This document shows positions 1 through 62,454 of a DNA stretch of 62,454 nucleotides, in pieces. Below the pieces are notes generated by a model, which was not told the origin of the DNA, did no database searches, and saw nothing but the letters and a program-made list of their open reading frames with translations. Position 1 is the stretch's first letter. Each line of letters starts with the position of its first letter. The position numbers were made by a program, and so were the translations under genes. The DNA comes from Bacillota bacterium (GTDB taxonomy: Bacteria > Bacillota > Limnochordia > Limnochordales > DUMU01): contig DUMU01000021.1 in the NCBI GenBank assembly GCA_012839805.1, forward strand, positions 1 through 62,454, in the 5' to 3' direction.

Positions 1-680
1 AGGGCGTCCACGGCGGCGATGGCAGTCGACTCGAAGGGCAGTTCATCCGTGAGGGCCGGATCGGCGATGATCAGGCGGGGCGGGGGAAGGCCGCGGATGC
101 TTCGCTTTTCGGCACCCAGTTCAATAACGGCATTGTCGGTACTTTCGGAGCCCGTTCCCGAAGTGGTGGGGAGAGCGATCCACGGTAGGGCCTTCGTTTC
201 GTCGACTTGTCGTTCGCCGAGCTGGTAGGCGGCAGGGTCGATTTCACCCTCCTGGCCAGCCAGTGCGGCCACGGATTTGGCCACATCGAGGGCGGTTCCG
301 CCCCCCAGGCCTACTACCAGAGTCGCACCGGCTTCACGGGCAGCGGCAACGCCTGAACGAATGGCCGCATGGTCAGCGTGGCCGCTTACGAGCAAAGTGG
401 AGCGGGGCTCGGGCAAACGGGCGAGAAGGACCGAGCCTTCCCGAGTCCGGGCGGCGCCGCGGCTGGCGATGAGGAGAACGCGGGCCTCGCACACTGCTTC
501 CGGCAAGATGTGGCCACCGGTACCGCGTCCCCAATAGATGAGGGGTGAAGTGCGAGGCAGGGCGGAACGGTCGATACGGACCTGGTGGGTGGACGGGTCG
601 AATTCCACGAGCCCCGGTAGCTGGGGCGCTGGTCCGGTTGAGTGGCCGGCAGGGCCGGCGGCAGGGCTGATCTTGCTCAT
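1..680 (-). CDS. Iron-containing alcohol dehydrogenase family protein (partial, C-terminus outside window)
   Basis: The minus-strand frame runs from ATG at 680 to the left edge, giving about 226 residues without a stop. It shows the family's nucleotide-binding signature (VVGLGGGTALDVAKSVAAL) and the LPTTSGTGSESTDNAVI stretch, followed by LIIADPAL, the usual order in group III NAD(P)-dependent, metal-containing alcohol dehydrogenases and maleylacetate-reductase relatives. The metal-binding histidines lie in the missing C-terminal half, so the substrate cannot be inferred. A Pro/Ala-rich N-terminal stretch of about 25 residues precedes the domain. The cupin gene upstream ends 10 bases away on the same strand, so the two are probably cotranscribed. 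Confidence 0.85.
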   Translation of the reverse strand, partial: MSKISPAAGPAGHSTGPAPQLPGLVEFDPSTHQVRIDRSALPRTSPLIYWGRGTGGHILPEAVCEARVLLIASRGAARTREGSVLLARLPEPRSTLLVSGHADHAAIRSGVAAAREAGATLVVGLGGGTALDVAKSVAALAGQEGEIDPAAYQLGERQVDETKALPWIALPTTSGTGSESTDNAVIELGAEKRSIRGLPPPRLIIADPALTDELPFESTAIAAVDA

Positions 681-690
681 CGCGCTGCGC

Positions 691-1053
691 TCAGGCCGGC
701 GCCGGGCAGGCCCGGATGATGATGGCGAGGAACTCGAGCGGTTCATCGCCGATAGCCTCGATAGCATGACCGGCTCCGCCGCCGGTTAACACTGCGTCAC
801 CCGCAGCGACTTCCCGCCGCGTGCCATCGTCGTCAACCACCGCGCGACCGGAAAGGATGTAGAAGATCTCCTGTTCGTCGTCGTGCCGGTGAAAACCGAT
901 GGACGAACCGGGCCGCAGCCGCAGGTGGGCGCAGAGCCGGGCCCGGCCCTTGAGCTCGGACTCGCGGAAGAGGTGGCGGAACTCGACCGTTCCAGCTCCA
1001 CCCCGCATGTGCTCCCTCGTTTCCTTTTCCATCTCATCGGCCTTCCGAATCAT
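691..1053 (-). CDS. Cupin domain protein
   Basis: A 120-residue single-domain cupin. Motif 1 is visible as GFHRHDDEQEIFYILSGRA (metal-binding His, His and Glu), and motif 2 is degenerate around GDAVLTGGGAGHAIEAIG, with its His retained. Small cupins of this type bind a divalent metal and act as isomerases, dioxygenases or sugar/organic-acid sensors; the sequence does not say which. It lies directly upstream of the alcohol dehydrogenase with a 10-base gap, so a shared metabolic role is plausible but unproved. The start codon could also be the Met at residue 8 (MEKETREHM). Confidence 0.85.
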   Translation of the reverse strand: MIRKADEMEKETREHMRGGAGTVEFRHLFRESELKGRARLCAHLRLRPGSSIGFHRHDDEQEIFYILSGRAVVDDDGTRREVAAGDAVLTGGGAGHAIEAIGDEPLEFLAIIIRACPAPA

Positions 1054-1679
1054 ACCCCAAGCCTCCTCGCCGCGCGGGTTGCCCCGGTTACGGTCTACCT
1101 ACACCTCTCTCCTTTTAAGTGCTTCGTCGCCCGAGACTTCACACCTGCCTGAGTCCTAGCTTCACGGTTACGACGGCACCGAGCTCGAAGCCGAGGCTCA
1201 CTGCCACGGGGATCGAGACCTCTAAGCTGAGCCGTTGGGTGCGCGCCACGGCTTCAGTCGCGCTACAAGAGAGGTCTGGAGGTCCAGGAGGAGATTGGAC
1301 ACGGGTGGCGAATGCACGAAACGCGGGTGCGATGAAGGCCGAGCCCAACGTGGGCACCTATGGCTCGACCGGAGCAAGTGGTGCAACCGACCGCCTCACC
1401 CGGGATGAGCGCGGCCGGTTTTCGTTTTTGCCGCAGGCCGGACCCCAGATCCCAGGCCCCAGATCCCAGGCCGCTCATCCCTCAGGCCGGAGCGCGGTGA
1501 TCAGGCCCGCCTCGCCTGTGTCGTTGTTGGTCTTCGTTTTCGGCGCGGTGTGTCTCCAGTATGATCAAACCAGAGTTCAGTATATACAGTCTCTTCTGGC
1601 GCGTACAGAAAGGGAGTATGCACGACGCTTCCCGGCTGGCACGCCGCAGCCGGCAGCCGTCCCACGGGAGGTGTGGGCT
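1054..1679. other. Long intergenic region with a 14-bp tandem duplication
   Basis: No convincing gene was found between the cupin and the small membrane ORF. Open frames exist on both strands but lack ribosome-binding sites and recognisable domains. The one structural feature is an exact tandem duplication of CCCCAGATCCCAGG at 1443-1470. Confidence 0.4.
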
Positions 1680-1790
1680 GTGCCCTGGCAAGTAGAGACA
1701 CCAAAGCGGCCGGCGAAATGGTTGGTACTGGGAGTAGCCGTCTTAGTGGTTGTTGTGTTGAGTTTCCTAATTGCTCGGCGGGGATGGTGA
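1680..1790 (+). CDS. Small single-pass membrane protein (36 aa), hypothetical
   Basis: A GTG start at 1680 is preceded by GGGAGG with an 8-base spacer. The product has a short polar N-terminus (PWQVETPKRPAK), one strongly hydrophobic helix (WLVLGVAVLVVVVLSFLIA) and a basic tail RRGW. No family is recognised. The same frame is open upstream as far as 1119, but that part is compositionally odd and lacks a start signal. It is convergent with ispG, 37 bases away. Confidence 0.4.
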   Translation: MPWQVETPKRPAKWLVLGVAVLVVVVLSFLIARRGW

Positions 1791-1827
1791 ACGGACGAAG
1801 GGTGAAGAGGGCGACCGGCCCGAGGGG

Positions 1828-3129
1828 TCAGGCCGGGTCGGACGGTGCGTAATGGGTTTGTACGTATTCATCGAGAATCTCAAGGAAGCGGGCGGCGAGG
1901 TCGTGGACGTCGTCGCCCCGCAGCGTCGTAAAGAGCCTGCCATCCACATAGACAGGGGCTTTCGGCTCTTCGAACGTCCCCGGCAACGAGATTCCCACGT
2001 TGGCGTGCCGGCTTTCCCCCGGCCCGTTGACGACGCAACCCATGACCGCCACCCGCAGGTTTTCTACCCCCGGGTAAAGCTCCCGCCAGGATGGAAGCCG
2101 ATCGTGGAGGTGCTGTTCGACCCGCTCTGCCAGCTCACGAAAGAACGAATTGCTGGTTCGTCCGCAACCCGGGCAGGAGCTTACCTGGGGGGCGAAAGCT
2201 CGTAGCCCCAGCACCTGCAAGACGGTCCGGGCCACCACGACCTCGTCGGTCCGCGGCCGCCCGGGCGCGGGGGTGATCGACACCCGGATCGTATCTCCGA
2301 TCCCTTCGGCCAGCAGGATGGCCAGCCCGGCCGCGCTGCCTACTATGCCACTTACACCCATCCCGGCCTCGGTCAACCCCAGGTGGAGCGGGTAATCGCA
2401 GCGCGCCGCCAAAGCCCGGTACACCGCCACCAGATCGGGCACCCGGGACATCTTGGCACTCAAGACGATCCGGTCGTGGGCGAGGCCGAGCTCCTCGGCC
2501 AGCGCTGCCGACCGCAGGGCGCTCTCGACCATCGCTTCCCGCAGGACCGCCTCCCCATCCAGCGGCTCGGGGCGACGGGCGTTCGCCTCCATCATCTCGT
2601 CGAGCAACGCCCTATCCAAAGAACCCCAGTTGACCCCGATGCGCACCGGTTTGCCGTAATCGATGGCCACCCGGATGAAAGTAGCAAAATTCTGGTCCCG
2701 GTGCGAGCCTTTACCCACATTGCCGGGATTGATCCGGTACTTGTCAAGTGCTTCGGCACATCCTGGGAAACGGGTAAGGAGCAGGTGGCCGTTATAGTGA
2801 AAGTCGCCTACTATCGGAACGACCACGCCCTCTTCGCGCAACCGGTGAACTATCTCCGGAACCGCCCGCGCCGCTTCTTCAGTGTTGACGGTCACCCGCA
2901 CCATTTCGCTGCCGGCCGCGGCCAGCTCCTTGATCTGGGTCACCGTCGCCGCCACATCGGCCGTCTGGGTGTTGGTCATCGACTGAACTACTACCGGCTG
3001 CCCGCCGCCGATCAACACCTCTCGCGCCGCCGGCCGCGCTGCTCCCGGCCTCCCGTGAGCGGCCTCCGACCCGGCGCCGCCTACGCGAACGGTTACCGAA
3101 GCTCGTCTTGCTCGCCAGATCTCTTCCAT
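1828..3129 (-). CDS. ispG: 4-hydroxy-3-methylbut-2-enyl diphosphate synthase IspG
   Basis: Also called GcpE. It converts methylerythritol cyclodiphosphate to HMBPP, the penultimate step of the non-mevalonate isoprenoid pathway, using a [4Fe-4S] cluster. Family motifs are [14 protein letters not shown] near the N-terminus, [12 protein letters not shown], and [10 protein letters not shown] in the TIM barrel. The C-terminal ferredoxin-like domain carries the cluster cysteines in SCPGCGRTS and [13 protein letters not shown]. At 433 residues it is longer than the usual 350-370: about 35 Arg/Ala/Gly-rich residues precede the conserved start, so translation may begin later, and there is a short C-terminal tail. 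It appears monocistronic and is divergent from the metallophosphoesterase gene. Confidence 0.96.
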
Positions 3130-3307
3130 CGCTCTCGAGACCTCGCTTGTCTGGGTACTTCCTTCCTATTTTCTCATGTCCGCCGCGCGCAGCCCACCAG
3201 AGACCAGCACCAAAACGCGCCTTTTCCTCCGGGCGACGCCCGGAGCGATCGCAGGGGAATGCCAGGCGGTTGCCGAACGACTACAGCCACAAGGGGGTAG
3301 TCATCTG

Positions 3308-4159
3308 GTGCGAACGATGCAACTAGCCCGCCTGGCGCTCCTCGCCGACCTCCACCTTCACGCCCGGGGCGGTGAAGATGCCGGCGAGACCGGCGCCCGC
3401 TACGCTCGGCATCTGGAAAAGGTAACTCGAGAAATGGCCGCGGAGCACGTGGACGCGATCCTGGTCGCAGGCGACCTCACCCAGCATGGCGAGGTAGCAG
3501 AGTATGAGGAGTGGCAGCGCTGGCGAGAACGGTGGGAGCATCTTGCCGCCGGCGCAGGCATCCCGGTTTTCTGCGTGCCCGGAAACCATGACGTGGGAGA
3601 AAAGAACCACGTTTCGGTTGAACGGGTAGCAAGGTTCGAGAGGGAAGCGGGGCCTTCGTTCTTCGCCGTGGATATAGCGGGAGTCCGCTTGATAGGACTC
3701 AACTCGCTCCTGCTGGGAAGCGGCCTCCCGCGCGAAGAGGAGCAATGGGACTTTCTCAGGACGGAACTTGGGCAACCGGCAGCTTTGCCCGAACCGGCGC
3801 CGGAAATCGACCCGCGACCGCGCCCCAGGATCGTGCTGCTCCACCAGCCGCCGTTTCTGGTTCACCCGGACGAAGAGGGCGACGATTACTGGAACATCGA
3901 CCCGATTCCCCGGCGCCAGCTCTTGGAGCTTCTGCGGCCGGGACCGGGACAAGCAGGGGTCAGTCTCCTCCTGGCGGGTCATCTGCACCGTCCGGCCCGT
4001 TTGACCCTGGGAGACATGTCGTGTTTGGTCGCCCCGGCCGTCTCTTTCGGGCTTCCCCGCGGCCAGCAGCCCGAGGGGTGGGGGCTGGTCACGATCGAGT
4101 CAGATGGGAGCGCCGGCTTCCAGCTCCGAGAGATCCGGCCCGGGCCGGAAGAGCAGTAG
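3308..4159 (+). CDS. Calcineurin-like metallophosphoesterase
   Basis: A 283-residue cytosolic hydrolase with all metallophosphoesterase motifs in order: LLADLHLHARG (D-x-H), LVAGDLTQHGE (GD), VPGNHDVG (GNHD), LLHQPPF and LLLAGHLHRP (GHxH). This pattern matches the 3',5'-cyclic-nucleotide phosphodiesterase/Icc-like branch, but the substrate is not determined by the motifs. GTG at 3308 is chosen because AAGGGGGTAG lies just upstream; ATG at 3317 is the alternative, and the frame is open upstream to 3176. No operon partner is evident. Confidence 0.85.
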   Translation: MRTMQLARLALLADLHLHARGGEDAGETGARYARHLEKVTREMAAEHVDAILVAGDLTQHGEVAEYEEWQRWRERWEHLAAGAGIPVFCVPGNHDVGEKNHVSVERVARFEREAGPSFFAVDIAGVRLIGLNSLLLGSGLPREEEQWDFLRTELGQPAALPEPAPEIDPRPRPRIVLLHQPPFLVHPDEEGDDYWNIDPIPRRQLLELLRPGPGQAGVSLLLAGHLHRPARLTLGDMSCLVAPAVSFGLPRGQQPEGWGLVTIESDGSAGFQLREIRPGPEEQ

Positions 4160-4234
4160 CAACCCGCGCGAGTGGCTTTGCTCCCGGCCCGGGGTGCGAC
4201 AACGCGCCTGCAGTATCAAAAAGTGCGACTGGGA

Positions 4235-4306
4235 TCAAAGGCTTCCGAGGTGCTTGAGGATGAACCACGCGACCACGATTACACCGATGAACGTGAAAAA
4301 GTCCAT
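4235..4306 (-). CDS. Very small hydrophobic protein (23 aa), hypothetical
   Basis: The minus-strand ATG at 4306 is preceded by AAAGGAG with an 11-base spacer and a second GGAG nearer the start. The peptide MDFFTFIGVIVVAWFILKHL plus GSL is a single membrane helix with a short basic end. It lies in the otherwise empty gap between the phosphoesterase and the lipoprotein. The composition and ribosome-binding site make it more likely than chance, but there is no homology evidence. Confidence 0.35.
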   Translation of the reverse strand: MDFFTFIGVIVVAWFILKHLGSL

Positions 4307-4497
4307 CTTTCTCCACGCTCCTTTGGTTTCAGGATCAAAGTGCTAAGACGACGGAGGGTGGCGAAAGTTCACGGAAAATAGTGGGGGAAGACAAAGCAAC
4401 TGACCGGGAGCACGAGGCCGTTGGTCCGGGCCGACTCATCGGAAACGCTCGTGCTACCGGTCAGGTTGCTACTGGCGACGCCGTGCAAAAACAGGCG

Positions 4498-4797
4498 TCA
4501 GAATGTCGTCGTGCCGGTATCGGTAGTCGTGGTGTCGCTAGTGGTCGTGTCGGTTGCGGTGGTGTCGGTCGCCGTCGTGTCAGTAGTGGTGGTCGTGTCG
4601 GTCGTCACGCCGGTGTCGGTGGTAGTAGTGGTTTCAGTAGTAATCGGCTCGGTGGTCGTCGACTCCGTCGTGGTCGACTCGGTGGTGGTAGTGGTATCCT
4701 CAGTGGCGGCCTCCTCTTTCTTGCCGCAGCCCGCAGCGACAAAAGCAATCAAGGCCAGCGAGATCCCAAGGACAGCCCATTTCTTTGAAATGCGCAC
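4498..4797 (-). CDS. Thr-rich low-complexity lipoprotein
   Basis: A 99-residue exported protein. Residues 1-23 form a lipoprotein signal peptide (KKW, then LGISLALIAFVAAGC) with a lipobox AAGC, so Cys24 should be lipidated. After a short GKKEEAATED linker the rest is a degenerate repeat of short Thr runs separated by Asp or Glu (TTTES, TTTDT, TATDT). No globular domain is present; it resembles a disordered cell-surface spacer. The repeat is also visible in the DNA as GTSGTSGTG-rich triplets on the plus strand. A lone signal plus low-complexity tail may vary in length between strains. Confidence 0.75.
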   Translation of the reverse strand: MRISKKWAVLGISLALIAFVAAGCGKKEEAATEDTTTTTESTTTESTTTEPITTETTTTTDTGVTTDTTTTTDTTATDTTATDTTTSDTTTTDTGTTTF

Positions 4798-5184
4798 GCC
4801 AAATCCTCTCCTCTTCGGTTCTGCCAGCGTTTTTCCGGTTGATTCGCCGCCCGGCCCGGCTGGCGGTCCCTTTGAGCCGAACGGTGAGCCGGCCCGAAGG
4901 CAATTATATGCCCCGATCCACGATTAGCAAAGAGGGCTAGCCGTCGCCAGTACTCCCTTTTTTCGCCGGTGGCAGCCCGAAGCGACTTATCGCCATGCAG
5001 ATAGACGGATCTCACTTAAGATCGTTCAATCCCTTCCGGGCTCCTTCTCGCCGGTAGCCCCCGGCCGGCTCGGGAAGGAGGTTTGAGGTGGGCAAGGAAA
5101 TCACCCTCGGAGCTGGAAGGGAATCACGGTCCCGCAGCCAATAAGTGAACGCGTTTTCGTCGTCGGACGGGTCGAAAGAAAGGG
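4798..5184. other. Intergenic region with one possible 18-codon ORF
   Basis: No standard gene is seen. The only item of note is a GTG at 5088 preceded by a very strong AAGGAGG (6-base spacer) opening an 18-codon frame that ends at TAA 5144. It could be a leader peptide for the downstream acetyltransferase gene, whose own ribosome-binding site is weak, or chance. Confidence 0.3.
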
Positions 5185-6135
5185 ATGGTGACTACGGGTA
5201 TGGGTCATATGGACGTCAAGGCAGAGGTAAAGCTCTCCCGGCTATCGGCGCTACTGCGCCGGTCGCTGTGGCTGGACATGCTGACCGAAGCGGAAGTGAT
5301 GGGACAGGTCTGGCAAGATCCGGATTTCGATCCGGCGCTGCTTGTGACTCACGAGAGAGATGAGGAGCTGGCCGGAGCGATCTTCGGGGTGATCAGGCGG
5401 GAGAAGGACGCGACCGGCGGAACCGAGCGCCGGGTCGGATATGTGAAGTTCATTGCGGTCGACCCGCGCTATCAGCGGCAGGGGATCGGCACCGGACTTC
5501 TCGCGCGTCTGGAAGAACGGCTGGCCGAAAAGGGGGTGGAAGAGATCCGGGTAAGCGGCAGTGCTCCCTGTTACCTGTGGCCGGGGGTGGACGTCCGCTA
5601 CACCGGGGCTTACTGCTTCTTCCTCGCCCGGGGTTATACCCGCTACTCGGATGCCGTCAACATGCGGGTGGATCTGGCGACTGCTCCTCTCGATACGGTC
5701 GCGGACGAAAAACACCTGGCCGAAAAGGGGATCGTCGTCCGGCGCATGGAAGAGGGCGATCGGGAGGCGGTAGGAACGTGGATTGCGCGCACCTTTGGTG
5801 AAAACTGGAGGTGGGAGACCCTCGCCACGCTGAACCGCCAGCCGGTGGCCGCCTTTATTGCCCTGCAGCCGGACTCCCCGCCGGGCGAGGAGGTTATCGG
5901 CTTTGCCGCCTATGCGGGCAACCGCCGCAACTGGTTCGGGCCGATGGGGACCGACCCTCGCGCCCGCAAGCTCGGGGTGGGCCGCACTCTTTTGCGGCTC
6001 TGCTTGCGAGACCTGCGGGAGATGGGCTATACCGATGCGCAGATCGCCTGGACCGGGCCGGTAGCGTTCTACGCGAGGACCGTGGAGGCCCGGATGGATC
6101 GAGTGTTCTACCTGCTTCGCCGTTCCCTTCACTGA
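5185..6135 (+). CDS. Tandem GNAT-domain N-acetyltransferase
   Basis: A 316-residue protein with two GNAT folds. The first (about residues 15-165) has the acetyl-CoA-binding motif A in VKFIAVDPRYQRQGIGTGLL. The second (about 180-316) has FGPMGTDPRARKLGVGRTLL. Double-GNAT architecture is known from mycothiol synthase and several antibiotic or polyamine acetyltransferases, but no substrate can be assigned here. The start is ambiguous among ATG 5185, 5200 and 5209, all weakly supported by a purine-rich stretch. No operon partner. Confidence 0.85.
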   Translation: MVTTGMGHMDVKAEVKLSRLSALLRRSLWLDMLTEAEVMGQVWQDPDFDPALLVTHERDEELAGAIFGVIRREKDATGGTERRVGYVKFIAVDPRYQRQGIGTGLLARLEERLAEKGVEEIRVSGSAPCYLWPGVDVRYTGAYCFFLARGYTRYSDAVNMRVDLATAPLDTVADEKHLAEKGIVVRRMEEGDREAVGTWIARTFGENWRWETLATLNRQPVAAFIALQPDSPPGEEVIGFAAYAGNRRNWFGPMGTDPRARKLGVGRTLLRLCLRDLREMGYTDAQIAWTGPVAFYARTVEARMDRVFYLLRRSLH

Positions 6136-6625
6136 AGCCCTTCAATTGGCTCAGGGGGCCGCTTCCCTGGGAGAGATCCGCGAGAGAGATGCCCAAGAGA
6201 GAGCCCTGAGGCTAGGAGAGATGGTGCACTTTTCACCATCCCGGATGGAGCGGGGCGGTGAAAGATGCACCATCTACCCTTTCGCCTAGCTTCTGGGCAG
6301 TGGCAACCGCGAACCTCAGTGTCACCGGCTTCGGCCTGCGGATGGTGGCTTTCGACTCTGCGATGGCGTACTTTTCACCTTCCCCGCCCGAGCTGGATGG
6401 TGCAAGATGCGCCAGCAACCCCGTCAGCTGGCTAGAGCTGTGCTCGGGTCGGGGCCGTTCGCTTCGCCAATGACGAAGCTGGGGATAATGAAGCATGAGC
6501 ATGAGCGGCCCGCCTGCCCGCCCTGGGCGAGCACCGTTGGTGGCTGGTGGTTGTTGCAGCTACCGTTGGTGGCCGCTGCCGGCCGGGCGGTCAGGCGAGA
6601 CCCCGACCACGAGGAGGTAGACGAG
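6136..6625. other. Gene-free region holding paired dyad repeats (see 6220-6413)
   Basis: No plausible protein gene lies here; open frames on both strands lack start signals and domains. The dominant feature is a set of four related dyads described as a separate repeat entry. Confidence 0.5.
6220..6413. repeat. Four GGTG-N7-CACC type dyads in two 34-bp-spaced pairs
   Basis: Dyad 1 is GATGGTG-CACTTTT-CACCATC at 6220-6240. Dyad 2 is GGTG-AAAGATG-CACC at 6257-6271, and the segment 6257-6274 is almost the exact inverse complement of 6220-6237. Dyad 3 is GGCG-TACTTTT-CACC at 6365-6379 and dyad 4 is GGTG-CAAGATG-CGCC at 6399-6413. The starts of dyads 1 and 2, and of dyads 3 and 4, are each exactly 34 bases apart. 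The same 34-base pairing occurs in the GGGT-N9-ACCC modules at 17754 and 21871, suggesting a related element with compensatory arm changes. A CGGCCTGCG just before the second pair (6332-6340) also matches the copy at 22052-22060. Confidence 0.6.
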
Positions 6626-6886
6626 ATGCAGCGGTGCCCGCATTGTGGGCATTTCAATGACGATAGCAACAAATTCTGTATCGAGTGCGGTGCTCCCCTG
6701 GCCACGGCTAACACCCGGTCCTATCCGACGCCCGCCGATCAACGGGATACGACGGATCCCGAACTGGTCCAAGCACGAGCCCACTGGAATCAAGAACCGG
6801 TGGAAGGTACACCGGACGGTGCCCGCCATGTACCGGGAGCGGCCCCTCATGGCGGACCGGAGGCGGAAGGAGCGCAGGGTTCGTAG
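6626..6886 (+). CDS. Zinc-ribbon domain protein
   Basis: ATG 6626 follows GAGGAGGT at an 8-base spacing. The N-terminal 26 residues form a zinc ribbon with two CxxC knuckles (MQRCPHCGHFN and KFCIECGAPL). The remaining 60 residues are polar, low in hydrophobics and probably disordered. Such proteins bind a structural zinc and often serve as small adaptors; no specific role can be assigned. The FAH-family gene follows after 75 bases, so cotranscription is possible. Confidence 0.7.
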   Translation: MQRCPHCGHFNDDSNKFCIECGAPLATANTRSYPTPADQRDTTDPELVQARAHWNQEPVEGTPDGARHVPGAAPHGGPEAEGAQGS

Positions 6887-6961
6887 CGGTAGGCAGGAGT
6901 TCAGTGGTGGAAGGAGAAGGATAGTGCCCCAAACCACAGTAGACCAACAGGGGGAGATCCG

Positions 6962-7891
6962 GTGAAACTGGTATCAGTCCGGTATGGTACGCAGGAGACG
7001 GTTGGTCTTGTTTGGGGCGATGACCTCATTGATCTCGGGCGAGGAATCCGTGTCTATCGGCTGGCGAAAGAGGGGGACCCTGGACCGCCCATCCGGTCGC
7101 TGGCGGAGCTTCTGGCTAGCGGAGTGGTGACGGGAAGCAGACCGTTCACCATCTTCCTGGCGGAGGTGGTCAGCTTCCTCGATCGTCACCACCTCTGGCC
7201 GACGCTCACCATTCCCGGCTCGCCCCGTCTCGGCCCGCCCATCGCCCGGCCCGGGAAGATCATCTGCCTCGGCCGTAACTATGCGGAACATGCTGCCGAA
7301 ACCGACTCTCCCGTGCCCGAAGAACCGCTCTACTTTGTCAAGGCCTCCTCGGCGGTCATCGGGCAGGACGAGGAGATCGTGTATCCAGAGGGGGCAGAGC
7401 GGGTCGACCCGGAGGTGGAGTTGGCCGCGGTAATCGGGCGCCGGGCGAGGGGGTTGACCCCGGAGAACGCCCTCGACTGCGTTCTCGGATACACGATCCT
7501 GAACGACGTCACCGAGCGGAGCCTGCAACAGCGTGACCTCAGCGCCAAGCAGCCGTGGTTTCGTTCGAAGAGCTACGACACTTTCTGTCCGCTGGGTCCT
7601 GCTTTGGTATTGACCGACGAGATTCCTGACCCGCACGGGCTGCAGATGACCCTGCGGGTGAACGGGGAGGTTCGGCAGTCCGCCTCCACCGCCGATATGA
7701 TCTTCCGCCTGCCTGACATCCTGGTGGCGATCACCCGGCACATCACCCTCGAGCCGGGCGACATCGTGAGCACCGGGACTCCCCAGGGAATTGCGCCCAT
7801 TCGACCCGGTGACCTGGTCGAGTGTACCATCGAGGGAATCGGGACGCTCCGCAACCGGGTGGTGGCGGAGAAGCCCGCGGCGGCGGAGTAA
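6962..7891 (+). CDS. Fumarylacetoacetate hydrolase (FAH) family protein
   Basis: A 309-residue enzyme starting at GTG 6962 behind AGGGGGAGATC. The conserved FAH core begins at about residue 95 (KIICLGRNYAEHAAE). Metal-binding acidic residues are visible in EEPLYFVKASSAVIG, the EVELAAVIGRRARG stretch, and the GYTILNDVTERSLQQ region, and the C-terminal TGTPQGIAPIRPGD is typical. The family cleaves C-C bonds in beta-diketone-like acids (fumarylpyruvate, acylpyruvate, 2-hydroxyhepta-2,4-diene-1,7-dioate) or decarboxylates oxaloacetate. The substrate is not predictable; no aromatic-degradation genes are nearby. Confidence 0.92.
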   Translation: MKLVSVRYGTQETVGLVWGDDLIDLGRGIRVYRLAKEGDPGPPIRSLAELLASGVVTGSRPFTIFLAEVVSFLDRHHLWPTLTIPGSPRLGPPIARPGKIICLGRNYAEHAAETDSPVPEEPLYFVKASSAVIGQDEEIVYPEGAERVDPEVELAAVIGRRARGLTPENALDCVLGYTILNDVTERSLQQRDLSAKQPWFRSKSYDTFCPLGPALVLTDEIPDPHGLQMTLRVNGEVRQSASTADMIFRLPDILVAITRHITLEPGDIVSTGTPQGIAPIRPGDLVECTIEGIGTLRNRVVAEKPAAAE

Positions 7892-8131
7892 CACCGGAGG
7901 TACCCCTGCGTCAAGGGTTAACACCTGCCTCATCACCTGCGTGGGGTCCTGAGTCGAGCAGCCGAGAGACCGGCCGGCCGAACTGCCCGCCGAGTGTGCC
8001 CGGGCGCTTGCCGTAGCGTCGCCCGGCGGCGAGGCGGTGGGGGTGGCCAGGCCAGGCACGGGCCGGGGTGGCGACCCCTGGTCTACCGGCCCGGGCCGCG
8101 CACGTACGATTATGACCGGAGATGATGGGGC

Positions 8132-8926
8132 ATGATCGGCCGGGGGCGGGGCTCCAAGCGTGCCACTGCAAACTCCGGGCGCAGGCACCGTGCGGGAATC
8201 CTCTTCGCCGGGATGGTGGTGCTGGTGGTAGCAGGTGCTTGCGGATGGGAGACCTGGGCCACCGCCCGGGCGGAGCATGAACTGCTGACGTTGTTGGTGC
8301 GTGCTCTGGGGGCGGAACGGGCTAAGCTGATCCAGGAGGAAGGCGAGGTCATCGAAGGCTACTTCGACGTGGTTCCCGATCTTCCCGGCCGTGAGCGAGT
8401 GCTGGCGGTTTCGCTGCCCCCCGATCGAGGGTGGGTCTTGGTCGGCCCGGCGGGAGGGGCGGCCGGAGCAAGCCGGGAAGCGTGGACCAGCGAAGAACTG
8501 GCTCGGGTCAGGCGGGTGGAGGCAGTTCAGGTAGTTCAAGACCCGGCAGTTGAACTGGCAGTCAGTGAAGAGTACGACGCCAGGGTGGGAGCGCTCTCTT
8601 TCGTACGGCAGATCCGCTTGCTCAAGTGGGACGGGAAAGGGTTGCGGACCATCTGGAAGAGAACGGTATGGGAAGAGACATATAGCCCGGACCCGCCCTA
8701 CCAGCGCCGGCTCACACGAGAAGCGCAGGTGAACTGGGGGACGGGCGTGAAGGGCGACCGGGGCGAGGCAGGGGGAGAGAGGGAGGTCATCAGGGTCGAG
8801 GAGATCCAGCGCGAATATCGGCGGCGCGATGAGTCCGTCCAATATGATCTGGAGCGGGAAACCTCCTCGGGCGAACGATATTCGTGGAGCCCGGAGGAGT
8901 TCCGCTTTGCCCGCAGTGATCCTTGA
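8132..8926 (+). CDS. Membrane-anchored protein of unknown function
   Basis: 264 residues. A basic cytoplasmic N-terminus (about 20 residues) is followed by one membrane helix (AGILFAGMVVLVVAGACGW, about residues 21-40), and the rest is a soluble, charged extracytoplasmic domain rich in Glu and Arg. No recognised family motif was found. A possible lipobox-like AGAC lies at the end of the helix, so lipidation is an alternative to a signal anchor. The feoAB promoter overlaps its stop codon, but the gene probably has its own transcript. Confidence 0.65.
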   Translation: MIGRGRGSKRATANSGRRHRAGILFAGMVVLVVAGACGWETWATARAEHELLTLLVRALGAERAKLIQEEGEVIEGYFDVVPDLPGRERVLAVSLPPDRGWVLVGPAGGAAGASREAWTSEELARVRRVEAVQVVQDPAVELAVSEEYDARVGALSFVRQIRLLKWDGKGLRTIWKRTVWEETYSPDPPYQRRLTREAQVNWGTGVKGDRGEAGGEREVIRVEEIQREYRRRDESVQYDLERETSSGERYSWSPEEFRFARSDP

Positions 8927-8952
8927 CATACGGCTTACCGGCCAGCTAAAGT
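8923..8952 (+). promoter_or_regulatory. Sigma-A-type promoter of the feo operon
   Basis: TTGACA at 8923-8928 and TAAAGT at 8947-8952 are separated by 18 bases. The -35 box overlaps the stop codon of the upstream gene. Transcription would begin around 8958-8960, inside the dyad at 8956-8970. Confidence 0.6.
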
Positions 8953-8955
8953 GAT

Positions 8956-8970
8956 TGAGAAGATTTCTCA
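8956..8970. promoter_or_regulatory. Candidate operator dyad at the feo transcription start
   Basis: TGAGAA-GAT-TTCTCA is a perfect 6-bp dyad placed where the feo transcript should begin. Its position fits a metal-responsive repressor site. It is not a textbook Fur (GATAATGATTATC-like) or DtxR box, so the cognate regulator is unknown. Confidence 0.45.
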
Positions 8971-8975
8971 GTCCG

Positions 8976-9407
8976 ATGGGACATGGGGTGCGGGTAGTGC
9001 ACGGTGCTAAGCGTTCAGGCCGGGGTTGGGGCTGGGGCTGGGGCGGGAGCCGCGGTTGGGGGCGAGGGCGGGGGCGGTCCGGCGACGGGACAGGCCAGCC
9101 GGCCCCGGGGTCTGGCCAGATCGCCCCTGCGGCGGGCCCGATGATCGGCAGGCCCATTCCGCCCGCCCGCGAGGGTGGCCTGCAAGAACGCCGGCTGTCC
9201 GATCTGCTCCCGGGGGAGCAGGCGAGGGTGGTCGGGATCGGTGGGGGCATGAATCTCCGGCGCCGGCTGGCGGATGTTGGCTTCATTCCTGGAGTCCAGG
9301 TAGAGGTAGTTCGGGTTCTGGCCGGGGGAAGGCTGATCGAGGTGGCGGTACGAGGTACGAGGTTTGGGTTGCGCTGGCAGGAAGCCCGCCAGGTGAGGGT
9401 AGAGTGA
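8976..9407 (+). CDS. feoA: FeoA family ferrous iron transport protein with Gly-rich N-terminal extension
   Basis: The C-terminal 75 residues form the SH3-like FeoA domain (LSDLLPGEQARVVGI, then LADVGFIPGVQVEVVRVLAG and LRWQEARQVRV), a small cytosolic partner of the FeoB iron transporter. They are preceded by about 65 residues of Gly/Arg/Trp-rich low-complexity sequence, absent from normal FeoA. ATG 8976 is chosen because it is the first start downstream of the predicted transcription start. TTG 8955 would lie at or before it, and ATG 9138-9140 is an alternative that omits most of the extension. The stop is 13 bases from feoB. Confidence 0.85.
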   Translation: MGHGVRVVHGAKRSGRGWGWGWGGSRGWGRGRGRSGDGTGQPAPGSGQIAPAAGPMIGRPIPPAREGGLQERRLSDLLPGEQARVVGIGGGMNLRRRLADVGFIPGVQVEVVRVLAGGRLIEVAVRGTRFGLRWQEARQVRVE

Positions 9408-9420
9408 GAGGGATGCGGCG

Positions 9421-11400
9421 ATGAGTTGCCATCGCCCCGACCGCAGTGAGGCTGCAGCCGCGGCTCTCGAAACTTCGGAACCACAGGCCAGGTCGCGGCC
9501 GGTGGTGGCCCTCGCCGGTAACCCGAACGTGGGCAAGAGCACGCTCTTCAACGCTCTTACCGGCGGAAACCAACAGGTGGGGAACTGGCCGGGCAAGACC
9601 GTCACTCGCAAAAGCGGCCTTTTCCGGTCTCCGGCCGACGGCTGGAGCTGCGACATCGTGGACCTGCCGGGAACTTATAGTCTCGATCCGGTTTCCCCGG
9701 AAGAGGAAGTAGCCCGGGACGCGCTGGTCGGAGGCAACCTTGACGCAGTCATCGCCGTGGCGGACTCAACCCACCTGGAACGGACGCTCTACCTGGTTTT
9801 GCAACTGCGGGAGTTGCAGCACACGCCGGCTCATCGTCCCTTCGCTCTCGTAGTAGCTTTGACCATGCTGGACCTCGCAAAGCAGCAGGGTGTTCATCTG
9901 GACGTACAGGAACTTGCTCGCCGGCTGCAGCTTCCGGTGGTTCCCGTTGACTGGACGGCGAGAAGCCTCTCCCGGCTGATGCAAGTCGTACGGGACCAAC
10001 TCAAACTGATGGCGCGGATGGCACCTCGCTCGATCACCAGAAGCGAGGCGGGCCGAGCCACCACCCGGGATGGAGACGAGGCCAAGCCCGGCAACGCCGG
10101 TAGGGAAGAAGACCCGCTGGTGGTGGCAGGGCGTCGCTACGCCGAAATCGAGAGGATCCTCGCGGCGGTGGTAAGGAGAAGGGATGGGAGGACCTTCACC
10201 GACCGGCTGGACGAGTATCTGCTTCACCCGTGGTTCGGATACCTCTTCCTGGGAATGGTATTGGCGGGGTTTTTCTGGCTTACTTTCGCCGCCAGCAGCC
10301 CGCTGGTGGACTTGCTGGACAGGGCTATAGGCCGGTTCGGTACGGTGGCGGGAGAGCTCCTCACGGAGTTGGGGACGCCGGCGGCCGCAATTGAGTTCGT
10401 GCGGGACGGCGTGATCGGCGGGGTGGGGGCGGTTCTCGCCTTCTTCCCGCTGATGGCGATCTTCTTCTTCCTTTTTGCTTTTCTGCAGGACAGCGGCTAT
10501 CTGGCCCGGGCGGCGTTCCTGCTCGATCGCTGGATGCAGAGGTTGGGCTTCCACGGGCGGGTTTTCTTCGTGCTCCTGTCGGGGTACGGGTGTAATGTGC
10601 CCGGGGTACTGGCCGCCCGGATACTCGACAATGCGGACGACCGGCGAGCCGCCATCCTGCTGGAACCGCTCATCCCCTGTGCCGCACGCCTCGGCGTGAT
10701 GGCCTTCATGGTGGCCGCCTTCTTCCCCCCGGCAACGGCGACGGCAGTACTGCTGGGACTGCTGGTGCTGGACGGGGTGCTGGTGGCCGTAGCCGCCTAC
10801 TTCCTGCGCCGGCGGGTGCTCTCCGGACGCCAGACGCCGTTCCTTTTGGAACTGCCCGACTATCACTGGCCTTCCCTGCGTACGCTCTTGCTCGGAACCT
10901 GGCACGAGGTTCGCCATTTCCTGCAGAAGGCCGGGGGCATCATCCTGGTTGCCACCGCCGGGTTCTGGTTGGCAAGCCACCTGCCCTGGGGTGTACCCAT
11001 AGACGAGACTTTGGCGGGTTGGCTCGGGCGGGGGCTCGCGCTATTCCTCGGGTGGCTCGGCCTGGACTGGAGAATGAGTGCCGGGCTGCTGTCGGGGGCG
11101 ATCGCCAAGGAGACCGCTTTGTCCACGTTGGCGGTAGCCCTGGCTTCCCAGGCGGGGCCGGGAGCGGCGGGACTGGGGGACGCCGGGTTGCCGGCGCTCC
11201 TCGCCGCGGCCTATACCCCGGCGCAGGCGCTCAGTTTCCTGACGATCTTCATGCTCTATTTCCCCTGCCTGGCCACCGCCCGGGTAATGCAACAGGAGCT
11301 CGGTGATCGCCGCTGGTTCGCAGGCGGAGTGGCAGGGAGCCTCGCTTTGTCCCTGGTGGTGGCCGGGGCGGTGCACGCGGTGGCGAGCAGGTTATGGTAG
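9421..11400 (+). CDS. feoB: Ferrous iron transport protein FeoB
   Basis: A 659-residue GTPase-coupled Fe(II) permease of the cytoplasmic membrane. The N-terminal G domain shows G1 GNPNVGKSTLFNAL, G3 DLPGTYSLDP and, at the G4 position, TMLD instead of the usual NxxD. After a linker the membrane domain has two Gate-type regions (GYGCNVPGVLAARIL and LIPCAARLGVMAFM) and the late SGAIAKETALSTLAVAL segment, all FeoB hallmarks. It overlaps the downstream feoC-like gene by 7 bases, so feoABC is translationally coupled. Confidence 0.95.
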   Translation: MSCHRPDRSEAAAAALETSEPQARSRPVVALAGNPNVGKSTLFNALTGGNQQVGNWPGKTVTRKSGLFRSPADGWSCDIVDLPGTYSLDPVSPEEEVARDALVGGNLDAVIAVADSTHLERTLYLVLQLRELQHTPAHRPFALVVALTMLDLAKQQGVHLDVQELARRLQLPVVPVDWTARSLSRLMQVVRDQLKLMARMAPRSITRSEAGRATTRDGDEAKPGNAGREEDPLVVAGRRYAEIERILAAVVRRRDGRTFTDRLDEYLLHPWFGYLFLGMVLAGFFWLTFAASSPLVDLLDRAIGRFGTVAGELLTELGTPAAAIEFVRDGVIGGVGAVLAFFPLMAIFFFLFAFLQDSGYLARAAFLLDRWMQRLGFHGRVFFVLLSGYGCNVPGVLAARILDNADDRRAAILLEPLIPCAARLGVMAFMVAAFFPPATATAVLLGLLVLDGVLVAVAAYFLRRRVLSGRQTPFLLELPDYHWPSLRTLLLGTWHEVRHFLQKAGGIILVATAGFWLASHLPWGVPIDETLAGWLGRGLALFLGWLGLDWRMSAGLLSGAIAKETALSTLAVALASQAGPGAAGLGDAGLPALLAAAYTPAQALSFLTIFMLYFPCLATARVMQQELGDRRWFAGGVAGSLALSLVVAGAVHAVASRLW

Positions 11401-11816
11401 GAAGGGCAAAGGCAAGCGGGGCTACGGGCGGGCAAGGCACGAACCTGCCGGCTGCTTTGCTGCAGCTTTTGATGAACGAAGTTCAAGTGGACCGTTCTAC
11501 CGTTCTGAGACGGCTCGGTATCTCACCGCCGTTGCTGGATGCTCTCCTCGACGACCTGGTCCGCCGGGGCTGGCTGGCGGTTTCTGCTCCGGCAACCGTC
11601 GACACCGTGGCGTCTGGGGCGTTCCCGCCGCCGACCAGGGCTCGGGCGGTCAGGCCGGCCGTGCCGGCTGCTTGCCAGACCTGCCCGCTGGCGGCCCGGA
11701 GCTTTTTCGTTGACCGGGGTGAGGGTCTCCCGGCAGTGCGCCGCTACCTGCTTACCCCCGCCGGTCGCCGTCAGTTGCAGGCATTCCTGCAGGCATTGCA
11801 GAAGAGCCCCAGCTAG
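11394..11816 (+). CDS. FeoC-like winged-helix protein
   Basis: A 140-residue protein whose ATG overlaps the feoB stop. Residues 16-65 predict a winged-helix fold (LLQLLMNEVQVDRSTVLRRL then LDDLVRRGWL), and a cysteine pair lies in ACQTCPLAARS at about residue 92. FeoC proteins are small winged-helix partners of FeoB that often carry cysteines for an Fe-S cluster. Position and fold support that role, although this protein is longer than classical FeoC (about 80 residues) and has only two clustered cysteines. Confidence 0.6.
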   Translation: MVGRAKASGATGGQGTNLPAALLQLLMNEVQVDRSTVLRRLGISPPLLDALLDDLVRRGWLAVSAPATVDTVASGAFPPPTRARAVRPAVPAACQTCPLAARSFFVDRGEGLPAVRRYLLTPAGRRQLQAFLQALQKSPS

Positions 11817-11943
11817 GGGTCAGTCCCGCGGATGGTTTCGGCGTACCGTATCGGTGAACCGGACGCCCGCACGACCGGAGGATCGGAACAACGGAGTGGA
11901 TGGGCGTCCGTGAACGCCCGGAAGAACCTACAAGCTATACTTA

Positions 11944-13167
11944 CTATACGACGTAGTCGAGAGTGGCCTCCGGGAATAGCCGGTGGAGGTTTTCAGTGAA
12001 GAACCGGGTGATCTCCTCGTAGGTCTCCTCGCCGTACACATACTTGCCGTAGCCAAACTGACCCCACTTCCACTTCCGCTGGCTTTCGTTCATCTCAAGG
12101 CGGGTGGTCGGGTAGACTTCCAGGATCGTCTGTTTTGCCCTGGGGGTGAACCGGTGAGCCACGATCTCGAAGCGCAAGTCATTCTCGGGAGCGGTTCGCG
12201 GCAGTTTTGCCCTGATCTCTTCCAATAGCTCGGCGTATTCCTTCTTCCAGCCGTGGTAGATGATTACCGGCGAGATATGAAATCCCAGGGGATACCCGGC
12301 CGAGGCTACCCTGGCTGCGGCATCCAGGCGTTCACTTACTCGCGGAACTGCTTTTTCGAACTGGCTGGCTACGGTCCTGGTGTTGACAGAAAACCGAATC
12401 CGGGTGTGGCCGTTGTGCCGGAGGCCGAGCAAGGGATCAACGGCCGCAAACTTGGTGACAAAACGAAAACGGCCGAACTCGGAGCGGGCAAAGTGTTCAA
12501 TGGTGGTACGCAAGGCGTGACTCCAGTGTTCCACAGCCACCGGGTCGGAAGTGCACGATCCGTCAAAGTAAGTCAACCGGGGGGCTCTTTCCCGGGCATA
12601 CTTGTCGGCAATCTCCAGGATCTCCGCAAGGTTCACGTAGATCCGGACGTACGGTTTGGTGCTCAGGTTGGTGTTCAGATAGCAGTAGTGACAATGACCG
12701 GGGCATCCGGTGGCAAGAGGCAGCGCGTAATCCGCTGAGGGCCTGGAAGTTTGGAAGGTTGTGCCCTGGCGCACCCCGACGACGAGCGTCCGCTTGGCTT
12801 CGAGGAACCGGCGCCGGGGCGTGTTGCCGGGCAGGCCCGCGATCCGGTTGTGCGACCCGGCCATCAGGATGGGCAGCCCGGCGCTGAGGGCTTGTTCGTA
12901 GATCTTCTGGCCGAGGGGGTACTCCAGCGCCCGTGGTTCGAAGTAGACGCGGGAGGGGTTGAAGACGAAGGTAGCGGTGGTCTTAGTCTCCGCCTCCGCC
13001 TCCGCCTTAGACCTGGCCTCCGCCCCGGCCTCAGTCTGCGCCGCAGCCTCAGTCTCCGGCCCAGACTGCGCCCCAGTTTGCGCCCCAGTGTCCGCCTCAG
13101 ACCCAGCCCCAGTTTCAGTCTCGGTCTTTGCCTGAGTCTCGGTCGAAGAGTTGACTGATGATTCCAT
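11944..13167 (-). CDS. splB: Spore photoproduct lyase SplB (radical SAM)
   Basis: It repairs the UV-induced spore photoproduct (5-thyminyl-5,6-dihydrothymine) during germination by a radical-SAM mechanism. The cluster motif is GCPGHCHYCYLN (CxxxCxxC). The H-donor cysteine sits in YFDGSCTSDPVAVEHW, and the C-terminal substrate-pocket Tyr residues are in WGQFGYGKYVYG. The catalytic body of about 340 residues is normal. It is preceded by about 60 residues of Glu/Thr/Ala/Gln-rich low-complexity sequence. ATG 13167 follows GGGGGA at a good distance and is preferred over GTG 13242. Confidence 0.95.
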   Translation of the reverse strand: MESSVNSSTETQAKTETETGAGSEADTGAQTGAQSGPETEAAAQTEAGAEARSKAEAEAETKTTATFVFNPSRVYFEPRALEYPLGQKIYEQALSAGLPILMAGSHNRIAGLPGNTPRRRFLEAKRTLVVGVRQGTTFQTSRPSADYALPLATGCPGHCHYCYLNTNLSTKPYVRIYVNLAEILEIADKYARERAPRLTYFDGSCTSDPVAVEHWSHALRTTIEHFARSEFGRFRFVTKFAAVDPLLGLRHNGHTRIRFSVNTRTVASQFEKAVPRVSERLDAAARVASAGYPLGFHISPVIIYHGWKKEYAELLEEIRAKLPRTAPENDLRFEIVAHRFTPRAKQTILEVYPTTRLEMNESQRKWKWGQFGYGKYVYGEETYEEITRFFTENLHRLFPEATLDYVV

Positions 13168-13274
13168 GTACGTTCCCCCACCGGTTAGGCTTACCCCGTG
13201 GGCCCGGCGCATGCAGGTGCTGCACTGTCCGGTGCTTTCCACGCTGCGCCCTGACTATGACCATTGACCATTTC

Positions 13275-13283
13275 TGGTATACT
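13275..13283 (+). promoter_or_regulatory. Possible extended -10 promoter
   Basis: TGGTATACT at 13275-13283 fits an extended -10 element (TG-N-TATACT). It lies about 150 bases upstream of the nucleoside phosphorylase start. No good -35 is seen at 17 bases. Confidence 0.3.
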
Positions 13284-13431
13284 CGCGTTGAAGGCGCGCT
13301 TCGCTCCGACAGTGGTCGGACGCGTGCCGGAATGGGCGTTCGGTTTCAGCCGGGATCAGTGGTGGTTTTGGCCGAAGTCAGCCGCCTAGCTTCCGGGGGC
13401 CGGAGACAAGGGGAACGCGGGGGAGATAGTG

Positions 13432-14244
13432 ATGGATTTAGATTGGTTTGACCCAAGCCCTGAGGTGGTGATTCGCCCGGAAGTCAACTGTCGGCGCGTT
13501 TGGCAGCGAAGGTTCGGAAAAGAATACATACAGATCTCTTCTACCGTCATATTGGCCAACGAAGGCGGTCGCATCTTTGAGTTAATATGCAAAGAATTAG
13601 ATTCAATCGCCAGTCCGGTATATGACTATCGAGATGCTGGCTATGTCTACTACGAGTATGACGCGCCGAAATCCGGGCCTGTCACCGTCTTTCGTGCGCC
13701 GGAGCCTGGCCCATGGGCTGCCGCGTTGCTGGAGGAGTTGATAGCCTCCGGCGGGAGACAGTTCCTCCTGATGAATCGCACGGGATCCCTCCGAGCGACT
13801 GTGCCGGTCGGAAGCCTGGTCTTGCCCGATGAGCTGGTTCGAGAAGAGGGGACGTCCTACCACTACGCACCACCAGATGTCCGACTTACTACCAGTCGCC
13901 AGTTGAACCAGCGTATCCGGGACATCGCTTCGGGCCTTGGAATTCCCCTCATAGACGGTAAGCACTGGACCACAGACGCCATCTACCGCGAGACATTTGC
14001 GAAGGTTGAACGCCTAGCCGGGGCCGGTGTGGTCTCTGTCGACATGGAGTTATCTGCATTGGCCGGCGTGGCGTACTTTCGGAAATGTGAACTATCTGCT
14101 GTTCTCGTGGTCAGCGACGTGGTAGCTCGAGATCATAGCTGGAACGGGATGACCACGCCTGAGTTTGGTTTGGGAGTACAGCGGGCGGCACAGATCGCGT
14201 CGAGGGTCTTCAGGTTTGAGGAGTCACAAAGCGTGAGCCATTAA
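13432..14244 (+). CDS. Nucleoside phosphorylase (PNP/UDP family)
   Basis: A 270-residue protein. The family signature is ERLAGAGVVSVDMELSALAG, where the DME Glu contacts the ribose of the nucleoside. An upstream MNRTGSLRATVPVGSLVLPD corresponds to the phosphate/nucleoside pocket with a Gly-Ser-Leu turn. These enzymes cleave purine nucleosides or uridine with phosphate; which substrate is used is not clear. ATG 13432 is preferred over the overlapping GTG 13429; GGGGGAGA lies just upstream. Codon use is less GC-biased than in its neighbours, hinting at later acquisition. Confidence 0.8.
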   Translation: MDLDWFDPSPEVVIRPEVNCRRVWQRRFGKEYIQISSTVILANEGGRIFELICKELDSIASPVYDYRDAGYVYYEYDAPKSGPVTVFRAPEPGPWAAALLEELIASGGRQFLLMNRTGSLRATVPVGSLVLPDELVREEGTSYHYAPPDVRLTTSRQLNQRIRDIASGLGIPLIDGKHWTTDAIYRETFAKVERLAGAGVVSVDMELSALAGVAYFRKCELSAVLVVSDVVARDHSWNGMTTPEFGLGVQRAAQIASRVFRFEESQSVSH

Positions 14245-14282
14245 CCCTGTCGGCCTGTTAACGCCGGGCTGGTATCCGGCTC

Positions 14283-14456
14283 GTGGAAGTGATCTGCTCC
14301 TTCGGTACCTCCAGTGGGTCTCAGCCGGCCGATGCCGCGGCAGAGGCAAGAGGGGCCCGGATCTTTCACTCGGCTCTTGGCCTGCTGGCCCATGACAGCT
14401 ACGCTGTCGACCATATCACCTTCTTGCGGGCGATGCAGGGAATTCCCGCGGCATAG
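14283..14456 (+). pseudogene. Short coding-like fragment, unidentified
   Basis: A 57-codon frame from GTG 14283 to TAG 14456 reads like real protein (FHSALGLLAHDSYAVDHITF near the end). It has no ribosome-binding site and is open upstream only to 14262. It may be the surviving tail of a decayed gene or an uncharacterised small ORF. No family was recognised. Confidence 0.3.
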
Positions 14457-14533
14457 AAGCGACTTTCGCCGAGACCTCCGTGACTCCGTGCACGGGTTTT
14501 CGACCCGGGCACAGGCCAGCGGCCCGGGGCGGC

Positions 14534-14574
14534 GAAAAAGGAAAAATCTCGGCCCTTAAGAAAAGGCCGAGATT
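14534..14574 (-). terminator. Intrinsic terminator of the BpsA gene
   Basis: A perfect 10-bp stem (AATCTCGGCC 14545-14554 with GGCCGAGATT 14565-14574, 10-base loop). Read on the minus strand it is followed by TTTTTCCTTTTT. It lies 15 bases beyond the BpsA-family gene stop. Confidence 0.85.
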
Positions 14575-14589
14575 GCTCAACGGCTTTTC

Positions 14590-15708
14590 TCAACGTTGTC
14601 GCCCTGAGTATATCAGCGCCTCCTTGTCCACGTAAAGCTCGCAAGGGATAGGTCTGTTTTCTACTCCTTTGAAACCACTCAAGGTCTCTATGCGGTACAT
14701 GGCAGACCGGTACCAGTTGAGCTTGGGTTTTACCTGTAGAAAAGGGTAGTCGTTTCGGATGCTCTTCAGTAAATAGTCCCAGTTGACATAATGGTTAAAG
14801 GAGTCGATTATATCAGTGATTACCACCTTGAATTGTCCCACTAGCAGCTGCTGGAACAGGCTCCATTTCTTCAAGGAAGCCTCTGTTCGTGTCAACCCAA
14901 AGTAACCGGCACATCCCTCACCGGAAAGACCTGTCAGTCCTCTACCTATGGTAAGCTCCAGAGCCTCCAGCGTCTCCGGCGGATCGGTATGGAAAGTGTC
15001 AAAGTAACCCATGTATTCTTCGGGCAGTTTATCTCTGAAATCATGCCTTACCGCTTTCACAGGCAGGCCGTATTCTGCCGCGGTGTTATTGATATATTCA
15101 ACCAGCCTGTCGTCGATTTCCAAAACAACGACCTCTCGCGGCATCCCCGAAAGACCGGCAGCTATGCTCACGAGGTCATCGTCCCCCAGAAGCAACAGCT
15201 TTTTGCCTTGGAGATCTCCCCTGTCCGCCATGAGGAGTATCCTGCTGACCACAGTCGGAGTTGTTACAAACCCCTGGTCGTAATCAATTATGGCCTGGGG
15301 TCGGTCGGCAGTTACTTCGTCAAATTTTTGCATTAGTTCTTGCAGTTTTGCCAGGTCGATTCCCCGTCCCTCGCAAGCCGGACAGGTGTAATCTTTTCTT
15401 GCGGTTATTCCCTGCACATTCAAAAATCCCCAGCCCTCGGGGGTGATATGTAAATCCCCTTTGTCGTCTAGCTCAACCATTCTCTTCCGTTCCAGAATTG
15501 CTATTATTTCAGCGACGACGCTGAACGGTTTCCGGGCGGCGCAGACAATACCCCAGAAGTGAGAGCTGCCGGCCAGTCCTGACAGCACCTTCTCCACATC
15601 ATGTACTGTAGTTTCGACCCCCGTGCGTTGATAAACCTCCTGTGCTATTTCCCTGAGATCGTCCACGGTTTCACCTCCAAACAAGGATTTGTTCTCATCA
15701 ATGGACAT
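14590..15708 (-). CDS. bpsA: N4-bis(aminopropyl)spermidine synthase (branched-chain polyamine synthase) family
   Basis: 372 residues. BpsA enzymes transfer aminopropyl groups from decarboxylated SAM to spermidine to make branched polyamines that stabilise nucleic acids in thermophiles. Visible features are an N-terminal winged-helix-like domain, a zinc-type CPACEGRGID, a Rossmann methyltransferase-like core (KLLLLGDDDLVSIAAGLSG with VVVLEIDDRLVEYI), and the DPPET motif in FDTFHTDPPETLEALEL. All match the BpsA (former DUF43) family. Minus-strand transcription ends at a strong terminator. Codon use is more AT-rich than the surroundings. No other polyamine gene is in the window. Confidence 0.88.
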   Translation of the reverse strand: MSIDENKSLFGGETVDDLREIAQEVYQRTGVETTVHDVEKVLSGLAGSSHFWGIVCAARKPFSVVAEIIAILERKRMVELDDKGDLHITPEGWGFLNVQGITARKDYTCPACEGRGIDLAKLQELMQKFDEVTADRPQAIIDYDQGFVTTPTVVSRILLMADRGDLQGKKLLLLGDDDLVSIAAGLSGMPREVVVLEIDDRLVEYINNTAAEYGLPVKAVRHDFRDKLPEEYMGYFDTFHTDPPETLEALELTIGRGLTGLSGEGCAGYFGLTRTEASLKKWSLFQQLLVGQFKVVITDIIDSFNHYVNWDYLLKSIRNDYPFLQVKPKLNWYRSAMYRIETLSGFKGVENRPIPCELYVDKEALIYSGRQR

Positions 15709-16303
15709 CGTTTGGAGATCCCAGGCAGTACTGTCAATGATCTAGAATAAAAGTGTGCACAAGTGTGCAGAAGCGTCGAGGGTTTAAGGGTACCCTCAAG
15801 CAGGAAAGGCCACGCAGCCTTTGGTAGCTGAACGGGCGATTACTCCGGCGCCACCAGCAAACCCAAGGATGGCCGACTACCAAGTTACCACAGATTGTGA
15901 GATTCTGCAGCAGTTGATTGTTCAGGACGGTGGAATGACGTGACTTGTAGGCAGGTGGTGGCACGGAGTGCGGTTCGGGAGCATTCTGGCGGCGGTGTGA
16001 GTTACCTGCGATCTTCGGCGGACCGGAAGAATGCTTGATGCGCGGGCATCGTTGACAGCCTCTGTACCGTCCATACTACCTCGGCCTGGATATCGAACAA
16101 ATCTTGGACCGATGCGAAGGGGCGGACCCGTCGGCTAGTCCACGCTGCCTTGGTAGACCCCAGTCTCAATGATCTCGAGCACCACCCTTTACGCGGTTCG
16201 CCATACATTCCGGCCGTATGCGCGGAGACGGGTCCGAGCTGCCGACCCTGCGGGTCCCCCCCTCGGATCTGCAGGTTAAGGCTCTGTTAGTTTCCTGGAT
16301 TCC
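15709..16303. other. Gene-poor region with transposase remnant
   Basis: About 600 bases without an intact gene. It contains an IS256-like N-terminal fragment (15869-15943), a local dyad GAGGGT-N8-ACCCTC at 15778-15797 and the repeated AAGTGTGCA at about 15751-15771. Stops are frequent in every frame. Confidence 0.45.
15869..15943 (+). pseudogene. Possible IS256-family transposase N-terminal remnant
   Basis: A 24-codon ORF, MADYQVTTDCEILQQLIVQD then GGMT and a TGA stop. It resembles the first residues of IS256-family transposases, which commonly begin M-A-x-Y-Q-V-T and continue with a leucine-rich segment. The rest of the transposase is absent, so this is an insertion scar at most. The match is short and from memory of the family. 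Confidence 0.35.
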
Positions 16304-17353
16304 TTGGCCGGAGTAATGGCGGGCTATGAGGAGGCCGTGCGGGTCACGGACGAGGCGGGCAATCTAATACGAACAGGTGATGACGGGTCGCTGCCGCTGC
16401 AGGCAGTTCAAAAGGGTGAACTGGAAGGCAGCTTGGTGGCCGGCCAGGTGCTGAAAGTGTCGCTGCCCATGGGCGAGATCGATCTCAGGGGCGTTAAAGA
16501 GGGTGGGGAAGGTGAGGAAGGTGAGCAAGGTGTAGGTGCGGTGGATGCCGCCCGGCTGCAGTACGAAGTGAGGGTGTACGGTCGGAACAAGCAAGTGGCG
16601 CAAGGGTATGCCGGGCGTGTGAAGGTGTCGCTTCGGCCATTGTCCGAGACCTCGGGAGCGTCCGGGGCGGTCGGGACGGCTGAAGAGGCTGGAGGTGGAC
16701 TGGAGCTCGTGGTGGAAGAGCCGCCCCGCCCGGCTGAACTGAAGGTCAAAGTGGTGGTACGCGGTGCGCTGCCTGCCGCCGCCCGGGTAGATCTGGAAAG
16801 CGGGTACGGGCTGGTGAAAGTGGTGGATCTCGGCGGGCCTCCTGTGGTGCGGAATGGGTATGGTCCTACCGGGCTGGGCCGCCTGGCGGGGGACTGGAGC
16901 GTGGAGGTGGACTACTCTGCCCTGCTGGTCGATGGGATAGCAGGGGATCTGGAGATGCGGGGCGACTATAGTGAAGCCAACGTCAGCCATGTAGGCGGTG
17001 ACCTCACCATCCGTTCAGACTACAAGGATATCCGGGTTGCGGACGTGCGGGGTGACGGCATCGGCGGCGATGTCAGAGCCAGCTCCTCGTATGGAGATCT
17101 GCGACTTGCGGGGCTGCGGCGGAACGTGGAGATCGAAGCCAAGTTCGCGAACGTGGATCTCGGGTTCACCGCTCCCCCGGACCACTGCTTCCGCCTGCGC
17201 AGCCGCTATGGGTCGATCGCTGATGACCTGTCGGTGACAGAGGAGCGGAGTGCCGGGAGCTGTGAGAAGTTGCGGCAAGGGGTGGCCGGCCGAGGGCAGT
17301 ACCGTGTAAGCGTCGAGACGGATGTATGGGAGGCGCCCGCCCGGAACAGGTAG
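16304..17353 (+). CDS. DUF4097-like (putative adhesin / auto-transporter-like beta-helix) protein, possibly 5'-truncated
   Basis: About 349 residues. The C-terminal half (from about residue 160) has a repeating short beta-strand pattern: VDLESGYGLVKVVDLGG, LEMRGDYSEANVSHVGG, LTIRSDYKDIRVADVRG, VRASSSYGDLRLAGLR. This is the beta-solenoid typical of DUF4097. The N-terminal third is not clearly assigned. No signal peptide or anchor is present, and the frame opens just after a stop at 16277-16279 inside a decayed region, so the native N-terminus may be lost. TTG 16304 and ATG 16316 are the available starts; neither has a good ribosome-binding site. Confidence 0.6.
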   Translation: MAGVMAGYEEAVRVTDEAGNLIRTGDDGSLPLQAVQKGELEGSLVAGQVLKVSLPMGEIDLRGVKEGGEGEEGEQGVGAVDAARLQYEVRVYGRNKQVAQGYAGRVKVSLRPLSETSGASGAVGTAEEAGGGLELVVEEPPRPAELKVKVVVRGALPAAARVDLESGYGLVKVVDLGGPPVVRNGYGPTGLGRLAGDWSVEVDYSALLVDGIAGDLEMRGDYSEANVSHVGGDLTIRSDYKDIRVADVRGDGIGGDVRASSSYGDLRLAGLRRNVEIEAKFANVDLGFTAPPDHCFRLRSRYGSIADDLSVTEERSAGSCEKLRQGVAGRGQYRVSVETDVWEAPARNR

Positions 17354-17753
17354 CAGGTGGTGCGGGAGAGGTAGTGCAGAAGCAGGTAGTGCTGAGGTAA
17401 TGCTGAGGTAATGTTGAGGTAGGCTGTAGGCCTAGGGTCACATCACAAGCCACAGGCCCGCGGCGGCAGGCCTAGGCAGTGGGCCGTGGGCGCCAGGTCG
17501 TATTCCTGGGCACAGGCCGCGGGCCCCGTAGATCCCGGGCGGCATGCGCAAAGGACCAGGCCGCATGCCACAGGCCCCGGGCGGCCTGTGCAAAGGGCTA
17601 GGCCAGAGGCCTGCAGCCCCTGCCGAGGCCTTTGGCGAATTGGCCAGGCGAAGGTGGGTACTACCGTGCTACCGCAGCGACCACTCCCCGGTCGCTGATT
17701 GGATCTACCCTGCCTGAGCCGATCCCCCAGCCTTTTGGGGTAGGTTGAGGGGT

Positions 17754-18019
17754 GGGTAACAAAACTACCCGGCCCCGGCGAAGGACTGGGTAAAATCATT
17801 ACCCACTGGCCGTCGACGAGTGTCGGCTGGCTGCCTCCCGGGGTGCGGCCGGCCCCGGCCAAGGCACTCGACCTGGGCATTTGTCCGCCCACTGGCCCGG
17901 GCGTCCAGGCCAGGGTCACGCCGGCTCGGCCTCCGCAAGGCGTGGGAACGTTCCCATCGGCGGGGCGGGTAGTTTCTTCACCCACTCTAGCACACAGAGT
18001 GGGTGAAAAAACTACCCGC
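17754..18019. repeat. Dyad module, copy A (four GGGT-N9-ACCC dyads plus palindrome)
   Basis: Dyads start at 17754, 17788, 17967 and 18001; each is GGGT, nine bases, ACCC. The first two and the last two are exactly 34 bases apart. The perfect 14-bp palindrome TGGGAACGTTCCCA at 17943-17956 starts 24 bases before the third dyad. Dyads 3 and 4 together form a 24-bp inverted repeat with one mismatch (17965-17988 against 17996-18019, 7-base loop). The nine-base centres are A/T-rich, often GAAAAAACT. Copy B at 21871 has the same elements with the same spacing. Confidence 0.8.
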
Positions 18020-18020
18020 A

Positions 18021-18176
18021 GTCTTGGTGGAGTTGGTGGGGTTGATGTGGTTGATAGAGTTGGTGCGGTTGGCATGGTTGGTGGGGTTGGCGTGGTTGGT
18101 GGAGTTGACAGGGATGCTGCGGTTGGTGTGGTCGGTGGAGTCGGCGTAGTTGCGTTGGTTGGCGTTACTGAGATAA
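18021..18176. repeat. Degenerate 9-base minisatellite (TTGGTGGNG type)
   Basis: About 16 tandem units of roughly nine bases, for example TTGGTGGAG, TTGGTGGGG and TTGGCGTGG, begin just after module A. All frames through it encode trivial repeats, so a protein origin cannot be excluded but is not supported. Confidence 0.6.
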
Positions 18177-18251
18177 TTGCAGTTCCGGGGTAAGGACACC
18201 ACGGCTTCGGGGTTCGGCAGACCAAGCTGCGACGCTGGATTCTAGGTAATT

Positions 18252-18935
18252 CTAGATAACCGTAGCTCCGGCTCTTGCCATCTCGTCGATAGCCCTGTCC
18301 CCGTCTCCTTTATTCACATTCACTGCCCGCACGGCGTCTCTTATCACGACCACTTCCAAGCCTTCTTTGAGCCCGTCCAGGACTGTGGCCTTCACGCAGT
18401 AATCGGTGGCCAGCCCGCCTACGTAGATGCGCTTTACACCCTGCTGGCGAAGCCATTCCGCAAGGGGCGGGCCAAAGGTTTCCTCCGGCGCGCTTGCCTT
18501 GTTCTTCCCGGCCACTTGGCCGGCCGATTGGTTTGTCACCTGGCTCTCTGCGGCCTGGAGCCTTGAGTCAAATCCGGAATAGGCCTCCCGGTTCGCCACA
18601 AAGCCCTTCACAAAAACTGGTCCTTCCACGAGAAGGTCCGGATGGAAGTCAGACCCATAGGTATGCTGCAGGCAGTGGGGCGGCCATATGCCACCGTTAG
18701 GCTTAAAGGAAGAGTGATCGGCCGGATGCCAGTCCTTCGTATAAACTACTGGCAATCCCCGCTCACGGAACTTTTTGATCGAGGTGTTCAGGACGGGCAC
18801 GACCTGATCGCCCTCTGGTACCGCAAGTGCTCCCCCCGGACAAAAGTCGTTCTGGACGTCGACCACGACCAGACAAGAATAGTTAGGGATATCGATTTGG
18901 TTAGGAATAGGATAAACGTTACGGGTTATCGACAT
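18252..18935 (-). CDS. pncA: Nicotinamidase / isochorismatase-family hydrolase
   Basis: 227 residues. It deamidates nicotinamide to nicotinate for NAD salvage. The catalytic triad positions are Asp in VVVDVQNDFCPGGAL, Lys in the PVFVKGFVANREAYSGF region, and the nucleophile Cys in GGLATDYCVKATVLDG. Metal ligands are in DWHPADHSSF and the following PPHC. An insertion of about 25 polar residues (SQVTNQSAGQVAGKNKASAP and following) before the LxEWLRQQGVKRIYV core is not usual for PncA. ATG 18935 has GGAGG upstream. Confidence 0.92.
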   Translation of the reverse strand: MSITRNVYPIPNQIDIPNYSCLVVVDVQNDFCPGGALAVPEGDQVVPVLNTSIKKFRERGLPVVYTKDWHPADHSSFKPNGGIWPPHCLQHTYGSDFHPDLLVEGPVFVKGFVANREAYSGFDSRLQAAESQVTNQSAGQVAGKNKASAPEETFGPPLAEWLRQQGVKRIYVGGLATDYCVKATVLDGLKEGLEVVVIRDAVRAVNVNKGDGDRAIDEMARAGATVI

Positions 18936-19001
18936 CGAACCACTACCTCCGAGAGTTTTGCTTATCCCGTGCTGCTCAAGGTATTATCTCAGACCGTCCG
19001 G

Positions 19002-19910
19002 TTACTGCGCTTGAACCGTCTCATCTCTCCAGGTAGTAAGACGAACGCCGAGGTCGTCTATCATCCGATAGGTTTCCGGGTCGAGGAAAGCTTGCAAGTC
19101 CCAGACCCGTTGTTGCCAGCCGGGGAAGATGGCCCGGAGTTCAGGCGTATCCGCGGCGGGGTGGATGATTACCTGGCTCAAACCGGCGGGGAGTCCCGCA
19201 AAGATTTGCCGTATTGCTTCCTTCTTGGCAGCGTAACTGGGAGCGGCCGGCAACTGCACGAGGTAGTCGAGTTTCACCCCAGGATAGGCCTCGCTGCAGC
19301 GGGCGAGCGCCTCCACCGGATAGCCGGCCCGGGCGTACTCCTCTCGAACGAGCGGCGAGAGGCGCAGAAGCATGGGGGTCAGGCGATGCTCGGCCGCCAC
19401 GGCCAGGAAGGCTTCCAGGAACGCGGGGGTAGCGAAGACAGTGCCCATGTGCGTGTCCAGGTGGGTGGGGGAGAGGCCCCAGGCCCTAGCCCGTTCGACC
19501 TGGGCCGTCAGCTCTAGGCGAACCTCTGCCGCCGAGGCGTGGGTCGCTACCGATTTTACGTCCCGCCAAAGGAAGCCGTCGGGGTCAACCAGCCCAGAAA
19601 CGGTTGCCGACGGGGAAACTGGCCTCCACCGATAGGTAGCCCACTCGCTGGTCAGGGTCGCATGGATGCCGATGTCGGCCGTGCCGGTGCCGGCCCTGGC
19701 GCTGTCGGCCGCTGTTTTTTCATCTGTCAGCCAGCGGACAAAGTCGTACGCCCACGGACATGGGACCATGACGCTACCAGAACGCACCGGCGAAGACGTA
19801 ATCAGTTCCTTGACAGCCAGGTTGACCGCATGGCACATCCCGATGTCGTCACAATGGACGATTACCCGGCGCTCTCCCCTTGAGGACTCCGATGAGGACT
19901 CCGAGGTCAT
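19002..19910 (-). CDS. ChbG/HpnK-family (YdjC-like) carbohydrate deacetylase
   Basis: 302 residues. The YdjC fold hydrolyses N-acetyl groups from chito-oligosaccharides or related sugars, or acts on hopanoid precursors. The metal-binding Asp-Asp is in VIVHCDDIGMCHAVN, and the His pair in GIHATLTSEW and THLDTHMGTVFA. A later VIIHPAADTPEL completes the active site. GGGGGAG lies just upstream of ATG 19910. The Ser/Glu-rich first 12 residues come from a short direct repeat (GAGGACTCCGA). No sugar-uptake genes are nearby, so the substrate is open. Confidence 0.88.
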   Translation of the reverse strand: MTSESSSESSRGERRVIVHCDDIGMCHAVNLAVKELITSSPVRSGSVMVPCPWAYDFVRWLTDEKTAADSARAGTGTADIGIHATLTSEWATYRWRPVSPSATVSGLVDPDGFLWRDVKSVATHASAAEVRLELTAQVERARAWGLSPTHLDTHMGTVFATPAFLEAFLAVAAEHRLTPMLLRLSPLVREEYARAGYPVEALARCSEAYPGVKLDYLVQLPAAPSYAAKKEAIRQIFAGLPAGLSQVIIHPAADTPELRAIFPGWQQRVWDLQAFLDPETYRMIDDLGVRLTTWRDETVQAQ

Positions 19911-19945
19911 GGGACACTCCCCCGTTTCTTGGGATTTGCGTCTTT

Positions 19946-20001
19946 CTCACCTGCTCGCCTGCTCACCTGCTTACCTGCTCACCTGTTCGCCTGCTCACCT
20001 G
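19946..20001. repeat. 8-base tandem repeat (CTCACCTG)7
   Basis: Seven units of CTCACCTG with a few substitutions (CTCGCCTG, CTTACCTG, TTCGCCTG) fill exactly 56 bases upstream of the deacetylase gene. The unit is not a multiple of three, so it is not a coding repeat. Confidence 0.8.
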
Positions 20002-20086
20002 CTGATGTCTCGTTCTCCCCGCGAAACGCATTTCCTGCGCTTGGGGTTGCAGGCAGTTCACCAGTAGTGCCGGCAAAGCGAGGCGA

Positions 20087-20692
20087 TCACTGGCTCCTGC
20101 CGGGAGACAACGCCGCGAAAGCTTGCCGGGCGGCAGCCAGGGTATACTCGATATCCGCTTCGGTGTGGGGCGCCTGCACGAACCAGGCCTCGTACTTGGA
20201 TGGCGGCAGGAGCACGCCCCGGCGGACCAACTCCTGGAAGAAGAGGCCGTAGAGGTGGCTGTCGGCGACTTCGGTGTCGGCGAAGTTCCGGATCGGCCGT
20301 TCACTGAAGAAGAGGGTGAAGGCGCCCCCCACCCGGTTTAGCTGAACTGGAATCCCGGCTCGGCGTGCGGCGTCGAGCAGCCCTTCTTCCAGCCGGGCTG
20401 CAAATTGGTCGAGGCGGGGGTAGGGGTTTTCCTCCCGCAGGGTATCCAGGCAAGCGACGGCGGCGGCGATGCGGGGATGGCCGTGGCCGAGGATGAGGGC
20501 GCCGAAGGCGGCCAGGTAGTCGATGTAGCGGTTGCCGTCCACGTCATAGAGGTAACCGCCCCGGCCGTAGTCCATGAAAAGGGGGGCGCTCCCGCCCACC
20601 GGTGTGTAGGAGTGGCTCGGACTGTTGACACCACCCACAACGGCGTGGCTCGCGCGGGCAAAGAGTGCGGCGGAGTGCGGGAAGGAACGCCT
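20087..20692 (-). pseudogene. hemL: Internally deleted glutamate-1-semialdehyde 2,1-aminomutase (hemL-like)
   Basis: Both ends of a GSA aminomutase can be read in one frame: the N-terminus RSFPHSAALFARASHAVVGG-VNSP then the GGYLYDVDGNRYIDYLAAFG segment, and the C-terminus TLREENPYPRLDQFAARLEE through SKYEAWFVQAPHTEADIEYT. Between GHGHPRIAAAVA and CLDTLREEN the middle of the enzyme, roughly 230 residues with the PLP-binding Lys and cofactor pocket, is missing without a frameshift. The product cannot be catalytic. There is no clear start codon at the conserved N-terminus. The 'gene' is best seen as a deletion relic; the organism must have another hemL or no tetrapyrrole need. Confidence 0.85.
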
Positions 20693-20789
20693 AAAGGTGG
20701 GGTTAGCAGGGTGGGGGCCGGGGCGGGGTTGGGGTTGAGGTGATGGGGGTTCGTAGACGCCGCAGAACTCAAGCCAATCCGTCCTGTTT

Positions 20790-21698
20790 CTAGTACCTGG
20801 CTCGCTTGCCGGTTGCCCGGTAGATGTAGCGCTCGCTGACGTCCACGATGTAGTTCAGGACAGGATCGTCTAGGTACACCGTGCGCAGGGGCAACTGCGG
20901 CGCTTCCTCGATCTTGGCCAGCATTCCCGTAAACGTCAAATCTTCCGGGTGGATTGTGATCAAAGTCACGCCGTGGTCCTGGCTGATAGCCTTCTTAATG
21001 TAGTCTCGGGCCCTCGTTTGGGCGACCTGCTCGGAATCTGGGAAATGACCGGTCACCCGGTAGTGTTGCGGGCCGTTGAACTCAAAGGCTACGCTCCCCC
21101 CTTCGCAGGCAGCATACCACCGGTCGTACTCCAGGTTTTCACCGGTTGTCGGGTTGCACAGAAATCCGGGGCGAGCGTTGTCGTCGTATTCGGATAAATC
21201 GACGAGCAAGGTCAGCCACTCTTTCATCAGCGCTTCGCCGACGTGGGGTGCACGGTCGAGGCGCTTTTGCACTTGCTCGAGTTCACGCCAGCGTTCTGCC
21301 AGGGCAGGGTAGCACAGGGTGAACCTCGTGCTGTGTGCACCAGCCGGCTCGACACTCAACCACCCCTGGCCCACCAGCTCCCGAACATGCTTGCAGAGAG
21401 TGTGGCGTTCGATACCCAGTTCACGGGCAAGTTTCCGCTGGCTGACGGTGATAGTCTTGACTTGCGCTGGCACTTGCGCTGGCGTGCGAGTCCGCCCCTG
21501 ACCTGGCGTGACCACTTGAGCCCGTTCATGGCAGCGCGAGAGAAGTGCCAGGTAAATCACCTTGGCGATCGGAGTGATCCCGGAACTGACCAGGTCGACC
21601 GGTGTGGGGATCTCGAACCATCGGCAGCTGAGCCCCCTGTATTTCCGGGCACTCTGGTCTGTGGCCGGTGGCTGCGGTTTTTTGGCCGAAACGTCCAT
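20790..21698 (-). CDS. Winged-helix / PD-(D/E)xK-like nuclease fusion protein
   Basis: 302 residues. An N-terminal domain (about 20-125) resembles a replication-initiator-like or GntR-like winged helix: ITPIAKVIYLALLSR, then VSQRKLARELGIERHTLCKH and VRELVGQGWLSVEP. The C-terminal part (about 175-270) looks like a restriction-endonuclease fold: VAFEFNGPQHYRVTG supplies the Glu/Gly-Pro-Gln-His-Tyr element seen in Vsr-like and mismatch-type nucleases, and RARDYIKKAISQDHGVTLIT fits the helix and strand that follow it. No restriction-methylation partner is present. GGGGG precedes ATG 21698. Dyad module B begins about 170 bases upstream. Confidence 0.65.
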   Translation of the reverse strand: MDVSAKKPQPPATDQSARKYRGLSCRWFEIPTPVDLVSSGITPIAKVIYLALLSRCHERAQVVTPGQGRTRTPAQVPAQVKTITVSQRKLARELGIERHTLCKHVRELVGQGWLSVEPAGAHSTRFTLCYPALAERWRELEQVQKRLDRAPHVGEALMKEWLTLLVDLSEYDDNARPGFLCNPTTGENLEYDRWYAACEGGSVAFEFNGPQHYRVTGHFPDSEQVAQTRARDYIKKAISQDHGVTLITIHPEDLTFTGMLAKIEEAPQLPLRTVYLDDPVLNYIVDVSERYIYRATGKRARY

Positions 21699-21870
21699 GC
21701 TAACCCCCTAGCTGGGTTTAGCGGATGAGTTGTGGATCAAGCCTCAGTAACAAGAGCCGTATATGAGGCGCGAACCAGCTCACTAAGACCGTAACTCCTG
21801 CTGCAGAGTATGCCCACAATATGTATTATATGGCATCACTTGGCAACTATGTCCAGAGGGTGGGTGAGGC

Positions 21871-22139
21871 GGGTACAAAAACTACCCGACCCCGGCGGAC
21901 GAGTGGGTGAAAAAACTACCCACCTACCACCGATGACAGTTGGGCTTGAGGTCTGCCGGAGAGCATCGCAACCCGTGCAAGCACTGTAGCTGGGCGTTAG
22001 CATGCGGCCTCGCCTCGCCCGCCCGGGCCACGGTTCACCCAGACCCCGGCCCGGCCTGCGTGGGAACGTTCCCAAGGCCTGGGTGGGTAACTTTTCGACC
22101 CAGCCAACGCCGCCGGGTGGGTGAAAAAAGCACCTACCC
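21871..22139. repeat. Dyad module, copy B (four GGGT-N9-ACCC dyads plus palindrome)
   Basis: Dyads start at 21871, 21905, 22085 and 22119 (the last ends ACCT, one mismatch). The pairs are again 34 bases apart, and the palindrome TGGGAACGTTCCCA at 22061-22074 starts 24 bases before the third dyad. First dyad to palindrome is 190 bases against 189 in copy A. The region between pairs is diverged but keeps a GCACT...CTGGGC block at the matching place (21981-21995; copy A 17864-17878). The copies are in the same orientation, 4.1 kb apart. Confidence 0.8.
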
Positions 22140-22538
22140 CCGCACCGCCTGCCTGCCTGCCTGTGGGTATGCCTACCAGTAAGCCTCTCGCCACTTCCTG
22201 GCCGGTGACCAGCTTCGCGGTTTGACGCATGGCTATGACGCCTGGATTCATCGCAAGTTCAATGTCTATATGACTCGTGGCAGCGAGCCCTGGCAGAACC
22301 AGTCCTCGTTCAGCAAACCGCGACCCGCCGCCGATCCCGCTCGTGAACAGGGCTCTGTAACTGCGCCGTCTGCTCAGTGTCGGCGGCGTACTCTACCGTA
22401 TCAACGTCCGGAGTTGTCCCGAACCAGTCGCTGCCTCCTCCGCCTGATCCCGACTACCATTGGAAAACAGCGTCTTTGACGTACCCCTTCAACCTGCGTC
22501 AACATTAGCGCGAGCTTCGGCTCAACCGGTTGGTCTTC

Positions 22539-22724
22539 ATGACTGTCGGACCTGAGCCCTGGTGGTCCGAGCGCGCCCGCCTGCTCGACGCGGAGGCAGA
22601 ACGGCTCGGCATCACGTTCGCCGACAGTGTCTTGCGGGAACGGTGGGTCACCGGTGAACTTTGGGAGGCCAGCACTCTCAAACGCTGGGCCGCACTGGCA
22701 GACGGTAGCTGTCCCCAGTCATAG
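22539..22724 (+). CDS. Short unidentified ORF (61 aa)
   Basis: ATG 22539 opens a frame reading MTVGPEPWWSERARLLDAEA and then ERLGITFADSVLRERWVTGE, which has protein-like composition and amphipathic helices. There is no clear ribosome-binding site, and no family was recognised. It may be the tail of a decayed gene. Confidence 0.3.
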   Translation: MTVGPEPWWSERARLLDAEAERLGITFADSVLRERWVTGELWEASTLKRWAALADGSCPQS

Positions 22725-22882
22725 GGCAGCCTCTCCACCGGCATCGCCTGAATAGCGTTCCAGGTATCGTGGGCGGCCGTCGCCAGCAGGAACAAGAGTT
22801 TAGCGCCACACTGAGTCAAAATGACCAGTCTTCGAGTGGCGGCGACGGATGAGTTGGAACACTTCCGCCGCCGCCCTGAGTC

Positions 22883-24208
22883 TTAACTCTTTAGATACGT
22901 GCACTCCAGCCGCAGACATTCGTCCTCAGCTACGTACCGCTCCGAGAAGGCGAACTTGTATGCCCCTGCGTCGATCACGCCATTGCCCCGTCTAATACGG
23001 ATGTTCTTTGCCCCGGCGGGGATGGCGAGGTACAAGCCGGATTTTGCGTTGGCGCCCAGGTAGTTCTGCAACTTACCCACGACCAGATTGGGGTCCTCAA
23101 TTGTCGTCGTGACATACTTATCTCTCGACAGCGCTACGGAACCGATAATGTGTTCGGGGTACACCTTCACCATCTTGCGGTAGATCACTTGCACCTTACT
23201 CGGGTCGCGCGGGTTGGGGACCAGCTCGAACTCTATTTTGTGCCCGTCATTGTCGAATTCAGCCAGATGCTCTAGGTTTGCATCATGAATACCAAACGTC
23301 CAGTTTTCTCCTCGCGGGATGACGCCACCGTTTGCCTCAAGAATGGCATTCATACGCTGCAGTTCCCGATCGTCGACGCGGGAGGTACCGCCGAAGTAGT
23401 TGAGGGTGGTGCCATCGCTCAACGGGATGGCTATCAGGTAGTGCCGTATCTCGCCGTCCCGCGCCGGCGTCATATTTGCAGCCAGAATCCGAAGCGACTC
23501 CGCCAGATCGGTGCAGTCCTTGCACGCAGCCAGGTGGCCTTCCACTTTTTCCCGATCCTCAGGCATTATCCGCCCCTTGGCATACTGGAACAGGAAGGCG
23601 TAGGCGTCTTTGCAGTTCACGACAAATCCCCCCTCGACCACGTATCGGGACAAGTGTCTGCGGAGCTTTTGCAGCCCGTAATGGCACTTAGACTTGACAG
23701 AGCCCACCGGTTGGTTGGTTAGGTGCGCCACCTGGTGGACACTGAAGTCCCTGACGAAACGGTAGTACACCACGCTGCGCTGGGCCTCCGGAAGCTTGCT
23801 GATAGCTTCCATGATGCGCCGCGTTAGCTCGTTGGCCAGCGCTACCTCCTCGGCGGATGGTACATGATCCATTGCCGTCTCTATGAAGTGGACGATGCTC
23901 TCGTCGCCCGTGCACAGGTTCACCTCCCGTATGGCGGCCGGACTGCCCAGGTAACGAAACGCGACGTTGCGGGCGATGGTGCGCAGCCATTGCCGCTGCC
24001 GGCCGGTTTCCTGGTAACCGTCGTAGGCCTTGAACGCCCGGATGAACGTCTCCTGGACGATGTCTTCCGCGGCCTCCTGGCTACCGACGATTTTCTTGAC
24101 ATACCGGAGGAGCCACCCCTGGTTGTTGACGACGACCTGCTCGAATGGGGAATCGATCTCCAGGACGCACCACCCCCGCGGCGGCATCTGCATCGCCTGA
24201 GGCGCCAT
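22883..24208 (-). CDS. ECF-type RNA polymerase sigma factor fused to a zinc-finger and a C-terminal sensor-like region
   Basis: About 441 residues from ATG 24208 (the frame is open to GTG 24406). Region 2 is visible as LLRYVKKIVGSQEAAEDIVQ, then ETFIRAFKAYDGYQ, and region 4 as ISKLPEAQRSVVYYRFVRDF with the HTH VHQVAHLTNQPVGSVKSKCH. After the sigma domains comes a zf-HC2-like motif (KVEGHLAACKDCTDLAESL), normally found in a separate anti-sigma factor. A further 200 residues of unknown fold follow, with beta-rich strands and no membrane helix. The protein may be self-regulated through its own zinc finger. No separate anti-sigma gene is adjacent. Confidence 0.8.
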   Translation of the reverse strand: MAPQAMQMPPRGWCVLEIDSPFEQVVVNNQGWLLRYVKKIVGSQEAAEDIVQETFIRAFKAYDGYQETGRQRQWLRTIARNVAFRYLGSPAAIREVNLCTGDESIVHFIETAMDHVPSAEEVALANELTRRIMEAISKLPEAQRSVVYYRFVRDFSVHQVAHLTNQPVGSVKSKCHYGLQKLRRHLSRYVVEGGFVVNCKDAYAFLFQYAKGRIMPEDREKVEGHLAACKDCTDLAESLRILAANMTPARDGEIRHYLIAIPLSDGTTLNYFGGTSRVDDRELQRMNAILEANGGVIPRGENWTFGIHDANLEHLAEFDNDGHKIEFELVPNPRDPSKVQVIYRKMVKVYPEHIIGSVALSRDKYVTTTIEDPNLVVGKLQNYLGANAKSGLYLAIPAGAKNIRIRRGNGVIDAGAYKFAFSERYVAEDECLRLECTYLKS

Positions 24209-24493
24209 CCAACACAAGGAATCACGTTGACCGGGCGATGGTTCAAACGGGAGAAGAATCTCCACCTCCGTCAGCAGCACGGAAATTCCGCCGCTGGCCC
24301 GTCCGCCCTTCTGCGGTTCGGGATCAGGGGCGAGCGTCCCTGTTGACTGACCGTGAGGGAGATGGTACGGTCTGTGGTAGTTAGATAGTTTGCTAACAAT
24401 CTTCACGACGGGTTGGCCGGGAGCGCCGGTTGGACGATTAGTAGGGTTAGTAGGGATAGCGGGAGCGGGAGCTCAAGGGGGAGAGGAGCAAGA

Positions 24494-24781
24494 TTGGGGC
24501 TGGACCTGGTTTTCAAGGCTTTGTCAGATCCGACCCGGCGTCAGATTCTGCGTATGCTCTCGCAAGGCGACCTGTCTGCCGGGGAGATCGCGTCCGCTTT
24601 CGCCATGGCCAAGCCCAGCGTCAGCCACCACCTCAATGTCCTCAAGCAGGCTGGACTGGTGCAGGACGAAAGGCGGGGGCAGCAGATCATCTACTCTCTC
24701 GATACCACGGTGTTCCAGGATGTACTCGCGTGGATTTTCGAAGTGGCCCGGCGTTCCGATCAGCCCCGCCGGCCTGGCTAG
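24494..24781 (+). CDS. ArsR/SdpR-family transcriptional repressor
   Basis: A 95-residue winged-helix protein from TTG 24494, which has GAGAGGAG upstream. The core is LDLVFKALSDPTRRQILRML, LSAGEIASAFAMAKPSVSHH and LNVLKQAGLVQDERRGQQII, closest to SdpR-like autorepressors that lack metal-binding cysteines. The SdpI-type gene follows 38 bases downstream, reproducing the sdpRI operon arrangement of immunity genes. The frame is open further upstream, but the leading 27 codons are low-complexity. Confidence 0.85.
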   Translation: MGLDLVFKALSDPTRRQILRMLSQGDLSAGEIASAFAMAKPSVSHHLNVLKQAGLVQDERRGQQIIYSLDTTVFQDVLAWIFEVARRSDQPRRPG

Positions 24782-24819
24782 TTAGTTAGAACCAGCGAAA
24801 GCAATGCGACAAAGGGGCG

Positions 24820-25530
24820 ATGGATATGGGTGAATCGTCACAGACACCGCAAGACGGGTATCGTCTGGACTGGCCGCAGGTGCGCCGCGATTGGCCTATC
24901 TGGCTTCTGCTTCTTGGGTCTTTCCTTGCCGGGCTGTGGGCGTACCCGCACCTTCCTGAACGGGTTCCCATCCATTGGGACTTGCAGGGACGGCCGAACG
25001 GGTGGGGTTCACCGTTTTGGGCGGCCTTCGGCGTTCCGCTGCTCAATCTCGGCGTCTACATTCTGATGCTGATCTCCCCCTTGATCGACCCCAAACGGGC
25101 CAACTACGCCCGGTTCACCGGCTTTTATCGCGGCCTGCGGTGGCTCATCGTTGCTTTTATGACCGCCGTTTACGGCGCGGCTTGGGCAGCCGGGCTGGGG
25201 TATTCGGTAGACATAGCGCTGATCGTGCCGCTCGCGGTGGGGCTGCTCTGGGTCTATATCGGTAACTCGTTGGGGCGGGTGCGGTTCAACTATTTCGTCG
25301 GGATTCGCACCCCCTGGACTCTGGCCGACGAGACGGTGTGGCAGCGGACGCACCGCCTCGGGGGCAGGTTGTTTGTGGTCACCGGGCTGCTGACCGTCGT
25401 AGCATTGCCCTTCTCTCGGGTTGCCTCTTTCTGGGTGCTGACGGGTGGTTCACTGGCAACCGTGATCGGCACTCTCGTGTATTCGGCGGCGCTGTACCTG
25501 CGGCGGTCGCGGCCCGAGGGCGGCGAGTGA
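24820..25530 (+). CDS. SdpI-family / DUF1648 membrane protein
   Basis: 236 residues with about six membrane helices. The DUF1648 signature is LPERVPIHWDLQGRPNGWGS after the first helix, and the SdpI signature is FNYFVGIRTPWTLADETVWQ then RTHRLGGRLF. In Bacillus, SdpI is the immunity protein against the SdpC killing factor and sequesters SdpR at the membrane. Here it is cotranscribed with an SdpR-like gene, but no SdpC-like toxin gene is seen in the window. ATG 24826 is an alternative start. Confidence 0.88.
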   Translation: MDMGESSQTPQDGYRLDWPQVRRDWPIWLLLLGSFLAGLWAYPHLPERVPIHWDLQGRPNGWGSPFWAAFGVPLLNLGVYILMLISPLIDPKRANYARFTGFYRGLRWLIVAFMTAVYGAAWAAGLGYSVDIALIVPLAVGLLWVYIGNSLGRVRFNYFVGIRTPWTLADETVWQRTHRLGGRLFVVTGLLTVVALPFSRVASFWVLTGGSLATVIGTLVYSAALYLRRSRPEGGE

Positions 25531-25741
25531 GATAGGGGGAGGGGGCGGCACGGGGCAAGCCGCATGGGGCCGCATGGCAGGCGTGATGGCGTGAGAGATG
25601 GCGAACGAGTTGGGGAGCGGCTCGGCGAGCGGGACGGCGAGCCGGATGGCCAGCGATGCGGGTGTGACGGCAGGCGGGATGGCAGGCGGGTTGGCGAGTG
25701 TGAGCTAGGACCGGGCGTCAAACAAGGAAGGGGCAGATCGT
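25531..25741. other. Intergenic region with degenerate GGCGAGC/GGATGGC repeats
   Basis: The 25560-25710 interval is built of short imperfect direct repeats (GGATGGC, GGCGAGC, GATGGCG) and has no supported gene. It ends in the leader of the hydrolase gene, with GGAAGGGG before its ATG. Confidence 0.4.
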
Positions 25742-27184
25742 ATGTGGACGAAGCATGGGTACCGGTGGCAGCTGATCAAGCGCTGTGCAGCCGTCATGGC
25801 CGCGGTCACCGCGCCCATTATCATCATCATCATGATTACGGCCGGTGGTACACAAGCGGCTTACGCAGAGGAGGCCGCTCACGCAGCGCTTTCCCCAACT
25901 GTAGCCGGGGCGGCAGCACGGGCCGCCGAGCTTTTTGCCGCGGGGAAGTACCAGGAGCTTTGGGAGATGGGGGCTCCGGTCCTGCAAGCGGCGATCACCG
26001 TCGCCCAGCTGCAGGCCATCGGCGACCGGCTGGGGGCGGTGCAAGCGGTGGGCCGGCCGCAGGCAGTTCCGGGATATCCCCAAACCGCCATCGTGGTCTT
26101 GACCTATCCGGCGTTCAAGGTTGATCTGACTTTGACCGTTGACGAAGAGGGTAAGCTGATTGGCCTGTTTGTGAGGCCGCACGAGGAGCAGCTGCAGCCC
26201 GGCTGCTCGGCGGCTTCGTCCTCTGCTGATGGTGCTGATGCAGAGGAGAGCTGGGAGGCCCCACCTTACGTCGTCGCCGGAACGTTTGCTGAACGCACGA
26301 CCACCTTCGGGACACCCGGGTGGGAGCTCGAAGGGACGTTTACCTATCCGACTGACCGGGCGGAGTATCCGGCCGTCGTGTTGGTGCATGGCTCCGGACC
26401 CAACGATCGGGATGAGACGCTCGGTCCCAACCGCATCTTCCGGGATCTGGCCTGGGGGTTGGCGAGCCGCGGGATCGCCGTCTTCCGCTACGACAAGCGG
26501 ACGTACGTGCATGGCGGGAAGATGACTCCCGCCGATGTCACGCCGTATAGCGAAGTGATCGACGACGCCCGGGCGGCCATCGCCTGGGTCAAACGGCAAC
26601 CGGGCGTGAGCCGCGTTTACCTGGTTGGCCATAGCTTGGGCGCCCAGCTCGCGCCGGCCATCGCTGAAGGGCTGCCCCCTGGCACGCTGGCGGGGTTGGT
26701 GCTGCTTGCCGTTCCCGCCCGGCCTCTCGAGGAACTGGTCGTCTACCAGGTGCAATACCTCGCCCAGATCGACGGTACGGTGACGGACGACGAGAAGCAG
26801 GCGATTGCCCAGTTGGAGATGGCGGTGCAGGCGCTCACAGCCGGGCAACTTCCGGCCGATGCTGACTTTTTGGGCGCACCAGTTCACTATTGGGTGAAGT
26901 TGCGTGAACTGTCACCCGTGCCGATCGCCCGCCGGCTGGAGCTTCCCCTGCTACTCGTTCAGGGCGGGCGTGACTACCAGGTTCCGCCCGCAGAGTTCGA
27001 AGAGTGGAAGAAGGAACTGGGTGGGCGAGGGAACGTCGATTTCGAGCTGTTTCCCGACCTCAATCATCTGCTCATACCTGGCGCTGGACCTTCCACTCCG
27101 CAGGAGTATGAGAAGCCCGGTCATGTTGCGGAAGAGGTGATCGAAGCGATCGCCCGTTTCGCCGGGTGGGCGAATAACGGGTAG
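25742..27184 (+). CDS. Secreted alpha/beta hydrolase with N-terminal DUF3887 domain
   Basis: 480 residues. A signal peptide or anchor (CAAVMAAVTAPIIIIIMITA, residues about 15-35) is followed by a DUF3887-like domain (about 50-145) and an alpha/beta hydrolase domain (about 175-480). Hydrolase motifs are VVLVHGSGPNDRDE (oxyanion region), GHSLGAQLAPAIAEG (nucleophile Ser), GGRDYQVPPAEF (Asp) and DLNHLLIPG (His). Similar DUF3887-hydrolase fusions occur as cell-envelope esterases in Clostridia. The substrate is unknown. It is convergent with groEL; a 28-bp palindrome lies between them. Confidence 0.88.
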   Translation: MWTKHGYRWQLIKRCAAVMAAVTAPIIIIIMITAGGTQAAYAEEAAHAALSPTVAGAAARAAELFAAGKYQELWEMGAPVLQAAITVAQLQAIGDRLGAVQAVGRPQAVPGYPQTAIVVLTYPAFKVDLTLTVDEEGKLIGLFVRPHEEQLQPGCSAASSSADGADAEESWEAPPYVVAGTFAERTTTFGTPGWELEGTFTYPTDRAEYPAVVLVHGSGPNDRDETLGPNRIFRDLAWGLASRGIAVFRYDKRTYVHGGKMTPADVTPYSEVIDDARAAIAWVKRQPGVSRVYLVGHSLGAQLAPAIAEGLPPGTLAGLVLLAVPARPLEELVVYQVQYLAQIDGTVTDDEKQAIAQLEMAVQALTAGQLPADADFLGAPVHYWVKLRELSPVPIARRLELPLLLVQGGRDYQVPPAEFEEWKKELGGRGNVDFELFPDLNHLLIPGAGPSTPQEYEKPGHVAEEVIEAIARFAGWANNG

Positions 27185-27216
27185 TACGGCGACCCCGGTG
27201 AAAGTTCGACATGCAA

Positions 27217-27244
27217 AGGACCGTGGGGCATGCCCCACGGTCCT
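27217..27244. terminator. Perfect 28-bp palindrome, likely bidirectional terminator
   Basis: AGGACCGTGGGGC / GCCCCACGGTCCT reads identically on both strands and lies between the convergent hydrolase and groEL stops. There is no U-run, so it may act as a transcript-end stabiliser rather than a classical terminator. Confidence 0.55.
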
Positions 27245-27325
27245 CTCAGCAGCTTCCTGACTGTCGCCTGCTCGCCCACTTCGGCTTCGGCCACCCACCA
27301 CCGAACCGGCCGGGCTACCGATCTA

Positions 27326-28960
<1,635 letters not shown>

Positions 28961-29069
28961 TCAAAAACTGTTGGATTCATGCCCGAGCAAACGCATCCGG
29001 CATGTGGGAATCCAGGATCATCCAGGCGGGTCGTTAACCTGGTAGTCCTCCCGGCCTCACGCGTTTTCC

Positions 29070-29354
29070 TTACGCGTTAATGGCCAGGATGTCACTCTCC
29101 CGCAGGACCAGATACGTTTCCCCGTCCAGCTTGAACTCCGTGCCGCTATAGCGGGCAAACAGTACCCGGTCTCCCACCTTCACTTCCAGCGGGGCACGCT
29201 GCCCGTTGTCCAGGAGCCGGCCGGGCCCGATCGCGATGACCTCTCCCTCTTGCGGCTTCTCCTTGGCCGTGTCCGGCAGCACGATACCGCCCTTGGTCTT
29301 TTCCTCCTGCTCGATGGGCTTTACGACGACTCGATCAGCTAAGGGTTTCAGCAC
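29070..29354 (-). CDS. groES: Co-chaperonin GroES (Hsp10)
   Basis: 94 residues, normal size: [20 protein letters not shown], the mobile loop [20 protein letters not shown], and [18 protein letters not shown]. It forms the lid of the GroEL folding chamber. It is the first gene of the operon, about 60 bases downstream of the CIRCE element. Confidence 0.99.
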
Positions 29355-29414
29355 TATTCGTCCCTCCCTAAGCGCGAACCGGAGAGGGGATCCCCGCTCC
29401 GGTAACCCGAGTTG

Positions 29415-29441
29415 TTAGCACTCGACGAAGGTGAGTGCTAC
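29415..29441 (-). promoter_or_regulatory. CIRCE operator (HrcA binding site)
   Basis: TTAGCACTC-N9-GAGTGCTAC is the classical CIRCE dyad with one mismatch at the last base. It sits between the -10 box and the groES start. HrcA binding here represses groESL until heat shock. No hrcA gene is in the window. Confidence 0.95.
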
Positions 29442-29450
29442 CATGGCATA

Positions 29451-29478
29451 ACTATAATCCGCCTGGATTCCCTGTCAA
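29451..29478 (-). promoter_or_regulatory. Sigma-A promoter of groESL
   Basis: On the minus strand TTGACA (29473-29478), 16 bases, TATAGT (29451-29456). The CIRCE element begins 10 bases downstream. Confidence 0.8.
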
Positions 29479-29534
29479 TAGGGGGCGGCCCAGAAATGCC
29501 CGGAAAGTTGCACGCCGCCTCACAAACCGGCCAT

Positions 29535-30071
29535 CTAGCGGAGCTGGCGGGCCAGGAAGTCGGCGGCCGTCCGGGCTACGTTCTCTTCGAGCTCGCCCAC
29601 CGGGCGCTTCGGGTCACGGCTCGCTACGATCACCAATCCCTCCAGCTGCCCTTCCCGGCGGATGGGCGCGATGACCTGGGAGTCAGGCTCGAACCCGTCA
29701 ATGAGCGACGGTTCACCGGTACCCCGGCTGACTATAGGGTCGGTGGCATGGGCGATTTCAGCCAACTCCTCCTCGTTGATGGCCCGTCCGAGCAACTGCT
29801 TCTTCGGTGCACCGGCGACGCCGACGACCTCCTGGGTATCGGTAATGATGGCGATGTGGCCCAGGGAATCGTGCAGGGCTTCGGCGTACTCCTGGGCATG
29901 ATCCTCCACAGCCGTAATCGGCGCGTATCGCTTCAGGATGACTTCATTGCCCCGATCGATAAAGATCTCGAGGGGGTCGCCCTCCCGGATGCGGAGGGTG
30001 CGGCGGATCTCCTTGGGAATCACGATGCGGCCCAACTCGTCCATGCGGCGGACAACGCCTGTTTCCTTCAT
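29535..30071 (-). CDS. spoVT: Stage V sporulation protein T (AbrB-type regulator)
   Basis: 178 residues from ATG 30071, the same length as Bacillus SpoVT; the frame is open to GTG 30116, but GGGAGG upstream of 30071 decides the start. Residues 1-50 are the AbrB/SpoVT swapped-hairpin DNA-binding domain (GVVRRMDELGRIVIPKEIRR and TLRIREGDPLEIF). The rest is a GAF-like domain. It modulates sigma-G-dependent forespore genes late in sporulation. It is strong evidence that the organism forms endospores. Confidence 0.96.
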   Translation of the reverse strand: MKETGVVRRMDELGRIVIPKEIRRTLRIREGDPLEIFIDRGNEVILKRYAPITAVEDHAQEYAEALHDSLGHIAIITDTQEVVGVAGAPKKQLLGRAINEEELAEIAHATDPIVSRGTGEPSLIDGFEPDSQVIAPIRREGQLEGLVIVASRDPKRPVGELEENVARTAADFLARQLR

Positions 30072-30142
30072 GTTCTTCTGAACCTCCCGCTCGGAGGCGA
30101 TAGCTGCGCGATCCACGTGTAGGATACCGCGAGCAGTCCTCG

Positions 30143-30892
30143 TTATGCAGTGCTGGTACTTTGGTCATCGCGTGGTCGAACGAGGAACTCGCAGACCGCT
30201 GCTCCCCTGGCCACGCACCGGACGGGGACGACCTTCGCTCCCACCAGCTCGGCGATCAATTCCGCCTCCGAATCACACAAGGCAGGGAAGCCCTCGGCTA
30301 CCTGCCGGATGGCACAGTTGCGCTGCCGGAAGCGATAGCTACCGTCCCCGGCGGATTCCACCTCCGCGTAGTATCCCTCGGCTGAACGGAGAGCCGCGTA
30401 CCTTTCTAATAGTTCACCAAGGGGTTCTGCCGGGAGCGGTTCTGCTGGTCTTACGAGGCCATCGTTCTCGGGCTCGAAGGCCCCCGGCCCTGCCGGGCTG
30501 GCTGCCCGAACCGGGGGGGTTGACATCGAGCCAGCTTGGGCCAGGTGGTCGCGATAACGGGCGAGGAGCTGCTGCCGGCGGCCGGCGAGAAGCTGGGGCA
30601 GGAGATCTCGAGCCTGGGCGGCCTGAAGGAGACCCAGAGCGAGGTGGGCATAATGGCGGGGGAAGAGTTCATCGCCGGAAGGGGTGAGACGAAAGAGCTG
30701 GCAAGGGCGACCGGGGCCGTGACGGTGCCACCGGTAAGTAACCCGGCCTTCCCGCAAAAGGGTGTCCAGGTGCTGGCGCACGCCCATGGGGGTGATCCCC
30801 AGCGCGGCGCTCAGCTGCTTTACGGTCATCTCGCCCCGTTCTTTGAGGAGCCGTAGCAATTCAGCCCGGGTGGGCTGTTCATGGGTATCCAC
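30143..30892 (-). CDS. SufR-like DNA-binding regulator with C-terminal cysteines
   Basis: 249 residues. The N-terminal winged helix is clear (LLRLLKERGEMTVKQLSAAL, then GITPMGVRQHLDTLLREGRV and GPGRPCQLFRLTP). The C-terminal region carries cysteines in RQRNCAIRQVAEGFPALCDS, VVPVRCVARG and AAVCEF, the spacing seen in SufR-type regulators that ligate an Fe-S cluster and repress suf genes. No suf genes are nearby; the divergent trxB could be its target. GTG 30892 has GAGGTGA upstream. Confidence 0.75.
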   Translation of the reverse strand: MDTHEQPTRAELLRLLKERGEMTVKQLSAALGITPMGVRQHLDTLLREGRVTYRWHRHGPGRPCQLFRLTPSGDELFPRHYAHLALGLLQAAQARDLLPQLLAGRRQQLLARYRDHLAQAGSMSTPPVRAASPAGPGAFEPENDGLVRPAEPLPAEPLGELLERYAALRSAEGYYAEVESAGDGSYRFRQRNCAIRQVAEGFPALCDSEAELIAELVGAKVVPVRCVARGAAVCEFLVRPRDDQSTSTA

Positions 30893-30910
30893 CGGATCAC
30901 CTCACGTTGT

Positions 30911-30939
30911 ATTGTAGTATCCGAACGAGCAGTAGTAAA
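30911..30939 (-). promoter_or_regulatory. Promoter of the SufR-like gene
   Basis: On the minus strand TTTACT (30934-30939), 17 bases, TACAAT (30911-30916). The 100-base divergent region also serves trxB, whose -10 may be TATAGT at 30949-30954 with a poor -35. Confidence 0.5.
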
Positions 30940-30995
30940 CTCAGAAAATATAGTATCGGGTATATATGCATCTCGTCGGGGAGGGAATCACCACC

Positions 30996-31991
30996 ATGGA
31001 AGTCCCGTCGGAACTCAGAACGGACCCGGGTGTTGACTCGCAGGCCGGTGAAGGTGGTCACTACCGGCTGATCATCGTGGGCGGCGGGCCGGCAGGGTAC
31101 ACCGCGGGCCTCTATGCGGCCCGGGCGGGGCTTGCCCCCCTGGTGCTGGAGGGGGACGAGCCGGGCGGCCAGTTGATGCTGACCACCACCGTGGAGAACT
31201 TTCCCGGGTTTCCGGAGGGAATACAGGGGCCGGAACTGATGCAGCGCTGGCGGGAACAGGCCGAGCGGTTCGGTGCCACCGTCCGTCAAGAAGCCGCGAC
31301 CGGAATCGACCTGTCTTCCCGGCCGTTCCGCGTACAAGTCGGAGGGAGCACCTACACCGGGGAGGCCGTGATCCTGGCGATGGGAGCCAGCGCGCGACGC
31401 CTGGACCTCGAGTCGGAACGGTTATTGACCGGACACGGGGTCTCGACCTGCGCTACCTGTGACGGCTTCTTTTTCCGGGGGAAGCGGGTGGCGGTGGTGG
31501 GAGGGGGGGACTCCGCTTGCGAGGAGGCGCTGTACCTCGCGAAGCTGGCGGCCAGCGTAACCATGATCCACCGGCGCGATCAGCTACGAGCCTCCCACAT
31601 TATGCAGGAGAGGGTGCGCAGGGAACCGAAGATCCGGATCATCTGGAACGCCGTGGTCGAGGAGATCCATGACGTCAAGGCCGGGAAGGTGACCGGCGTA
31701 ACCTTGCGGGACACCGTCACCGGCGAGCGGCGGAGCATCGAGATCGACGGGCTTTTCGTCTCCATCGGGCACACGCCCAACACGGAGCTGGTCCGGGGCC
31801 AGGTGGAGCTGGATGAGCGGGGCTACATCAAAGTCCGGGGCGGGGGGCCAGGAGCGACCGCGACCAGCGTACCGGGGGTCTTTGCCGCCGGCGACGTGCA
31901 GGATCCATATTACCGGCAGGCGGTGACGGCAGCCGCCTCGGGCTGCCAGGCAGCGATGGACGTGGAGCGATTCCTGGCGGGCAGCGCTTAG
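30996..31991 (+). CDS. trxB: Thioredoxin reductase
   Basis: 331 residues from ATG 30996 (GGGAGGG upstream; ATG 30966 is a weaker alternative). FAD-binding GGGPAGYTAGLYAARAGL, the redox-active CATCDGFFFRGKR, the NADPH-binding VVGGGDSACEEALYLA and the C-terminal VFAAGDVQDPYYRQAVTAAA are all intact. The enzyme reduces thioredoxin with NADPH. An N-terminal extension of about 20 residues precedes the domain. It is divergent from a SufR-like redox/iron-sulfur regulator. Confidence 0.96.
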   Translation: MEVPSELRTDPGVDSQAGEGGHYRLIIVGGGPAGYTAGLYAARAGLAPLVLEGDEPGGQLMLTTTVENFPGFPEGIQGPELMQRWREQAERFGATVRQEAATGIDLSSRPFRVQVGGSTYTGEAVILAMGASARRLDLESERLLTGHGVSTCATCDGFFFRGKRVAVVGGGDSACEEALYLAKLAASVTMIHRRDQLRASHIMQERVRREPKIRIIWNAVVEEIHDVKAGKVTGVTLRDTVTGERRSIEIDGLFVSIGHTPNTELVRGQVELDERGYIKVRGGGPGATATSVPGVFAAGDVQDPYYRQAVTAAASGCQAAMDVERFLAGSA

Positions 31992-32023
31992 CAGCGCAAC
32001 GGGCAGGGAAGGGCGGGAAGGGG

Positions 32024-32134
32024 GTGTGGGAACTGGAAACCGTGGTGGTCTTGGTTTTCCTGGCGGTGTTTTTGGCCCTGGTGGTCACGGGTTACCGGCT
32101 ACAGCGGGCCTACTGGCTGAGGAAAGCACGGTAA
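32024..32134 (+). CDS. Small single-pass membrane protein (36 aa), hypothetical
   Basis: GTG 32024 follows GGGAAGGG closely (short spacer); GTG 32042 is an alternative. The product has one hydrophobic helix (VVVLVFLAVFLALVVTGY) and a basic tail RLQRAYWLRKAR, consistent with an N-out/C-in small protein. It lies 30 bases after trxB. No family was recognised. Confidence 0.35.
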   Translation: MWELETVVVLVFLAVFLALVVTGYRLQRAYWLRKAR

Positions 32135-32183
32135 GGAAGTACGGTAAAGGAACGACCGGTAGCGGAGGGAGAGGACGGGCCGG

Positions 32184-32212
32184 TTACCGTCTCCTCCCAG
32201 ACGTGGTACAAT
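32184..32212 (+). promoter_or_regulatory. Promoter of the amidase gene
   Basis: TTACCG (32184-32189), 17 bases, TACAAT (32207-32212) preceded by TGG (extended -10). The gene starts 44 bases downstream. Confidence 0.6.
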
Positions 32213-32255
32213 AGGGGCGTGCGCAGGCCTGTATCACGTAAGGGAGGGGAATACG

Positions 32256-34892
32256 GTGCGGCAGCGGCGGGAGGAGAAGGCGCGCCCGGGAAAGGCGGCG
32301 GCGTTCCGGACTTCAGCTCGCGTTCTCTTGACCGTCTTTTTGGGTCTGGTTTTCGCATTCGCAGCGGTGCTGTTTTCGCCACCCGGTTTTTTGCCCGGCG
32401 ATACGGCGGGTTGGGTTGGAGCCGTCGCAGGCATGACTGCCCTGGCAGCAGCGTCAGAGCCGCTCGATGCCCCGGAGCCGGCGGCTGATACGGCTGCCGA
32501 CGCAGTAGCCGGCAGGGCTGCGGGTGGAGTTGCGGAGGCGGCTCCGGCGGCAGAAGTGCTCGAGCCGGCGCATGAGCCGGAAGCCCGGGCTCCTGGGGCT
32601 CCTAACCTCCAGGTCGACTTCCCCTTCTACCCTGATTTCCGGTTCCCCGAGTACGTATATCAAACCAACCGTACAAAGATTATGGTCTCCGGCCGGACCG
32701 ATCCCGGCGCGGCCGTCACGGTCAACGGGGTAGCGCTCGGGGTCGGCCCCGATGGGCGCTTCGCCGGGGAGGTCCCCCTCGAGGTCGAGGGCCGGACCTT
32801 CCTTCGCGTTCAGGCCACGGGCCCCACCGGGGATTGGACGGCGCTGATCGTTCCGGTGGTGCGGGACACCACGCCACCACGGCTCCAAATCGCGATGCCT
32901 CCTCAGGGCTGGGCGACGGCGGCGGAAAAGGCGGAGCTCAGCGGTGAGGTGGAGGCGGGGGCGCGTCTCGCCGTGGACGAGCAGCCGGTGACGGTAGGCC
33001 CGGACGGTCGTTTTGCCGTCATGCGGAACCTGCAGCCTGGTGAAAACCGGTTCGTGTTCGTGGCCACCGATATCGCCGGGAATGTAACCAGACAGGAGGT
33101 GATGGTCATTCAGGACCGGGAGCCACCGCCAGTACGAGTGCTCGAGCCTTCGCCGGGGCTGATCACGAATCAGTCCCAGGTCACCGTGGCCGGCGAAACG
33201 GAAGCGGGAGCCAGGGTGACCGTAGATGGCCGGCCGGCGAGCGTGAATGAGCAAGGACGTTTCGAGGCCGTCGTATCGCTTGAGAAGGATGGCCGGCGTG
33301 ACATCGTGGTAGTCGCGGAGGATGCAGCCGGCAACCGGACGGAGGTCACGATCCGGGTGACCCGGGATACCCGTCCGCCCACCATCTTCCCGCAAGAACC
33401 GGCTGCTCCCTTGTGGTTACTGCCCGGCGATACGTTGATCGTACGCTTCCGGGGTGAAGCAGGCGCCAGCGCCAGCTTCGACCTGGGCGACCTCAGAATT
33501 GGCTTGCCGGCAGCCGAGGGGAACCCCGGGAACTACACGGGGATCTATCGTATCCAACCGGAGGATCGGTTCGAAAACGTGCCGATCCGGTTGCGGTTGC
33601 GGGACCAGGCGGGGAACGAAGGTACGCGGATCACGCAGACCGTCAGCGTGCTCGATCCACTGGTTCCGCAGGTCGTTCAGGTTACCGCGTCCGATTATGC
33701 AGTCTTGCGGACGGGTCCGGGGACGGATTACGAACGACTCACCAATGTATACATGCCCACCCGGATGGAAGTCCGGGGCAAAGCGGGCGAATGGTACAAG
33801 GTTCAACTGGGATCGGCGCAGACGGCGTGGGTGCATGAGAGCACCGTCCGGGTCCTCCCGCCGGGTAGCCTTCCGCCGCGGGCGGTGATCAGCCAGATAC
33901 GGACCAACCCGCGTCCCGATGGCAGTTCACAGGTGGCCATCACTCTTTCGGAGCCGGTTCCTTTCCTCGTCTATCCGGACGTGCGCCGGCGGGCCCTGCG
34001 GGTCACGCTTTTCAACGCCGTCTACGGACTCTATCACATGGCTTACGGGCCGGGAGAGAAGCTGGTCCGCCTGATGACGTTAAGCCAGCCGGCCGCCGAC
34101 ACGAGTGAACTCGTGATCGACCTCGAGGCGCCGTATGTGAGCGGGTACTACACTCGCTATGCCGGCAACACCCTCTTCGTGGAACTGCGTCCACCGTTGC
34201 CCAAGAGCCTCGCCGGCCTACGCATCACCCTCGACCCCGGTCACGGCGCCGACCCAGGGGCGGTGGGTCCGACCGGGTTGCGGGAGGCTACCGTCAACCT
34301 GGAGATCGCCTTGAAGCTGGAGGCATTGCTGCAGGCCGCCGGGGCGCAGGTGATCATGACTCACCGGACGGAAAGCGCGGTGGCAGCCGGCACAGACGAC
34401 CTGTACGCGAGGGTCGAAGTGGCGGATCTCAGCAAGAGCCAGCTATTCATCAGCATTCACAACAACGCGCTGGTGGGTGCAGCCGGCTTGACGGCGGAGG
34501 GAACCGAGACGTACTACTATAACCCGCTCAGCGGGCAGCTGGCGCGGTTGGTTCAACAGGAAATGGTGAAGGCGCTTGGTTCTACCGATCGTTTCTTTGC
34601 CTACCGCTCCTTTGCCGTGATCCGGCAGACCGGTATGCCGGCCATCCTGGTGGAAGGCGATTTCATCAGCAATGCCGAGATCGAACGCTGGATGCGGGAG
34701 GGTGACTTTACCGACCGCATGGCGCGAGCGATCTACCAGGGGATCGTGAGGTTCCTGGACGAAGTAGGAGTGGGACCGGCAGCGGCGGCGGAGGAGGAGC
34801 CGGAGCCCAAGGAGGCGGGCCCGGAAGTCTTGCCCGGTGCAACGGGAACGGAGGAGACGATGGCGGCCTCACCTCCCGGCCCGGGCAGCTGA
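32256..34892 (+). CDS. N-acetylmuramoyl-L-alanine amidase, multidomain cell-wall hydrolase
   Basis: 878 residues, start GTG 32256 behind GGGAGGGG. A signal anchor (about 22-45) and an Ala/Glu-rich linker are followed by three Ig-like beta-sandwich repeats (about 125-375; each ends in TDIAGNVT- or EDAAGNRT-like motifs). An SH3-like domain comes next (about 475-535, VLRTGPGTDYERLTNVY), then an AMIN-like domain (about 545-640) and the Amidase_3 catalytic domain (about 653-840). Zinc ligands are in RITLDPGHGADPGAVG, GLREATVNLEIA and FISIHNNALVG; the catalytic Glu is in PAILVEGDFISN. It cleaves the peptide from MurNAc and probably serves cell separation or sporulation. The C-terminus is a Pro/Glu-rich tail. 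Confidence 0.93.
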   Translation: MRQRREEKARPGKAAAFRTSARVLLTVFLGLVFAFAAVLFSPPGFLPGDTAGWVGAVAGMTALAAASEPLDAPEPAADTAADAVAGRAAGGVAEAAPAAEVLEPAHEPEARAPGAPNLQVDFPFYPDFRFPEYVYQTNRTKIMVSGRTDPGAAVTVNGVALGVGPDGRFAGEVPLEVEGRTFLRVQATGPTGDWTALIVPVVRDTTPPRLQIAMPPQGWATAAEKAELSGEVEAGARLAVDEQPVTVGPDGRFAVMRNLQPGENRFVFVATDIAGNVTRQEVMVIQDREPPPVRVLEPSPGLITNQSQVTVAGETEAGARVTVDGRPASVNEQGRFEAVVSLEKDGRRDIVVVAEDAAGNRTEVTIRVTRDTRPPTIFPQEPAAPLWLLPGDTLIVRFRGEAGASASFDLGDLRIGLPAAEGNPGNYTGIYRIQPEDRFENVPIRLRLRDQAGNEGTRITQTVSVLDPLVPQVVQVTASDYAVLRTGPGTDYERLTNVYMPTRMEVRGKAGEWYKVQLGSAQTAWVHESTVRVLPPGSLPPRAVISQIRTNPRPDGSSQVAITLSEPVPFLVYPDVRRRALRVTLFNAVYGLYHMAYGPGEKLVRLMTLSQPAADTSELVIDLEAPYVSGYYTRYAGNTLFVELRPPLPKSLAGLRITLDPGHGADPGAVGPTGLREATVNLEIALKLEALLQAAGAQVIMTHRTESAVAAGTDDLYARVEVADLSKSQLFISIHNNALVGAAGLTAEGTETYYYNPLSGQLARLVQQEMVKALGSTDRFFAYRSFAVIRQTGMPAILVEGDFISNAEIERWMREGDFTDRMARAIYQGIVRFLDEVGVGPAAAAEEEPEPKEAGPEVLPGATGTEETMAASPPGPGS

Positions 34893-34964
34893 GGGCGGGC
34901 CGGGTCGCCGTGCAGGAATCAAGACTTCCTCGCCCCCTGCCGATGCTCGATACGAGAGGCTCAG

Positions 34965-35345
34965 GTGGGGGGAAAGACGTTGCCCGGACGGGTGCTGGTG
35001 GTCGACGATACCGCCTTCATGCGCCTGACGCTCCGGCGTCTTCTGGAGAAGAACGGCTATGAAGTGGTGGCGGAGGCGCAAAACGGGGCGGAGGCCATCG
35101 AACGGTACATGGAGACGCGTCCAGATATAGTCACCATGGACTTGATCATGCCGGTGATGGACGGGATCACGGCAATCAAGGAGTTGATCCGGCGCGACCC
35201 CTCCTGCCGGATCGTGGTCTGTAGCAGCATGGGGCAAAGAGCCCTGGTGGTGGAGGCGCTAAACGCCGGGGCGCGTGACTTCATCGTCAAGCCATTCCAG
35301 CCCCAGCGAGTACTGGAGGCGCTGGCCCGGGCCGTCGCCCAGTAA
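34965..35345 (+). CDS. CheY-like response regulator receiver protein
   Basis: 126 residues, a single receiver domain. The acidic pocket is in VLVVDDTAFMRLTLRRLLEK, the phospho-acceptor Asp in DIVTMDLIMPVMDGITAIK, the switch Ser in VVCSSMGQRALVVEAL, and the conserved Lys in GARDFIVKPFQPQRV. The DDTAFMR and VVCSSMGQ motifs are typical of Clostridial CheY. No histidine kinase, chemotaxis or flagellar gene is adjacent. TTG 34980 behind GGGGGA is an equally likely start. Confidence 0.88.
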   Translation: MGGKTLPGRVLVVDDTAFMRLTLRRLLEKNGYEVVAEAQNGAEAIERYMETRPDIVTMDLIMPVMDGITAIKELIRRDPSCRIVVCSSMGQRALVVEALNAGARDFIVKPFQPQRVLEALARAVAQ

Positions 35346-35368
35346 GGCGGGTCCCCGTTACCCGGTCA

Positions 35369-35392
35369 CCGCCCGGTCGCCCTGCCGGGCGG
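35369..35392. terminator. Hairpin between convergent genes
   Basis: CCGCCCGG (35369-35376) and CCGGGCGG (35385-35392) form an 8-bp GC stem with an 8-base loop between the cheY-like gene and the CBS-HEPN gene. There is no U-tract, so its terminator role is weakly supported. Confidence 0.35.
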
Positions 35393-35439
35393 GCGAACGC
35401 GGGCAGGCCGGGCCGCCTTGCCGCGAGTGCGGGGCACCT

Positions 35440-36288
35440 TTAGCGACTGCCGGTGCCCAGGCATCGCAAGAAGGCCTCCACGTAGGCGTCCAGCAGGTCG
35501 ATCTCTTCGCCGGTCAACCGGCGGTGATGGGCGACGGCGTTACGTAAGGCCTGCAGGTCTTTGAGCCGCCGGGTCACCCACTCCCGGGAGCCGAAGACCG
35601 GGGCGAAAGCCTCACCCCAGTTCTCCCGGGCGAGGACGATCTCGAGGTAATCCCCGAAAGAGCAGAATTCGAGGACCGATTCTTCTTCGGCTACCAGCCC
35701 CGGGGGGGCGAGGCCCTGAGCTGCTGCTTGACGTTCCTCGGCCCGGTGGCGGACTTCTGCCGGTATCCGTTCTTCCCAGCGCCGGCCGTAAAGCGTGGCC
35801 AGCCGTTCCGCAATGAAAGAACGGAGGCGAACCTCGAGTTCGGCGAGGAGAAGGTAAGGCTTGCTGGTGCGGACCAGGTCACTCGCGGTGATGATGCCCC
35901 AGGCCGGTGATGACTCCTGGGGCCCGACCAGCACCGCGTGCCATTTTTCTACCCGGGAGATGACTTCCGAAAGCCCGGCGCCGGGCCGCACTTGAGGTAG
36001 TGGTTCACTACAGACCTGGCCTACTTTGAGGTCGGCCAGCTGGGTGGCAAGGGGCTGGGAACCCGCCTGCCAGTAGAGGCGGCGGACGTCCCGGGCCCGG
36101 AAAGTGCCCACCGGGCGACTGGCTTCGTCCAGCACCGGTAGCTGGGAGAAGCCGCTCCGGTCCAGGATCCCGATGGCATAAAGAACGGGTGCCTCCGGTC
36201 CGACCGCCTCTACCGGGTAGGTCATAATGGCCGCCGCGGTGAGGAGTTCCGGCAACCCGGCCGAACGGCCGGGAACGGTGCAAGCCAA
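35440..36288 (-). CDS. CBS-pair protein fused to a Swt1-type HEPN domain
   Basis: 282 residues from TTG 36288 (GGAGGTGA upstream). Residues about 15-140 form a CBS pair (AIMTYPVEAVGPEAPVLYAI and IITASDLVR), which usually binds adenosyl ligands. The C-terminal half (about 145-280) is helical and matches the Swt1-type HEPN pattern: LEVRLRSFIAERLATLYGRR at its start and the RNase-like motif LQALRNAVAHHRRLTGEEID (R-N-x3-H) near the end. HEPN domains with RxxxxH often are metal-independent RNases in defence and toxin systems. A CBS-regulated HEPN is unusual. It ends the namZ-ybbE operon on the minus strand. Confidence 0.7.
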   Translation of the reverse strand: MACTVPGRSAGLPELLTAAAIMTYPVEAVGPEAPVLYAIGILDRSGFSQLPVLDEASRPVGTFRARDVRRLYWQAGSQPLATQLADLKVGQVCSEPLPQVRPGAGLSEVISRVEKWHAVLVGPQESSPAWGIITASDLVRTSKPYLLLAELEVRLRSFIAERLATLYGRRWEERIPAEVRHRAEERQAAAQGLAPPGLVAEEESVLEFCSFGDYLEIVLARENWGEAFAPVFGSREWVTRRLKDLQALRNAVAHHRRLTGEEIDLLDAYVEAFLRCLGTGSR

Positions 36289-36304
36289 AGCCAGCTCACC
36301 TCCG

Positions 36305-37588
36305 CTACAGGCGGACGATGGCCGCGGCGATGGGGTTATGGAAATGCGGGCGCACCCAGGTGATTCTGGTGTTGCTGCGCGACGGGTGAACCCGGTTGGT
36401 CAGCAGGATCGAAAAGAGCTGCAGCGTGGGGTCGATCCAGATGGAAGTACCGGTGAACCCCGTGTGGCCATAGGCGTTGAGGCTGAAAAGATCCCCAGCG
36501 GAGGAGAACTCGGAAGATTTGAGATCCCACCCGAGCCCGTGCCGGGTTCCCACCGCCAGCGTGTGGTTGGTGGTCATCAGTACGACCGTAGCGGGGCTGA
36601 GGATCTGGACGTCACCGTAGCGCCCGTAGTTAAGGAACATCTGGGCGAAGCGGGCCATATCCTCGGCCGTGGAGAAGAGCCCGGCGTGCCCGGCGACTCC
36701 GCCCATGGCCCACGCATTCTCGTCATGCACTTCGCCCACGATCATGCGACGGCGGAACGTAGCGTCGTACTCGGTCGCGGCCGCCTTCTCCTTCCACTCC
36801 GGCCCCGGGTTGAAGAAGGTATGCTGCATGCCCAAGGGGCCGGTGATCCGTTCCCGGATGAACTGGTCGAGCGGCATGCCGGCTACCTTTTCGACGACGG
36901 CGCCCAGCATGATGAAACCAAGATCGCTGTAAACGAACTTCTTGCCCACAGGATTCTCCAGCTCCATGGCGCATATGGCCTGTATCGCCTCATCCTTGCT
37001 CTTGATGCTTTGATACAAAGGCGCCCAGGCGGGAAGGCCCGAGGTGTGGGTGAGAAGATGCCGGATCCGCACCTCCTGTTTACCTTTCTGTGCAAAGGCG
37101 GGAATGAAGTCTTTGACCGGGTCATCCAGGCGTAACTTGCCTTCCTCGACCAGGATCATCACGGCCGTGGCCGTGAAGAGTTTTGTAACCGAGGCCAGGT
37201 CGAAAAGGGTGTCTTTCTCCATGGGGCGGGCGGCGGAGGCCGGCGTCCGCTGGGCGAGCCCGAAGGCCTCATGGAAGATGACGGTGCCCTTTCGCCCGGC
37301 GATCACCACTGCTCCGGGCATATAGTTGCGTTTGACGGCTTCTTCGATAACCTGTTTGGCCCACGCGAGGCGTTCGGAGGAGACCCCCACTTCTTCGGGT
37401 TGGCCATCCCACCGCAAGGTAGGCGCGGGCGCAAGGCGAGCAAGGGATGAGGGCGCGACCGATTGGGCACGCACGCTTGCCCCCTGCGGGCCAAGCCACG
37501 GGAAACCCAACCCGAACGCGAAGGTGAAGCCGAACCCGAGCCCCAAGACAACACCGGACACCACTGCGAACCTGCGCTTTCTCATCAT
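36305..37588 (-). CDS. Serine hydrolase, class C beta-lactamase-like (YbbE/AmpH type)
   Basis: 427 residues with a signal peptide (residues about 10-42, FGFTFAFGLGFPWLG region). Catalytic SxxK is in FDLASVTKLFTATAVM, the YxN-like YSDLGFIM is the second motif, and HTGFTGTSIWID supplies the K/H-T-G triad. Such extracellular enzymes act on peptidoglycan peptides rather than antibiotics. In Bacillus, YbbE is encoded beside namZ in the muropeptide-recycling cluster, and the same pair is seen here, with namZ 105 bases upstream. The distal CBS-HEPN gene starts 16 bases downstream. Confidence 0.9.
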   Translation of the reverse strand: MMRKRRFAVVSGVVLGLGFGFTFAFGLGFPWLGPQGASVRAQSVAPSSLARLAPAPTLRWDGQPEEVGVSSERLAWAKQVIEEAVKRNYMPGAVVIAGRKGTVIFHEAFGLAQRTPASAARPMEKDTLFDLASVTKLFTATAVMILVEEGKLRLDDPVKDFIPAFAQKGKQEVRIRHLLTHTSGLPAWAPLYQSIKSKDEAIQAICAMELENPVGKKFVYSDLGFIMLGAVVEKVAGMPLDQFIRERITGPLGMQHTFFNPGPEWKEKAAATEYDATFRRRMIVGEVHDENAWAMGGVAGHAGLFSTAEDMARFAQMFLNYGRYGDVQILSPATVVLMTTNHTLAVGTRHGLGWDLKSSEFSSAGDLFSLNAYGHTGFTGTSIWIDPTLQLFSILLTNRVHPSRSNTRITWVRPHFHNPIAAAIVRL

Positions 37589-37693
37589 CCCTGGCCCCTT
37601 TCTCTCCTTTCTTGAACTCCGTTCATTCTGGCGGCAAGCGGCTTCCTTCCCCGGTGCGGCCGGTTAGGGCCGGTCACCCGATCAAGGCAGTTA

Positions 37694-38968
37694 CTACTCG
37701 TAGAGGAGATAGCGGCGACGCAGTTCCAGGAACTCGGTGAACCGGGCTCGATCACGGGCGAGGATCTCATCGACGCTCTGGCCCTGCTCGATAGCCGGGC
37801 GCATCCAACCGTTACCAATCAGGGTATCGAAGTAATACTTACCCCCGGAGAGAGTGAACCGGAAATCAGCCGGGTAGAGGCGGCGGAGGGTAGCGATGAT
37901 GGTGAGGCCGGTCCGCACCGCCTCGAAGCGGCCCGGGTCGGTAACCACGATCTGCACTCCCTCTACCCGCTGGCCCTGGAATTTCGAAGTGGTGGGCACG
38001 AAGGAGGTCGGCTCGAAGCGAACCCCCGGCAAAGCCGCCTCATTTAGAACCCGGGCGAGCCTTTCTCCCTCGATCCAGGGCGCGCCGATCATCTCGAAGG
38101 GAAGGGGGCTCCCCCGGCCTTCCGAGACGTTGGTGCCCTCGAGGAGACAAGTACCCGGGTAGACCAGGGCGGTCTCCGGGCGCACTATGTTGGGCGACGG
38201 CTTGATCCACGGCAGTCCCGTGGCCTTCCAGTCCATCTCCCTTCGCCACCCTGACATGGCCACCACGGTGAGCTTGGCTCCAATCCCGAAGGCGTCGTTG
38301 AAGAGGCGCGCGAGCTCTCCTACGGTCATGCCGTGGCGTACGGCTATGGGGTAAAGGCCCACGAAACTGCTATAGGCAGGCTCGAGCACCGGGCCCTCCA
38401 CCTTCACTCCCCCTATAGGGTTGGGCCGGTCGAGTACGATGAAGGGGATTCCCTTTTCGGCGGCCGCCTGCATGGCATAGGCCAGGGTCGAGATGTAGGT
38501 GTAATACCGCGCTCCGACGTCCTGGATATCGAAAAGCAGGACATCGACATTGGACAGCATGGCGGGGGTCGGCTTGCGGGTCGGCCCGTAGAGACTGTAG
38601 ACCGGGATACGTAAAACGGGGTCCACGTAAGAGGCCACGTAGGCACCCGGCGGCTCAGTGCCCCGGAAGCCGTGCTCAGGACTGAAGAGGGCGACCAGGC
38701 GAAGGCCGGGTTGCCGGGCCAGGCGGTCGGCGTCGTGCTCGCCGTCCCTGCCCCGGCCGGTCTGGTTGGTGATGAGGCCAACCCGCTTGCCGGCCACCAG
38801 ATCCAGTTCCTCCGTAAGTAACCGGTCGATACCGAGGAGCAACGGAGGCGAGGGGGTGGCGCCTGAGGCGGTCTCCCGGCTAGAGCCGGAAAAGACGGCC
38901 AGGCCAAGGAGCCCCACGACCGCCAGCGCGGGCGAGATCAGGCGCAGCCCGGTCTTCCCTGATAGCAC
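37694..38968 (-). CDS. namZ: Exo-beta-N-acetylmuramidase NamZ family (DUF1343)
   Basis: 424 residues with an N-terminal signal peptide (SPALAVVGLLGLAVFSGSS). Family motifs are VGLITNQTGRGRDG, LVALFSPEHGFRGTEPPGAY (catalytic Glu region), VLLFDIQDVGARYYTYISTL and IVLDRPNPIGG. NamZ removes MurNAc from the non-reducing end of peptidoglycan fragments outside the cell. Genomic pairing with the YbbE-like hydrolase supports the recycling assignment; no nagZ is seen in the window. Confidence 0.93.
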   Translation of the reverse strand: MLSGKTGLRLISPALAVVGLLGLAVFSGSSRETASGATPSPPLLLGIDRLLTEELDLVAGKRVGLITNQTGRGRDGEHDADRLARQPGLRLVALFSPEHGFRGTEPPGAYVASYVDPVLRIPVYSLYGPTRKPTPAMLSNVDVLLFDIQDVGARYYTYISTLAYAMQAAAEKGIPFIVLDRPNPIGGVKVEGPVLEPAYSSFVGLYPIAVRHGMTVGELARLFNDAFGIGAKLTVVAMSGWRREMDWKATGLPWIKPSPNIVRPETALVYPGTCLLEGTNVSEGRGSPLPFEMIGAPWIEGERLARVLNEAALPGVRFEPTSFVPTTSKFQGQRVEGVQIVVTDPGRFEAVRTGLTIIATLRRLYPADFRFTLSGGKYYFDTLIGNGWMRPAIEQGQSVDEILARDRARFTEFLELRRRYLLYE

Positions 38969-39101
38969 GAGTATCCCTCCAACCGTTGATGCGGTGTTCT
39001 AACGAACCATTCCACGAAGCCGGCCCAGTTCCTTGTCATCGAAAGAAACGAACCGGAGGGGTAGCACTGAGGCCACGACACCGGCGCAAACCGGGGGCCA
39101 G

Positions 39102-39137
39102 GAAAAAAGAAAACGAGGGGACATCCCTTTCCCCTCG
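39102..39137 (-). terminator. Terminator of the NHEJ operon
   Basis: On the minus strand CGAGGGG ... CCCCTCG (39131-39137 with 39114-39120) is followed by TTTTCTTTTTTCC. It separates the polymerase gene from namZ. Confidence 0.75.
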
Positions 39138-39204
39138 CATCAAGAGCGCTGGAGGTGTTCGCTCCTCAACCTCCCTGCCAGGAGCATCCCTTCCCAGTCG
39201 CCAC

Positions 39205-40215
39205 CTATACTGTGTTCATTTCGGCGGGGGCTATACGCGGTTCGTGTTCGCGTTCGGGATAGGATTGTGGTCTGGGGCTCGCCGCCGGCGACGGAGTTCG
39301 CGGCCGGTCACGCCGGCGTGCGGCCAAGACGCCGGCCACGGCGTCGAGCCGCTGGCCGCCGGCCAGTACGGGGGCGAAGAGGGGGGCGCGGCGGGTTGCT
39401 TCGTCGACGTCGCTCAGGGTAAAGTGAAGCGGTTGGCCGGCTTCCAGTTCCGACCAGGTTACGGGCAGGGAGAGCGGAGCGCCGGGAAGGGGACGGGCGG
39501 AAAAAACGGCGGTGATGGTCTTCTCGGGGCGGTTTTGCAGGTGATCGACGTATACCCGCGCCCCTCGCCGGGACACCAGCCGTTCATTGGTAACCTGGTC
39601 GGGGCGGTGGGCGACCAGCAGTTCACCCAGGTAAGCCACGAACTCGCTGGTCTCGTAGAAGTCGTGAACCCGCTCTAAAGGTACGTAAACGTGGATTCCG
39701 CTAGCCCCGGAGACCTTGGGATAGCCTGCCAGGCCGAGATGCCCGAGCAGGTCCCTTACCCGGAGCGCCACGTCGCGAGCATCGGCCAAAGTCGCCGGCG
39801 GATTGGGGTCGAGGTCGAAGACGGCAAAGTCGGGGAAGCCCGGGCGGTCTACCCGGTCCAGGGAGGGATGGAACTCCACGACCGCCTGGTTGGCGAGCCA
39901 GATCAGTGTAGGCAGGTCTTCCACGGCGGGGTAGTCGATGTAGCCCCGCTCGGTTTCCTGCGAGGGGATCCGATATCTTCGGATCCAGGGCGGGGCATAA
40001 CCGGGGAGATGCTTTTGGTAGAACCCCGGGCGGTCTACCCCGCCCGGGAAGCGGGTTACCGTCACGCGACGGCCGGAGAGATGGGGGAGTAGGTAGGGCG
40101 CGACCCGGCGGTAATACTCGATGAGGTGGGCTTTGGTCAGGCCCGCCTCCGGCCAGAGCACCCGCTCCAGGTGGGTGAGCTGTACCTCCCGGTTTTCAAC
40201 TAAGACGGTGGGCAT
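39205..40215 (-). CDS. ligD: NHEJ polymerase (LigD primase-polymerase domain, separate protein)
   Basis: 336 residues from ATG 40215 (GGGAGAGAGGA upstream; the frame is open to 40320). An archaeo-eukaryotic primase-type polymerase: LTHLERVLWPEAGLTKAHLI, VTVTRFPGGVDRPGFYQKHL, the metal-binding DFAVFDLDPNPPA, and SGASGIHVYVPLER are LigD-Pol hallmarks. It fills in or adds nucleotides at broken DNA ends. Here it is a stand-alone gene, unlike mycobacterial LigD. It overlaps the ligase gene by 20 bases. An Arg/Pro-rich C-terminal tail of about 40 residues extends beyond the domain. Confidence 0.93.
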   Translation of the reverse strand: MPTVLVENREVQLTHLERVLWPEAGLTKAHLIEYYRRVAPYLLPHLSGRRVTVTRFPGGVDRPGFYQKHLPGYAPPWIRRYRIPSQETERGYIDYPAVEDLPTLIWLANQAVVEFHPSLDRVDRPGFPDFAVFDLDPNPPATLADARDVALRVRDLLGHLGLAGYPKVSGASGIHVYVPLERVHDFYETSEFVAYLGELLVAHRPDQVTNERLVSRRGARVYVDHLQNRPEKTITAVFSARPLPGAPLSLPVTWSELEAGQPLHFTLSDVDEATRRAPLFAPVLAGGQRLDAVAGVLAARRRDRPRTPSPAASPRPQSYPEREHEPRIAPAEMNTV

Positions 40216-41374
40216 CGGTCCTCTCTCCCTCCTGCGGGCTGGTGGCGCGGGCCGGTACGGGCGGCGGAGCAGGCGGGACGGAATCGACGGGGAAGACACA
40301 TTCCTCCGGACTTTTGTCATGCCGGATCCCTTTCCAGCTGGGCTGCCGCAACAGCCCGAGGGGCGTCCATTCCCGGTAGGCGATCACGACCACCAGCCGG
40401 GGCTCGACCCAATGTAGCAGAGAGACTGGTGAACCGGACAGTTGGGGAGCGGGCGCAAAAGGCGAGGACGGCTGCTCGAGACGGCGAAGAAGGGCGAGGA
40501 GGGCTTCGGCCTCCGGCGGCGTCCAACCGGTGCCGACCCGCCCTACGAACTGCAAGCGCCCCTCACGGCCGTAAAGACCGAGAAGGAGACTATGGAGACG
40601 GTTAGTAGCCCCGGTTCCGGTGGTGCTGGGGGAACGATCGGCGACTGGGGCGGGGCCGGCAAGAAAACCGCCGACGACCGCGTCCAGTTCGGGTCGGACC
40701 CGGATCTTTATCCAGTCCCGGGACCGTCCGGCCCGGTAGCGGCTTTCCAGCCGTTTGGCCACTACCCCTTCAAACCCCTGGGCCACGCTGACCCGGTAAA
40801 GCAAGCTTCCTTCCTCCGGTACTCCCGGGGAGAGGACGAAGGGGAGAGCAGGATGCGAGGCGGGTTGGAGTTCGGGGTCGCGGTTGCCGCCGGGGTTCCG
40901 GGCGGCAGGCGGAGAGAGGCTCTCCTCCAGGATCTGACGGCGGCGGGCAAGGGGCAGGGAGCGAAGGTCGTCACCGTGGCAAAACAGGAGATCGAAGACC
41001 GCATATACGATTTCGACGGCCGCGACTCGCCCCGTGGCCCTTTCCCGGCCACCGGCCGGGTAACCGGGCATTCGCCTCGCGAGGGCGTGAAAGTCGGGTC
41101 GTCCCTCCTTGAGGGCTACGATTTCGCCGTCGAGCAGCGCCGGGAGAATAGAACCGGGAAGGACGGAGGCCAGGGACACAAGCTCCGGGAAGTGCGGGGT
41201 CAGATCGCGGCCGTGACGGGACTGAAAGCGCACCGACGATGGATCCGGGCAGAAGCCAAGGGCACGGAAGCCGTCCCACTTGGGTTCGAAAAAGAAGTCC
41301 GGGGAGTCGAATACTTCGCCTTCCACCGCCAGCATCGGCTGCACCGACCCGAAAGGCGGAAGCCCTCTGTTCAT
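40196..41374 (-). CDS. ligD: ATP-dependent DNA ligase (LigD ligase domain, separate protein)
   Basis: 392 residues. The AMP-accepting Lys is in FFFEPKWDGFRALGFC (KxDG). Later nucleotidyltransferase motifs are PALLDGEIVALKEGRPDFHA, FDLLFCHG, FEGVVAKRLESRYRAGRSRD and WIKIRVRPELDAVVGGFL. The OB domain follows with VEPRLVVVIAYREWTPLGLL. It seals double-strand breaks with Ku. Its start lies three bases beyond the ku stop and its end overlaps the polymerase start, so the three genes form a tight operon. Confidence 0.95.
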   Translation of the reverse strand: MNRGLPPFGSVQPMLAVEGEVFDSPDFFFEPKWDGFRALGFCPDPSSVRFQSRHGRDLTPHFPELVSLASVLPGSILPALLDGEIVALKEGRPDFHALARRMPGYPAGGRERATGRVAAVEIVYAVFDLLFCHGDDLRSLPLARRRQILEESLSPPAARNPGGNRDPELQPASHPALPFVLSPGVPEEGSLLYRVSVAQGFEGVVAKRLESRYRAGRSRDWIKIRVRPELDAVVGGFLAGPAPVADRSPSTTGTGATNRLHSLLLGLYGREGRLQFVGRVGTGWTPPEAEALLALLRRLEQPSSPFAPAPQLSGSPVSLLHWVEPRLVVVIAYREWTPLGLLRQPSWKGIRHDKSPEECVFPVDSVPPAPPPVPARATSPQEGERTDAHRLS

Positions 41375-41377
41375 GGT

Positions 41378-42250
41378 TCAAGAAAGCCTCCCCGGGGCGG
41401 TGGGCAAGAGTTCCGGCGGTTCACCGGCCCTAGCGTTGTCCCTGCCGTTGCCCCTGCCGCCTGCCGCCGGCGGGCGGGCCGCCCGGGCGGCGGCCAGACT
41501 CCGTTCCAGGGCCTCCAGCAAGTCGATTACCTGGCCGGGGGCGGCCGGAGCGAGCCGGCGTTTTTCCTGCGGGAGGCCGGCCAGTTTCCGCCGGAGGAAC
41601 TCCTGCAGCCGCTCCCGGTACTGGCTGGTGTACCGTTCAGGGACGAAGGGTGCGGTGAGACTGTCGACCAGGCTCTTCGCGATGGCCAGTTCCCGATCGC
41701 TGAGATTGGCCAGCGGGCGGCTCGGAGCCTGCCGGATCTCGTCGGGATAATAGAGAGTATCCAGGGCGAGGATCTCCCCGTAGGTTCGGACGGCCACCAG
41801 CCTTTCTTTTTCGCGCAGGGCGAACCGGCCGATGCCGATCCGTCCCGTCTCGGCCAGCGTGCGCTGCAAGAGCGCGTACGGCTTGCTTGCGCCTTCGCCG
41901 GGTTCGACGAAATAGGTTTTCTCGAAGTAGACCGGGTCGATTTCGGAAAGGTTGACGAAATCCAGCAGTTCCACCGTGCGTTCGTGGGGACCGCTCAAAG
42001 CGGCCAGTTCATCAGGCTCAACCGGCAGGAACTCCCCCCGCGCGTACTCGTAACCCAGCACCATTTCTTCCTGGGGTATTTCCCTGTTGCAGGCAGGACA
42101 CCACTTGAGATACCGGAGCGGAGTGAGACAGGCCCGGTGCAGCGAGCGGAAATGGACGTCCCGGTCCTGGGTGGCGGGGGCGAGTCGCACGGGGATACTC
42201 ACCAGCCCAAAGGAAATGGTCCCCGTCCAGAAGGCCGGCATCCTTTTCAC
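41378..42250 (-). CDS. ku: Ku protein (non-homologous end joining)
   Basis: 290 residues, normal for bacterial Ku. The N-terminal MPAFWTGTISFGLVSIPVRL and LHRACLTPLRYLKWCPACNR (with the CPAC zinc-like pair) and the PVEPDELAALSGPHERTVEL core are diagnostic. It binds DNA ends as a homodimer and recruits the ligase. The C-terminus is a Gly/Arg/Pro-rich tail. NHEJ is common in sporulating bacteria, where it repairs spore DNA before replication restarts. Confidence 0.97.
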   Translation of the reverse strand: MKRMPAFWTGTISFGLVSIPVRLAPATQDRDVHFRSLHRACLTPLRYLKWCPACNREIPQEEMVLGYEYARGEFLPVEPDELAALSGPHERTVELLDFVNLSEIDPVYFEKTYFVEPGEGASKPYALLQRTLAETGRIGIGRFALREKERLVAVRTYGEILALDTLYYPDEIRQAPSRPLANLSDRELAIAKSLVDSLTAPFVPERYTSQYRERLQEFLRRKLAGLPQEKRRLAPAAPGQVIDLLEALERSLAAARAARPPAAGGRGNGRDNARAGEPPELLPTAPGRLS

Positions 42251-42330
42251 CCCCGAGTCAGGTTCCCCCTTTTGCGTGAACGGTCTGCCCGCCGGCCACC
42301 GGGGAGAGCAGGCAAAGGAGGTAAGAAGCG

Positions 42331-42370
42331 GCCGGAGGCCGGCGGCCTACCCTGGCCGCCGGCCTCCGGC
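42331..42370 (-). terminator. Long GC hairpin downstream of the DUF4384 gene
   Basis: A perfect 17-bp stem (42331-42347 with 42354-42370) and a 6-base TACCCT loop lie 30 bases beyond the stop of the minus-strand gene. Only a broken U-rich stretch follows, so it may be a terminator or a transcript-end stabiliser. Confidence 0.55.
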
Positions 42371-42400
42371 GCGCCGTTCCAAGGCCGGATGGGGGCCTCG

Positions 42401-43576
42401 TCAGTCGAAATCGATCTCGATGTCGATCGAGTCCAGGCCTTCCAGATTGATTTGCGTCCTCCATTCGTCGGTGAAACGCTTCACCCGCAGCTCGTGCCAG
42501 GCCCTGGTGGTACTGAAGCGCACCGGCGTGCGCCCCATGTAGGTTCCATCCAGGTAGACATCGGCACCCGACGGGTTGGAACGGATCATGACTTGGGTCA
42601 GAGGTGTGGGAGCGACCACCTGGACGGTCACCGTGTCGACCGAGGTGAAGCCCAGGTTGTCCTGGACCTGGAGCCGTACCACATACGTACCGGCCTGGGC
42701 GTAGCGCCAGTTGGCCCGCATCCCGGTCGCGTCGATCCGGCCGTCGTTGTTGAAGTCCCAGCCGTAGTAGACGATCGACCCGTCGGGGTCATAGGAACGG
42801 GAGGCATCGAAGCTCACGTTCTGGTTGACCTCGACCCGGGTGGGATCGGCATCGGCACGTGCCACCGGAGGCTGGTTGGGAGGCGGAGGCGGCGGAATCA
42901 CCACGCCGGGGGTGCCCACCTGGAAGCTGGTATAGGCGGTGGTCCACTGAATGCTCTTGTCGGCGCGCAGCGAATCCTCGATGCGGGTACGCAGGTCGCG
43001 CGGGTCGGAGATGAGGGGGAAAGGTCCTCCGAGCGTGGCCTGCAATTGCCCACCGAACAACGGGATGTTGATGGTGGCACTGAAGTACATGCGCAGATCC
43101 TCAAGTACACGGATCGGCTTGGAGGCGGCGATGATTTGAAGATATTCGGTGCCGGCCGGTCCTTCCACGGCGAAGCTGTAGTTTTGCCTCGGAACGGTGT
43201 AGGTTCCGGCCCGGAAGAAGTTGTCCGTCTCGTACTGGTTCGGCAGTAGCAGGCGCTGGTTACCCTGGGTGTCCAGATCCAGAATGTAGATGTAAGCGTC
43301 TCGGCTGGTGGAAAAGTGGATCTGGATGTTCTCACCAGGATAATAGACGGGACGGTCAACCCAGATGCGAACGTTGAAGGGGCCGGCCGGAGGCGGCTGG
43401 ATGATGATGGTCATCGGTTGTACTTTTGCTCCCGACGACTCCTCCTCCGCAGCCCAGCTCGTCTGAGCGAAGGCTCCGGCTAGGACAAGCGAGAGCGCCA
43501 CGAGGGCCAGGCCGATCCCGAACTTCCAGGCCCACGGGGCAGTCCGGCGGAACGGAGCGATACGCTGGTTGGCCAT
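42401..43576 (-). CDS. Secreted DUF4384-PKD-PEGA domain protein
   Basis: 391 residues. A signal peptide (FGIGLALVALSLVLAGAFAQ) is followed by a DUF4384-type domain (about 68-160; VYYPGENIQIHFSTSRDAYI and YILDLDTQGNQRLLLPN). A Pro-rich hinge, a PKD domain (about 245-325; SFDASRSYDPDGSIVYYGWD) and a C-terminal PEGA domain (about 325-391; IRSNPSGADVYLDGTYMGRT) complete it. DUF4384 proteins are cell-surface or S-layer-linked modules in Bacillota and Thermotogae. An AAAGGAGG site precedes the ATG. Not part of the NHEJ operon. Confidence 0.9.
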   Translation of the reverse strand: MANQRIAPFRRTAPWAWKFGIGLALVALSLVLAGAFAQTSWAAEEESSGAKVQPMTIIIQPPPAGPFNVRIWVDRPVYYPGENIQIHFSTSRDAYIYILDLDTQGNQRLLLPNQYETDNFFRAGTYTVPRQNYSFAVEGPAGTEYLQIIAASKPIRVLEDLRMYFSATINIPLFGGQLQATLGGPFPLISDPRDLRTRIEDSLRADKSIQWTTAYTSFQVGTPGVVIPPPPPPNQPPVARADADPTRVEVNQNVSFDASRSYDPDGSIVYYGWDFNNDGRIDATGMRANWRYAQAGTYVVRLQVQDNLGFTSVDTVTVQVVAPTPLTQVMIRSNPSGADVYLDGTYMGRTPVRFSTTRAWHELRVKRFTDEWRTQINLEGLDSIDIEIDFD

Positions 43577-43743
43577 AGGTGTAACCTCCTTTGGGCGGGT
43601 ACGCGACCCGGAATATCCCTTCTATGGTTAGGGGACGAGCCGGAGGAGGATTTTCCACACCTCCGTCGCCACTATATTCCTGACGCAACTCTAGCGGAAG
43701 GGGTTCGCCCGTCGTCTTTCGGCACCTTCCCTGCGCTGGCGTC

Positions 43744-43772
43744 TTGACATACCTTTGCCTGCCCGGTAGAAT
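43744..43772 (+). promoter_or_regulatory. Strong sigma-A promoter of the tRNA cluster
   Basis: TTGACA (43744-43749), 17 bases, TAGAAT (43767-43772). The first tRNA begins 35 bases after the -10 box. Confidence 0.85.
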
Positions 43773-43807
43773 AGCTTGCGTCGGTTGGCGTCGAGACCGT
43801 TCCGGGC

Positions 43808-43884
43808 GGGCGGATAGCTCAGCTGGTCAGAGCGCCTCCCTTACAAGGAGGAGGTCAGCGGTTCGAGTCCGTTTCCGCCCACCA
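43808..43884 (+). tRNA. tRNA-Val (TAC)
   Basis: 77 bases. Acceptor GGGCGGA pairs with TCCGCCC; the anticodon loop is CTTACAA with anticodon TAC; CCA is encoded. Confidence 0.97.
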
Positions 43885-43913
43885 GCCTTGACAACCGAAT
43901 AGGCAACTAGCGC

Positions 43914-43990
43914 GGAGCCGTGGTGTAGCGGTTTAACACACCTGCCTGTCACGCAGGAGATCGCGGGTTCGATTCCCGTCGGCTCCGCCA
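43914..43990 (+). tRNA. tRNA-Asp (GTC)
   Basis: 77 bases. Acceptor GGAGCCG/CGGCTCC, anticodon loop CTGTCAC (GTC), discriminator G, encoded CCA. Confidence 0.97.
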
Positions 43991-43993
43991 TGT

Positions 43994-44069
43994 GGCGAGA
44001 TAGCTCAGTTGGTAGAGCACGTGACTGAAAATCACGGTGTCGGCGGTTCGATTCCGCCTCTCGCCACCA
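43994..44069 (+). tRNA. tRNA-Phe (GAA)
   Basis: 76 bases. Acceptor GGCGAGA/TCTCGCC, anticodon loop CTGAAAA (GAA), encoded CCA. Only three bases separate it from tRNA-Asp. Confidence 0.97.
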
Positions 44070-44079
44070 CCTTTTGCGT

Positions 44080-44154
44080 GCGGATGTAGTTCAGTGGTAG
44101 AACGCCACCTTGCCAAGGTGGAGGTCGCGGGTTCGAAACCCGTCATCCGCTCCA
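44080..44154 (+). tRNA. tRNA-Gly (GCC)
   Basis: 75 bases. Acceptor GCGGATG/CATCCGC, anticodon loop TTGCCAA (GCC), discriminator T, encoded CCA. Confidence 0.97.
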
Positions 44155-44166
44155 GTTTTTTCGGCC

Positions 44167-44241
44167 GGCGGAGTAGCCAAGGGGCAAGGCAAGGCTCTGC
44201 AAAAGCCTCATTCGTGGGTTCGAGTCCCACCTCCGCCTCCA
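44167..44241 (+). tRNA. tRNA-Cys (GCA)
   Basis: 75 bases. Acceptor GGCGGAG/CTCCGCC, anticodon loop CTGCAAA (GCA), discriminator T, encoded CCA. Confidence 0.97.
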
Positions 44242-44255
44242 GGATGTGGCCTTTT

Positions 44256-44331
44256 GGGGACGTAGCTCAGCTGGGAGAGCATCCGCTTGACGTGCGGAAG
44301 GCCCACGGTTCGAGCCCGTGCGTCCCCACCA
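44256..44331 (+). tRNA. tRNA-Val (GAC)
   Basis: 76 bases. Acceptor GGGGACG/CGTCCCC, anticodon loop TTGACGT (GAC), encoded CCA. Last of six cotranscribed tRNAs. Confidence 0.97.
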
Positions 44332-44335
44332 TTTC

Positions 44336-44372
44336 GGGCGGTTGGTTCAGATTTGATCCAGCCGCCCTTTTT
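44336..44372 (+). terminator. Intrinsic terminator of the tRNA cluster
   Basis: Stem GGGCGGTTGG (44336-44345) with CCAGCCGCCC (44358-44367), one G-U pair, then TTTTT. Confidence 0.92.
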
Positions 44373-44395
44373 CGCGGGATGGGAGATGGTCGGGC

Positions 44396-45028
44396 TTGGG
44401 CACAATTCTCGGGAGCGGGGCATGGGCGAGGTGGCTGATACCACCGCTCGTGGGCGGCTTCATCGGGTGGATGACCAATGTCCTTGCCATACGAATGCTC
44501 TTTTACCCGCGACGCCCCTGGCGTGTTCCCGTCGTTGGCTGGGTGATCCAGGGGGTCTTACCCCGGCGGCAGGGAGAACTGGCCCGGCAGCTGGGCGAGG
44601 TGATCGCCAGCGAACTTTTGCGCAGCGACGACCTGGTCGCCCGCCTGGTAACGCCGGCGACCCGGGCCGAACTGGCCGCGTCGGTGGCCGCCCGGGCCGA
44701 GGAGCGGGTCCGGGGCTGGCTGCCCGGCTTTTTGCCGGGATCCTGGCGGGAAGGGTTGCTGGAAATAGTCCGAGAGAGGGTGCGCGAGGAAGGGGATCGA
44801 TTACTCACCGAGGTGCTGCAGGACTGGGCCCAGGGATTGGGTGAACGGGTCGACGTGGCCGGGATCGTGGAGAACCGGGTAAGAGAGTTCGACCTGGAAA
44901 AACTGGAGAGGGTCATAGTCCGGCTTTCCCATCGTGAACTGCGGGCGATCGAGCTGATGGGGGGGCTTCTCGGGGTCTTGATAGGACTGGGTCAGGTCTT
45001 GCTCACCTTAGTGCTGGGAGCTCATTGA
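44396..45028 (+). CDS. DUF445 family membrane protein
   Basis: 210 residues from TTG 44396 (GGGAGAT upstream). The N-terminal helix and signature (LIPPLVGGFIGWMTNVLAIR then MLFYPRRPW) and the following GVLPRRQGELARQLGEVI are diagnostic of DUF445/YheB-type proteins. A helical central region and a C-terminal membrane helix (LMGGLLGVLIGLGQVLLTLV) complete the typical two-end anchored layout. In Bacillus, YheB-related proteins localise to the membrane and in some cases to sporulating cells; function is unknown. Confidence 0.85.
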   Translation: MGTILGSGAWARWLIPPLVGGFIGWMTNVLAIRMLFYPRRPWRVPVVGWVIQGVLPRRQGELARQLGEVIASELLRSDDLVARLVTPATRAELAASVAARAEERVRGWLPGFLPGSWREGLLEIVRERVREEGDRLLTEVLQDWAQGLGERVDVAGIVENRVREFDLEKLERVIVRLSHRELRAIELMGGLLGVLIGLGQVLLTLVLGAH

Positions 45029-45150
45029 GCGGGCCGGCGGAGGCGTAGCGGCACGGGGACCGTTGGGTGATAAGTGCACCATGCCGGCAGGCGAAGACCA
45101 CCACCGCCGTACATAAGGCAGGGGCTCGGCAGGAGGCGATCCGGTCACAG
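45029..45150. other. Short intergenic region before the thrS promoter
   Basis: No gene or recognisable RNA. A single GGTG-N7-CACC dyad occurs at 45066-45080 without a 34-base partner. Confidence 0.3.
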
Positions 45151-45179
45151 TTGACAAGACGCCGGACCGAGCGTAGACT
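45151..45179 (+). promoter_or_regulatory. Promoter of the thrS T-box leader
   Basis: TTGACA (45151-45156), 17 bases, TAGACT (45174-45179). Confidence 0.75.
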
Positions 45180-45185
45180 CGAACC

Positions 45186-45510
45186 AGCAAGTGCTCAAGA
45201 CCGGCAGATGGCCGAATCGGCCATTATGTTGCCGGGAAATGGCGATGATGAGGACGAGTACGGCGACCCCGGAGCTTTCAGAGAGGCGGAGCCAGTGGCT
45301 GCAAGCTTCGCCGCTTCGCCGCCGGAAAACCACCTCGGAGCCGTCCGCGAAAAGCCACGGGCTTCTTAAGGGAGAGGCTTGGGCACAAGCGGACCGGGTT
45401 GCCCGTTAACGCAGCAAGAGCGGACTTCCGGCAGCAGGTAGCATCGTCGCCGGCAGTTCAATCGGGTGGAACCGTGAGGGAGACCTCGCCCCGGTGGGGC
45501 GGGGTTTTTT
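45186..45510 (+). promoter_or_regulatory. T-box riboswitch upstream of thrS (threonine)
   Basis: The leader has the stem-I landmarks GATGAGGACGAGTACGG (AGTA motif) and AGAGAGGCGGAGCCAGTGGC, then a likely specifier ACC (Thr) in GGAAAACCACCTCGG. The conserved T-box sequence GGGTGGAACCGTG is at 45464-45476. The terminator stem CCTCGCCCC/GGGGCGGGG (45484-45504) and TTTTTT follow. Uncharged tRNA-Thr should stabilise the antiterminator and allow thrS transcription. The specifier assignment is inferred. Confidence 0.85.
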
Positions 45511-45548
45511 ATTTACCGGTCCGAAGATAAGAAGATAAAAAGAAAGGC

Positions 45549-47564
45549 GTGATTACCGTGGAGCAGCACGAAGAGCGTATCGAGTTGAGCCTGCCCGGCG
45601 GAGATAGCATGGAGGTAGTTGCGGGGACGACGGCGGCGGAGGTGGCCCGGCGGATCGGACCGCGACTTGCCCGGGAGGCGGTGGTGGCCCGCTACGATGG
45701 CCGCCTGGTGGACCTCGCGCAGCCGCTGCTTGAGGGCGGCAAGCTCGAGCTGATCACTCTCGACGCGCCGGAAGGGTTGGACGTGCTGAGGCACACGACG
45801 GCCCATGTGCTGGCCCAGGCGGTACTCCGGCTGTATCCCGGCACCAAACTGGCGATAGGGCCTACCATAGAGGACGGTTTCTACTACGATTTCGACCTGC
45901 CGCGGCCGATCGGGCCGGAGGATCTGCCCGCGATCGAGGCGGAGATGGCGCGCATAGTCCAGGAGGATCTTCCTATCATTAGAGAAGAAGGCGGCCGGCA
46001 GGAGTGGATCGAGCGCTTCCGTGCCGCCGGCCAACCTTATAAGGTAGAGATCCTCGAGGAGATACCGGAGGCGACCGTGAGCCTGTACCGGCAGGGCGAG
46101 TTCGTCGACCTGTGCCGGGGACCTCATCTGCCCAGCACGGGGCGTCTTCGGGCCTTCAAGCTGCTTTCCATCGCCGGTGCTTACTGGCGGGGCGATGAGA
46201 AGCGGCCGATGCTCACCCGCATCTACGGCACGGCGTTCAAGAGCAAGGAGGAGTTGGAGGAGCACCTGGCCCGCCTGGAACAGGCGAGAAAGCGGGACCA
46301 CCGGCGACTCGGACGGGAGCTCGAGCTTTTTGCCGTCTCGGAGGAGGTCGGCCAGGGACTCCCGCTCTGGCTCCCCAAGGGTGCTACCATCCGGCGGGTG
46401 CTCGAGCGTTACATCGTCGATCTGGAACTGCAGGAAGGGTATGAACACGTGTATACCCCGCCCCTCGCCCGCACGGAACTTTATAAGACCAGCGGGCATT
46501 GGGAGCATTACCGGGAGAACATGTATCCGCCCATGAAGGTGGACGATGAGGAACTGGTCTTGCGCCCGATGAACTGCCCGCACCACATTATGATCTACAA
46601 GCAGAAGCCCCATAGCTACCGGGAGCTGCCCATCCGCATCGCCGAGCTCGGGCTGATGCATCGCTACGAACGAAGCGGGGTGCTCACGGGTTTGAGCCGG
46701 GTGCGAGGGATGACGCTCAACGACGCGCACATCTTCTGTACCCCGGAGCAAATCAAGGAAGAGTTCCTGCGGGTAGTACGGCTGATTCAGCGGGTATACC
46801 AGGACCTGGGATTCCAGGAGTACGTGTACACGCTGTCGCGGCGGGATCCCGAGAACCGGGAAAAGTTCGTGGACCTGCCCGAGATGTGGGAGAAGGCCGA
46901 GCGGTTGATCCGGGAAGCCCTGGATGAAATAGGGGTCAGCTACCGGGAAGATATCGGCGGGGCGGCCTTTTACGGGCCCAAGCTCGACGTGGACGTCAAA
47001 AGCGCCGCCGGGAAGTTCGAGACCATCAGCACGGTGCAGGTGGATTTCTACCTGCCGGAGCGGTTCGGCCTGGAGTACGTGGGAGTGGACAACCGGCTAC
47101 ACCGGCCGGTGATGATCCACCGGGGTGTCATCAGTACCATGGAGCGGATGACGGCCTTCCTGATCGAGCTCTATGCCGGGGCATTCCCCGTGTGGCTCGC
47201 CCCGGTTCAGGGCGTCTTCCTGCCCATTGCGGAGCGGCATGTTGAGTATGCCCGGGCCTGGACCGAAGAGGGGAGGCGCCGGGGACTCCGGCTGGAGGTG
47301 GACATGAGGGACGAGAAGCTCAACCGGAAGATCCGGGAGGCCGAGTTGCAGAAGGTGCCGTTCATGCTGGTGGTAGGCGATCGGGAAGTCGAAGAGGAGA
47401 GTGTGGCCGTGCGCCGGCGGGGCCAGGGCGATGCGGGGCATCTTCCGGTGCGGGATTTCCTGGACGAGCTGGAGAAACTCGCACGAGAACGCCGGCTGGA
47501 TCTTCACCTGGCAGCCGCGAGTTCACCGGGCGTGGCGGCCTCCTCCGGTGTCCCGGCGTCTTGA
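45549..47564 (+). CDS. thrS: Threonyl-tRNA synthetase
   Basis: 671 residues. The N-terminal TGS domain (1-65) is followed by the editing domain with HTTAHVLAQAVLRLYPGTKL and TIEDGFYYDFDLPRPIG. Next is the class II catalytic core (motif 2 YERSGVLTGLSRVRGMTLND, zinc ligand LRPMNCPHHIMIYK, motif 3 around YVGVDNRLHRPVMIHRGVIS). The anticodon-binding domain ends with a 25-residue Ala/Ser-rich tail. GTG 45549 has AGAAAGGC upstream. It is controlled by the T-box. Confidence 0.98.
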   Translation: MITVEQHEERIELSLPGGDSMEVVAGTTAAEVARRIGPRLAREAVVARYDGRLVDLAQPLLEGGKLELITLDAPEGLDVLRHTTAHVLAQAVLRLYPGTKLAIGPTIEDGFYYDFDLPRPIGPEDLPAIEAEMARIVQEDLPIIREEGGRQEWIERFRAAGQPYKVEILEEIPEATVSLYRQGEFVDLCRGPHLPSTGRLRAFKLLSIAGAYWRGDEKRPMLTRIYGTAFKSKEELEEHLARLEQARKRDHRRLGRELELFAVSEEVGQGLPLWLPKGATIRRVLERYIVDLELQEGYEHVYTPPLARTELYKTSGHWEHYRENMYPPMKVDDEELVLRPMNCPHHIMIYKQKPHSYRELPIRIAELGLMHRYERSGVLTGLSRVRGMTLNDAHIFCTPEQIKEEFLRVVRLIQRVYQDLGFQEYVYTLSRRDPENREKFVDLPEMWEKAERLIREALDEIGVSYREDIGGAAFYGPKLDVDVKSAAGKFETISTVQVDFYLPERFGLEYVGVDNRLHRPVMIHRGVISTMERMTAFLIELYAGAFPVWLAPVQGVFLPIAERHVEYARAWTEEGRRRGLRLEVDMRDEKLNRKIREAELQKVPFMLVVGDREVEEESVAVRRRGQGDAGHLPVRDFLDELEKLARERRLDLHLAAASSPGVAASSGVPAS

Positions 47565-47571
47565 GGCTGGA

Positions 47572-47600
47572 TTGACGCTGGCAGGAGCGGATGCTATACT
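47572..47600 (+). promoter_or_regulatory. Promoter of infC-rpmI-rplT
   Basis: TTGACG (47572-47577), 17 bases, TATACT (47595-47600). It is placed directly after the thrS stop. Confidence 0.75.
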
Positions 47601-47670
47601 CGGAGCGGCTCCGCTGCTGTTTCCGGCAGGGAGGACTTGGGGCCGAATCAGTTCGGAGGAGTGATGTGCA

Positions 47671-48456
47671 ATTATCAGGGAGTTACGGGTAAACGGCCAG
47701 ATTCGAGCCCGTGAGGTCCGGGTGATCGATACCGATGGCAACCAGCTGGGGATCATGAGTGTCCGGGATGCGTTGCGCCTGGCTCAGGAAAGGGATCTCG
47801 ATCTCGTCGAGGTGGCTCCCAGCGCTTACCCACCGGTTTGCCGGATCATGAATTACGGGAAATTCCGCTATGAACAGGGCAAGCGGGAGCGCGAGGCTCG
47901 CAAACGTCAGAAAGTGGTCGACGTCAAGGAACTGAGCTTGACGTTGAAGACGGCCGAGCACGATCTGGCCATCAAGACCCGTAATGCACAGCGAATACTG
48001 GAGCAAGGCGACAAAGTCAAGATGAGCGTACGCTTCCGCGGCCGGGAGATCGTCCACGCGGACCTGGCCCGCCGGATGCTGGAGGGAATCGCCCGGCAAC
48101 TGACCGCGGTGGGCCAGGTGGAAAGACCCCCGGTGGTCGAGGGCCGGCAGCTGGTGATGGTGATTGCTCCCCGGCCCGACCTGGCGGAACGGGGCGGGCG
48201 GGCGGAACGGCCGGCCCGTTCGGGCCAGGCGGCCCGGGCGGCCCAGACGGACCGGACGGAGGGGGCAGATCGGGCGGAGCAGGCGCCAGGGCGCGCTTTA
48301 GAGCAGGAAAAGGTTCCGGTAGCGGCCCCGGTCGATGGCGGAGCAGAAGTACAAGCCGGCGAACCGGCAAGCATTGAAGCAGGAGAGATAGAGAATGCCC
48401 AAGATGAAGACGAACCGGTCGGCAGCCAAGCGGTTTCGCAAGACCGGAACGGGTAA
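47671..48456 (+). CDS. infC: Translation initiation factor IF-3 (ATT start, extended C-terminus)
   Basis: 261 residues. The conserved N-terminus REL-RVNGQIRAREVRVIDTDG lies upstream of the first ATG-type start. The only start compatible with it is ATT 47671, placed 9 bases after GGAGGAG; an in-frame TGA lies just before. ATT starts are a known autoregulatory feature of infC. The core is normal (LDLVEVAPSAYPPVCRIMNY, the GKFRYEQGKREREARKRQK linker, KMSVRFRGREIVH). After about residue 175 the protein carries an additional 85 residues rich in Arg, Ala, Glu and Gln, absent from typical IF-3, which overlap rpmI by 62 bases. Confidence 0.93.
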   Translation: MIRELRVNGQIRAREVRVIDTDGNQLGIMSVRDALRLAQERDLDLVEVAPSAYPPVCRIMNYGKFRYEQGKREREARKRQKVVDVKELSLTLKTAEHDLAIKTRNAQRILEQGDKVKMSVRFRGREIVHADLARRMLEGIARQLTAVGQVERPPVVEGRQLVMVIAPRPDLAERGGRAERPARSGQAARAAQTDRTEGADRAEQAPGRALEQEKVPVAAPVDGGAEVQAGEPASIEAGEIENAQDEDEPVGSQAVSQDRNG

Positions 48457-48592
48457 ACTTATACAGCGGCATGCGTTCCACAGCCATCTTTTGACGGGGA
48501 AACCCGCCCATCGCCGGCGGCGGTTGCGTCAAGCGCAGGTCATGAGCCCCCGTGACCAGCAGCGCGTCCGCAGGCTTTTGCCTTACTTGTAA
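48395..48592 (+). CDS. rpmI: Ribosomal protein bL35
   Basis: 65 residues, normal size: MPKMKTNRSAAKRFRKTGTG then KLIQRHAFHSHLLTGKPAHR. The start lies inside the infC reading frame, with GGAGAGATAGAG upstream. Most genomes have infC and rpmI separate; here the infC extension runs 62 bases into rpmI. Confidence 0.98.
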   Translation: MPKMKTNRSAAKRFRKTGTGKLIQRHAFHSHLLTGKPAHRRRRLRQAQVMSPRDQQRVRRLLPYL

Positions 48593-48646
48593 TCACACTG
48601 GTTTTATCTCGCTCACTTGTAGTTCCCAACGGGGAGGAGTTCGGAG

Positions 48647-49033
48647 ATGCCGCGGGTAAAGGGCGGTTTCGTGACCCGCCGCCGCCACAAAAAAATCCTG
48701 AAACTCGCGCAAGGGTACTTTGGAAGCAAGAGCCGGCGCTACCGCATCGCTCGCCAGCAGCTGATCCGCAGCGGGGTGTACGCTTACCGGGATCGTCGTA
48801 ACCGCAAGCGGGACTTCCGGCGACTTTGGATCGTGCGGATCAACGCGGCCGCCCGGGAGTACGGGTTAAGCTACAGCCGTATGATGGATGGACTGCATAA
48901 GGCAGGCGTCACCATCAACCGCAAGATGCTGGCGGAACTCGCAGTGACCGATCGCGAGGCCTTTGCTCGACTGGCGGAGACCGCGCGCGCCGCTTTAGGC
49001 GGTGCGGCGGTGCCGGTGGAACAGGCAGGGTGA
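48647..49033 (+). CDS. rplT: Ribosomal protein bL20
   Basis: 128 residues, typical L20: [40 protein letters not shown] and [20 protein letters not shown]. It binds 23S rRNA early in 50S assembly. GGGGAGGAG lies upstream of the ATG. Confidence 0.99.
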
Positions 49034-49039
49034 TTCCGG

Positions 49040-49714
49040 GTGGCTATCCGCAGGCGGCTGCGAACGAATCGGCAGTTCGTGGTACTGGGGCTTGGCCGGT
49101 TCGGGTCGAGTGTGGCCCGCACCCTGTATGAGATGGGATTCGAGGTTCTCGGTATCGACAACAACGCCGAGATCGTCCAGGACATCTCGGACCAGATAAC
49201 CCATGCCGTGCAGGCGGATTGCACGGATGAGGAGGCCCTGGTTTCCCTCGGGATCAGGAACTTCGACGTGGGTGTGGTCGCCATCGGTGATCTGGAGGCT
49301 TCCGTGCTCGCCACGGTCATCCTCCTCGAACAGGGAGTCAAGCTGGTGGTGGCCAAGGCCGTCTCCGAGCTGCACGGCCGCGTTCTACAGAAGATCGGCG
49401 CTCACCACGTCGTTTACCCCGAACGCGACATGGGCGAAAGAGTAGCCCACTATCTGGTCTCCCACAACGTACTCGACTATTTCCCTCTCGCTCCGGGGTA
49501 CAGCTTGTTGGAGGTGAAAACCCCCGAACCCTTCGTGGGGCGGAGCTTGCGGGAGCTGGACTTCCGTGCCCGCTACGGAGTGATAATCGTGGCGGTGCGG
49601 CGGGGAGAGTCGCTGCACCCTGCGCCCGGTCCGGAGTTTCGTATCGAGAGCGGCGATGTACTGGTGGCGCTGGGGCCGGATGAAGACCTGGAGCGACTCC
49701 AAGCCGAAGGGTGA
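49040..49714 (+). CDS. ktrA: KtrA/TrkA-family potassium channel regulatory subunit (RCK)
   Basis: 224 residues from GTG 49040, 6 bases after rplT. An RCK_N Rossmann domain binds nucleotide (FVVLGLGRFGSSVARTLYEM, then acidic IDNNAEIVQDISDQITHAVQ). RCK_C begins at about 135. It gates a KtrB/TrkH-type K+ transporter, but no transporter gene is adjacent. Cotranscription with the ribosomal-protein operon is possible because of the short spacing. Confidence 0.92.
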   Translation: MAIRRRLRTNRQFVVLGLGRFGSSVARTLYEMGFEVLGIDNNAEIVQDISDQITHAVQADCTDEEALVSLGIRNFDVGVVAIGDLEASVLATVILLEQGVKLVVAKAVSELHGRVLQKIGAHHVVYPERDMGERVAHYLVSHNVLDYFPLAPGYSLLEVKTPEPFVGRSLRELDFRARYGVIIVAVRRGESLHPAPGPEFRIESGDVLVALGPDEDLERLQAEG

Positions 49715-49826
49715 GCCGGCGGAGCCGGCCGGGGCCGAGAGAGTGCCGCCGGGGGGTGGCGGGCGAAGCCGGAGCGGGCGATGGCCGCCCGGCGCAGGCG
49801 AGGGGGGCCACGGGAAGCATACGACG

Positions 49827-50711
49827 TTGGAGCCGGCGGTGGCAAAGGTGGCAAAGGGCGACGCCGGCGAAGTCGTCCGTAGCCAGGAGAATCCTTGGAT
49901 CAAAAGAGTGCGCCGCGCGGGGCGGGGGCAGGAGCCCGGCTCGCTCGTGCTTGACGGTCCTCACCTGGTGGGAGAGGCTTTAGAGGCGGGTATTGCCCTT
50001 CCGGTAGTATTGACCACGCCTGAGTTTGCCCGCCGTGAGGAAGGCGCCGCGCTGGTCGAGCGCATCCAGGAGGCCGGAAGGGCCGCAGGGTGGCTGGAAG
50101 CGATCCGGGTCGTCGACGCGGGGCTCCTCACGAAACTGGCCGAAACCGAGACCCCTGCGGGGGTGCTGGCCTTGGCCCGGTGGAAGCTGGGACCGGCCGA
50201 GTACCCTCGTTTCTGGGCCGCAGTGGACCGGGCCGCGGCCGGTGGACCACCTTTTGTGGTCGTGGCCGATGGAATTCAAGATCCGGGGAACCTGGGCAGC
50301 CTCTTTCGCACCGCGGCGGCAGCAGGTGCCCAGGGGATGATCATCTTACCGGGAACGGTTGCCCCCACCAACTCCAAGGTGCTCCGGGCCAGTGCCGGCG
50401 CGCTGTTTCGTCTCCCCTGGATCAAGATGGAGGCCGGTGAGCTGGCCCGGGAAGTCAGGGCCAGGGGAATCCGGGTCTTCCTGGCCGATGCCCGGGGTGA
50501 GCAAGCCTGGCACGAACCCGATTACCGGGGTGGGACGGCCATCGTAATAAGTAACGAAGGCCGGGGTCCGTCCCCCGAGGCACGTGCCCTGGCCGACGGG
50601 GTGGTAGCCATCCCCCTGGCCGGAGGGGTGGAGTCTCTCAATGCGGCGGCGGCCGGAGCGATCCTCCTGTTCGAAGTGGTCAGGCAACGGGGGCGTGCTT
50701 TACCCAAGTAG
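49827..50711 (+). CDS. SpoU/TrmH-family RNA 2'-O-methyltransferase
   Basis: About 294 residues. A substrate-binding N-terminal domain (ENPWIKRVRRAG...SLVLDGPHLVGEAL) precedes the trefoil-knot SPOUT domain with motifs VVVADGIQDPGNLGSLFRTA, VISNEGRGPSPEARALADG and IPLAGGVESLNAAAAGAILL. These enzymes methylate ribose 2'-OH in 23S rRNA or tRNA. Gene order (before pheS) matches the Firmicute YsgA/RlmB-like gene. TTG 49827 is chosen; the frame is open upstream to 49656 inside ktrA, where it is low-complexity. Confidence 0.88.
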   Translation: MEPAVAKVAKGDAGEVVRSQENPWIKRVRRAGRGQEPGSLVLDGPHLVGEALEAGIALPVVLTTPEFARREEGAALVERIQEAGRAAGWLEAIRVVDAGLLTKLAETETPAGVLALARWKLGPAEYPRFWAAVDRAAAGGPPFVVVADGIQDPGNLGSLFRTAAAAGAQGMIILPGTVAPTNSKVLRASAGALFRLPWIKMEAGELAREVRARGIRVFLADARGEQAWHEPDYRGGTAIVISNEGRGPSPEARALADGVVAIPLAGGVESLNAAAAGAILLFEVVRQRGRALPK

Positions 50712-50778
50712 CTTGCCTTCGGACCTGCGGGTCTGCTAGAATGGTCGCGGACCTGGAGCAGAAGGGATGCGAAGAGCG

Positions 50779-50880
50779 GTGAAGTCAGTGGACTTTTTTT
50801 GGTCCCTTTTCGAACTGACTGGCTCGGTGGTCGCTTACCTTCTTTACCGGTCGGCTTCTCGTTCAACAACTGCAGGATGA
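50779..50880 (+). CDS. yqzL: YqzL-like small protein
   Basis: 33 residues from GTG 50779 (ATG 50767 is also possible). MKSVDFFWSLFELTGSVVAY followed by LLYRSASRS matches the short YqzL-type pattern (FFW-x-LF-x-x-TG-x-x-x-AYLLY). In Bacillota these tiny proteins have no known function. A ribosome-binding AAGGGA is 11 bases upstream. Confidence 0.75.
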   Translation: MKSVDFFWSLFELTGSVVAYLLYRSASRSTTAG

Positions 50881-50949
50881 AGCGGTAAAAACTTGTGTTG
50901 GCCGCCATTTGGCTGGTCTAGTGATAATATTTGGCGGATTGCATTTTAT

Positions 50950-51259
50950 AAAGGTGATGCGGGAGAGGAGTACGCCGGACCGGGCACGATAGGGAGGAAG
51001 GGCCGTGACTGCAAGCCCTTCTCGTGTACCCCGGCGGAAGTTCGCTCCCAAACCGGCGACTGAAGCCGCCGTTTGGCCGTCAAGGTCATGGCAACGACGG
51101 TAGTAGGTTGGCCCGCACCCCGGCGTTATCGGGTGGGCAGGTTCGGCGGCAAGGCCGGTCGAAGACCTGCCCGTGAGTGGCTGGCCGGCCATACCGGCAG
51201 TCAGCAGGGTGGTACCACGGGTCGCCTCCATCCGTCCCTGAGACGGGTGGAGGTTTTTT
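50950..51259 (+). promoter_or_regulatory. T-box riboswitch upstream of pheST (phenylalanine)
   Basis: Stem-I landmarks are GCGGGAGAGGAGTACGCC (AGTA) and AGGGAGGAAGGGCCGTGACT; a likely specifier TTC (Phe) occurs in GGCGGAAGTTCGCTCCC. The T-box AGGGTGGTACCACGG is at 51206-51220. The terminator stem CCTCCATCCGTC/GACGGGTGGAGG (51225-51253) with TTTTTT follows. The leader start is approximate; a promoter upstream is not clear. Confidence 0.88.
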
Positions 51260-51285
51260 CATAACTGCAACAGGGGGGACGGCGC

Positions 51286-52323
51286 TTGGGTGACGAGGTC
51301 GTAACCTTGCGCGATGAGGTATTGAGACTAACCAGGGAATACACCGGGGCGCTGGCCGCCGTCTCGACGGAAGAAGCCCTCGAAGAATTCCGGATTCAGT
51401 GGCTGGGGCGAAAGGGGAAGGTCACCCAGCTCTTGAGAAAACTCGGGACGCTGCCACCGGAGGAACGGCCCGCGGCCGGCCAATTGCTCAACCGCTTGCG
51501 GGAGGAGATCGAGACGGCCCTGGCCGAGCGGACCAGGGTAGTGGCCGCGGCCGCCCAGGAGGCCCGGATCCGGGCCGAACGACTGGACCTGACTTTACCG
51601 GGGCGCCGGCAGCCTCTCGGGCACCTCCACCCGATCACTTTGGTGCTGGGGGAGATCAAGAGGTTTTTCATGGGGCTCGGATACGAGGTGGTGGAGGGCC
51701 CCGAAGTGGAGACCGATTACTATAATTTCCAGGCCCTGAACGTTCCGAAGGATCACCCGGCCCGCGATATGCAGGCCACCTTCTACCTGGCCGGCGAACT
51801 GGTGCTGCGGACCCAAACCAGCCCGGTCCAAATACGGACGATGGAGGCACGCCAGCCGCCAGTTCGTATCATTGCTCCGGGCAAGGTCTACCGGAACGAT
51901 GCCGACGTAACTCACTCTCCCATGTTCCACCAGGTCGAGGGACTGGTGGTCGACCGCGGGATAAGGTTCAGCGACCTGAAAGGCACCCTGGCCGCCTTCG
52001 CCCGGGCGCTTTTCGGGGAGGACCGGGCCGTCCGTTTCCGGCCGAGCTACTTCCCCTTTACTGAACCCAGCGCGGAGATGGACGTCTCCTGCGTAATCTG
52101 CGGCGGGAGAGGTTGCCGGGTGTGCAAGGGGGAAGGGTGGCTCGAAATCCTGGGCGCCGGGATGGTTCACCCGCGGGTTTTGGAAATGGTTGGCTACGAT
52201 CCCGAAGAGGTAAGCGGGTTCGCCTTTGGCCTGGGCGTGGAGCGAGTGGTCATGCTCCGCTACGGGATCGACGACATTCGCCTGTTCTTCGAGAACGACC
52301 GCCGGTTCCTCGCGCAATTCTGA
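51286..52323 (+). CDS. pheS: Phenylalanyl-tRNA synthetase alpha subunit
   Basis: 345 residues from TTG 51286 (GGGGGGAC upstream). N-terminal coiled coil (about 1-90), then the class II core: [52 protein letters not shown] and [19 protein letters not shown]-like motif 3. It forms the alpha2beta2 enzyme with PheT. The gene is first after the T-box. Confidence 0.98.
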
Positions 52324-52338
52324 GGGAGGGTCCGTTCC

Positions 52339-54903
52339 ATGCTCGTTTCTTACCGCTGGCTGCGGGACTACGTTGACATCGACGTCGAGCCGGCCCGGCT
52401 GGCCGAGGTGCTTACGAGCATCGGGTTGAAAGTGGAGTCGGTAACGCCGCGGCGGGCTTCTTTTCAGGGAGTGGTGGTAGGTCGCGTGGAGCAAATCACG
52501 CCCCATCCCGATGCGGACCATTGGCTGGTGGTGGAGGTGGATCTGGGGCGGGGCCGGGGGCTCCCGGGAGCAAGCGCGATCGTCTCCGAGCGCGTGAACG
52601 TGGTGACCGGAGCCACTAACCTTAAGGTCGGTGATCGCGTGCCGGTAGCCCTGCCGGGAGCAACCCTAGCGGGCCGCACCATCTCCGCCGTCGATTTCCG
52701 GGGAGTACGTTCCCAGGGAATGCTCTGCTCCGAGGCGGAACTGGAAGTAGGTGATGATGAGAGCGGCATCATGGTACTGCCGCCCGACGCTCCCCTGGGG
52801 GAGGAGGTCTCAAGCGTACTCTGGCTGGACGACACCATCATCGAGCTCGAGGTGTACGCCAACCGGCCCGACCTGTGGAGCATGATCGGGGTGGCCAGGG
52901 AGGTGGCCGCCTGGCTGGGCCGGCCTTGGCGCCGGCCGCAACCGGCGCCGGCCGTACGAGGGGCACGCGGCGGGAAAGAAGGGGAGATCCCGGTGGAGGT
53001 ACGGGTTCTTGCGCCCGAGCTTTGCCCGCGCTATCTGGCCACCATGGCCACCGGCGTCACCATCGGGCCCTCGCCCCTGTGGTTGGTCCAGCGCTTGCGG
53101 GCCGCGGGCATGCGGCCGATCAACAACGTGGTGGACATCACGAACTTCGTCATGCTGGAGACAGGCCAGCCTCTTCACGCCTTCGACGCCAGAGAAATCC
53201 GGCAGGGAACCGTGGTGGTCCGCCGCGCCCGGACCGGGGAGCAGTTCGTCACCCTGGACGGAGCTGAGCATACGTTGGACGAGAACGTGCTGGTGATTGC
53301 CGATCCGGAACGTGCCGTCGCGCTGGCCGGAATCATGGGAGGAGCAAACTCCGAGATTCGTCCCGATACGCGTGACGTACTTCTGGAGGCGGCCACCTTC
53401 CATGCGGCTACCGTCCGGCGGGGGGCGATCCGGCTGGGGCTGCGCACCGAGGCCTCGGCCCGGTTTGAAAAGGGGCTCGACCCGAATCTTCCCTCCCTGG
53501 CCGCGGCCCGGGCTCTGGAACTCATGGCGAAATGGGCGGGGGCAACCATCGTGGAAGGTTGGGTCGACCACTATCCCCATCCGGTAGAGCCCTGGAAGGT
53601 TCGCTTCCGGCCGGCGCGGGTGAACGGCCTGCTCGGTAGCCACCTCCCGGCGGCGGAGATGCAACGCCTCCTGGCTCGCCTCGAAATTAGCCTCGAGCCT
53701 GCAGAAGGGACCGGGAGCGCCGCTAAAGAATTCGTGGCTACGGTTCCCACCTTCCGGCCGGACTTGAGCCGCGAGGCAGACCTGGCCGAGGAGGTGGCGC
53801 GGTTTTGGGGTTACGACCGCCTGCCCGAGACCTTCCCGCCCGGGCCCGTAAGGCAGGGGCGGCAGTCGCCCCGGCAGGAGCTGGCCGATCGGGTCCGCCA
53901 GCTACTGGTCGCCCAGGGCTTGAGTGAAGTGATAACCTACAGTTTCATCTCGCCGCGTCACTGGGACCGGCTGCGTTTGGGCCACCAGCATCCGTGGCGG
54001 GCGAGCGCCCCCATCCAGAACCCGCTGAGCGAGGAGCGGAGTGTGCTGCGCACGAGCCTGCTGCCGGGATTGCTGGAGATCGCCGCGCGTAACCGCACCC
54101 GCCAGGAACCGGCGTGCTGGATCTTCGAGATCGGGGCGGTCTTCCTGCCCAAGTCGCTCCCCCTGGATGAACCGCCCGCCGAGCCACTCCACCTGGGCCT
54201 CCTCCTGAGCGGCCCGGCCGATGAGGCCGCAGGGGCGCTGGACTGGACCCGCCGGATGCCGGCTGCCGATGTCTTCGACCTCAAGGGCGTGCTGGAGTCA
54301 CTGGCGGAACGGCTTCACTTCCAGGTGCGGATGCTTCCGAGCGAAGAGTATCCCTGGCTTCATCCGGGCCGGAGTGCCTCCATCCTGGTCGCTCCTTTCT
54401 CCGGAGAAGAAAACGCAAACCAGAAGGCTGCCGGTAACGGCGAGGTCCCGGCCGAGAAGAAGATCGGATATTTGGGTGAACTGCATCCCGAAGTGATCGG
54501 GAGCTATGATCTCCCCGGGCGGCCGGTGGTAGCCGAACTCGATCTCGAGGTACTGCTGGCCGTGGCCCGGGCCTTGCCGCGGCATCGGGCCCTGCCTGAA
54601 TTTCCTGCGGTCTTCCGGGACCTGGCACTCTTGGTTCCCCAATCAGTACCGGCGGCAGAGGTAGAGCGGGTCATCCGAAACGCCGCCGGACCTTACCTGC
54701 GTGAACTTCGCCTCTTCGACGTCTATGAGGGTAAGCAGGTGCCAGCCGGCATGCGCAGCCTCGCATACGCCCTTGAGTTCCGGTCCGACCGGGGCACCCT
54801 ACGCGAGGAAGAGGTGGAAGAGCGGATGGAGCAGGTAGCCGGGGCTCTTCAACTGCTCGGCGTCTCGCTCCGGGGCGGTGCGGGCGGCGGCTCTGCTTCG
54901 TAG
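52339..54903 (+). CDS. pheT: Phenylalanyl-tRNA synthetase beta subunit
   Basis: 854 residues, somewhat longer than typical (about 800). It has an N-terminal tRNA-binding OB domain (VGRVEQITPHPDADHWLVVE), B3/B4 domains (PINNVVDITNFVMLETGQPL), the B5 domain, a catalytic-like fold (ITYSFISPRHWDRLRLG; NPLSEERSVLRTSLLPGLLE), and a C-terminal FDX anticodon-binding domain (FPAVFRDLALLVPQ). The stop overlaps the convergent helix-hairpin-helix gene by 55 bases. Confidence 0.97.
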   Translation: MLVSYRWLRDYVDIDVEPARLAEVLTSIGLKVESVTPRRASFQGVVVGRVEQITPHPDADHWLVVEVDLGRGRGLPGASAIVSERVNVVTGATNLKVGDRVPVALPGATLAGRTISAVDFRGVRSQGMLCSEAELEVGDDESGIMVLPPDAPLGEEVSSVLWLDDTIIELEVYANRPDLWSMIGVAREVAAWLGRPWRRPQPAPAVRGARGGKEGEIPVEVRVLAPELCPRYLATMATGVTIGPSPLWLVQRLRAAGMRPINNVVDITNFVMLETGQPLHAFDAREIRQGTVVVRRARTGEQFVTLDGAEHTLDENVLVIADPERAVALAGIMGGANSEIRPDTRDVLLEAATFHAATVRRGAIRLGLRTEASARFEKGLDPNLPSLAAARALELMAKWAGATIVEGWVDHYPHPVEPWKVRFRPARVNGLLGSHLPAAEMQRLLARLEISLEPAEGTGSAAKEFVATVPTFRPDLSREADLAEEVARFWGYDRLPETFPPGPVRQGRQSPRQELADRVRQLLVAQGLSEVITYSFISPRHWDRLRLGHQHPWRASAPIQNPLSEERSVLRTSLLPGLLEIAARNRTRQEPACWIFEIGAVFLPKSLPLDEPPAEPLHLGLLLSGPADEAAGALDWTRRMPAADVFDLKGVLESLAERLHFQVRMLPSEEYPWLHPGRSASILVAPFSGEENANQKAAGNGEVPAEKKIGYLGELHPEVIGSYDLPGRPVVAELDLEVLLAVARALPRHRALPEFPAVFRDLALLVPQSVPAAEVERVIRNAAGPYLRELRLFDVYEGKQVPAGMRSLAYALEFRSDRGTLREEEVEERMEQVAGALQLLGVSLRGGAGGGSAS

Positions 54904-55376
54904 GCTGCCGTAGCATCGGCGATGGCCGGCGCCATGCCAAGATACGAGCGGATCGCCGCCTCCTTGTGCGGTCCAATCCCCGGGAAACCCCGGAGCCTCC
55001 CGGCTGCTACCGCCCGGCGCAGGTCTTCGATGTTGGTGATGCCGAGGCGGCGGTAGAGCTCACCGGTGAGTTTGGGCCCGAGGCCGGGGACCTTGAGAAT
55101 CTCGCGCAGGGAGAGCGGAGTGCGCGCCACCAGTTGCTCGTAGAAGGAAAGCTTACCGGTGTCGAGCCACTCTCCCAGCTTGCGAGCGATCGCCTCTCCC
55201 ACCTGCGGGATTTCTCGTAGCCTTCCTTGCCGGTGGAGCTCGGCGAGGTCGTGGGGAGAAAGAAGGATCTCCTCGGCGGCCCGCCGGTAGGCCCGCACCT
55301 TGTAAGGGTTTTCGCCTTCGATTTCCAGGAGGTCGGCGATGGCCTGGAGGAGTTCGGCGGCCTCTACGTTTTTCAT
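54849..55376 (-). CDS. Helix-hairpin-helix protein, PolX N-terminal-like remnant
   Basis: 175 residues. It corresponds to the first third of family X DNA polymerase: the 8-kDa lyase-like domain (LLQAIADLLEIEGENPYKVR then AYRRAAEEIL) and the HhH elements (VGEAIARKLGEWLDTGKLSF, VPGLGPKLTGELYRRLGITN and FPGIGPHKEAAI). The palm polymerase and PHP domains are absent. It sits between zapA and mutS2/pheT, where many Bacillota carry full-length polX, which argues for truncation. The C-terminal 20 residues are low-complexity and antisense to the end of pheT. Confidence 0.8.
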   Translation of the reverse strand: MKNVEAAELLQAIADLLEIEGENPYKVRAYRRAAEEILLSPHDLAELHRQGRLREIPQVGEAIARKLGEWLDTGKLSFYEQLVARTPLSLREILKVPGLGPKLTGELYRRLGITNIEDLRRAVAAGRLRGFPGIGPHKEAAIRSYLGMAPAIADATAAYEAEPPPAPPRSETPSS

Positions 55377-55675
55377 GCCCGTTCACCGGCGCGGGTGGCC
55401 TCTTCGAGCAACCGGCGCAGCTGGTCGCGCTCTTGACCCACCTGATGCAGTTCATCGAGGAGGTTGAGAGTCACCAGCAAAAGCAGGCGCAGGCGCGCTT
55501 CCGTCGGGTAGTTTTGCTGAACGGTCCGAAATCGGCGAAGCAGCTCATTTCCCAGTTCCCGAATGTGTTCTTCGGACGCCTGCCCCCGCACGAGGAGGGA
55601 TTCGCCGAGGAGTTCCAGGCGGACCCGGGTCAGGTGATCGGAGGCGGTCTCCGGCATCTTCGACATGTCACTCAA
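55373..55675 (-). CDS. zapA: Cell division protein ZapA
   Basis: 100 residues: a short beta-strand head (TRVRLELLGESLLVRGQASE) followed by a helical coiled coil (LLLVTLNLLDELHQVGQERD). ZapA bundles FtsZ protofilaments. The stop overlaps the next gene (ATGA), so zapA and the HhH gene are translationally coupled. Location before mutS2 matches Bacillota synteny. Confidence 0.88.
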   Translation of the reverse strand: MSDMSKMPETASDHLTRVRLELLGESLLVRGQASEEHIRELGNELLRRFRTVQQNYPTEARLRLLLLVTLNLLDELHQVGQERDQLRRLLEEATRAGERA

Positions 55676-55773
55676 CCTCGTCCAAAGGTTCGCCGGCCTG
55701 CCGGGGTGCGACTGGCGTTGTAGAATTAGACTTGTGGGGAAGGAGTTCCTCTAAGGGAGGTCGGCGCCGGCCG

Positions 55774-58224
55774 GTGAATGACAACACCCTGCGGGTGCTC
55801 GAATGGCAGAAGGTGCGAGAGATGCTGGCAGCCAGGGCGGCCTGGAGCGGGGGCAAGGAATTGGCCCTGGCACTGGTCCCCAGTTCGGACCGGGACGAGG
55901 TCCGGGAGGCCCTGGAGGAGACCGCGGAGGCGTGGGGCTGGCTCAACCAAGGCAAGTCACTTCCCTTGGGGGGAGCGGCGGATATCCGACCGCTGCTGGC
56001 CCGGGCCCGCCTGGGAGGGGTGCTGGAGCCCTCGGAGCTTTTGGCGGTAGGCGATTGTGCGCGGGCTATGCGACGCTGCCGGGCTTTCCTCGAGGGCTTG
56101 GGCGGGGCGGCACCACGCCTTTCCCGTTTCACCGGGGAGTTGAGTGATACTTTACCTCTGGAGGAAGAGATCGCCCGTTGCATCGATGAGCAGGTGGGAG
56201 TCCGGGATTCGGCCTCGGAGAGGCTGGGAGCTTTGCGCCGCGAGGTTCGGCGGGAGCAAAGCCGGGCCCGGGAATACTTGGAGACTTTCGCGCGTACCCA
56301 TGCGCAACTGCTGCAAGAGCCCATCGTGACCCTGCGTAACGGTCGCTTTGTGCTGCCGGTGCGCTCGGAGTGCCGGTCACAGGTACCCGGGATCATTCAC
56401 GACCAGTCGGGAAGCGGGGCTACCCTTTTCATCGAGCCCCTGGGCGCGGTTACCATCAACAACCGGGTTCGTGAACTGGAAGCGATGGAAGAAGAGGAGG
56501 TCGAGCGGATCCTCCGCCATCTGTCCGGTCGGGTAGGGGTCTGGGCTCCCCGTCTCGAGGCCGGCCTCCAGGTGCTGGCCCGTCTCGACCTGGTGGAGGC
56601 CAAAGCCCGGCTGGCGCTGGATCAGGAGGCGGTCTGCCCCCAGCTGGTCGAGGGAGGGGTGGTGGAGCTGATCGGTGCCCGTCATCCTCTTTTGCGCGGG
56701 GAGGTCGTTCCCATCGACCTGCGGGTGGGAAGGCCTTTCCGGGCTCTGCTGGTGACGGGGCCTAACACGGGCGGAAAGACCGTCAGTGTCAAAACCGCGG
56801 GACTCCTGGTGCTCATGGCGCAAGCAGGGCTTTTCGTTCCGGCCAAACGAGCCGAGATCTCCGTTTTCCAGCAGGTCTTCGCGGACATCGGCGACGAGCA
56901 GTCCATCGAGCAGAGCCTGTCCACCTTCTCGGGCCACCTGCGGGTTATCCGCGAAATCCTGGAGCGGGCGAATCCGGCTACGCTGGTGATTCTGGATGAA
57001 CTGGGAGCCGGCACCGATCCGGTGGAGGGGGCCGCCCTGGCCCAGGCGGTACTCGAGGTGTTGCTGGAGCGGGGGGCAAGAGTGGTGGCCACCACCCACC
57101 TCGGAAGCCTCAAGCTCTTTGCGTACGAGCACCCCGAGATCGAGAACGCGGCGGTTACCTTTGACCTCGAGACTCTGCGCCCCACCTACCATCTGGTGAT
57201 GGGTGCTCCCGGCCGGAGCATGGCCCTGGCCATTGCCCGCCGGTTGGGCCTGCCGGAGGAAGTGATAACCCGGGCCGCAAGGTTGGTGGGGGAGACCGGC
57301 CTCCGGTTGGAGGACGTAGTGTCGGACCTGGAAAGCGAGCGCCAGCAAGTGAGGGAGGAACGGCTGCGGCTGGAACGGGCCCGGGTCGAGGCCGAAGAGC
57401 TGAAGGAACGATACGCCGAGGAAGTGGCGCGTGTCGAATCGCTCCGCCGGGAGCTTACCGCCCGGGGTGAGCGCCAGCTGGAGGCGGCCCTGCGCCGGGC
57501 TTTGGAAGAGTTGAACGAGCTGGTGGGAACGGCACGGCGGCGCCTCCGGGAGGAAGTCCGGGCCGAGACCGCCGTACAGGCGGTAGAAGAGGCTCGGAAG
57601 AAGGCTCGAGAAGCCGGGGAAAAGCTGGTGACGGGCATTGCCGGTGCGCTACCCGGACCGGTAGCTCCGGGCCTAGCCCTTTCCGGGCAGCAGGAGGGGG
57701 ACGGGGAGGGCACGCCGTCCGGGCCGGTGGTGGTCAGGCGCCGGCCCCTGCAAGCCGGCGACCGGGTCCGCCTGCGGCGCACGGGGCAGGAGGGTGTGGT
57801 GCGGAGTACCGGTGGCGCCGGCGAGGCGGAGATAGAGGTACAGGTGGGTGTGATTCGCCTGCATGTGGGGAGGGACGAGGTGGAGCCGGTCGACGCGCTT
57901 CCGTCGGAGGCGGGTGTCAAAGAGCCTGAGAAGACGGGAGGGGCCCAGGTCTACGCCCAGGCCCGAGCGGCACGCCAAACGCTCCCGGTGGAACTGGACC
58001 TGCGGGGGGAGCGGGTGGAAGAGGCGCTCCTGCGGGTCGACCGGTTCCTGGACCAGGCAGTCTTGGCCGGATTGCCCTGGGTCCGCTTGATCCACGGGAA
58101 GGGGACCGGGGCGTTGCGGCAGGCGGTTCACCAGTGTCTGCAGCAGGATCGCCGGGTGGCCCGTTTCCGCCTGGGTGAACCGGGAGAGGGCGGCAGCGGG
58201 GTCACCGTTGCCTGGCTGGCTTAA
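55774..58224 (+). CDS. mutS2: Endonuclease MutS2
   Basis: 816 residues from GTG 55774 (GGGAGGT upstream). MutS core with Walker A TGPNTGGKTVSVKTAGLLVL, signature QVFADIGDEQSIEQSLSTFS, Walker B NPATLVILDELGAGTDPVEG, and HRDLETLRPTYHLV-type end. A long coiled coil (about 505-625), a KOW-like segment and a C-terminal Smr domain (LDLRGERVEEALLRVDRFLD then LIHGKGTGALRQ) complete it. It suppresses recombination and, in Bacillus, rescues collided ribosomes. Lengths are normal. Confidence 0.97.
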   Translation: MNDNTLRVLEWQKVREMLAARAAWSGGKELALALVPSSDRDEVREALEETAEAWGWLNQGKSLPLGGAADIRPLLARARLGGVLEPSELLAVGDCARAMRRCRAFLEGLGGAAPRLSRFTGELSDTLPLEEEIARCIDEQVGVRDSASERLGALRREVRREQSRAREYLETFARTHAQLLQEPIVTLRNGRFVLPVRSECRSQVPGIIHDQSGSGATLFIEPLGAVTINNRVRELEAMEEEEVERILRHLSGRVGVWAPRLEAGLQVLARLDLVEAKARLALDQEAVCPQLVEGGVVELIGARHPLLRGEVVPIDLRVGRPFRALLVTGPNTGGKTVSVKTAGLLVLMAQAGLFVPAKRAEISVFQQVFADIGDEQSIEQSLSTFSGHLRVIREILERANPATLVILDELGAGTDPVEGAALAQAVLEVLLERGARVVATTHLGSLKLFAYEHPEIENAAVTFDLETLRPTYHLVMGAPGRSMALAIARRLGLPEEVITRAARLVGETGLRLEDVVSDLESERQQVREERLRLERARVEAEELKERYAEEVARVESLRRELTARGERQLEAALRRALEELNELVGTARRRLREEVRAETAVQAVEEARKKAREAGEKLVTGIAGALPGPVAPGLALSGQQEGDGEGTPSGPVVVRRRPLQAGDRVRLRRTGQEGVVRSTGGAGEAEIEVQVGVIRLHVGRDEVEPVDALPSEAGVKEPEKTGGAQVYAQARAARQTLPVELDLRGERVEEALLRVDRFLDQAVLAGLPWVRLIHGKGTGALRQAVHQCLQQDRRVARFRLGEPGEGGSGVTVAWLA

Positions 58225-58305
58225 CTGGCCCGGACGGCACGCTGGTTGGCTTACCGCCGGCCGTGTCTGCGGCCGTGCCTGCCGGCCGGCGCGGCGGTTC
58301 GCAGT

Positions 58306-60534
58306 TCACCGGGGAGAATCGGAAACCGGGGAGCTGCCGGCGGGATCAGCTACCCCCGGTGAACCGGCGGCGGTGCCGGTGGAACGGCCCTCACCGGAGC
58401 TGGCGGGGACCGGCGCGGAGGTGGTTGCCGGTGCCATGGCTGGCGTGGCAGTCGAGCCAGAGGCAGAGGTGGCGGTAGAGGTAGAGGTAAACGAAGCCGG
58501 CTCCGTCCCTAAGACAAATACTTCCGAGCGGATGAACTGAGGCGGGGTCGAAGGGCCGGCCAGTCGCCCGTTGCGAACGTCGATGGGAACGCCTTCCACG
58601 ATGCGCGGGGGACGGGGAAAATCTTCGACCGGGGTGGCGGCGGTCGCCTGTCGCATGTACTCACCCCAGATGGCGGCAGCCAGCCCGCTACCGTAGACTA
58701 CGCCCCCGTACACCAACGGGTCGCTCTGGCGATCGTTGCCGACCCAGACGGCGGTGGCCAGGTCGGGGGTATAACCCACGAACCAGGCGTTGGTATTGTC
58801 CGACGTAGTCCCGGTCTTGCCCGCTGCGGGACGACCGATATCGGCCCGGCGGCCGGTACCTCTGGAGATCACGCCCTTCAGCATGTCCGTAAGGACATAG
58901 GCGGTGGCCGGGTCGAGGACGACCCGAGCCTTCGGACGGTGACGAAACAATATGGTTCCCTTAGAATCCTCCACTCGCTCGACCGCATAGGGCTCGTAGT
59001 AGGTACCTCCATTGGCGAAGGCCGCGTAAGCACCGGCCATGGCCAGCGGAGTTACCCCCTTGGTCAAGCCTCCCAGGGCGAAAGAGAGGGACAGGTCGTT
59101 AGGTTCGCCCCGGTCCACCAGGGTTTCGATCCCGAGGCGCCGGGCGAACTGCAGGACGTTTCCCACCCCAACCTCCTCGAGGACACGGACGGCGACCACG
59201 TTGATGGACTGCTCCAGAGCGTCCCGCAGCAGCACGGGACCACGGAAACGATGGTCGAAGTTCTGCGGTTCCCAGATTTCGCCGTTGCCCATAGGGTACC
59301 GGACCGGTTCGTCCACGATGATGCTGGCAGGCGTGAACATCCCGTGCTGCAAGGCCACCGCATACACGAAGGGCTTCATGGCCGATCCGGGCTGGCGAAC
59401 GGCATAGACCGCGCGGTTGAACTTGTTGGCCGGTTCGTTCCGCCCGCCGACCATGGCGAGGATGGCGCCACTATGGGTATCCAAGGTCACCACCGCGCCC
59501 TGCGGTTGCTCCAGCCCCCGGGAGTCGACTTTGCCCTGGGGGAGGTTGCGCCACAACGCCGCTTCGGCTGCTCCTTGCAGCCCGAGATCCAGCGTGGTGT
59601 AGATCCGCAGGCCCGAGGCCCAGATGTCTGATTCGGAAAAGCCGTTCTCCAGTAGTTGGGTTATGACGTAATCGACGAAGGCACCGGCGCCGGCGTCCAC
59701 CTGCCTGGGCGTGGCCAGGATCAAAGGCTGGGCCTGGGCCTGGCGCGCCTGCTCCAGGGAGATAAAGCCTTCTTCGGCCATACGGCGAAGCACCAGGTTT
59801 CGGCGGGCCAGGGCGGCCTCCGGATGACGGTAGGGGTCATAGAGGGCCGGACTCCGGGGTAGGGCCGCCAACAGGGCGGCTTCGGCCAGGGTCAAGGAGC
59901 GGGCGGAATGGCCGAAATAGAGCTGGGATGCCGCTTCGATCCCGTAAGCACCGTTGCCGAAGTAAATTTGATTAAGGTAACGCTCGAGAATTTCTTCTTT
60001 GGTGTACTTTCGTTCGATCTGGATGGCCCATACCGCCTCCTGCAGCTTACGGCTGAAGGTGCGTTCGTGGCTCAGGAAGGCGTTCTTGGCCAGTTGCTGG
60101 GTGATGGTGCTGCCTCCCTGAGACCAGCTGCGGCTACGTAGATCGGCAAGCAGGGCCCGGACGATGGCAAAGGGGTTGATGCCGCGATGGTCCCAGAAGT
60201 GGGCATCTTCGACCGCGACGATGGCGTCCTGGATCGTAGCCGGGATCTCGCGATACGGGAGCCAGATACGGTTTTCCCGGTAGAGGCGGGTGATCTCCTG
60301 GCCGTTGCGGTCGTAGAGGATGGTGGTCAGTTCAGTATTAAAAACCACCTTGTCCAAGGGAGGAGCCATGCGCCAAGCGCTCAGCGCCAGGCCGAGGCCG
60401 AAGAAGAGGGAGAGCCCAAGGAAGGCCAGGGCTACTACGGCCACGAGCCTGAGTAACGGCCGGCGACCGCGGCTACTTCTTGGGTGGGGAGAAGAACTAG
60501 TAGCGCCCGCACGGGCGCCTCTTTGGAGGGGCAT
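58306..60534 (-). CDS. Class A penicillin-binding protein (PBP1A/PonA type)
   Basis: 742 residues. A short basic cytoplasmic tail and one membrane helix (about 28-52) precede the glycosyltransferase domain (AIVAVEDAHFWDHRGINPFA, GGSTITQQLAKNAFLSHERT, RKYTKEEILERYLNQIYFGN). The transpeptidase domain has SxxK in RQPGSAMKPFVYAVALQHG, SxN in ALEQSINVVAVRVLEE and KTGT in AAGKTGTTSDNTNAWFVGYT. The last 80 residues are a Thr/Ser/Ala/Pro-rich tail. It polymerises and crosslinks peptidoglycan. Confidence 0.97.
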   Translation of the reverse strand: MPLQRGARAGATSSSPHPRSSRGRRPLLRLVAVVALAFLGLSLFFGLGLALSAWRMAPPLDKVVFNTELTTILYDRNGQEITRLYRENRIWLPYREIPATIQDAIVAVEDAHFWDHRGINPFAIVRALLADLRSRSWSQGGSTITQQLAKNAFLSHERTFSRKLQEAVWAIQIERKYTKEEILERYLNQIYFGNGAYGIEAASQLYFGHSARSLTLAEAALLAALPRSPALYDPYRHPEAALARRNLVLRRMAEEGFISLEQARQAQAQPLILATPRQVDAGAGAFVDYVITQLLENGFSESDIWASGLRIYTTLDLGLQGAAEAALWRNLPQGKVDSRGLEQPQGAVVTLDTHSGAILAMVGGRNEPANKFNRAVYAVRQPGSAMKPFVYAVALQHGMFTPASIIVDEPVRYPMGNGEIWEPQNFDHRFRGPVLLRDALEQSINVVAVRVLEEVGVGNVLQFARRLGIETLVDRGEPNDLSLSFALGGLTKGVTPLAMAGAYAAFANGGTYYEPYAVERVEDSKGTILFRHRPKARVVLDPATAYVLTDMLKGVISRGTGRRADIGRPAAGKTGTTSDNTNAWFVGYTPDLATAVWVGNDRQSDPLVYGGVVYGSGLAAAIWGEYMRQATAATPVEDFPRPPRIVEGVPIDVRNGRLAGPSTPPQFIRSEVFVLGTEPASFTSTSTATSASGSTATPAMAPATTSAPVPASSGEGRSTGTAAGSPGVADPAGSSPVSDSPR

Positions 60535-60587
60535 GGCTTCCCGCTTGCCTCCTAAAGGTCGGCGAACCTGTATGTGCAGCCGTTTCT

Positions 60588-60599
60588 GGAATTATACCA
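60588..60599 (-). promoter_or_regulatory. Extended -10 promoter of the PBP gene
   Basis: On the minus strand ATGGTATAATTCC contains TG-G-TATAAT (TATAAT at 60591-60596), 57 bases before the PBP start. The -35 is weak. Confidence 0.5.
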
Positions 60600-60833
60600 T
60601 AACCCGCCGCCCAGCCCCGGCCCGGGCACGCCACGGCGCCAGCCACTCCCGGAAAGCCAGTATCTCGACTCCCGGTCGCCGTTCTGCCGGGAAGGGCGTC
60701 GGGTTACCTGTCCCGGCGCGGCACCGGAGCCGGCGGCGGTCGTTACAACTTGCTGGGCCGTGGCGCGATCCCGCAAGGAGCCGGGAGGCCCGCGATCGGT
60801 CCTCTCGGGATCATGTCACCATAGGATATAGGT

Positions 60834-61985
60834 ATGGAGTACTGCAGGCACGGTTGGTCTTCCGTACCACCACGCCGTGATTGGCCATCGGCCCTGGCCG
60901 GAAGGGTGCCGGGCGAGACCCGGACCGTGGGAGCCCCGGGCAGCGGTCGTCGCGGGCGGCCCGGGGCCTGGATGGGGAAACGCCATTGGGTCAAGGGGCG
61001 GTGGGTTTCGAGACTTGGCCGGTACGGACCATCCGCAAGAGGAACGAGCCGGTGGGCCGGGTCCGGCCGAGGAATTCCCTGGCGGGTACCAGGTCTTTGG
61101 TGGCTTATTCCGCTCCTGCTCCTCTTGGCCTTCGTATATTGGCGGACGTGGGGTTGGATCGACCGGCGGCTCCTGCCGGCGGCGGCAACCGTGGCGGCTT
61201 CCCGGGTCGAGGCGATGGGTACGGAGACGATCGGGAAGGCAGTTCGACCGCTTCTGTCCCAGAGCGGGTACGACTCTGTGGTGCGCATCGTACAAGCCGG
61301 CGACGGCAAGGTAGCCTACCTTACGGTCAACGGTATGGCCGTCAGCCGCCTGCAACTGGAGGTGGCCTTGCGGGTGCAGGAGGCGTTGCTGAAGCTGGAC
61401 GGTGCAACGGTCTTGGTGCCGGTCGGCCCGCTGGTAGGATTCGGGCTTTGGGCAGCGCGGGGGCCGGCTATTCCGGTTCGGCTGCGGGCGGTGGGAAACG
61501 TTAAGGTGGACTTCTACAGCCAGTTTCAAGAGGCAGGCATCAACCAGTCGCTGCACCAGGTCGGCATGGACGTGGAGGCGACGATGCGCCTGGTCTTGCC
61601 CCGCCGTGAAGAGCCCATACGCTGGCAGGTGCGGCTGCCCCTGGGAGAGGCTTTGATCGCCGGGCAGGTGCCATCGGTCTATGCCGGTTCTACCACCGCG
61701 GCGGGGGGTACTTCACCGGCGGCGAGTGCCGAGCCTAAGGGCGGGGGTGGATCTGCTCCCAAGGGCAACGTGCAAGAGAAGAGCCGGGGTGACTGGAACA
61801 CGGTCTTAACCCTGCCGCTCTATCCGTTGGCCTCGCCCACCCCGCCGGTGTCGGCCACCCCGCCGGTCTCGCCTGGCCCGGCGATCTCGTCGGGCCCGCC
61901 GGTATCGGTCGACTCGTCAAAGGCGAGTCTAAATCCGGGGAGTGGTGCGAGACTTTTTTCTTTCCTTGTGCAGGTGAAGGGTTGA
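60834..61985 (+). CDS. yunB: Sporulation protein YunB-like
   Basis: 383 residues. A basic N-terminus (about 1-85) leads into a membrane helix (LWWLIPLLLLLAFVYWRTWG). The conserved YunB region follows: LPAAATVAASRVEAMGTETI, VAYLTVNGMAVSRLQLEVAL, VPVGPLVGFGLWAARGPAIP, KVDFYSQFQEAGINQSLHQV. In Bacillus, YunB is a sigma-E-dependent membrane protein required for efficient sporulation. The C-terminus has a Gly/Pro-rich insert of about 90 residues before the last beta-strand. ATG 60834 has a modest GGATATAGG upstream. Confidence 0.88.
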   Translation: MEYCRHGWSSVPPRRDWPSALAGRVPGETRTVGAPGSGRRGRPGAWMGKRHWVKGRWVSRLGRYGPSARGTSRWAGSGRGIPWRVPGLWWLIPLLLLLAFVYWRTWGWIDRRLLPAAATVAASRVEAMGTETIGKAVRPLLSQSGYDSVVRIVQAGDGKVAYLTVNGMAVSRLQLEVALRVQEALLKLDGATVLVPVGPLVGFGLWAARGPAIPVRLRAVGNVKVDFYSQFQEAGINQSLHQVGMDVEATMRLVLPRREEPIRWQVRLPLGEALIAGQVPSVYAGSTTAAGGTSPAASAEPKGGGGSAPKGNVQEKSRGDWNTVLTLPLYPLASPTPPVSATPPVSPGPAISSGPPVSVDSSKASLNPGSGARLFSFLVQVKG

Positions 61986-62011
61986 CATGCTCCTTAGCCT
62001 GGTGTTAACAT
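61982..62011 (+). promoter_or_regulatory. Probable rRNA operon promoter
   Basis: TTGACA (61982-61987), 18 bases, TAACAT (62006-62011), about 230 bases upstream of the 16S start. The -35 overlaps the yunB stop. Confidence 0.6.
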
Positions 62012-62101
62012 AGCGCTTGCCGGCCGAAAGCGGGCGGTCTTCGAGGATGGCCCCTCAAGAGAGGCGGTCAGGCGAAGGCGGTTCGATCGGCGGGCGGAGC
62101 T

Positions 62102-62115
62102 TGCTCCTTGAAAAC
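62102..62115 (+). promoter_or_regulatory. boxA-like antitermination site in the rRNA leader
   Basis: TGCTCCTTGAAAAC resembles the Firmicute rrn boxA TGCTCTTTGAAAAC with one change. It recruits NusB/S10-type factors in other bacteria. Confidence 0.55.
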
Positions 62116-62238
62116 GGAATCGTGCGTGGAAGCAGAAGCGAGGTCCTGTGATTCCTTGAGTTAGGGGCCAGGTTAGGGCCTGAAGGAAAAGGCTTGAGGT
62201 AGTGAGGGGGGGCGAAAGCTCCCCAGCTATAGAGGTCT

Positions 62239-62454
62239 TTTTCGGAGGGTTTGATCCTGGCTCAGGACGAACGCTGGCGGCGTGCCTAATACATGCAAGT
62301 CGAGCGGGGAGCTGGAAGGCGCAAGCCGGAAGGCTCTCAGCGGCGGACGGGTGAGTAACACGTAGGGAACCTGCCTGGAAGACCGGGATAGCTCCTGGAA
62401 ACGGGAGGTAATACCGGATGTGCTTACGGGAGGCATCTTCTGTAAGGAAAGGGG
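62239..62454 (+). rRNA. 16S ribosomal RNA (5' part, runs off the right edge)
   Basis: The first 216 bases include GGAGGGTTTGATCCTGGCTC, the AGGACGAACGCTGGCGGCGT block, CTAATACATGCAAGTCGAGC and GGCGGACGGGTGAGTAACAC. The start is placed by aligning AGGGTTTGATC with the universal position 8. Variable region V1 is short. Confidence 0.98.

Follow-up and report, generated by a model that had tools for sequence, protein, structure and literature searches.

The four dyads at 6.2 kb of the window (the whole stretch of 62,454 nucleotides analysed) were found to belong to a genome-wide family of modules, which we consider probably to represent a dispersing non-coding double-stranded DNA element, predicted to act as a platform on which protein dimers form a loop. 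The architecture of the element, the spacing of its parts, its two arm classes, its helical phasing, its dispersal and the restriction of the family were observed directly. The family was dispersed, apparently in intergenic positions, in the window's genome (G000) and its two nearest relatives, G001 of the same genus and G002 of the same family, with about 10–20 copies per genome. These are compost-type bacteria, all represented by draft assemblies; G001 and G002 are placed in Limnochordales (MAGs Bu89 and Bu26).

Architecture of the modules

All four dyads of the 6.2-kb module were present where the sequence-only reading had located them, at 6223, 6257, 6365 and 6399 (Table 1). The form GGTG-N7-CACC was exact in the first two, with one arm change each in the third (GGCG...CACC) and the fourth (GGTG...CGCC). 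The arrangement in two pairs with 34-bp spacing was also borne out, and is far above chance in the window. Single dyads of the GGTG-N7-CACC type were near chance in this GC-rich sequence, with 54 found and 42 expected. The paired pattern GGYR-N7-YRCC-N19-GGYR-N7-YRCC was present five times (6223, 6365, 17755, 17968 and 21872) versus 0.02 expected, a number reached by none of 100 shuffles, and a sixth pair, at 22086, had one mismatch. When any spacer length of 5–35 bases was allowed, exactly N19 was still found in 13 of the 14 matches in the three genomes (10 of 11 distinct places), and the 34-bp register is thus not a search artefact; the single exception, with 21 bases, looks like chance. The dyads reach approximately 21 bp, three bases beyond the core on each side.

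Table 1. Positions in the window of the 6.2-kb module and of copies A and B.
Feature	Position	Strand	Remarks
Dyad D1, 6.2-kb module	6220..6240	+	core GGTGCACTTTTCACC 6223-6237, T class
Dyad D2, 6.2-kb module	6254..6274	+	core GGTGAAAGATGCACC 6257-6271; 34 bp from D1
Centre, 6.2-kb module	6275..6361	+	degenerate box trace only (CTAGCTTCTGGGC near 6286), without GTGGGAACGTTCCCAC
Dyad D3, 6.2-kb module	6362..6382	+	core GGCGTACTTTTCACC 6365-6379
Dyad D4, 6.2-kb module	6396..6416	+	core GGTGCAAGATGCGCC 6399-6413; 34 bp from D3
Copy A, R class	17752..18019	+	dyads at 17755, 17789, 17968, 18002
Central box, copy A	17869..17883	+	CGACCTGGGCATTTG
Palindrome, copy A	17942..17957	+	GTGGGAACGTTCCCAT; 26 bp before D3
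Copy B, R class	21869..22137	+	dyads at 21872, 21906, 22086, 22120
Central box, copy B	21986..22000	+	TGTAGCTGGGCGTTA
Palindrome, copy B	22060..22075	+	GTGGGAACGTTCCCAA; 26 bp before D3

The shared two-pair design, the strict 34-bp spacing and the genome-wide family uphold the view that the 6.2-kb module is related to, but shorter than, the modules at 17.8 kb (copy A) and 21.9 kb (copy B). It measures 142 bp from D1 to D3, and its centre scored 9/15 for the box and 8/16 for the palindrome. The 9-mer CGGCCTGCG, said to precede the second pair here and in copy B, was present at 6332-6340 and 22052-22060, but is weak evidence, with five occurrences in the window versus two expected.

In the oriented and aligned full elements, the order was D1-D2, the box, often the palindrome GTGGGAACGTTCCCAC, and then D3-D4. 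The box, with the consensus CTAGCTGGGC(T/G)TTTG, was defined post hoc from inspection of the alignment; the palindrome was seen in many copies, 25–26 bp before D3. The dyad centres were mostly A-rich in D1 and D2, T-rich and inverted in D3, and A-rich in D4, the D3 motif being the inverse of the other three. Little was conserved outside D1 and D4 (nothing beyond ~3 bp). Correspondingly, the alignment of old paralogues spanned D1 to D4 and hardly further, and paralogues were 66–72% identical across full elements, young pairs excepted. Variants of the design included a run of three consecutive dyads, each 34 bp from the next (G001 C1:13676), and eight T-class solo pairs in G000 (C23:75919, C1:84409, C13, C19, C27, C49, C23:135295 and C20:7762), with a second pair not clear nearby. 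These are possibly half elements, and two pairs are thus not always needed.

Other features of the window included a cyclic di-GMP-II riboswitch at 1316-1401, a 9-bp tandem-like repeat (TTGGTGGNG, 11 overlapping copies) at 18015-18174, immediately following copy A, and an 8-bp repeat at 19946-20003.

Arm classes, base pairing and helical phasing

The GGTG/CACC arms at 6.2 kb, which had been described as swapped, were explained by two classes of half-site: the module is T class, with two half-sites off-class, versus the R class of copies A and B. The T-class half-site is GWTGGYGC, with T at -1 in 96/102; the R-class half-site is NYRGGTRN, with T at -1 in 4/164. The association of T(-1) with GC(4-5) (p = 1.5 × 10−34) makes the classes nearly all-or-none. 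The switch affected whole elements, nearly every half-site of one element sharing its class, and the T class was confined to the window's genus (14/17 loci in G000, 3/9 in G001 and 0/12 in G002). The two classes would imply two binding specificities, probably those of paralogous proteins.

It had been proposed that pairing rather than sequence is conserved, as would be the case if the dyads were hairpins of a structured non-coding RNA. The region did fold better than shuffles (z = -3.9), and both the local and the long-palindrome pairings exceeded column shuffles and slid controls. A covariation test on the alignment, a check suggested by the sequence-only reading, gave a signal, yet an equal one between half-sites that are unable to pair in a hairpin; the hairpin covariation counts were good, but the incompatible long palindrome scored equally. 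The half-sites of one dyad showed 55.5% agreement, those in different pairs of the same element 60.0%, and those of different elements 44.1%. As agreement within a dyad was not above that between pairs, arm similarity is a property of the element and not of base-paired partners, and the proposal was not supported. The apparent covariation arises because two discrete classes switch nearly all of the half-sites of an element together.

The mismatches between arms, read on the same strand, comprised 14 C.A/A.C and 4 wobble in D3, and 10 C.A/A.C and 21 wobble in D1, D2 and D4. Since D3 shows the reverse bias to the other dyads, no single RNA strand explains the mismatches and neither strand is favoured as RNA; such a reversal is as expected of an oriented DNA motif or oriented protein sites. 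No match of the modules to Rfam covariance models was found at the gathering threshold.

The distances between parts of the R-class elements also spoke against an RNA. The D1-box distances were 102–104, 113–115, 124–125 and 136 bp, and the box-D3 distances were 66–67, 77–80, 87–89, 99–100 and 119 bp. In a scan of periods from 6 to 20 bp over distinct values, the best periods were 10.6 bp for box-D3 (p = 0.003), 11.0 bp for D1-box (p = 0.001) and 10.6 bp for D1-D3 (p = 0.019), scan-corrected; at 10.5 bp, the distinct distances alone gave p = 0.0002–0.0008. The outlier D_C35 and the unboxed D_322600 were dropped from both box distances and kept for D1-D3. A periodicity of 10.6–11 bp is that of the DNA helical turn, and, for R-class elements, argues against RNA and for double-stranded DNA. 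No helical phasing was seen in the T class (eight full elements, the 6.2-kb module among them; p = 0.23). On the mismatch bias, the half-site comparison and the helical phasing, the RNA hairpin reading was rejected, and we regard it as very improbable.

Distribution and dispersal of the element

The two-pair design was repeated on many contigs of G000, and also in G001 and G002. A model of the 57-bp pair, built from sequence alone, gave 44, 26 and 38 hits in G000, G001 and G002, respectively (both strands counted), and 0–1 hits in each of seven other genomes of the order. The catalogue comprised 38 loci (17 in G000, 9 in G001 and 12 in G002), some of which are kin by descent and thus not independent data points. 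A scan of 84,980 species for the three-dyad pattern, from which G000 itself was possibly left out, returned only G001, G002 and two isolated hits, by our own estimate roughly the chance expectation. A wider taxonomic spread was therefore rejected. An origin from phages, plasmids or viruses was also rejected, as searches of phage, plasmid and viral collections gave no relative.

The elements lay mostly between ORFs, which were called by a simple longest-ORF rule without a gene finder (Pfam was run on the window genes). The settings were convergent, tandem and divergent, and the neighbour genes were unrelated, which speaks against operator clusters that regulate adjacent genes. Palindromic sites with A/T centres do look operator-like. 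The CebR/CelR operator belongs to LacI-family regulators. Its motif is TGGGAGCGCTCCCA (PMC5332605 and others), to which TGGGAACGTTCCCA is similar. However, neither the element at 6.2 kb (W_6223) nor that at locus C20_31609 is matched by one beside the same genes of the relatives, and regulation of adjacent genes appears unlikely.

At the 6.2-kb locus, the GNAT gene, the zinc-ribbon gene and the FAA hydrolase gene are kept in G001 and G002. The gap that holds the element is ~490 bp in G000 versus ~115 and 126 bp in the relatives, where the element is absent. C20_31609, which lies between a transporter gene and uppP, was likewise missing from the corresponding locus in both relatives; in G000, the reading frame of the transporter continues into the element. 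Since sister and outgroup lack both, the simplest account is that the window's lineage gained them. The orthologous empty sites had diverged too far for the joint to be located.

Two pairs of copies in G002 are young duplicates: their identity is 87% across 367 and 405 bp, the edges are abrupt, and the flanking sequences are unrelated. The duplicated segments ended 47–104 bp outside the dyads, each elsewhere, and no target-site duplication was seen in either pair. The source gene of a fragment carried by one of the pairs was not found as a third copy. Exchange between copies also occurs, as copy B seems to combine parts of two elements that are neighbours in G001.

These observations bear on a non-autonomous mobile element of MITE- or intasome-like type, in which the dyads would be recombinase or transposase sites at both ends, the centre a core or accessory site, and the recombinase supplied in trans. 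Copies at non-orthologous positions, the absence of W_6223 and C20_31609 from the orthologous loci of both relatives, the transporter reading frame that extends into an element, the sharp edges of the two recent G002 duplications and the match of old paralogues over little more than D1 to D4 all favour it. Integrase att sites have a design of paired arm sites around a centre, the integrase binding arm and core sites and exchanging strands in the core, and the paired sites and phased centre seen here may be comparable in layout. However, neither target-site duplication nor fixed ends were seen in the duplicated segments, no recombinase was linked with the elements, and viral contigs, phages and plasmids yielded none of them. 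We regard a mobile element of this type as a serious possibility, albeit the less probable one beside a looping DNA platform.

The segment of the window at 11944-27166, which holds copies A and B, shared 84–90% identity with contig C20 of G001 over most of its length, compared with 65–76% at two further orthologous loci; the segment is possibly DNA recently shared or exchanged with G001. That copies A and B are conserved in G001 was therefore rejected as proof of selection. The same segment contains a broken hemL-like gene (20087-20772), in which ~690 bp of the G001 version are missing and fragments are left, with Aminotran_3 over 45 residues only. Another G002 repeat, of ~120 bp, was 87–97% identical between copies and MITE-like with GAGAGCGCT inverted ends (L069:3306-3425, L068:3690-3808 and also near L067).

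Predicted complex and comparison with known systems

For the looping DNA platform, we infer a binding protein, a loop and a role either in organising the chromosome or in mobilising the element itself. Each ~21-bp dyad would be bound by a dimer of a putative sequence-specific protein, and two dimers at the fixed 34-bp spacing would form one pair, filled together. A full element carries two pairs flanking a centre, in which the conserved box is often accompanied by another palindrome that resembles an operator. R-class elements would have both pairs and the box on one face of the helix, with the distances between them changing by whole turns. Since the same face is kept, the R-class pairs probably meet, closing a DNA loop of ~170–275 bp, which would form around the box. 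The element spreads to new genome positions, and the loop may serve chromosome organisation or the movement of the element itself. Counting against this reading are the unphased T class, to which the 6.2-kb module belongs, the solo pairs of G000 and the restriction of the data to three draft genomes. A more specific version, in which a looped, helically phased complex on four dimer sites drives the spread or function without transposon-type ends, and the two classes co-evolve with two paralogous proteins, is tentative and rather unlikely as a whole.

Adjoining copy B, at 20790-21698, lies the gene for P0001, a winged-helix protein whose EFNGPQHY motif may resemble that of PD-(D/E)XK-like nucleases; its homologues occur patchily in the class, with up to 10 hits per genome. 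P0001 was rejected as the cognate protein, given this patchy occurrence and because neither the G002 homologues nor those on other contigs of G000 lie where the elements are.

If this reading is true, the ~10–20 copies per genome form a natural series for testing DNA looping, with distances varying by whole helical turns, and the two site classes in one genome a switch of DNA-binding specificity that is traceable across all element sites. The element may also be a clue to a mechanism of dispersal, or a system that organises the chromosome, not previously recognised in Limnochordia.

Among known systems, bacterial interspersed mosaic elements (BIMEs) are similar to the elements in combining palindromic units, alternately oriented, into intergenic composites that occur in many copies; both BIMEs and REPs are bound by proteins, and REPs are 20–40 bp long, abundant and mutually similar (PMC2817692, PMC3733652). 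Unlike REPs, the elements are built from 21-bp dyads paired at a strict 34-bp spacing, with low overall identity and phasing in one class, and there are 9–17 loci per genome, as opposed to more than 100 near-identical units. The Y1 (RAYT) transposase PF01797 was absent from all three genomes (91–96% complete), the control genomes being positive, and a REP/RAYT system was rejected. The elements are similar to MITEs in being small, non-coding, dispersed and apparently mobile via a partner in trans (PMC2229807), as well as in the presence and absence of W_6223 and C20_31609 at orthologous loci. Unlike in MITEs, terminal inverted repeats at fixed ends were not found, and the conserved part is internal and phased. 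The OL/OR operators of lambda CI are a looping system with dimer sites in two groups. The looping operators of LacI and GalR likewise have two groups of dimer sites (PMC1762422, PMC4693257). The groups are helically phased, as a loop bridged by protein would require, and such phasing was seen here in the R class only. However, while LacI, GalR and lambda CI operators control one promoter, the design described here is scattered genome-wide at unrelated genes.

Follow-up and report, generated by a model that had tools for sequence, protein, structure and literature searches.

A winged-helix, Vsr-like nuclease gene and its dyad modules in Limnochordales: a candidate enzyme-repeat partnership

Dispersed repeats are common in bacterial genomes, and to our knowledge few of them have a known enzyme partner, REPIN-RAYT being the main case. 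Strain SBW25 has three RAYTs, and a different REPIN group adjoins each of them (PMC3116915). Other described systems join similar domains for other ends. The MOBC relaxases, whose members include TraX of pAD1 and MobC of CloDF13, combine an N-terminal winged helix (wHTH) with a restriction-endonuclease-type domain; they bind direct repeats 70-120 bp from nic, and TraX likewise binds repeats distant from nic (PMC12857230). Further comparisons are offered by the RepA-type iteron initiators and by the Vsr and EDxHD (I-Bth0305I) nucleases, the latter as set out in PMC3943268. Among the titles and abstracts listed in searches of the open PMC literature, outside which subscription journals and preprints mostly fall, none describes a system like the one reported below.

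The window, by which we mean the whole analysed stretch of 62,454 nucleotides, is contig DUMU01000021.1 of a Limnochordales genome (GCA_012839805.1; G000 hereafter). An earlier note on this DNA had described a protein joining a replication-initiator-like winged helix to a Vsr-like nuclease segment, about 170 bp from a dyad cluster (module B) and pointing away from it. The open reading frame is real: it occupies 20790..21698 on the minus strand, starts with ATG and encodes 302 amino acids, with VAFEFNGPQHY and RARDYIKKAISQDHG both within the translation, and 172 bp lie between its start codon at 21698 and the first dyad at 21871. AlphaFold2 modelled the whole protein with a pLDDT of 85.4 and a pTM of 0.77, and the nuclease domain alone with a pLDDT of 91.6. 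The predicted winged-helix domain spans residues 34-128 (coded by 21315..21599, minus strand); for residues 27-132 the best VIA-align matches were 4pql and 4pt7, RepA-type initiator N-domains (Z 10.0 and 9.7), AspA centromere-binding proteins ranked high, and the Pfam matches fell under the curated cut-off (MarR_2, 2.1e-5; HTH_36, 3.5e-4). The predicted nuclease domain spans residues 150-272 (coded by 20883..21251, minus strand) and, modelled alone, matched Vsr best in VIA-align (1cw0, Z 9.8, rmsd 3.1, 107 residues aligned), followed at lower ranks by a second Vsr entry (1vsr, Z 8.8) and TnsA (Z 7.5). Foldseek returned no significant match for this domain, and searches of PDB sequences and NCBIfam with the protein gave nothing useful. 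As a prediction resting on these models, the reading of an initiator-like winged helix plus a Vsr-like nuclease is right. A defence role was considered and rejected; the best PADLOC match reached only 0.0068, and all such matches fell on the HTH part.

Conservation within the family is concentrated in the nuclease domain. We aligned the window protein with the proteins of 24 of 30 homologue loci (25 sequences, mostly from draft metagenome assemblies, as were the sequences compared throughout). Left out were L067, which has N in its sequence, L074, whose protein is the same as that of L073, the short frame L077, the fragment L085, and L086 and L087 from Lokiarchaeota, which have a different architecture. 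Sixteen columns were invariant, every one of them in the C-terminal domain (G154, L162, D192, R193, V203, F205-H212, T216, D232 and K235), giving the nuclease core the pattern VAFEFNGPQH...D..K. Columns E155, D192, E206, H212, D232 and K235 are invariant or nearly so, and E155, D192, H212 and D232 may correspond to EDxHD by our own tentative assignment. Pairwise identity was higher in the nuclease domain than in the wHTH in 253 of 253 pairs (mean 0.495 vs 0.273). An orthologue 86% identical in protein is present in a genome of the same genus (G001); the orthologue lies in JADBKP01, a Limnochordales MAG, which marks the window's genome as of Limnochordales type. Against the G001 orthologue, dN/dS is 0.071/0.298 overall, 0.036/0.340 (about 0.11) in the nuclease domain and 0.118/0.325 in the winged helix. 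The first two values indicate a gene under purifying selection, and the nuclease value together with the invariant catalytic-type residues implies a working nuclease.

The dyad pattern GGGT-N9-ACCC occurs eight times in the window against 1.88 expected, a number reached in none of 100 shuffles, and seven of the eight occurrences form two clusters of identical layout, modules A and B. Module B comprises dyad 1 (21871..21887), found by pattern search and kept in G001; dyad 2 (21905..21921), 34 bp after dyad 1; a central core-like motif GTAGCTGGGCGTTAGC (21986..22001, plus strand), with three mismatches to CTAGCTGGGNTTTTNC; a palindrome GTGGGAACGTTCCCA (22060..22074); dyad 3 (22085..22101), again from the pattern search; and dyad 4 (22119..22135), with one mismatch to the pattern. 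Module A (17754..18017) has dyads at 17754, 17788, 17967 and 18001, a core-like motif at 17869-17884 and a palindrome at 17942-17956, and a copy of it stands at the orthologous place in G001 (C20:85696). A second module type lies at 6222..6414, with TGGYGCAN3TGCRCCA-like dyads at 6222, 6256, 6364 and 6398 (0-3 mismatches). The nuclease gene and module B are kept together in G001, where the dyads and the palindrome are conserved and the spacers drift, and a conserved AT-rich block lies next to module B just upstream of the gene.

Several further differences from G001 surround the gene. Module B (21871-22135) seems a hybrid of two G001 modules (L093 425-690 and 2402-2665), since its left side most resembles the C20:100424 copy and its right side the one at C20:102401. 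This look suggests that modules have recombined and that the ABC-transporter genes present at this place in G001 were lost in the process. Also, a glutamate-semialdehyde-aminotransferase-like frame at 20087-20638 has 183 amino acids vs 467 in G001 (L092 9958-11361) and looks truncated or internally deleted. A short stretch at 22530-22724 resembles the end of a methyltransferase-like gene region of G001 (L021 ~18213-18653) and is likely a remnant. The G001 orthologue adjoins an apparent type III CRISPR operon (Cas10-like and RAMP proteins, judged by eye; L021, equal to C20:90000-109500, 52-9207), which the window does not have between module A and the nuclease gene.

Modules of this layout, here called type 1, are dispersed elements. 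Each has two dyad pairs on a 34-bp lattice, mutually inverted around a central CTAGCTGGGNTTTT-like core, and in full modules the inverted pairs are 169-275 bp apart, start to start. There are three type 1 modules in G000, and six and about 12 in two relatives, the latter number being that of G002, in which the second dyad pair fell below threshold at 3 of 12 places. When 41 genomes were searched for dyad pairs with 34-bp spacing, forward and reverse matches together numbered 10, 23 and 22 in the three members of the window's family vs 0, 2 and 4 in the controls, and at most five in each of the other 38. A profile built from 34 half-modules and searched in 60 genomes gave 11, 18 and 32 matches in the window's family and, across the remaining 57, three weak single matches.

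Dyads of 17-21 bp are typical of dimer operators. Such operators would fit a transcription factor of nuclease fold that regulates its own gene, the dyads marking its regulon, and module B does lie just upstream of the gene beside the AT-rich block. However, the modules are intergenic and by eye follow no orientation rule, as the genes on their two sides can be convergent, tandem or divergent, and are unrelated from copy to copy; arrays of up to 22 dyads as found in other genomes (see below) are unusual for operators, and the residues and dN/dS of the nuclease domain imply a functioning enzyme; we regard this account as unlikely. A role as RNA was also rejected: Rfam gave no match at gathering threshold in window positions 14000-30000, and A.C fifth pairs occur at chance level. 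Of the 55 dyads whose fifth pair is R..Y, 12 were A.C vs 9.9 under independence by our own arithmetic, so that A.C is not avoided, hairpin pairing is not selected, and we read the dyads as protein sites. Rfam likewise matched no module in L088, L089 and L100; its sole match in these loci was a group II intron domain (RF01998, 57.7 bits) at L088 9307-9390.

The centre of the modules carries a recurrent motif. In type 1 modules it approximates CTAGCTGGGCTTTTGC, and across 22 chosen modules the core is central with a mean of 2.36 mismatches vs 5.60 after shuffling, as low a value arising in none of 200 shuffle sets, the consensus having been derived partly from modules scored among the same 22. 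A search of 41 genomes with CTAGCTGGGNTTTTNC found 11 copies in G030 vs one in the control; the core alone showed no enrichment in G000 (7 vs 6 in the control) or G020 (7 vs 8), and it is also found outside modules. Twenty core regions were examined. GCGAA...ACCAAA iterons accompanied 9 of 10 in G030, where the same type also lies beside the nuclease gene of C143, a dyad type GCGTCCCA...TGGGACGC accompanied three of four in G013, and two in G000 revealed a new dyad type; one G030 region and five others had no module by eye. No core within three mismatches was present at five TGGYGCAN3 loci (L203, L204, L207, L209 and L210), so the core is not universal, and the AGTGC arrays of G060 and G061 have none. 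In L194 and L196 (G013 and G011), CTAGCTGGGCTTTTGC occurs near DnaA-box-like TTATCCACA repeats upstream of an apparent rpmH, with no dyad modules. A porin-like gene is preceded in three genomes by a conserved element containing the words CTAGCTGG and GCTGCTAGAA and the core word (L088 5330-5365; L105 ~975-1010; L106 ~885-920).

The distance from dyad to core, commonly about 50-85 bp, is like the spacing between bound repeats and nic in MOBC, and the window protein has the same domain order, wHTH then restriction-endonuclease-type domain, as that family (PMC12857230). MOBC offers a mechanistic parallel, a wHTH plus a restriction-type nuclease whose bound repeats stand at a distance from nic. 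It is rather improbable, though, that the protein is itself a relaxase- or initiator-like nickase from integrated elements, with the module as oriT or replication origin. The RepA-like winged helix and the MOBC-like arrangement would suit such a nickase, but tblastn with the nuclease domain matched none of 72,556 plasmid records, no transfer genes were noticed near many of the module copies, whose neighbours were judged by eye, no relaxase is among the window protein's eight Pfam matches at E<=1, and Vsr fits the fold better than any relaxase among the matches listed. A family scan of the 25 members matched 67 families, 25 of them listed. The earlier note had likened the arrangement to Rep-iteron or nickase systems. 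The likeness to RepA-type initiators holds for the wHTH fold (Z 10.0); the genome-wide dispersal of the dyads makes a plasmid-style Rep-iteron origin less than the best interpretation, and here a nuclease follows the wHTH.

In G000, all three nuclease-family loci adjoin a module, each with a different dyad: GGGTRN7YACCC at the C6 locus, TGGYGCAN4TGCACCA at the C14 paralogue and TGGYGCAN3TGCRCCA at the C1 locus, a wHTH-only remnant. By rough arithmetic such adjacency at all three is unlikely by chance (on the order of 1e-7, given about 18 modules or half-modules over 2.78 Mb and treating loci as independent). The two TGGYGCA types were discovered through the core search rather than by way of the nuclease; their modules retain the 34-bp spacing, and a gap of about 115-330 bp separates them from the C14 paralogue and the C1 remnant. 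TGGYGCAN3TGCRCCA has 44 matches in G000 vs 11 in the control, and for modules of this type (2a) the only neighbour from the family is the truncated wHTH gene, beside one copy. In G002, the roughly 12 type 1 modules lie beside none of its three nuclease loci in the scans used.

Homologues elsewhere were checked for the GGGT-N9-ACCC dyads on which the earlier note had focused, and dyad pairs were found beside none but the orthologue. Many adjoin unrelated dyad arrays of their own instead. Four further dyad types were tested, all dispersed through their own genomes: TGGYGCAN3TGCRCCA, TGGGGCACCGGTGCCCCA, GTGCAAACN4TTGGCAC and GCGAA...ACCAAA. TGGGGCACCGGTGCCCCA adjoins the C18 nuclease of G002 and has 34 matches on nine contigs of that genome, commonly 34 or 68 bp apart, vs none for the reversed control and none in G000, G001 and G004. 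GTGCAAACN4TTGGCAC adjoins homologues L072 and L076, with 63+88 and 47+61 matches vs 2 and 3 in the controls and 6 and 5 in background genomes, and, with dyads mostly 42 bp apart, makes up eight arrays in G060 (10-22 dyads each) and seven in G061 (3-14 each). Tandem repeats make up 7.2% of the sequence up to 1.2 kb from homologues vs 1.2% farther off; an array lies within 1.2 kb at 12 of 24 homologue loci and none at the other 12, the far windows summing to 7/50 (8/50 was entered in the Fisher test, which is conservative). On a repeat measure, 23 of 85 segments lying up to 700 bp from the genes scored vs 14 of 244 far segments (Fisher p 7e-7), and since near and far sets contain related loci, these p-values are optimistic. 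Against a partnership of gene and repeat, repeat arrays may be a general feature of intergenic DNA that is not conserved. The tandem signals inspected in homologue loci were degenerate repeats unlike CRISPR arrays, which were rejected as an identity.

Paralogue-specific, genome-wide dyad families beside matching genes would not be expected of a free-standing Vsr/EDxHD homing endonuclease that shares with the dyads a preference for intergenic, variable regions. Homing endonucleases have a target that is disrupted by the insert. The Vsr fold, a weak match of the window protein to the PHROG 9084 homing endonuclease (E 1.9e-5) and the patchy, multicopy distribution of the family across genomes fit such an enzyme, yet we give this account little credence. 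No viral relatives were found in IMG/VR, and weak matches (E 7e-4) came from four records of SPbeta-like phages of staphylococci. As a described fold, Vsr/EDxHD (family description in PMC3943268) remains the best match; what sets the window protein apart is an initiator-like wHTH joined to its nuclease, with dispersed cognate repeats close by.

Module positions are partly kept and partly variable between genomes. A G002 module lies behind apparently the same operon as module A of G000 and G001, and several GTGCAAACN4TTGGCAC array positions are syntenic between G060 and G061. On the other hand, a G000 module on C23, between htrA-like and porin-like genes, is absent from the matching site in G001 and G002, and in G002 two pairs of module copies from unrelated loci share 87% identity across 367-405 bp. 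Such presence and absence, together with near-identical copies at unrelated loci, points to mobility. No target-site duplication was found, and at the htrA-porin site the flanks have diverged from G001 and G002 in a way that would hide one; synteny was wanting in the comparisons of an aconitase-like site and of window position 6222, and no match was found for the L089 flank. The same variable sites, and the patchiness of the family, speak against modules as chromosome-organisation sites (centromere- or domain-like) with the nuclease as a resolving or loading factor. The dispersed, regularly spaced dyads, the high AspA ranking of the wHTH, and the kept positions of module A (in G000 and G001, perhaps G002) and of several G060/G061 arrays would suit that role, which we nevertheless consider very improbable.

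Nuclease domains are conserved (identity 0.50), whereas winged helices (0.27) and dyads diverge among homologues; the simplest account is a partnership between enzyme and site, in which the variable winged helix would read variable dyads and the conserved nuclease would act at a place that varies less. We consider it probable, with real reservations, that the gene encodes a sequence-specific nuclease that reads and acts on its own dispersed dyad modules, RAYT/REPIN-like but with unrelated chemistry. The analysis establishes the folds as predictions, the dispersal of the modules, their lattices, the paralogue-specific adjacency and the purifying selection on the nuclease; that the protein binds DNA, cuts at the core and mobilises modules is what we infer. 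In this partnership the winged helix would read the dyads of a dispersed intergenic module and the Vsr-like domain would cut or nick at it, each lineage, and each paralogue inside one genome, having its own dyad. One module copy would stand beside the nuclease gene and the others would be scattered over the chromosome. In Limnochordales, the two inverted, 34-bp-spaced dyad pairs may seat enzyme dimers on either side of the core, which as the conserved part is the likely site of action, and the likely outcome would be copying or maintenance of the module, nuclease and modules behaving like RAYT and REPIN. The functional link between gene and dyads proposed in the earlier note is strengthened, though not in the form expected, as homologues carry other dyads.

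The likeness to REPIN-RAYT lies, for the Limnochordales types, in dispersed intergenic palindromic repeats in inverted pairs with one cluster beside the enzyme gene and in a separate repeat class next to each of the enzyme paralogues (PMC3116915). The systems differ in that RAYT is an HUH/Y1 tyrosine transposase and the enzyme here is a predicted wHTH-Vsr-fold nuclease, and in that the units here, dyads of 17-21 bp placed on a lattice of 34 or 42 bp, read as protein sites and not as hairpins. MOBC differs too, since here the nuclease domain has no plasmid match, the site has many dispersed copies and the window protein has no relaxase family match.

More tentatively, and with somewhat less than even confidence, we suggest an undescribed class of enzyme and repeat in several Bacillota lineages, in which wHTH-Vsr nucleases and dispersed modules specific to lineage and paralogue co-diversify, and nuclease-driven copying, with action at a conserved core and no transposase, spreads or maintains the modules. 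If true, this would be a second, chemically unrelated repeat-enzyme partnership, with several enzyme/dyad pairs per genome, and the enzymes with a possible role in moving or maintaining repeats would come to include nucleases of a DNA-repair fold. Specificity could be compared directly among paralogues through their paired dyad types, and direct tests of how repeat and enzyme remain matched would become possible.
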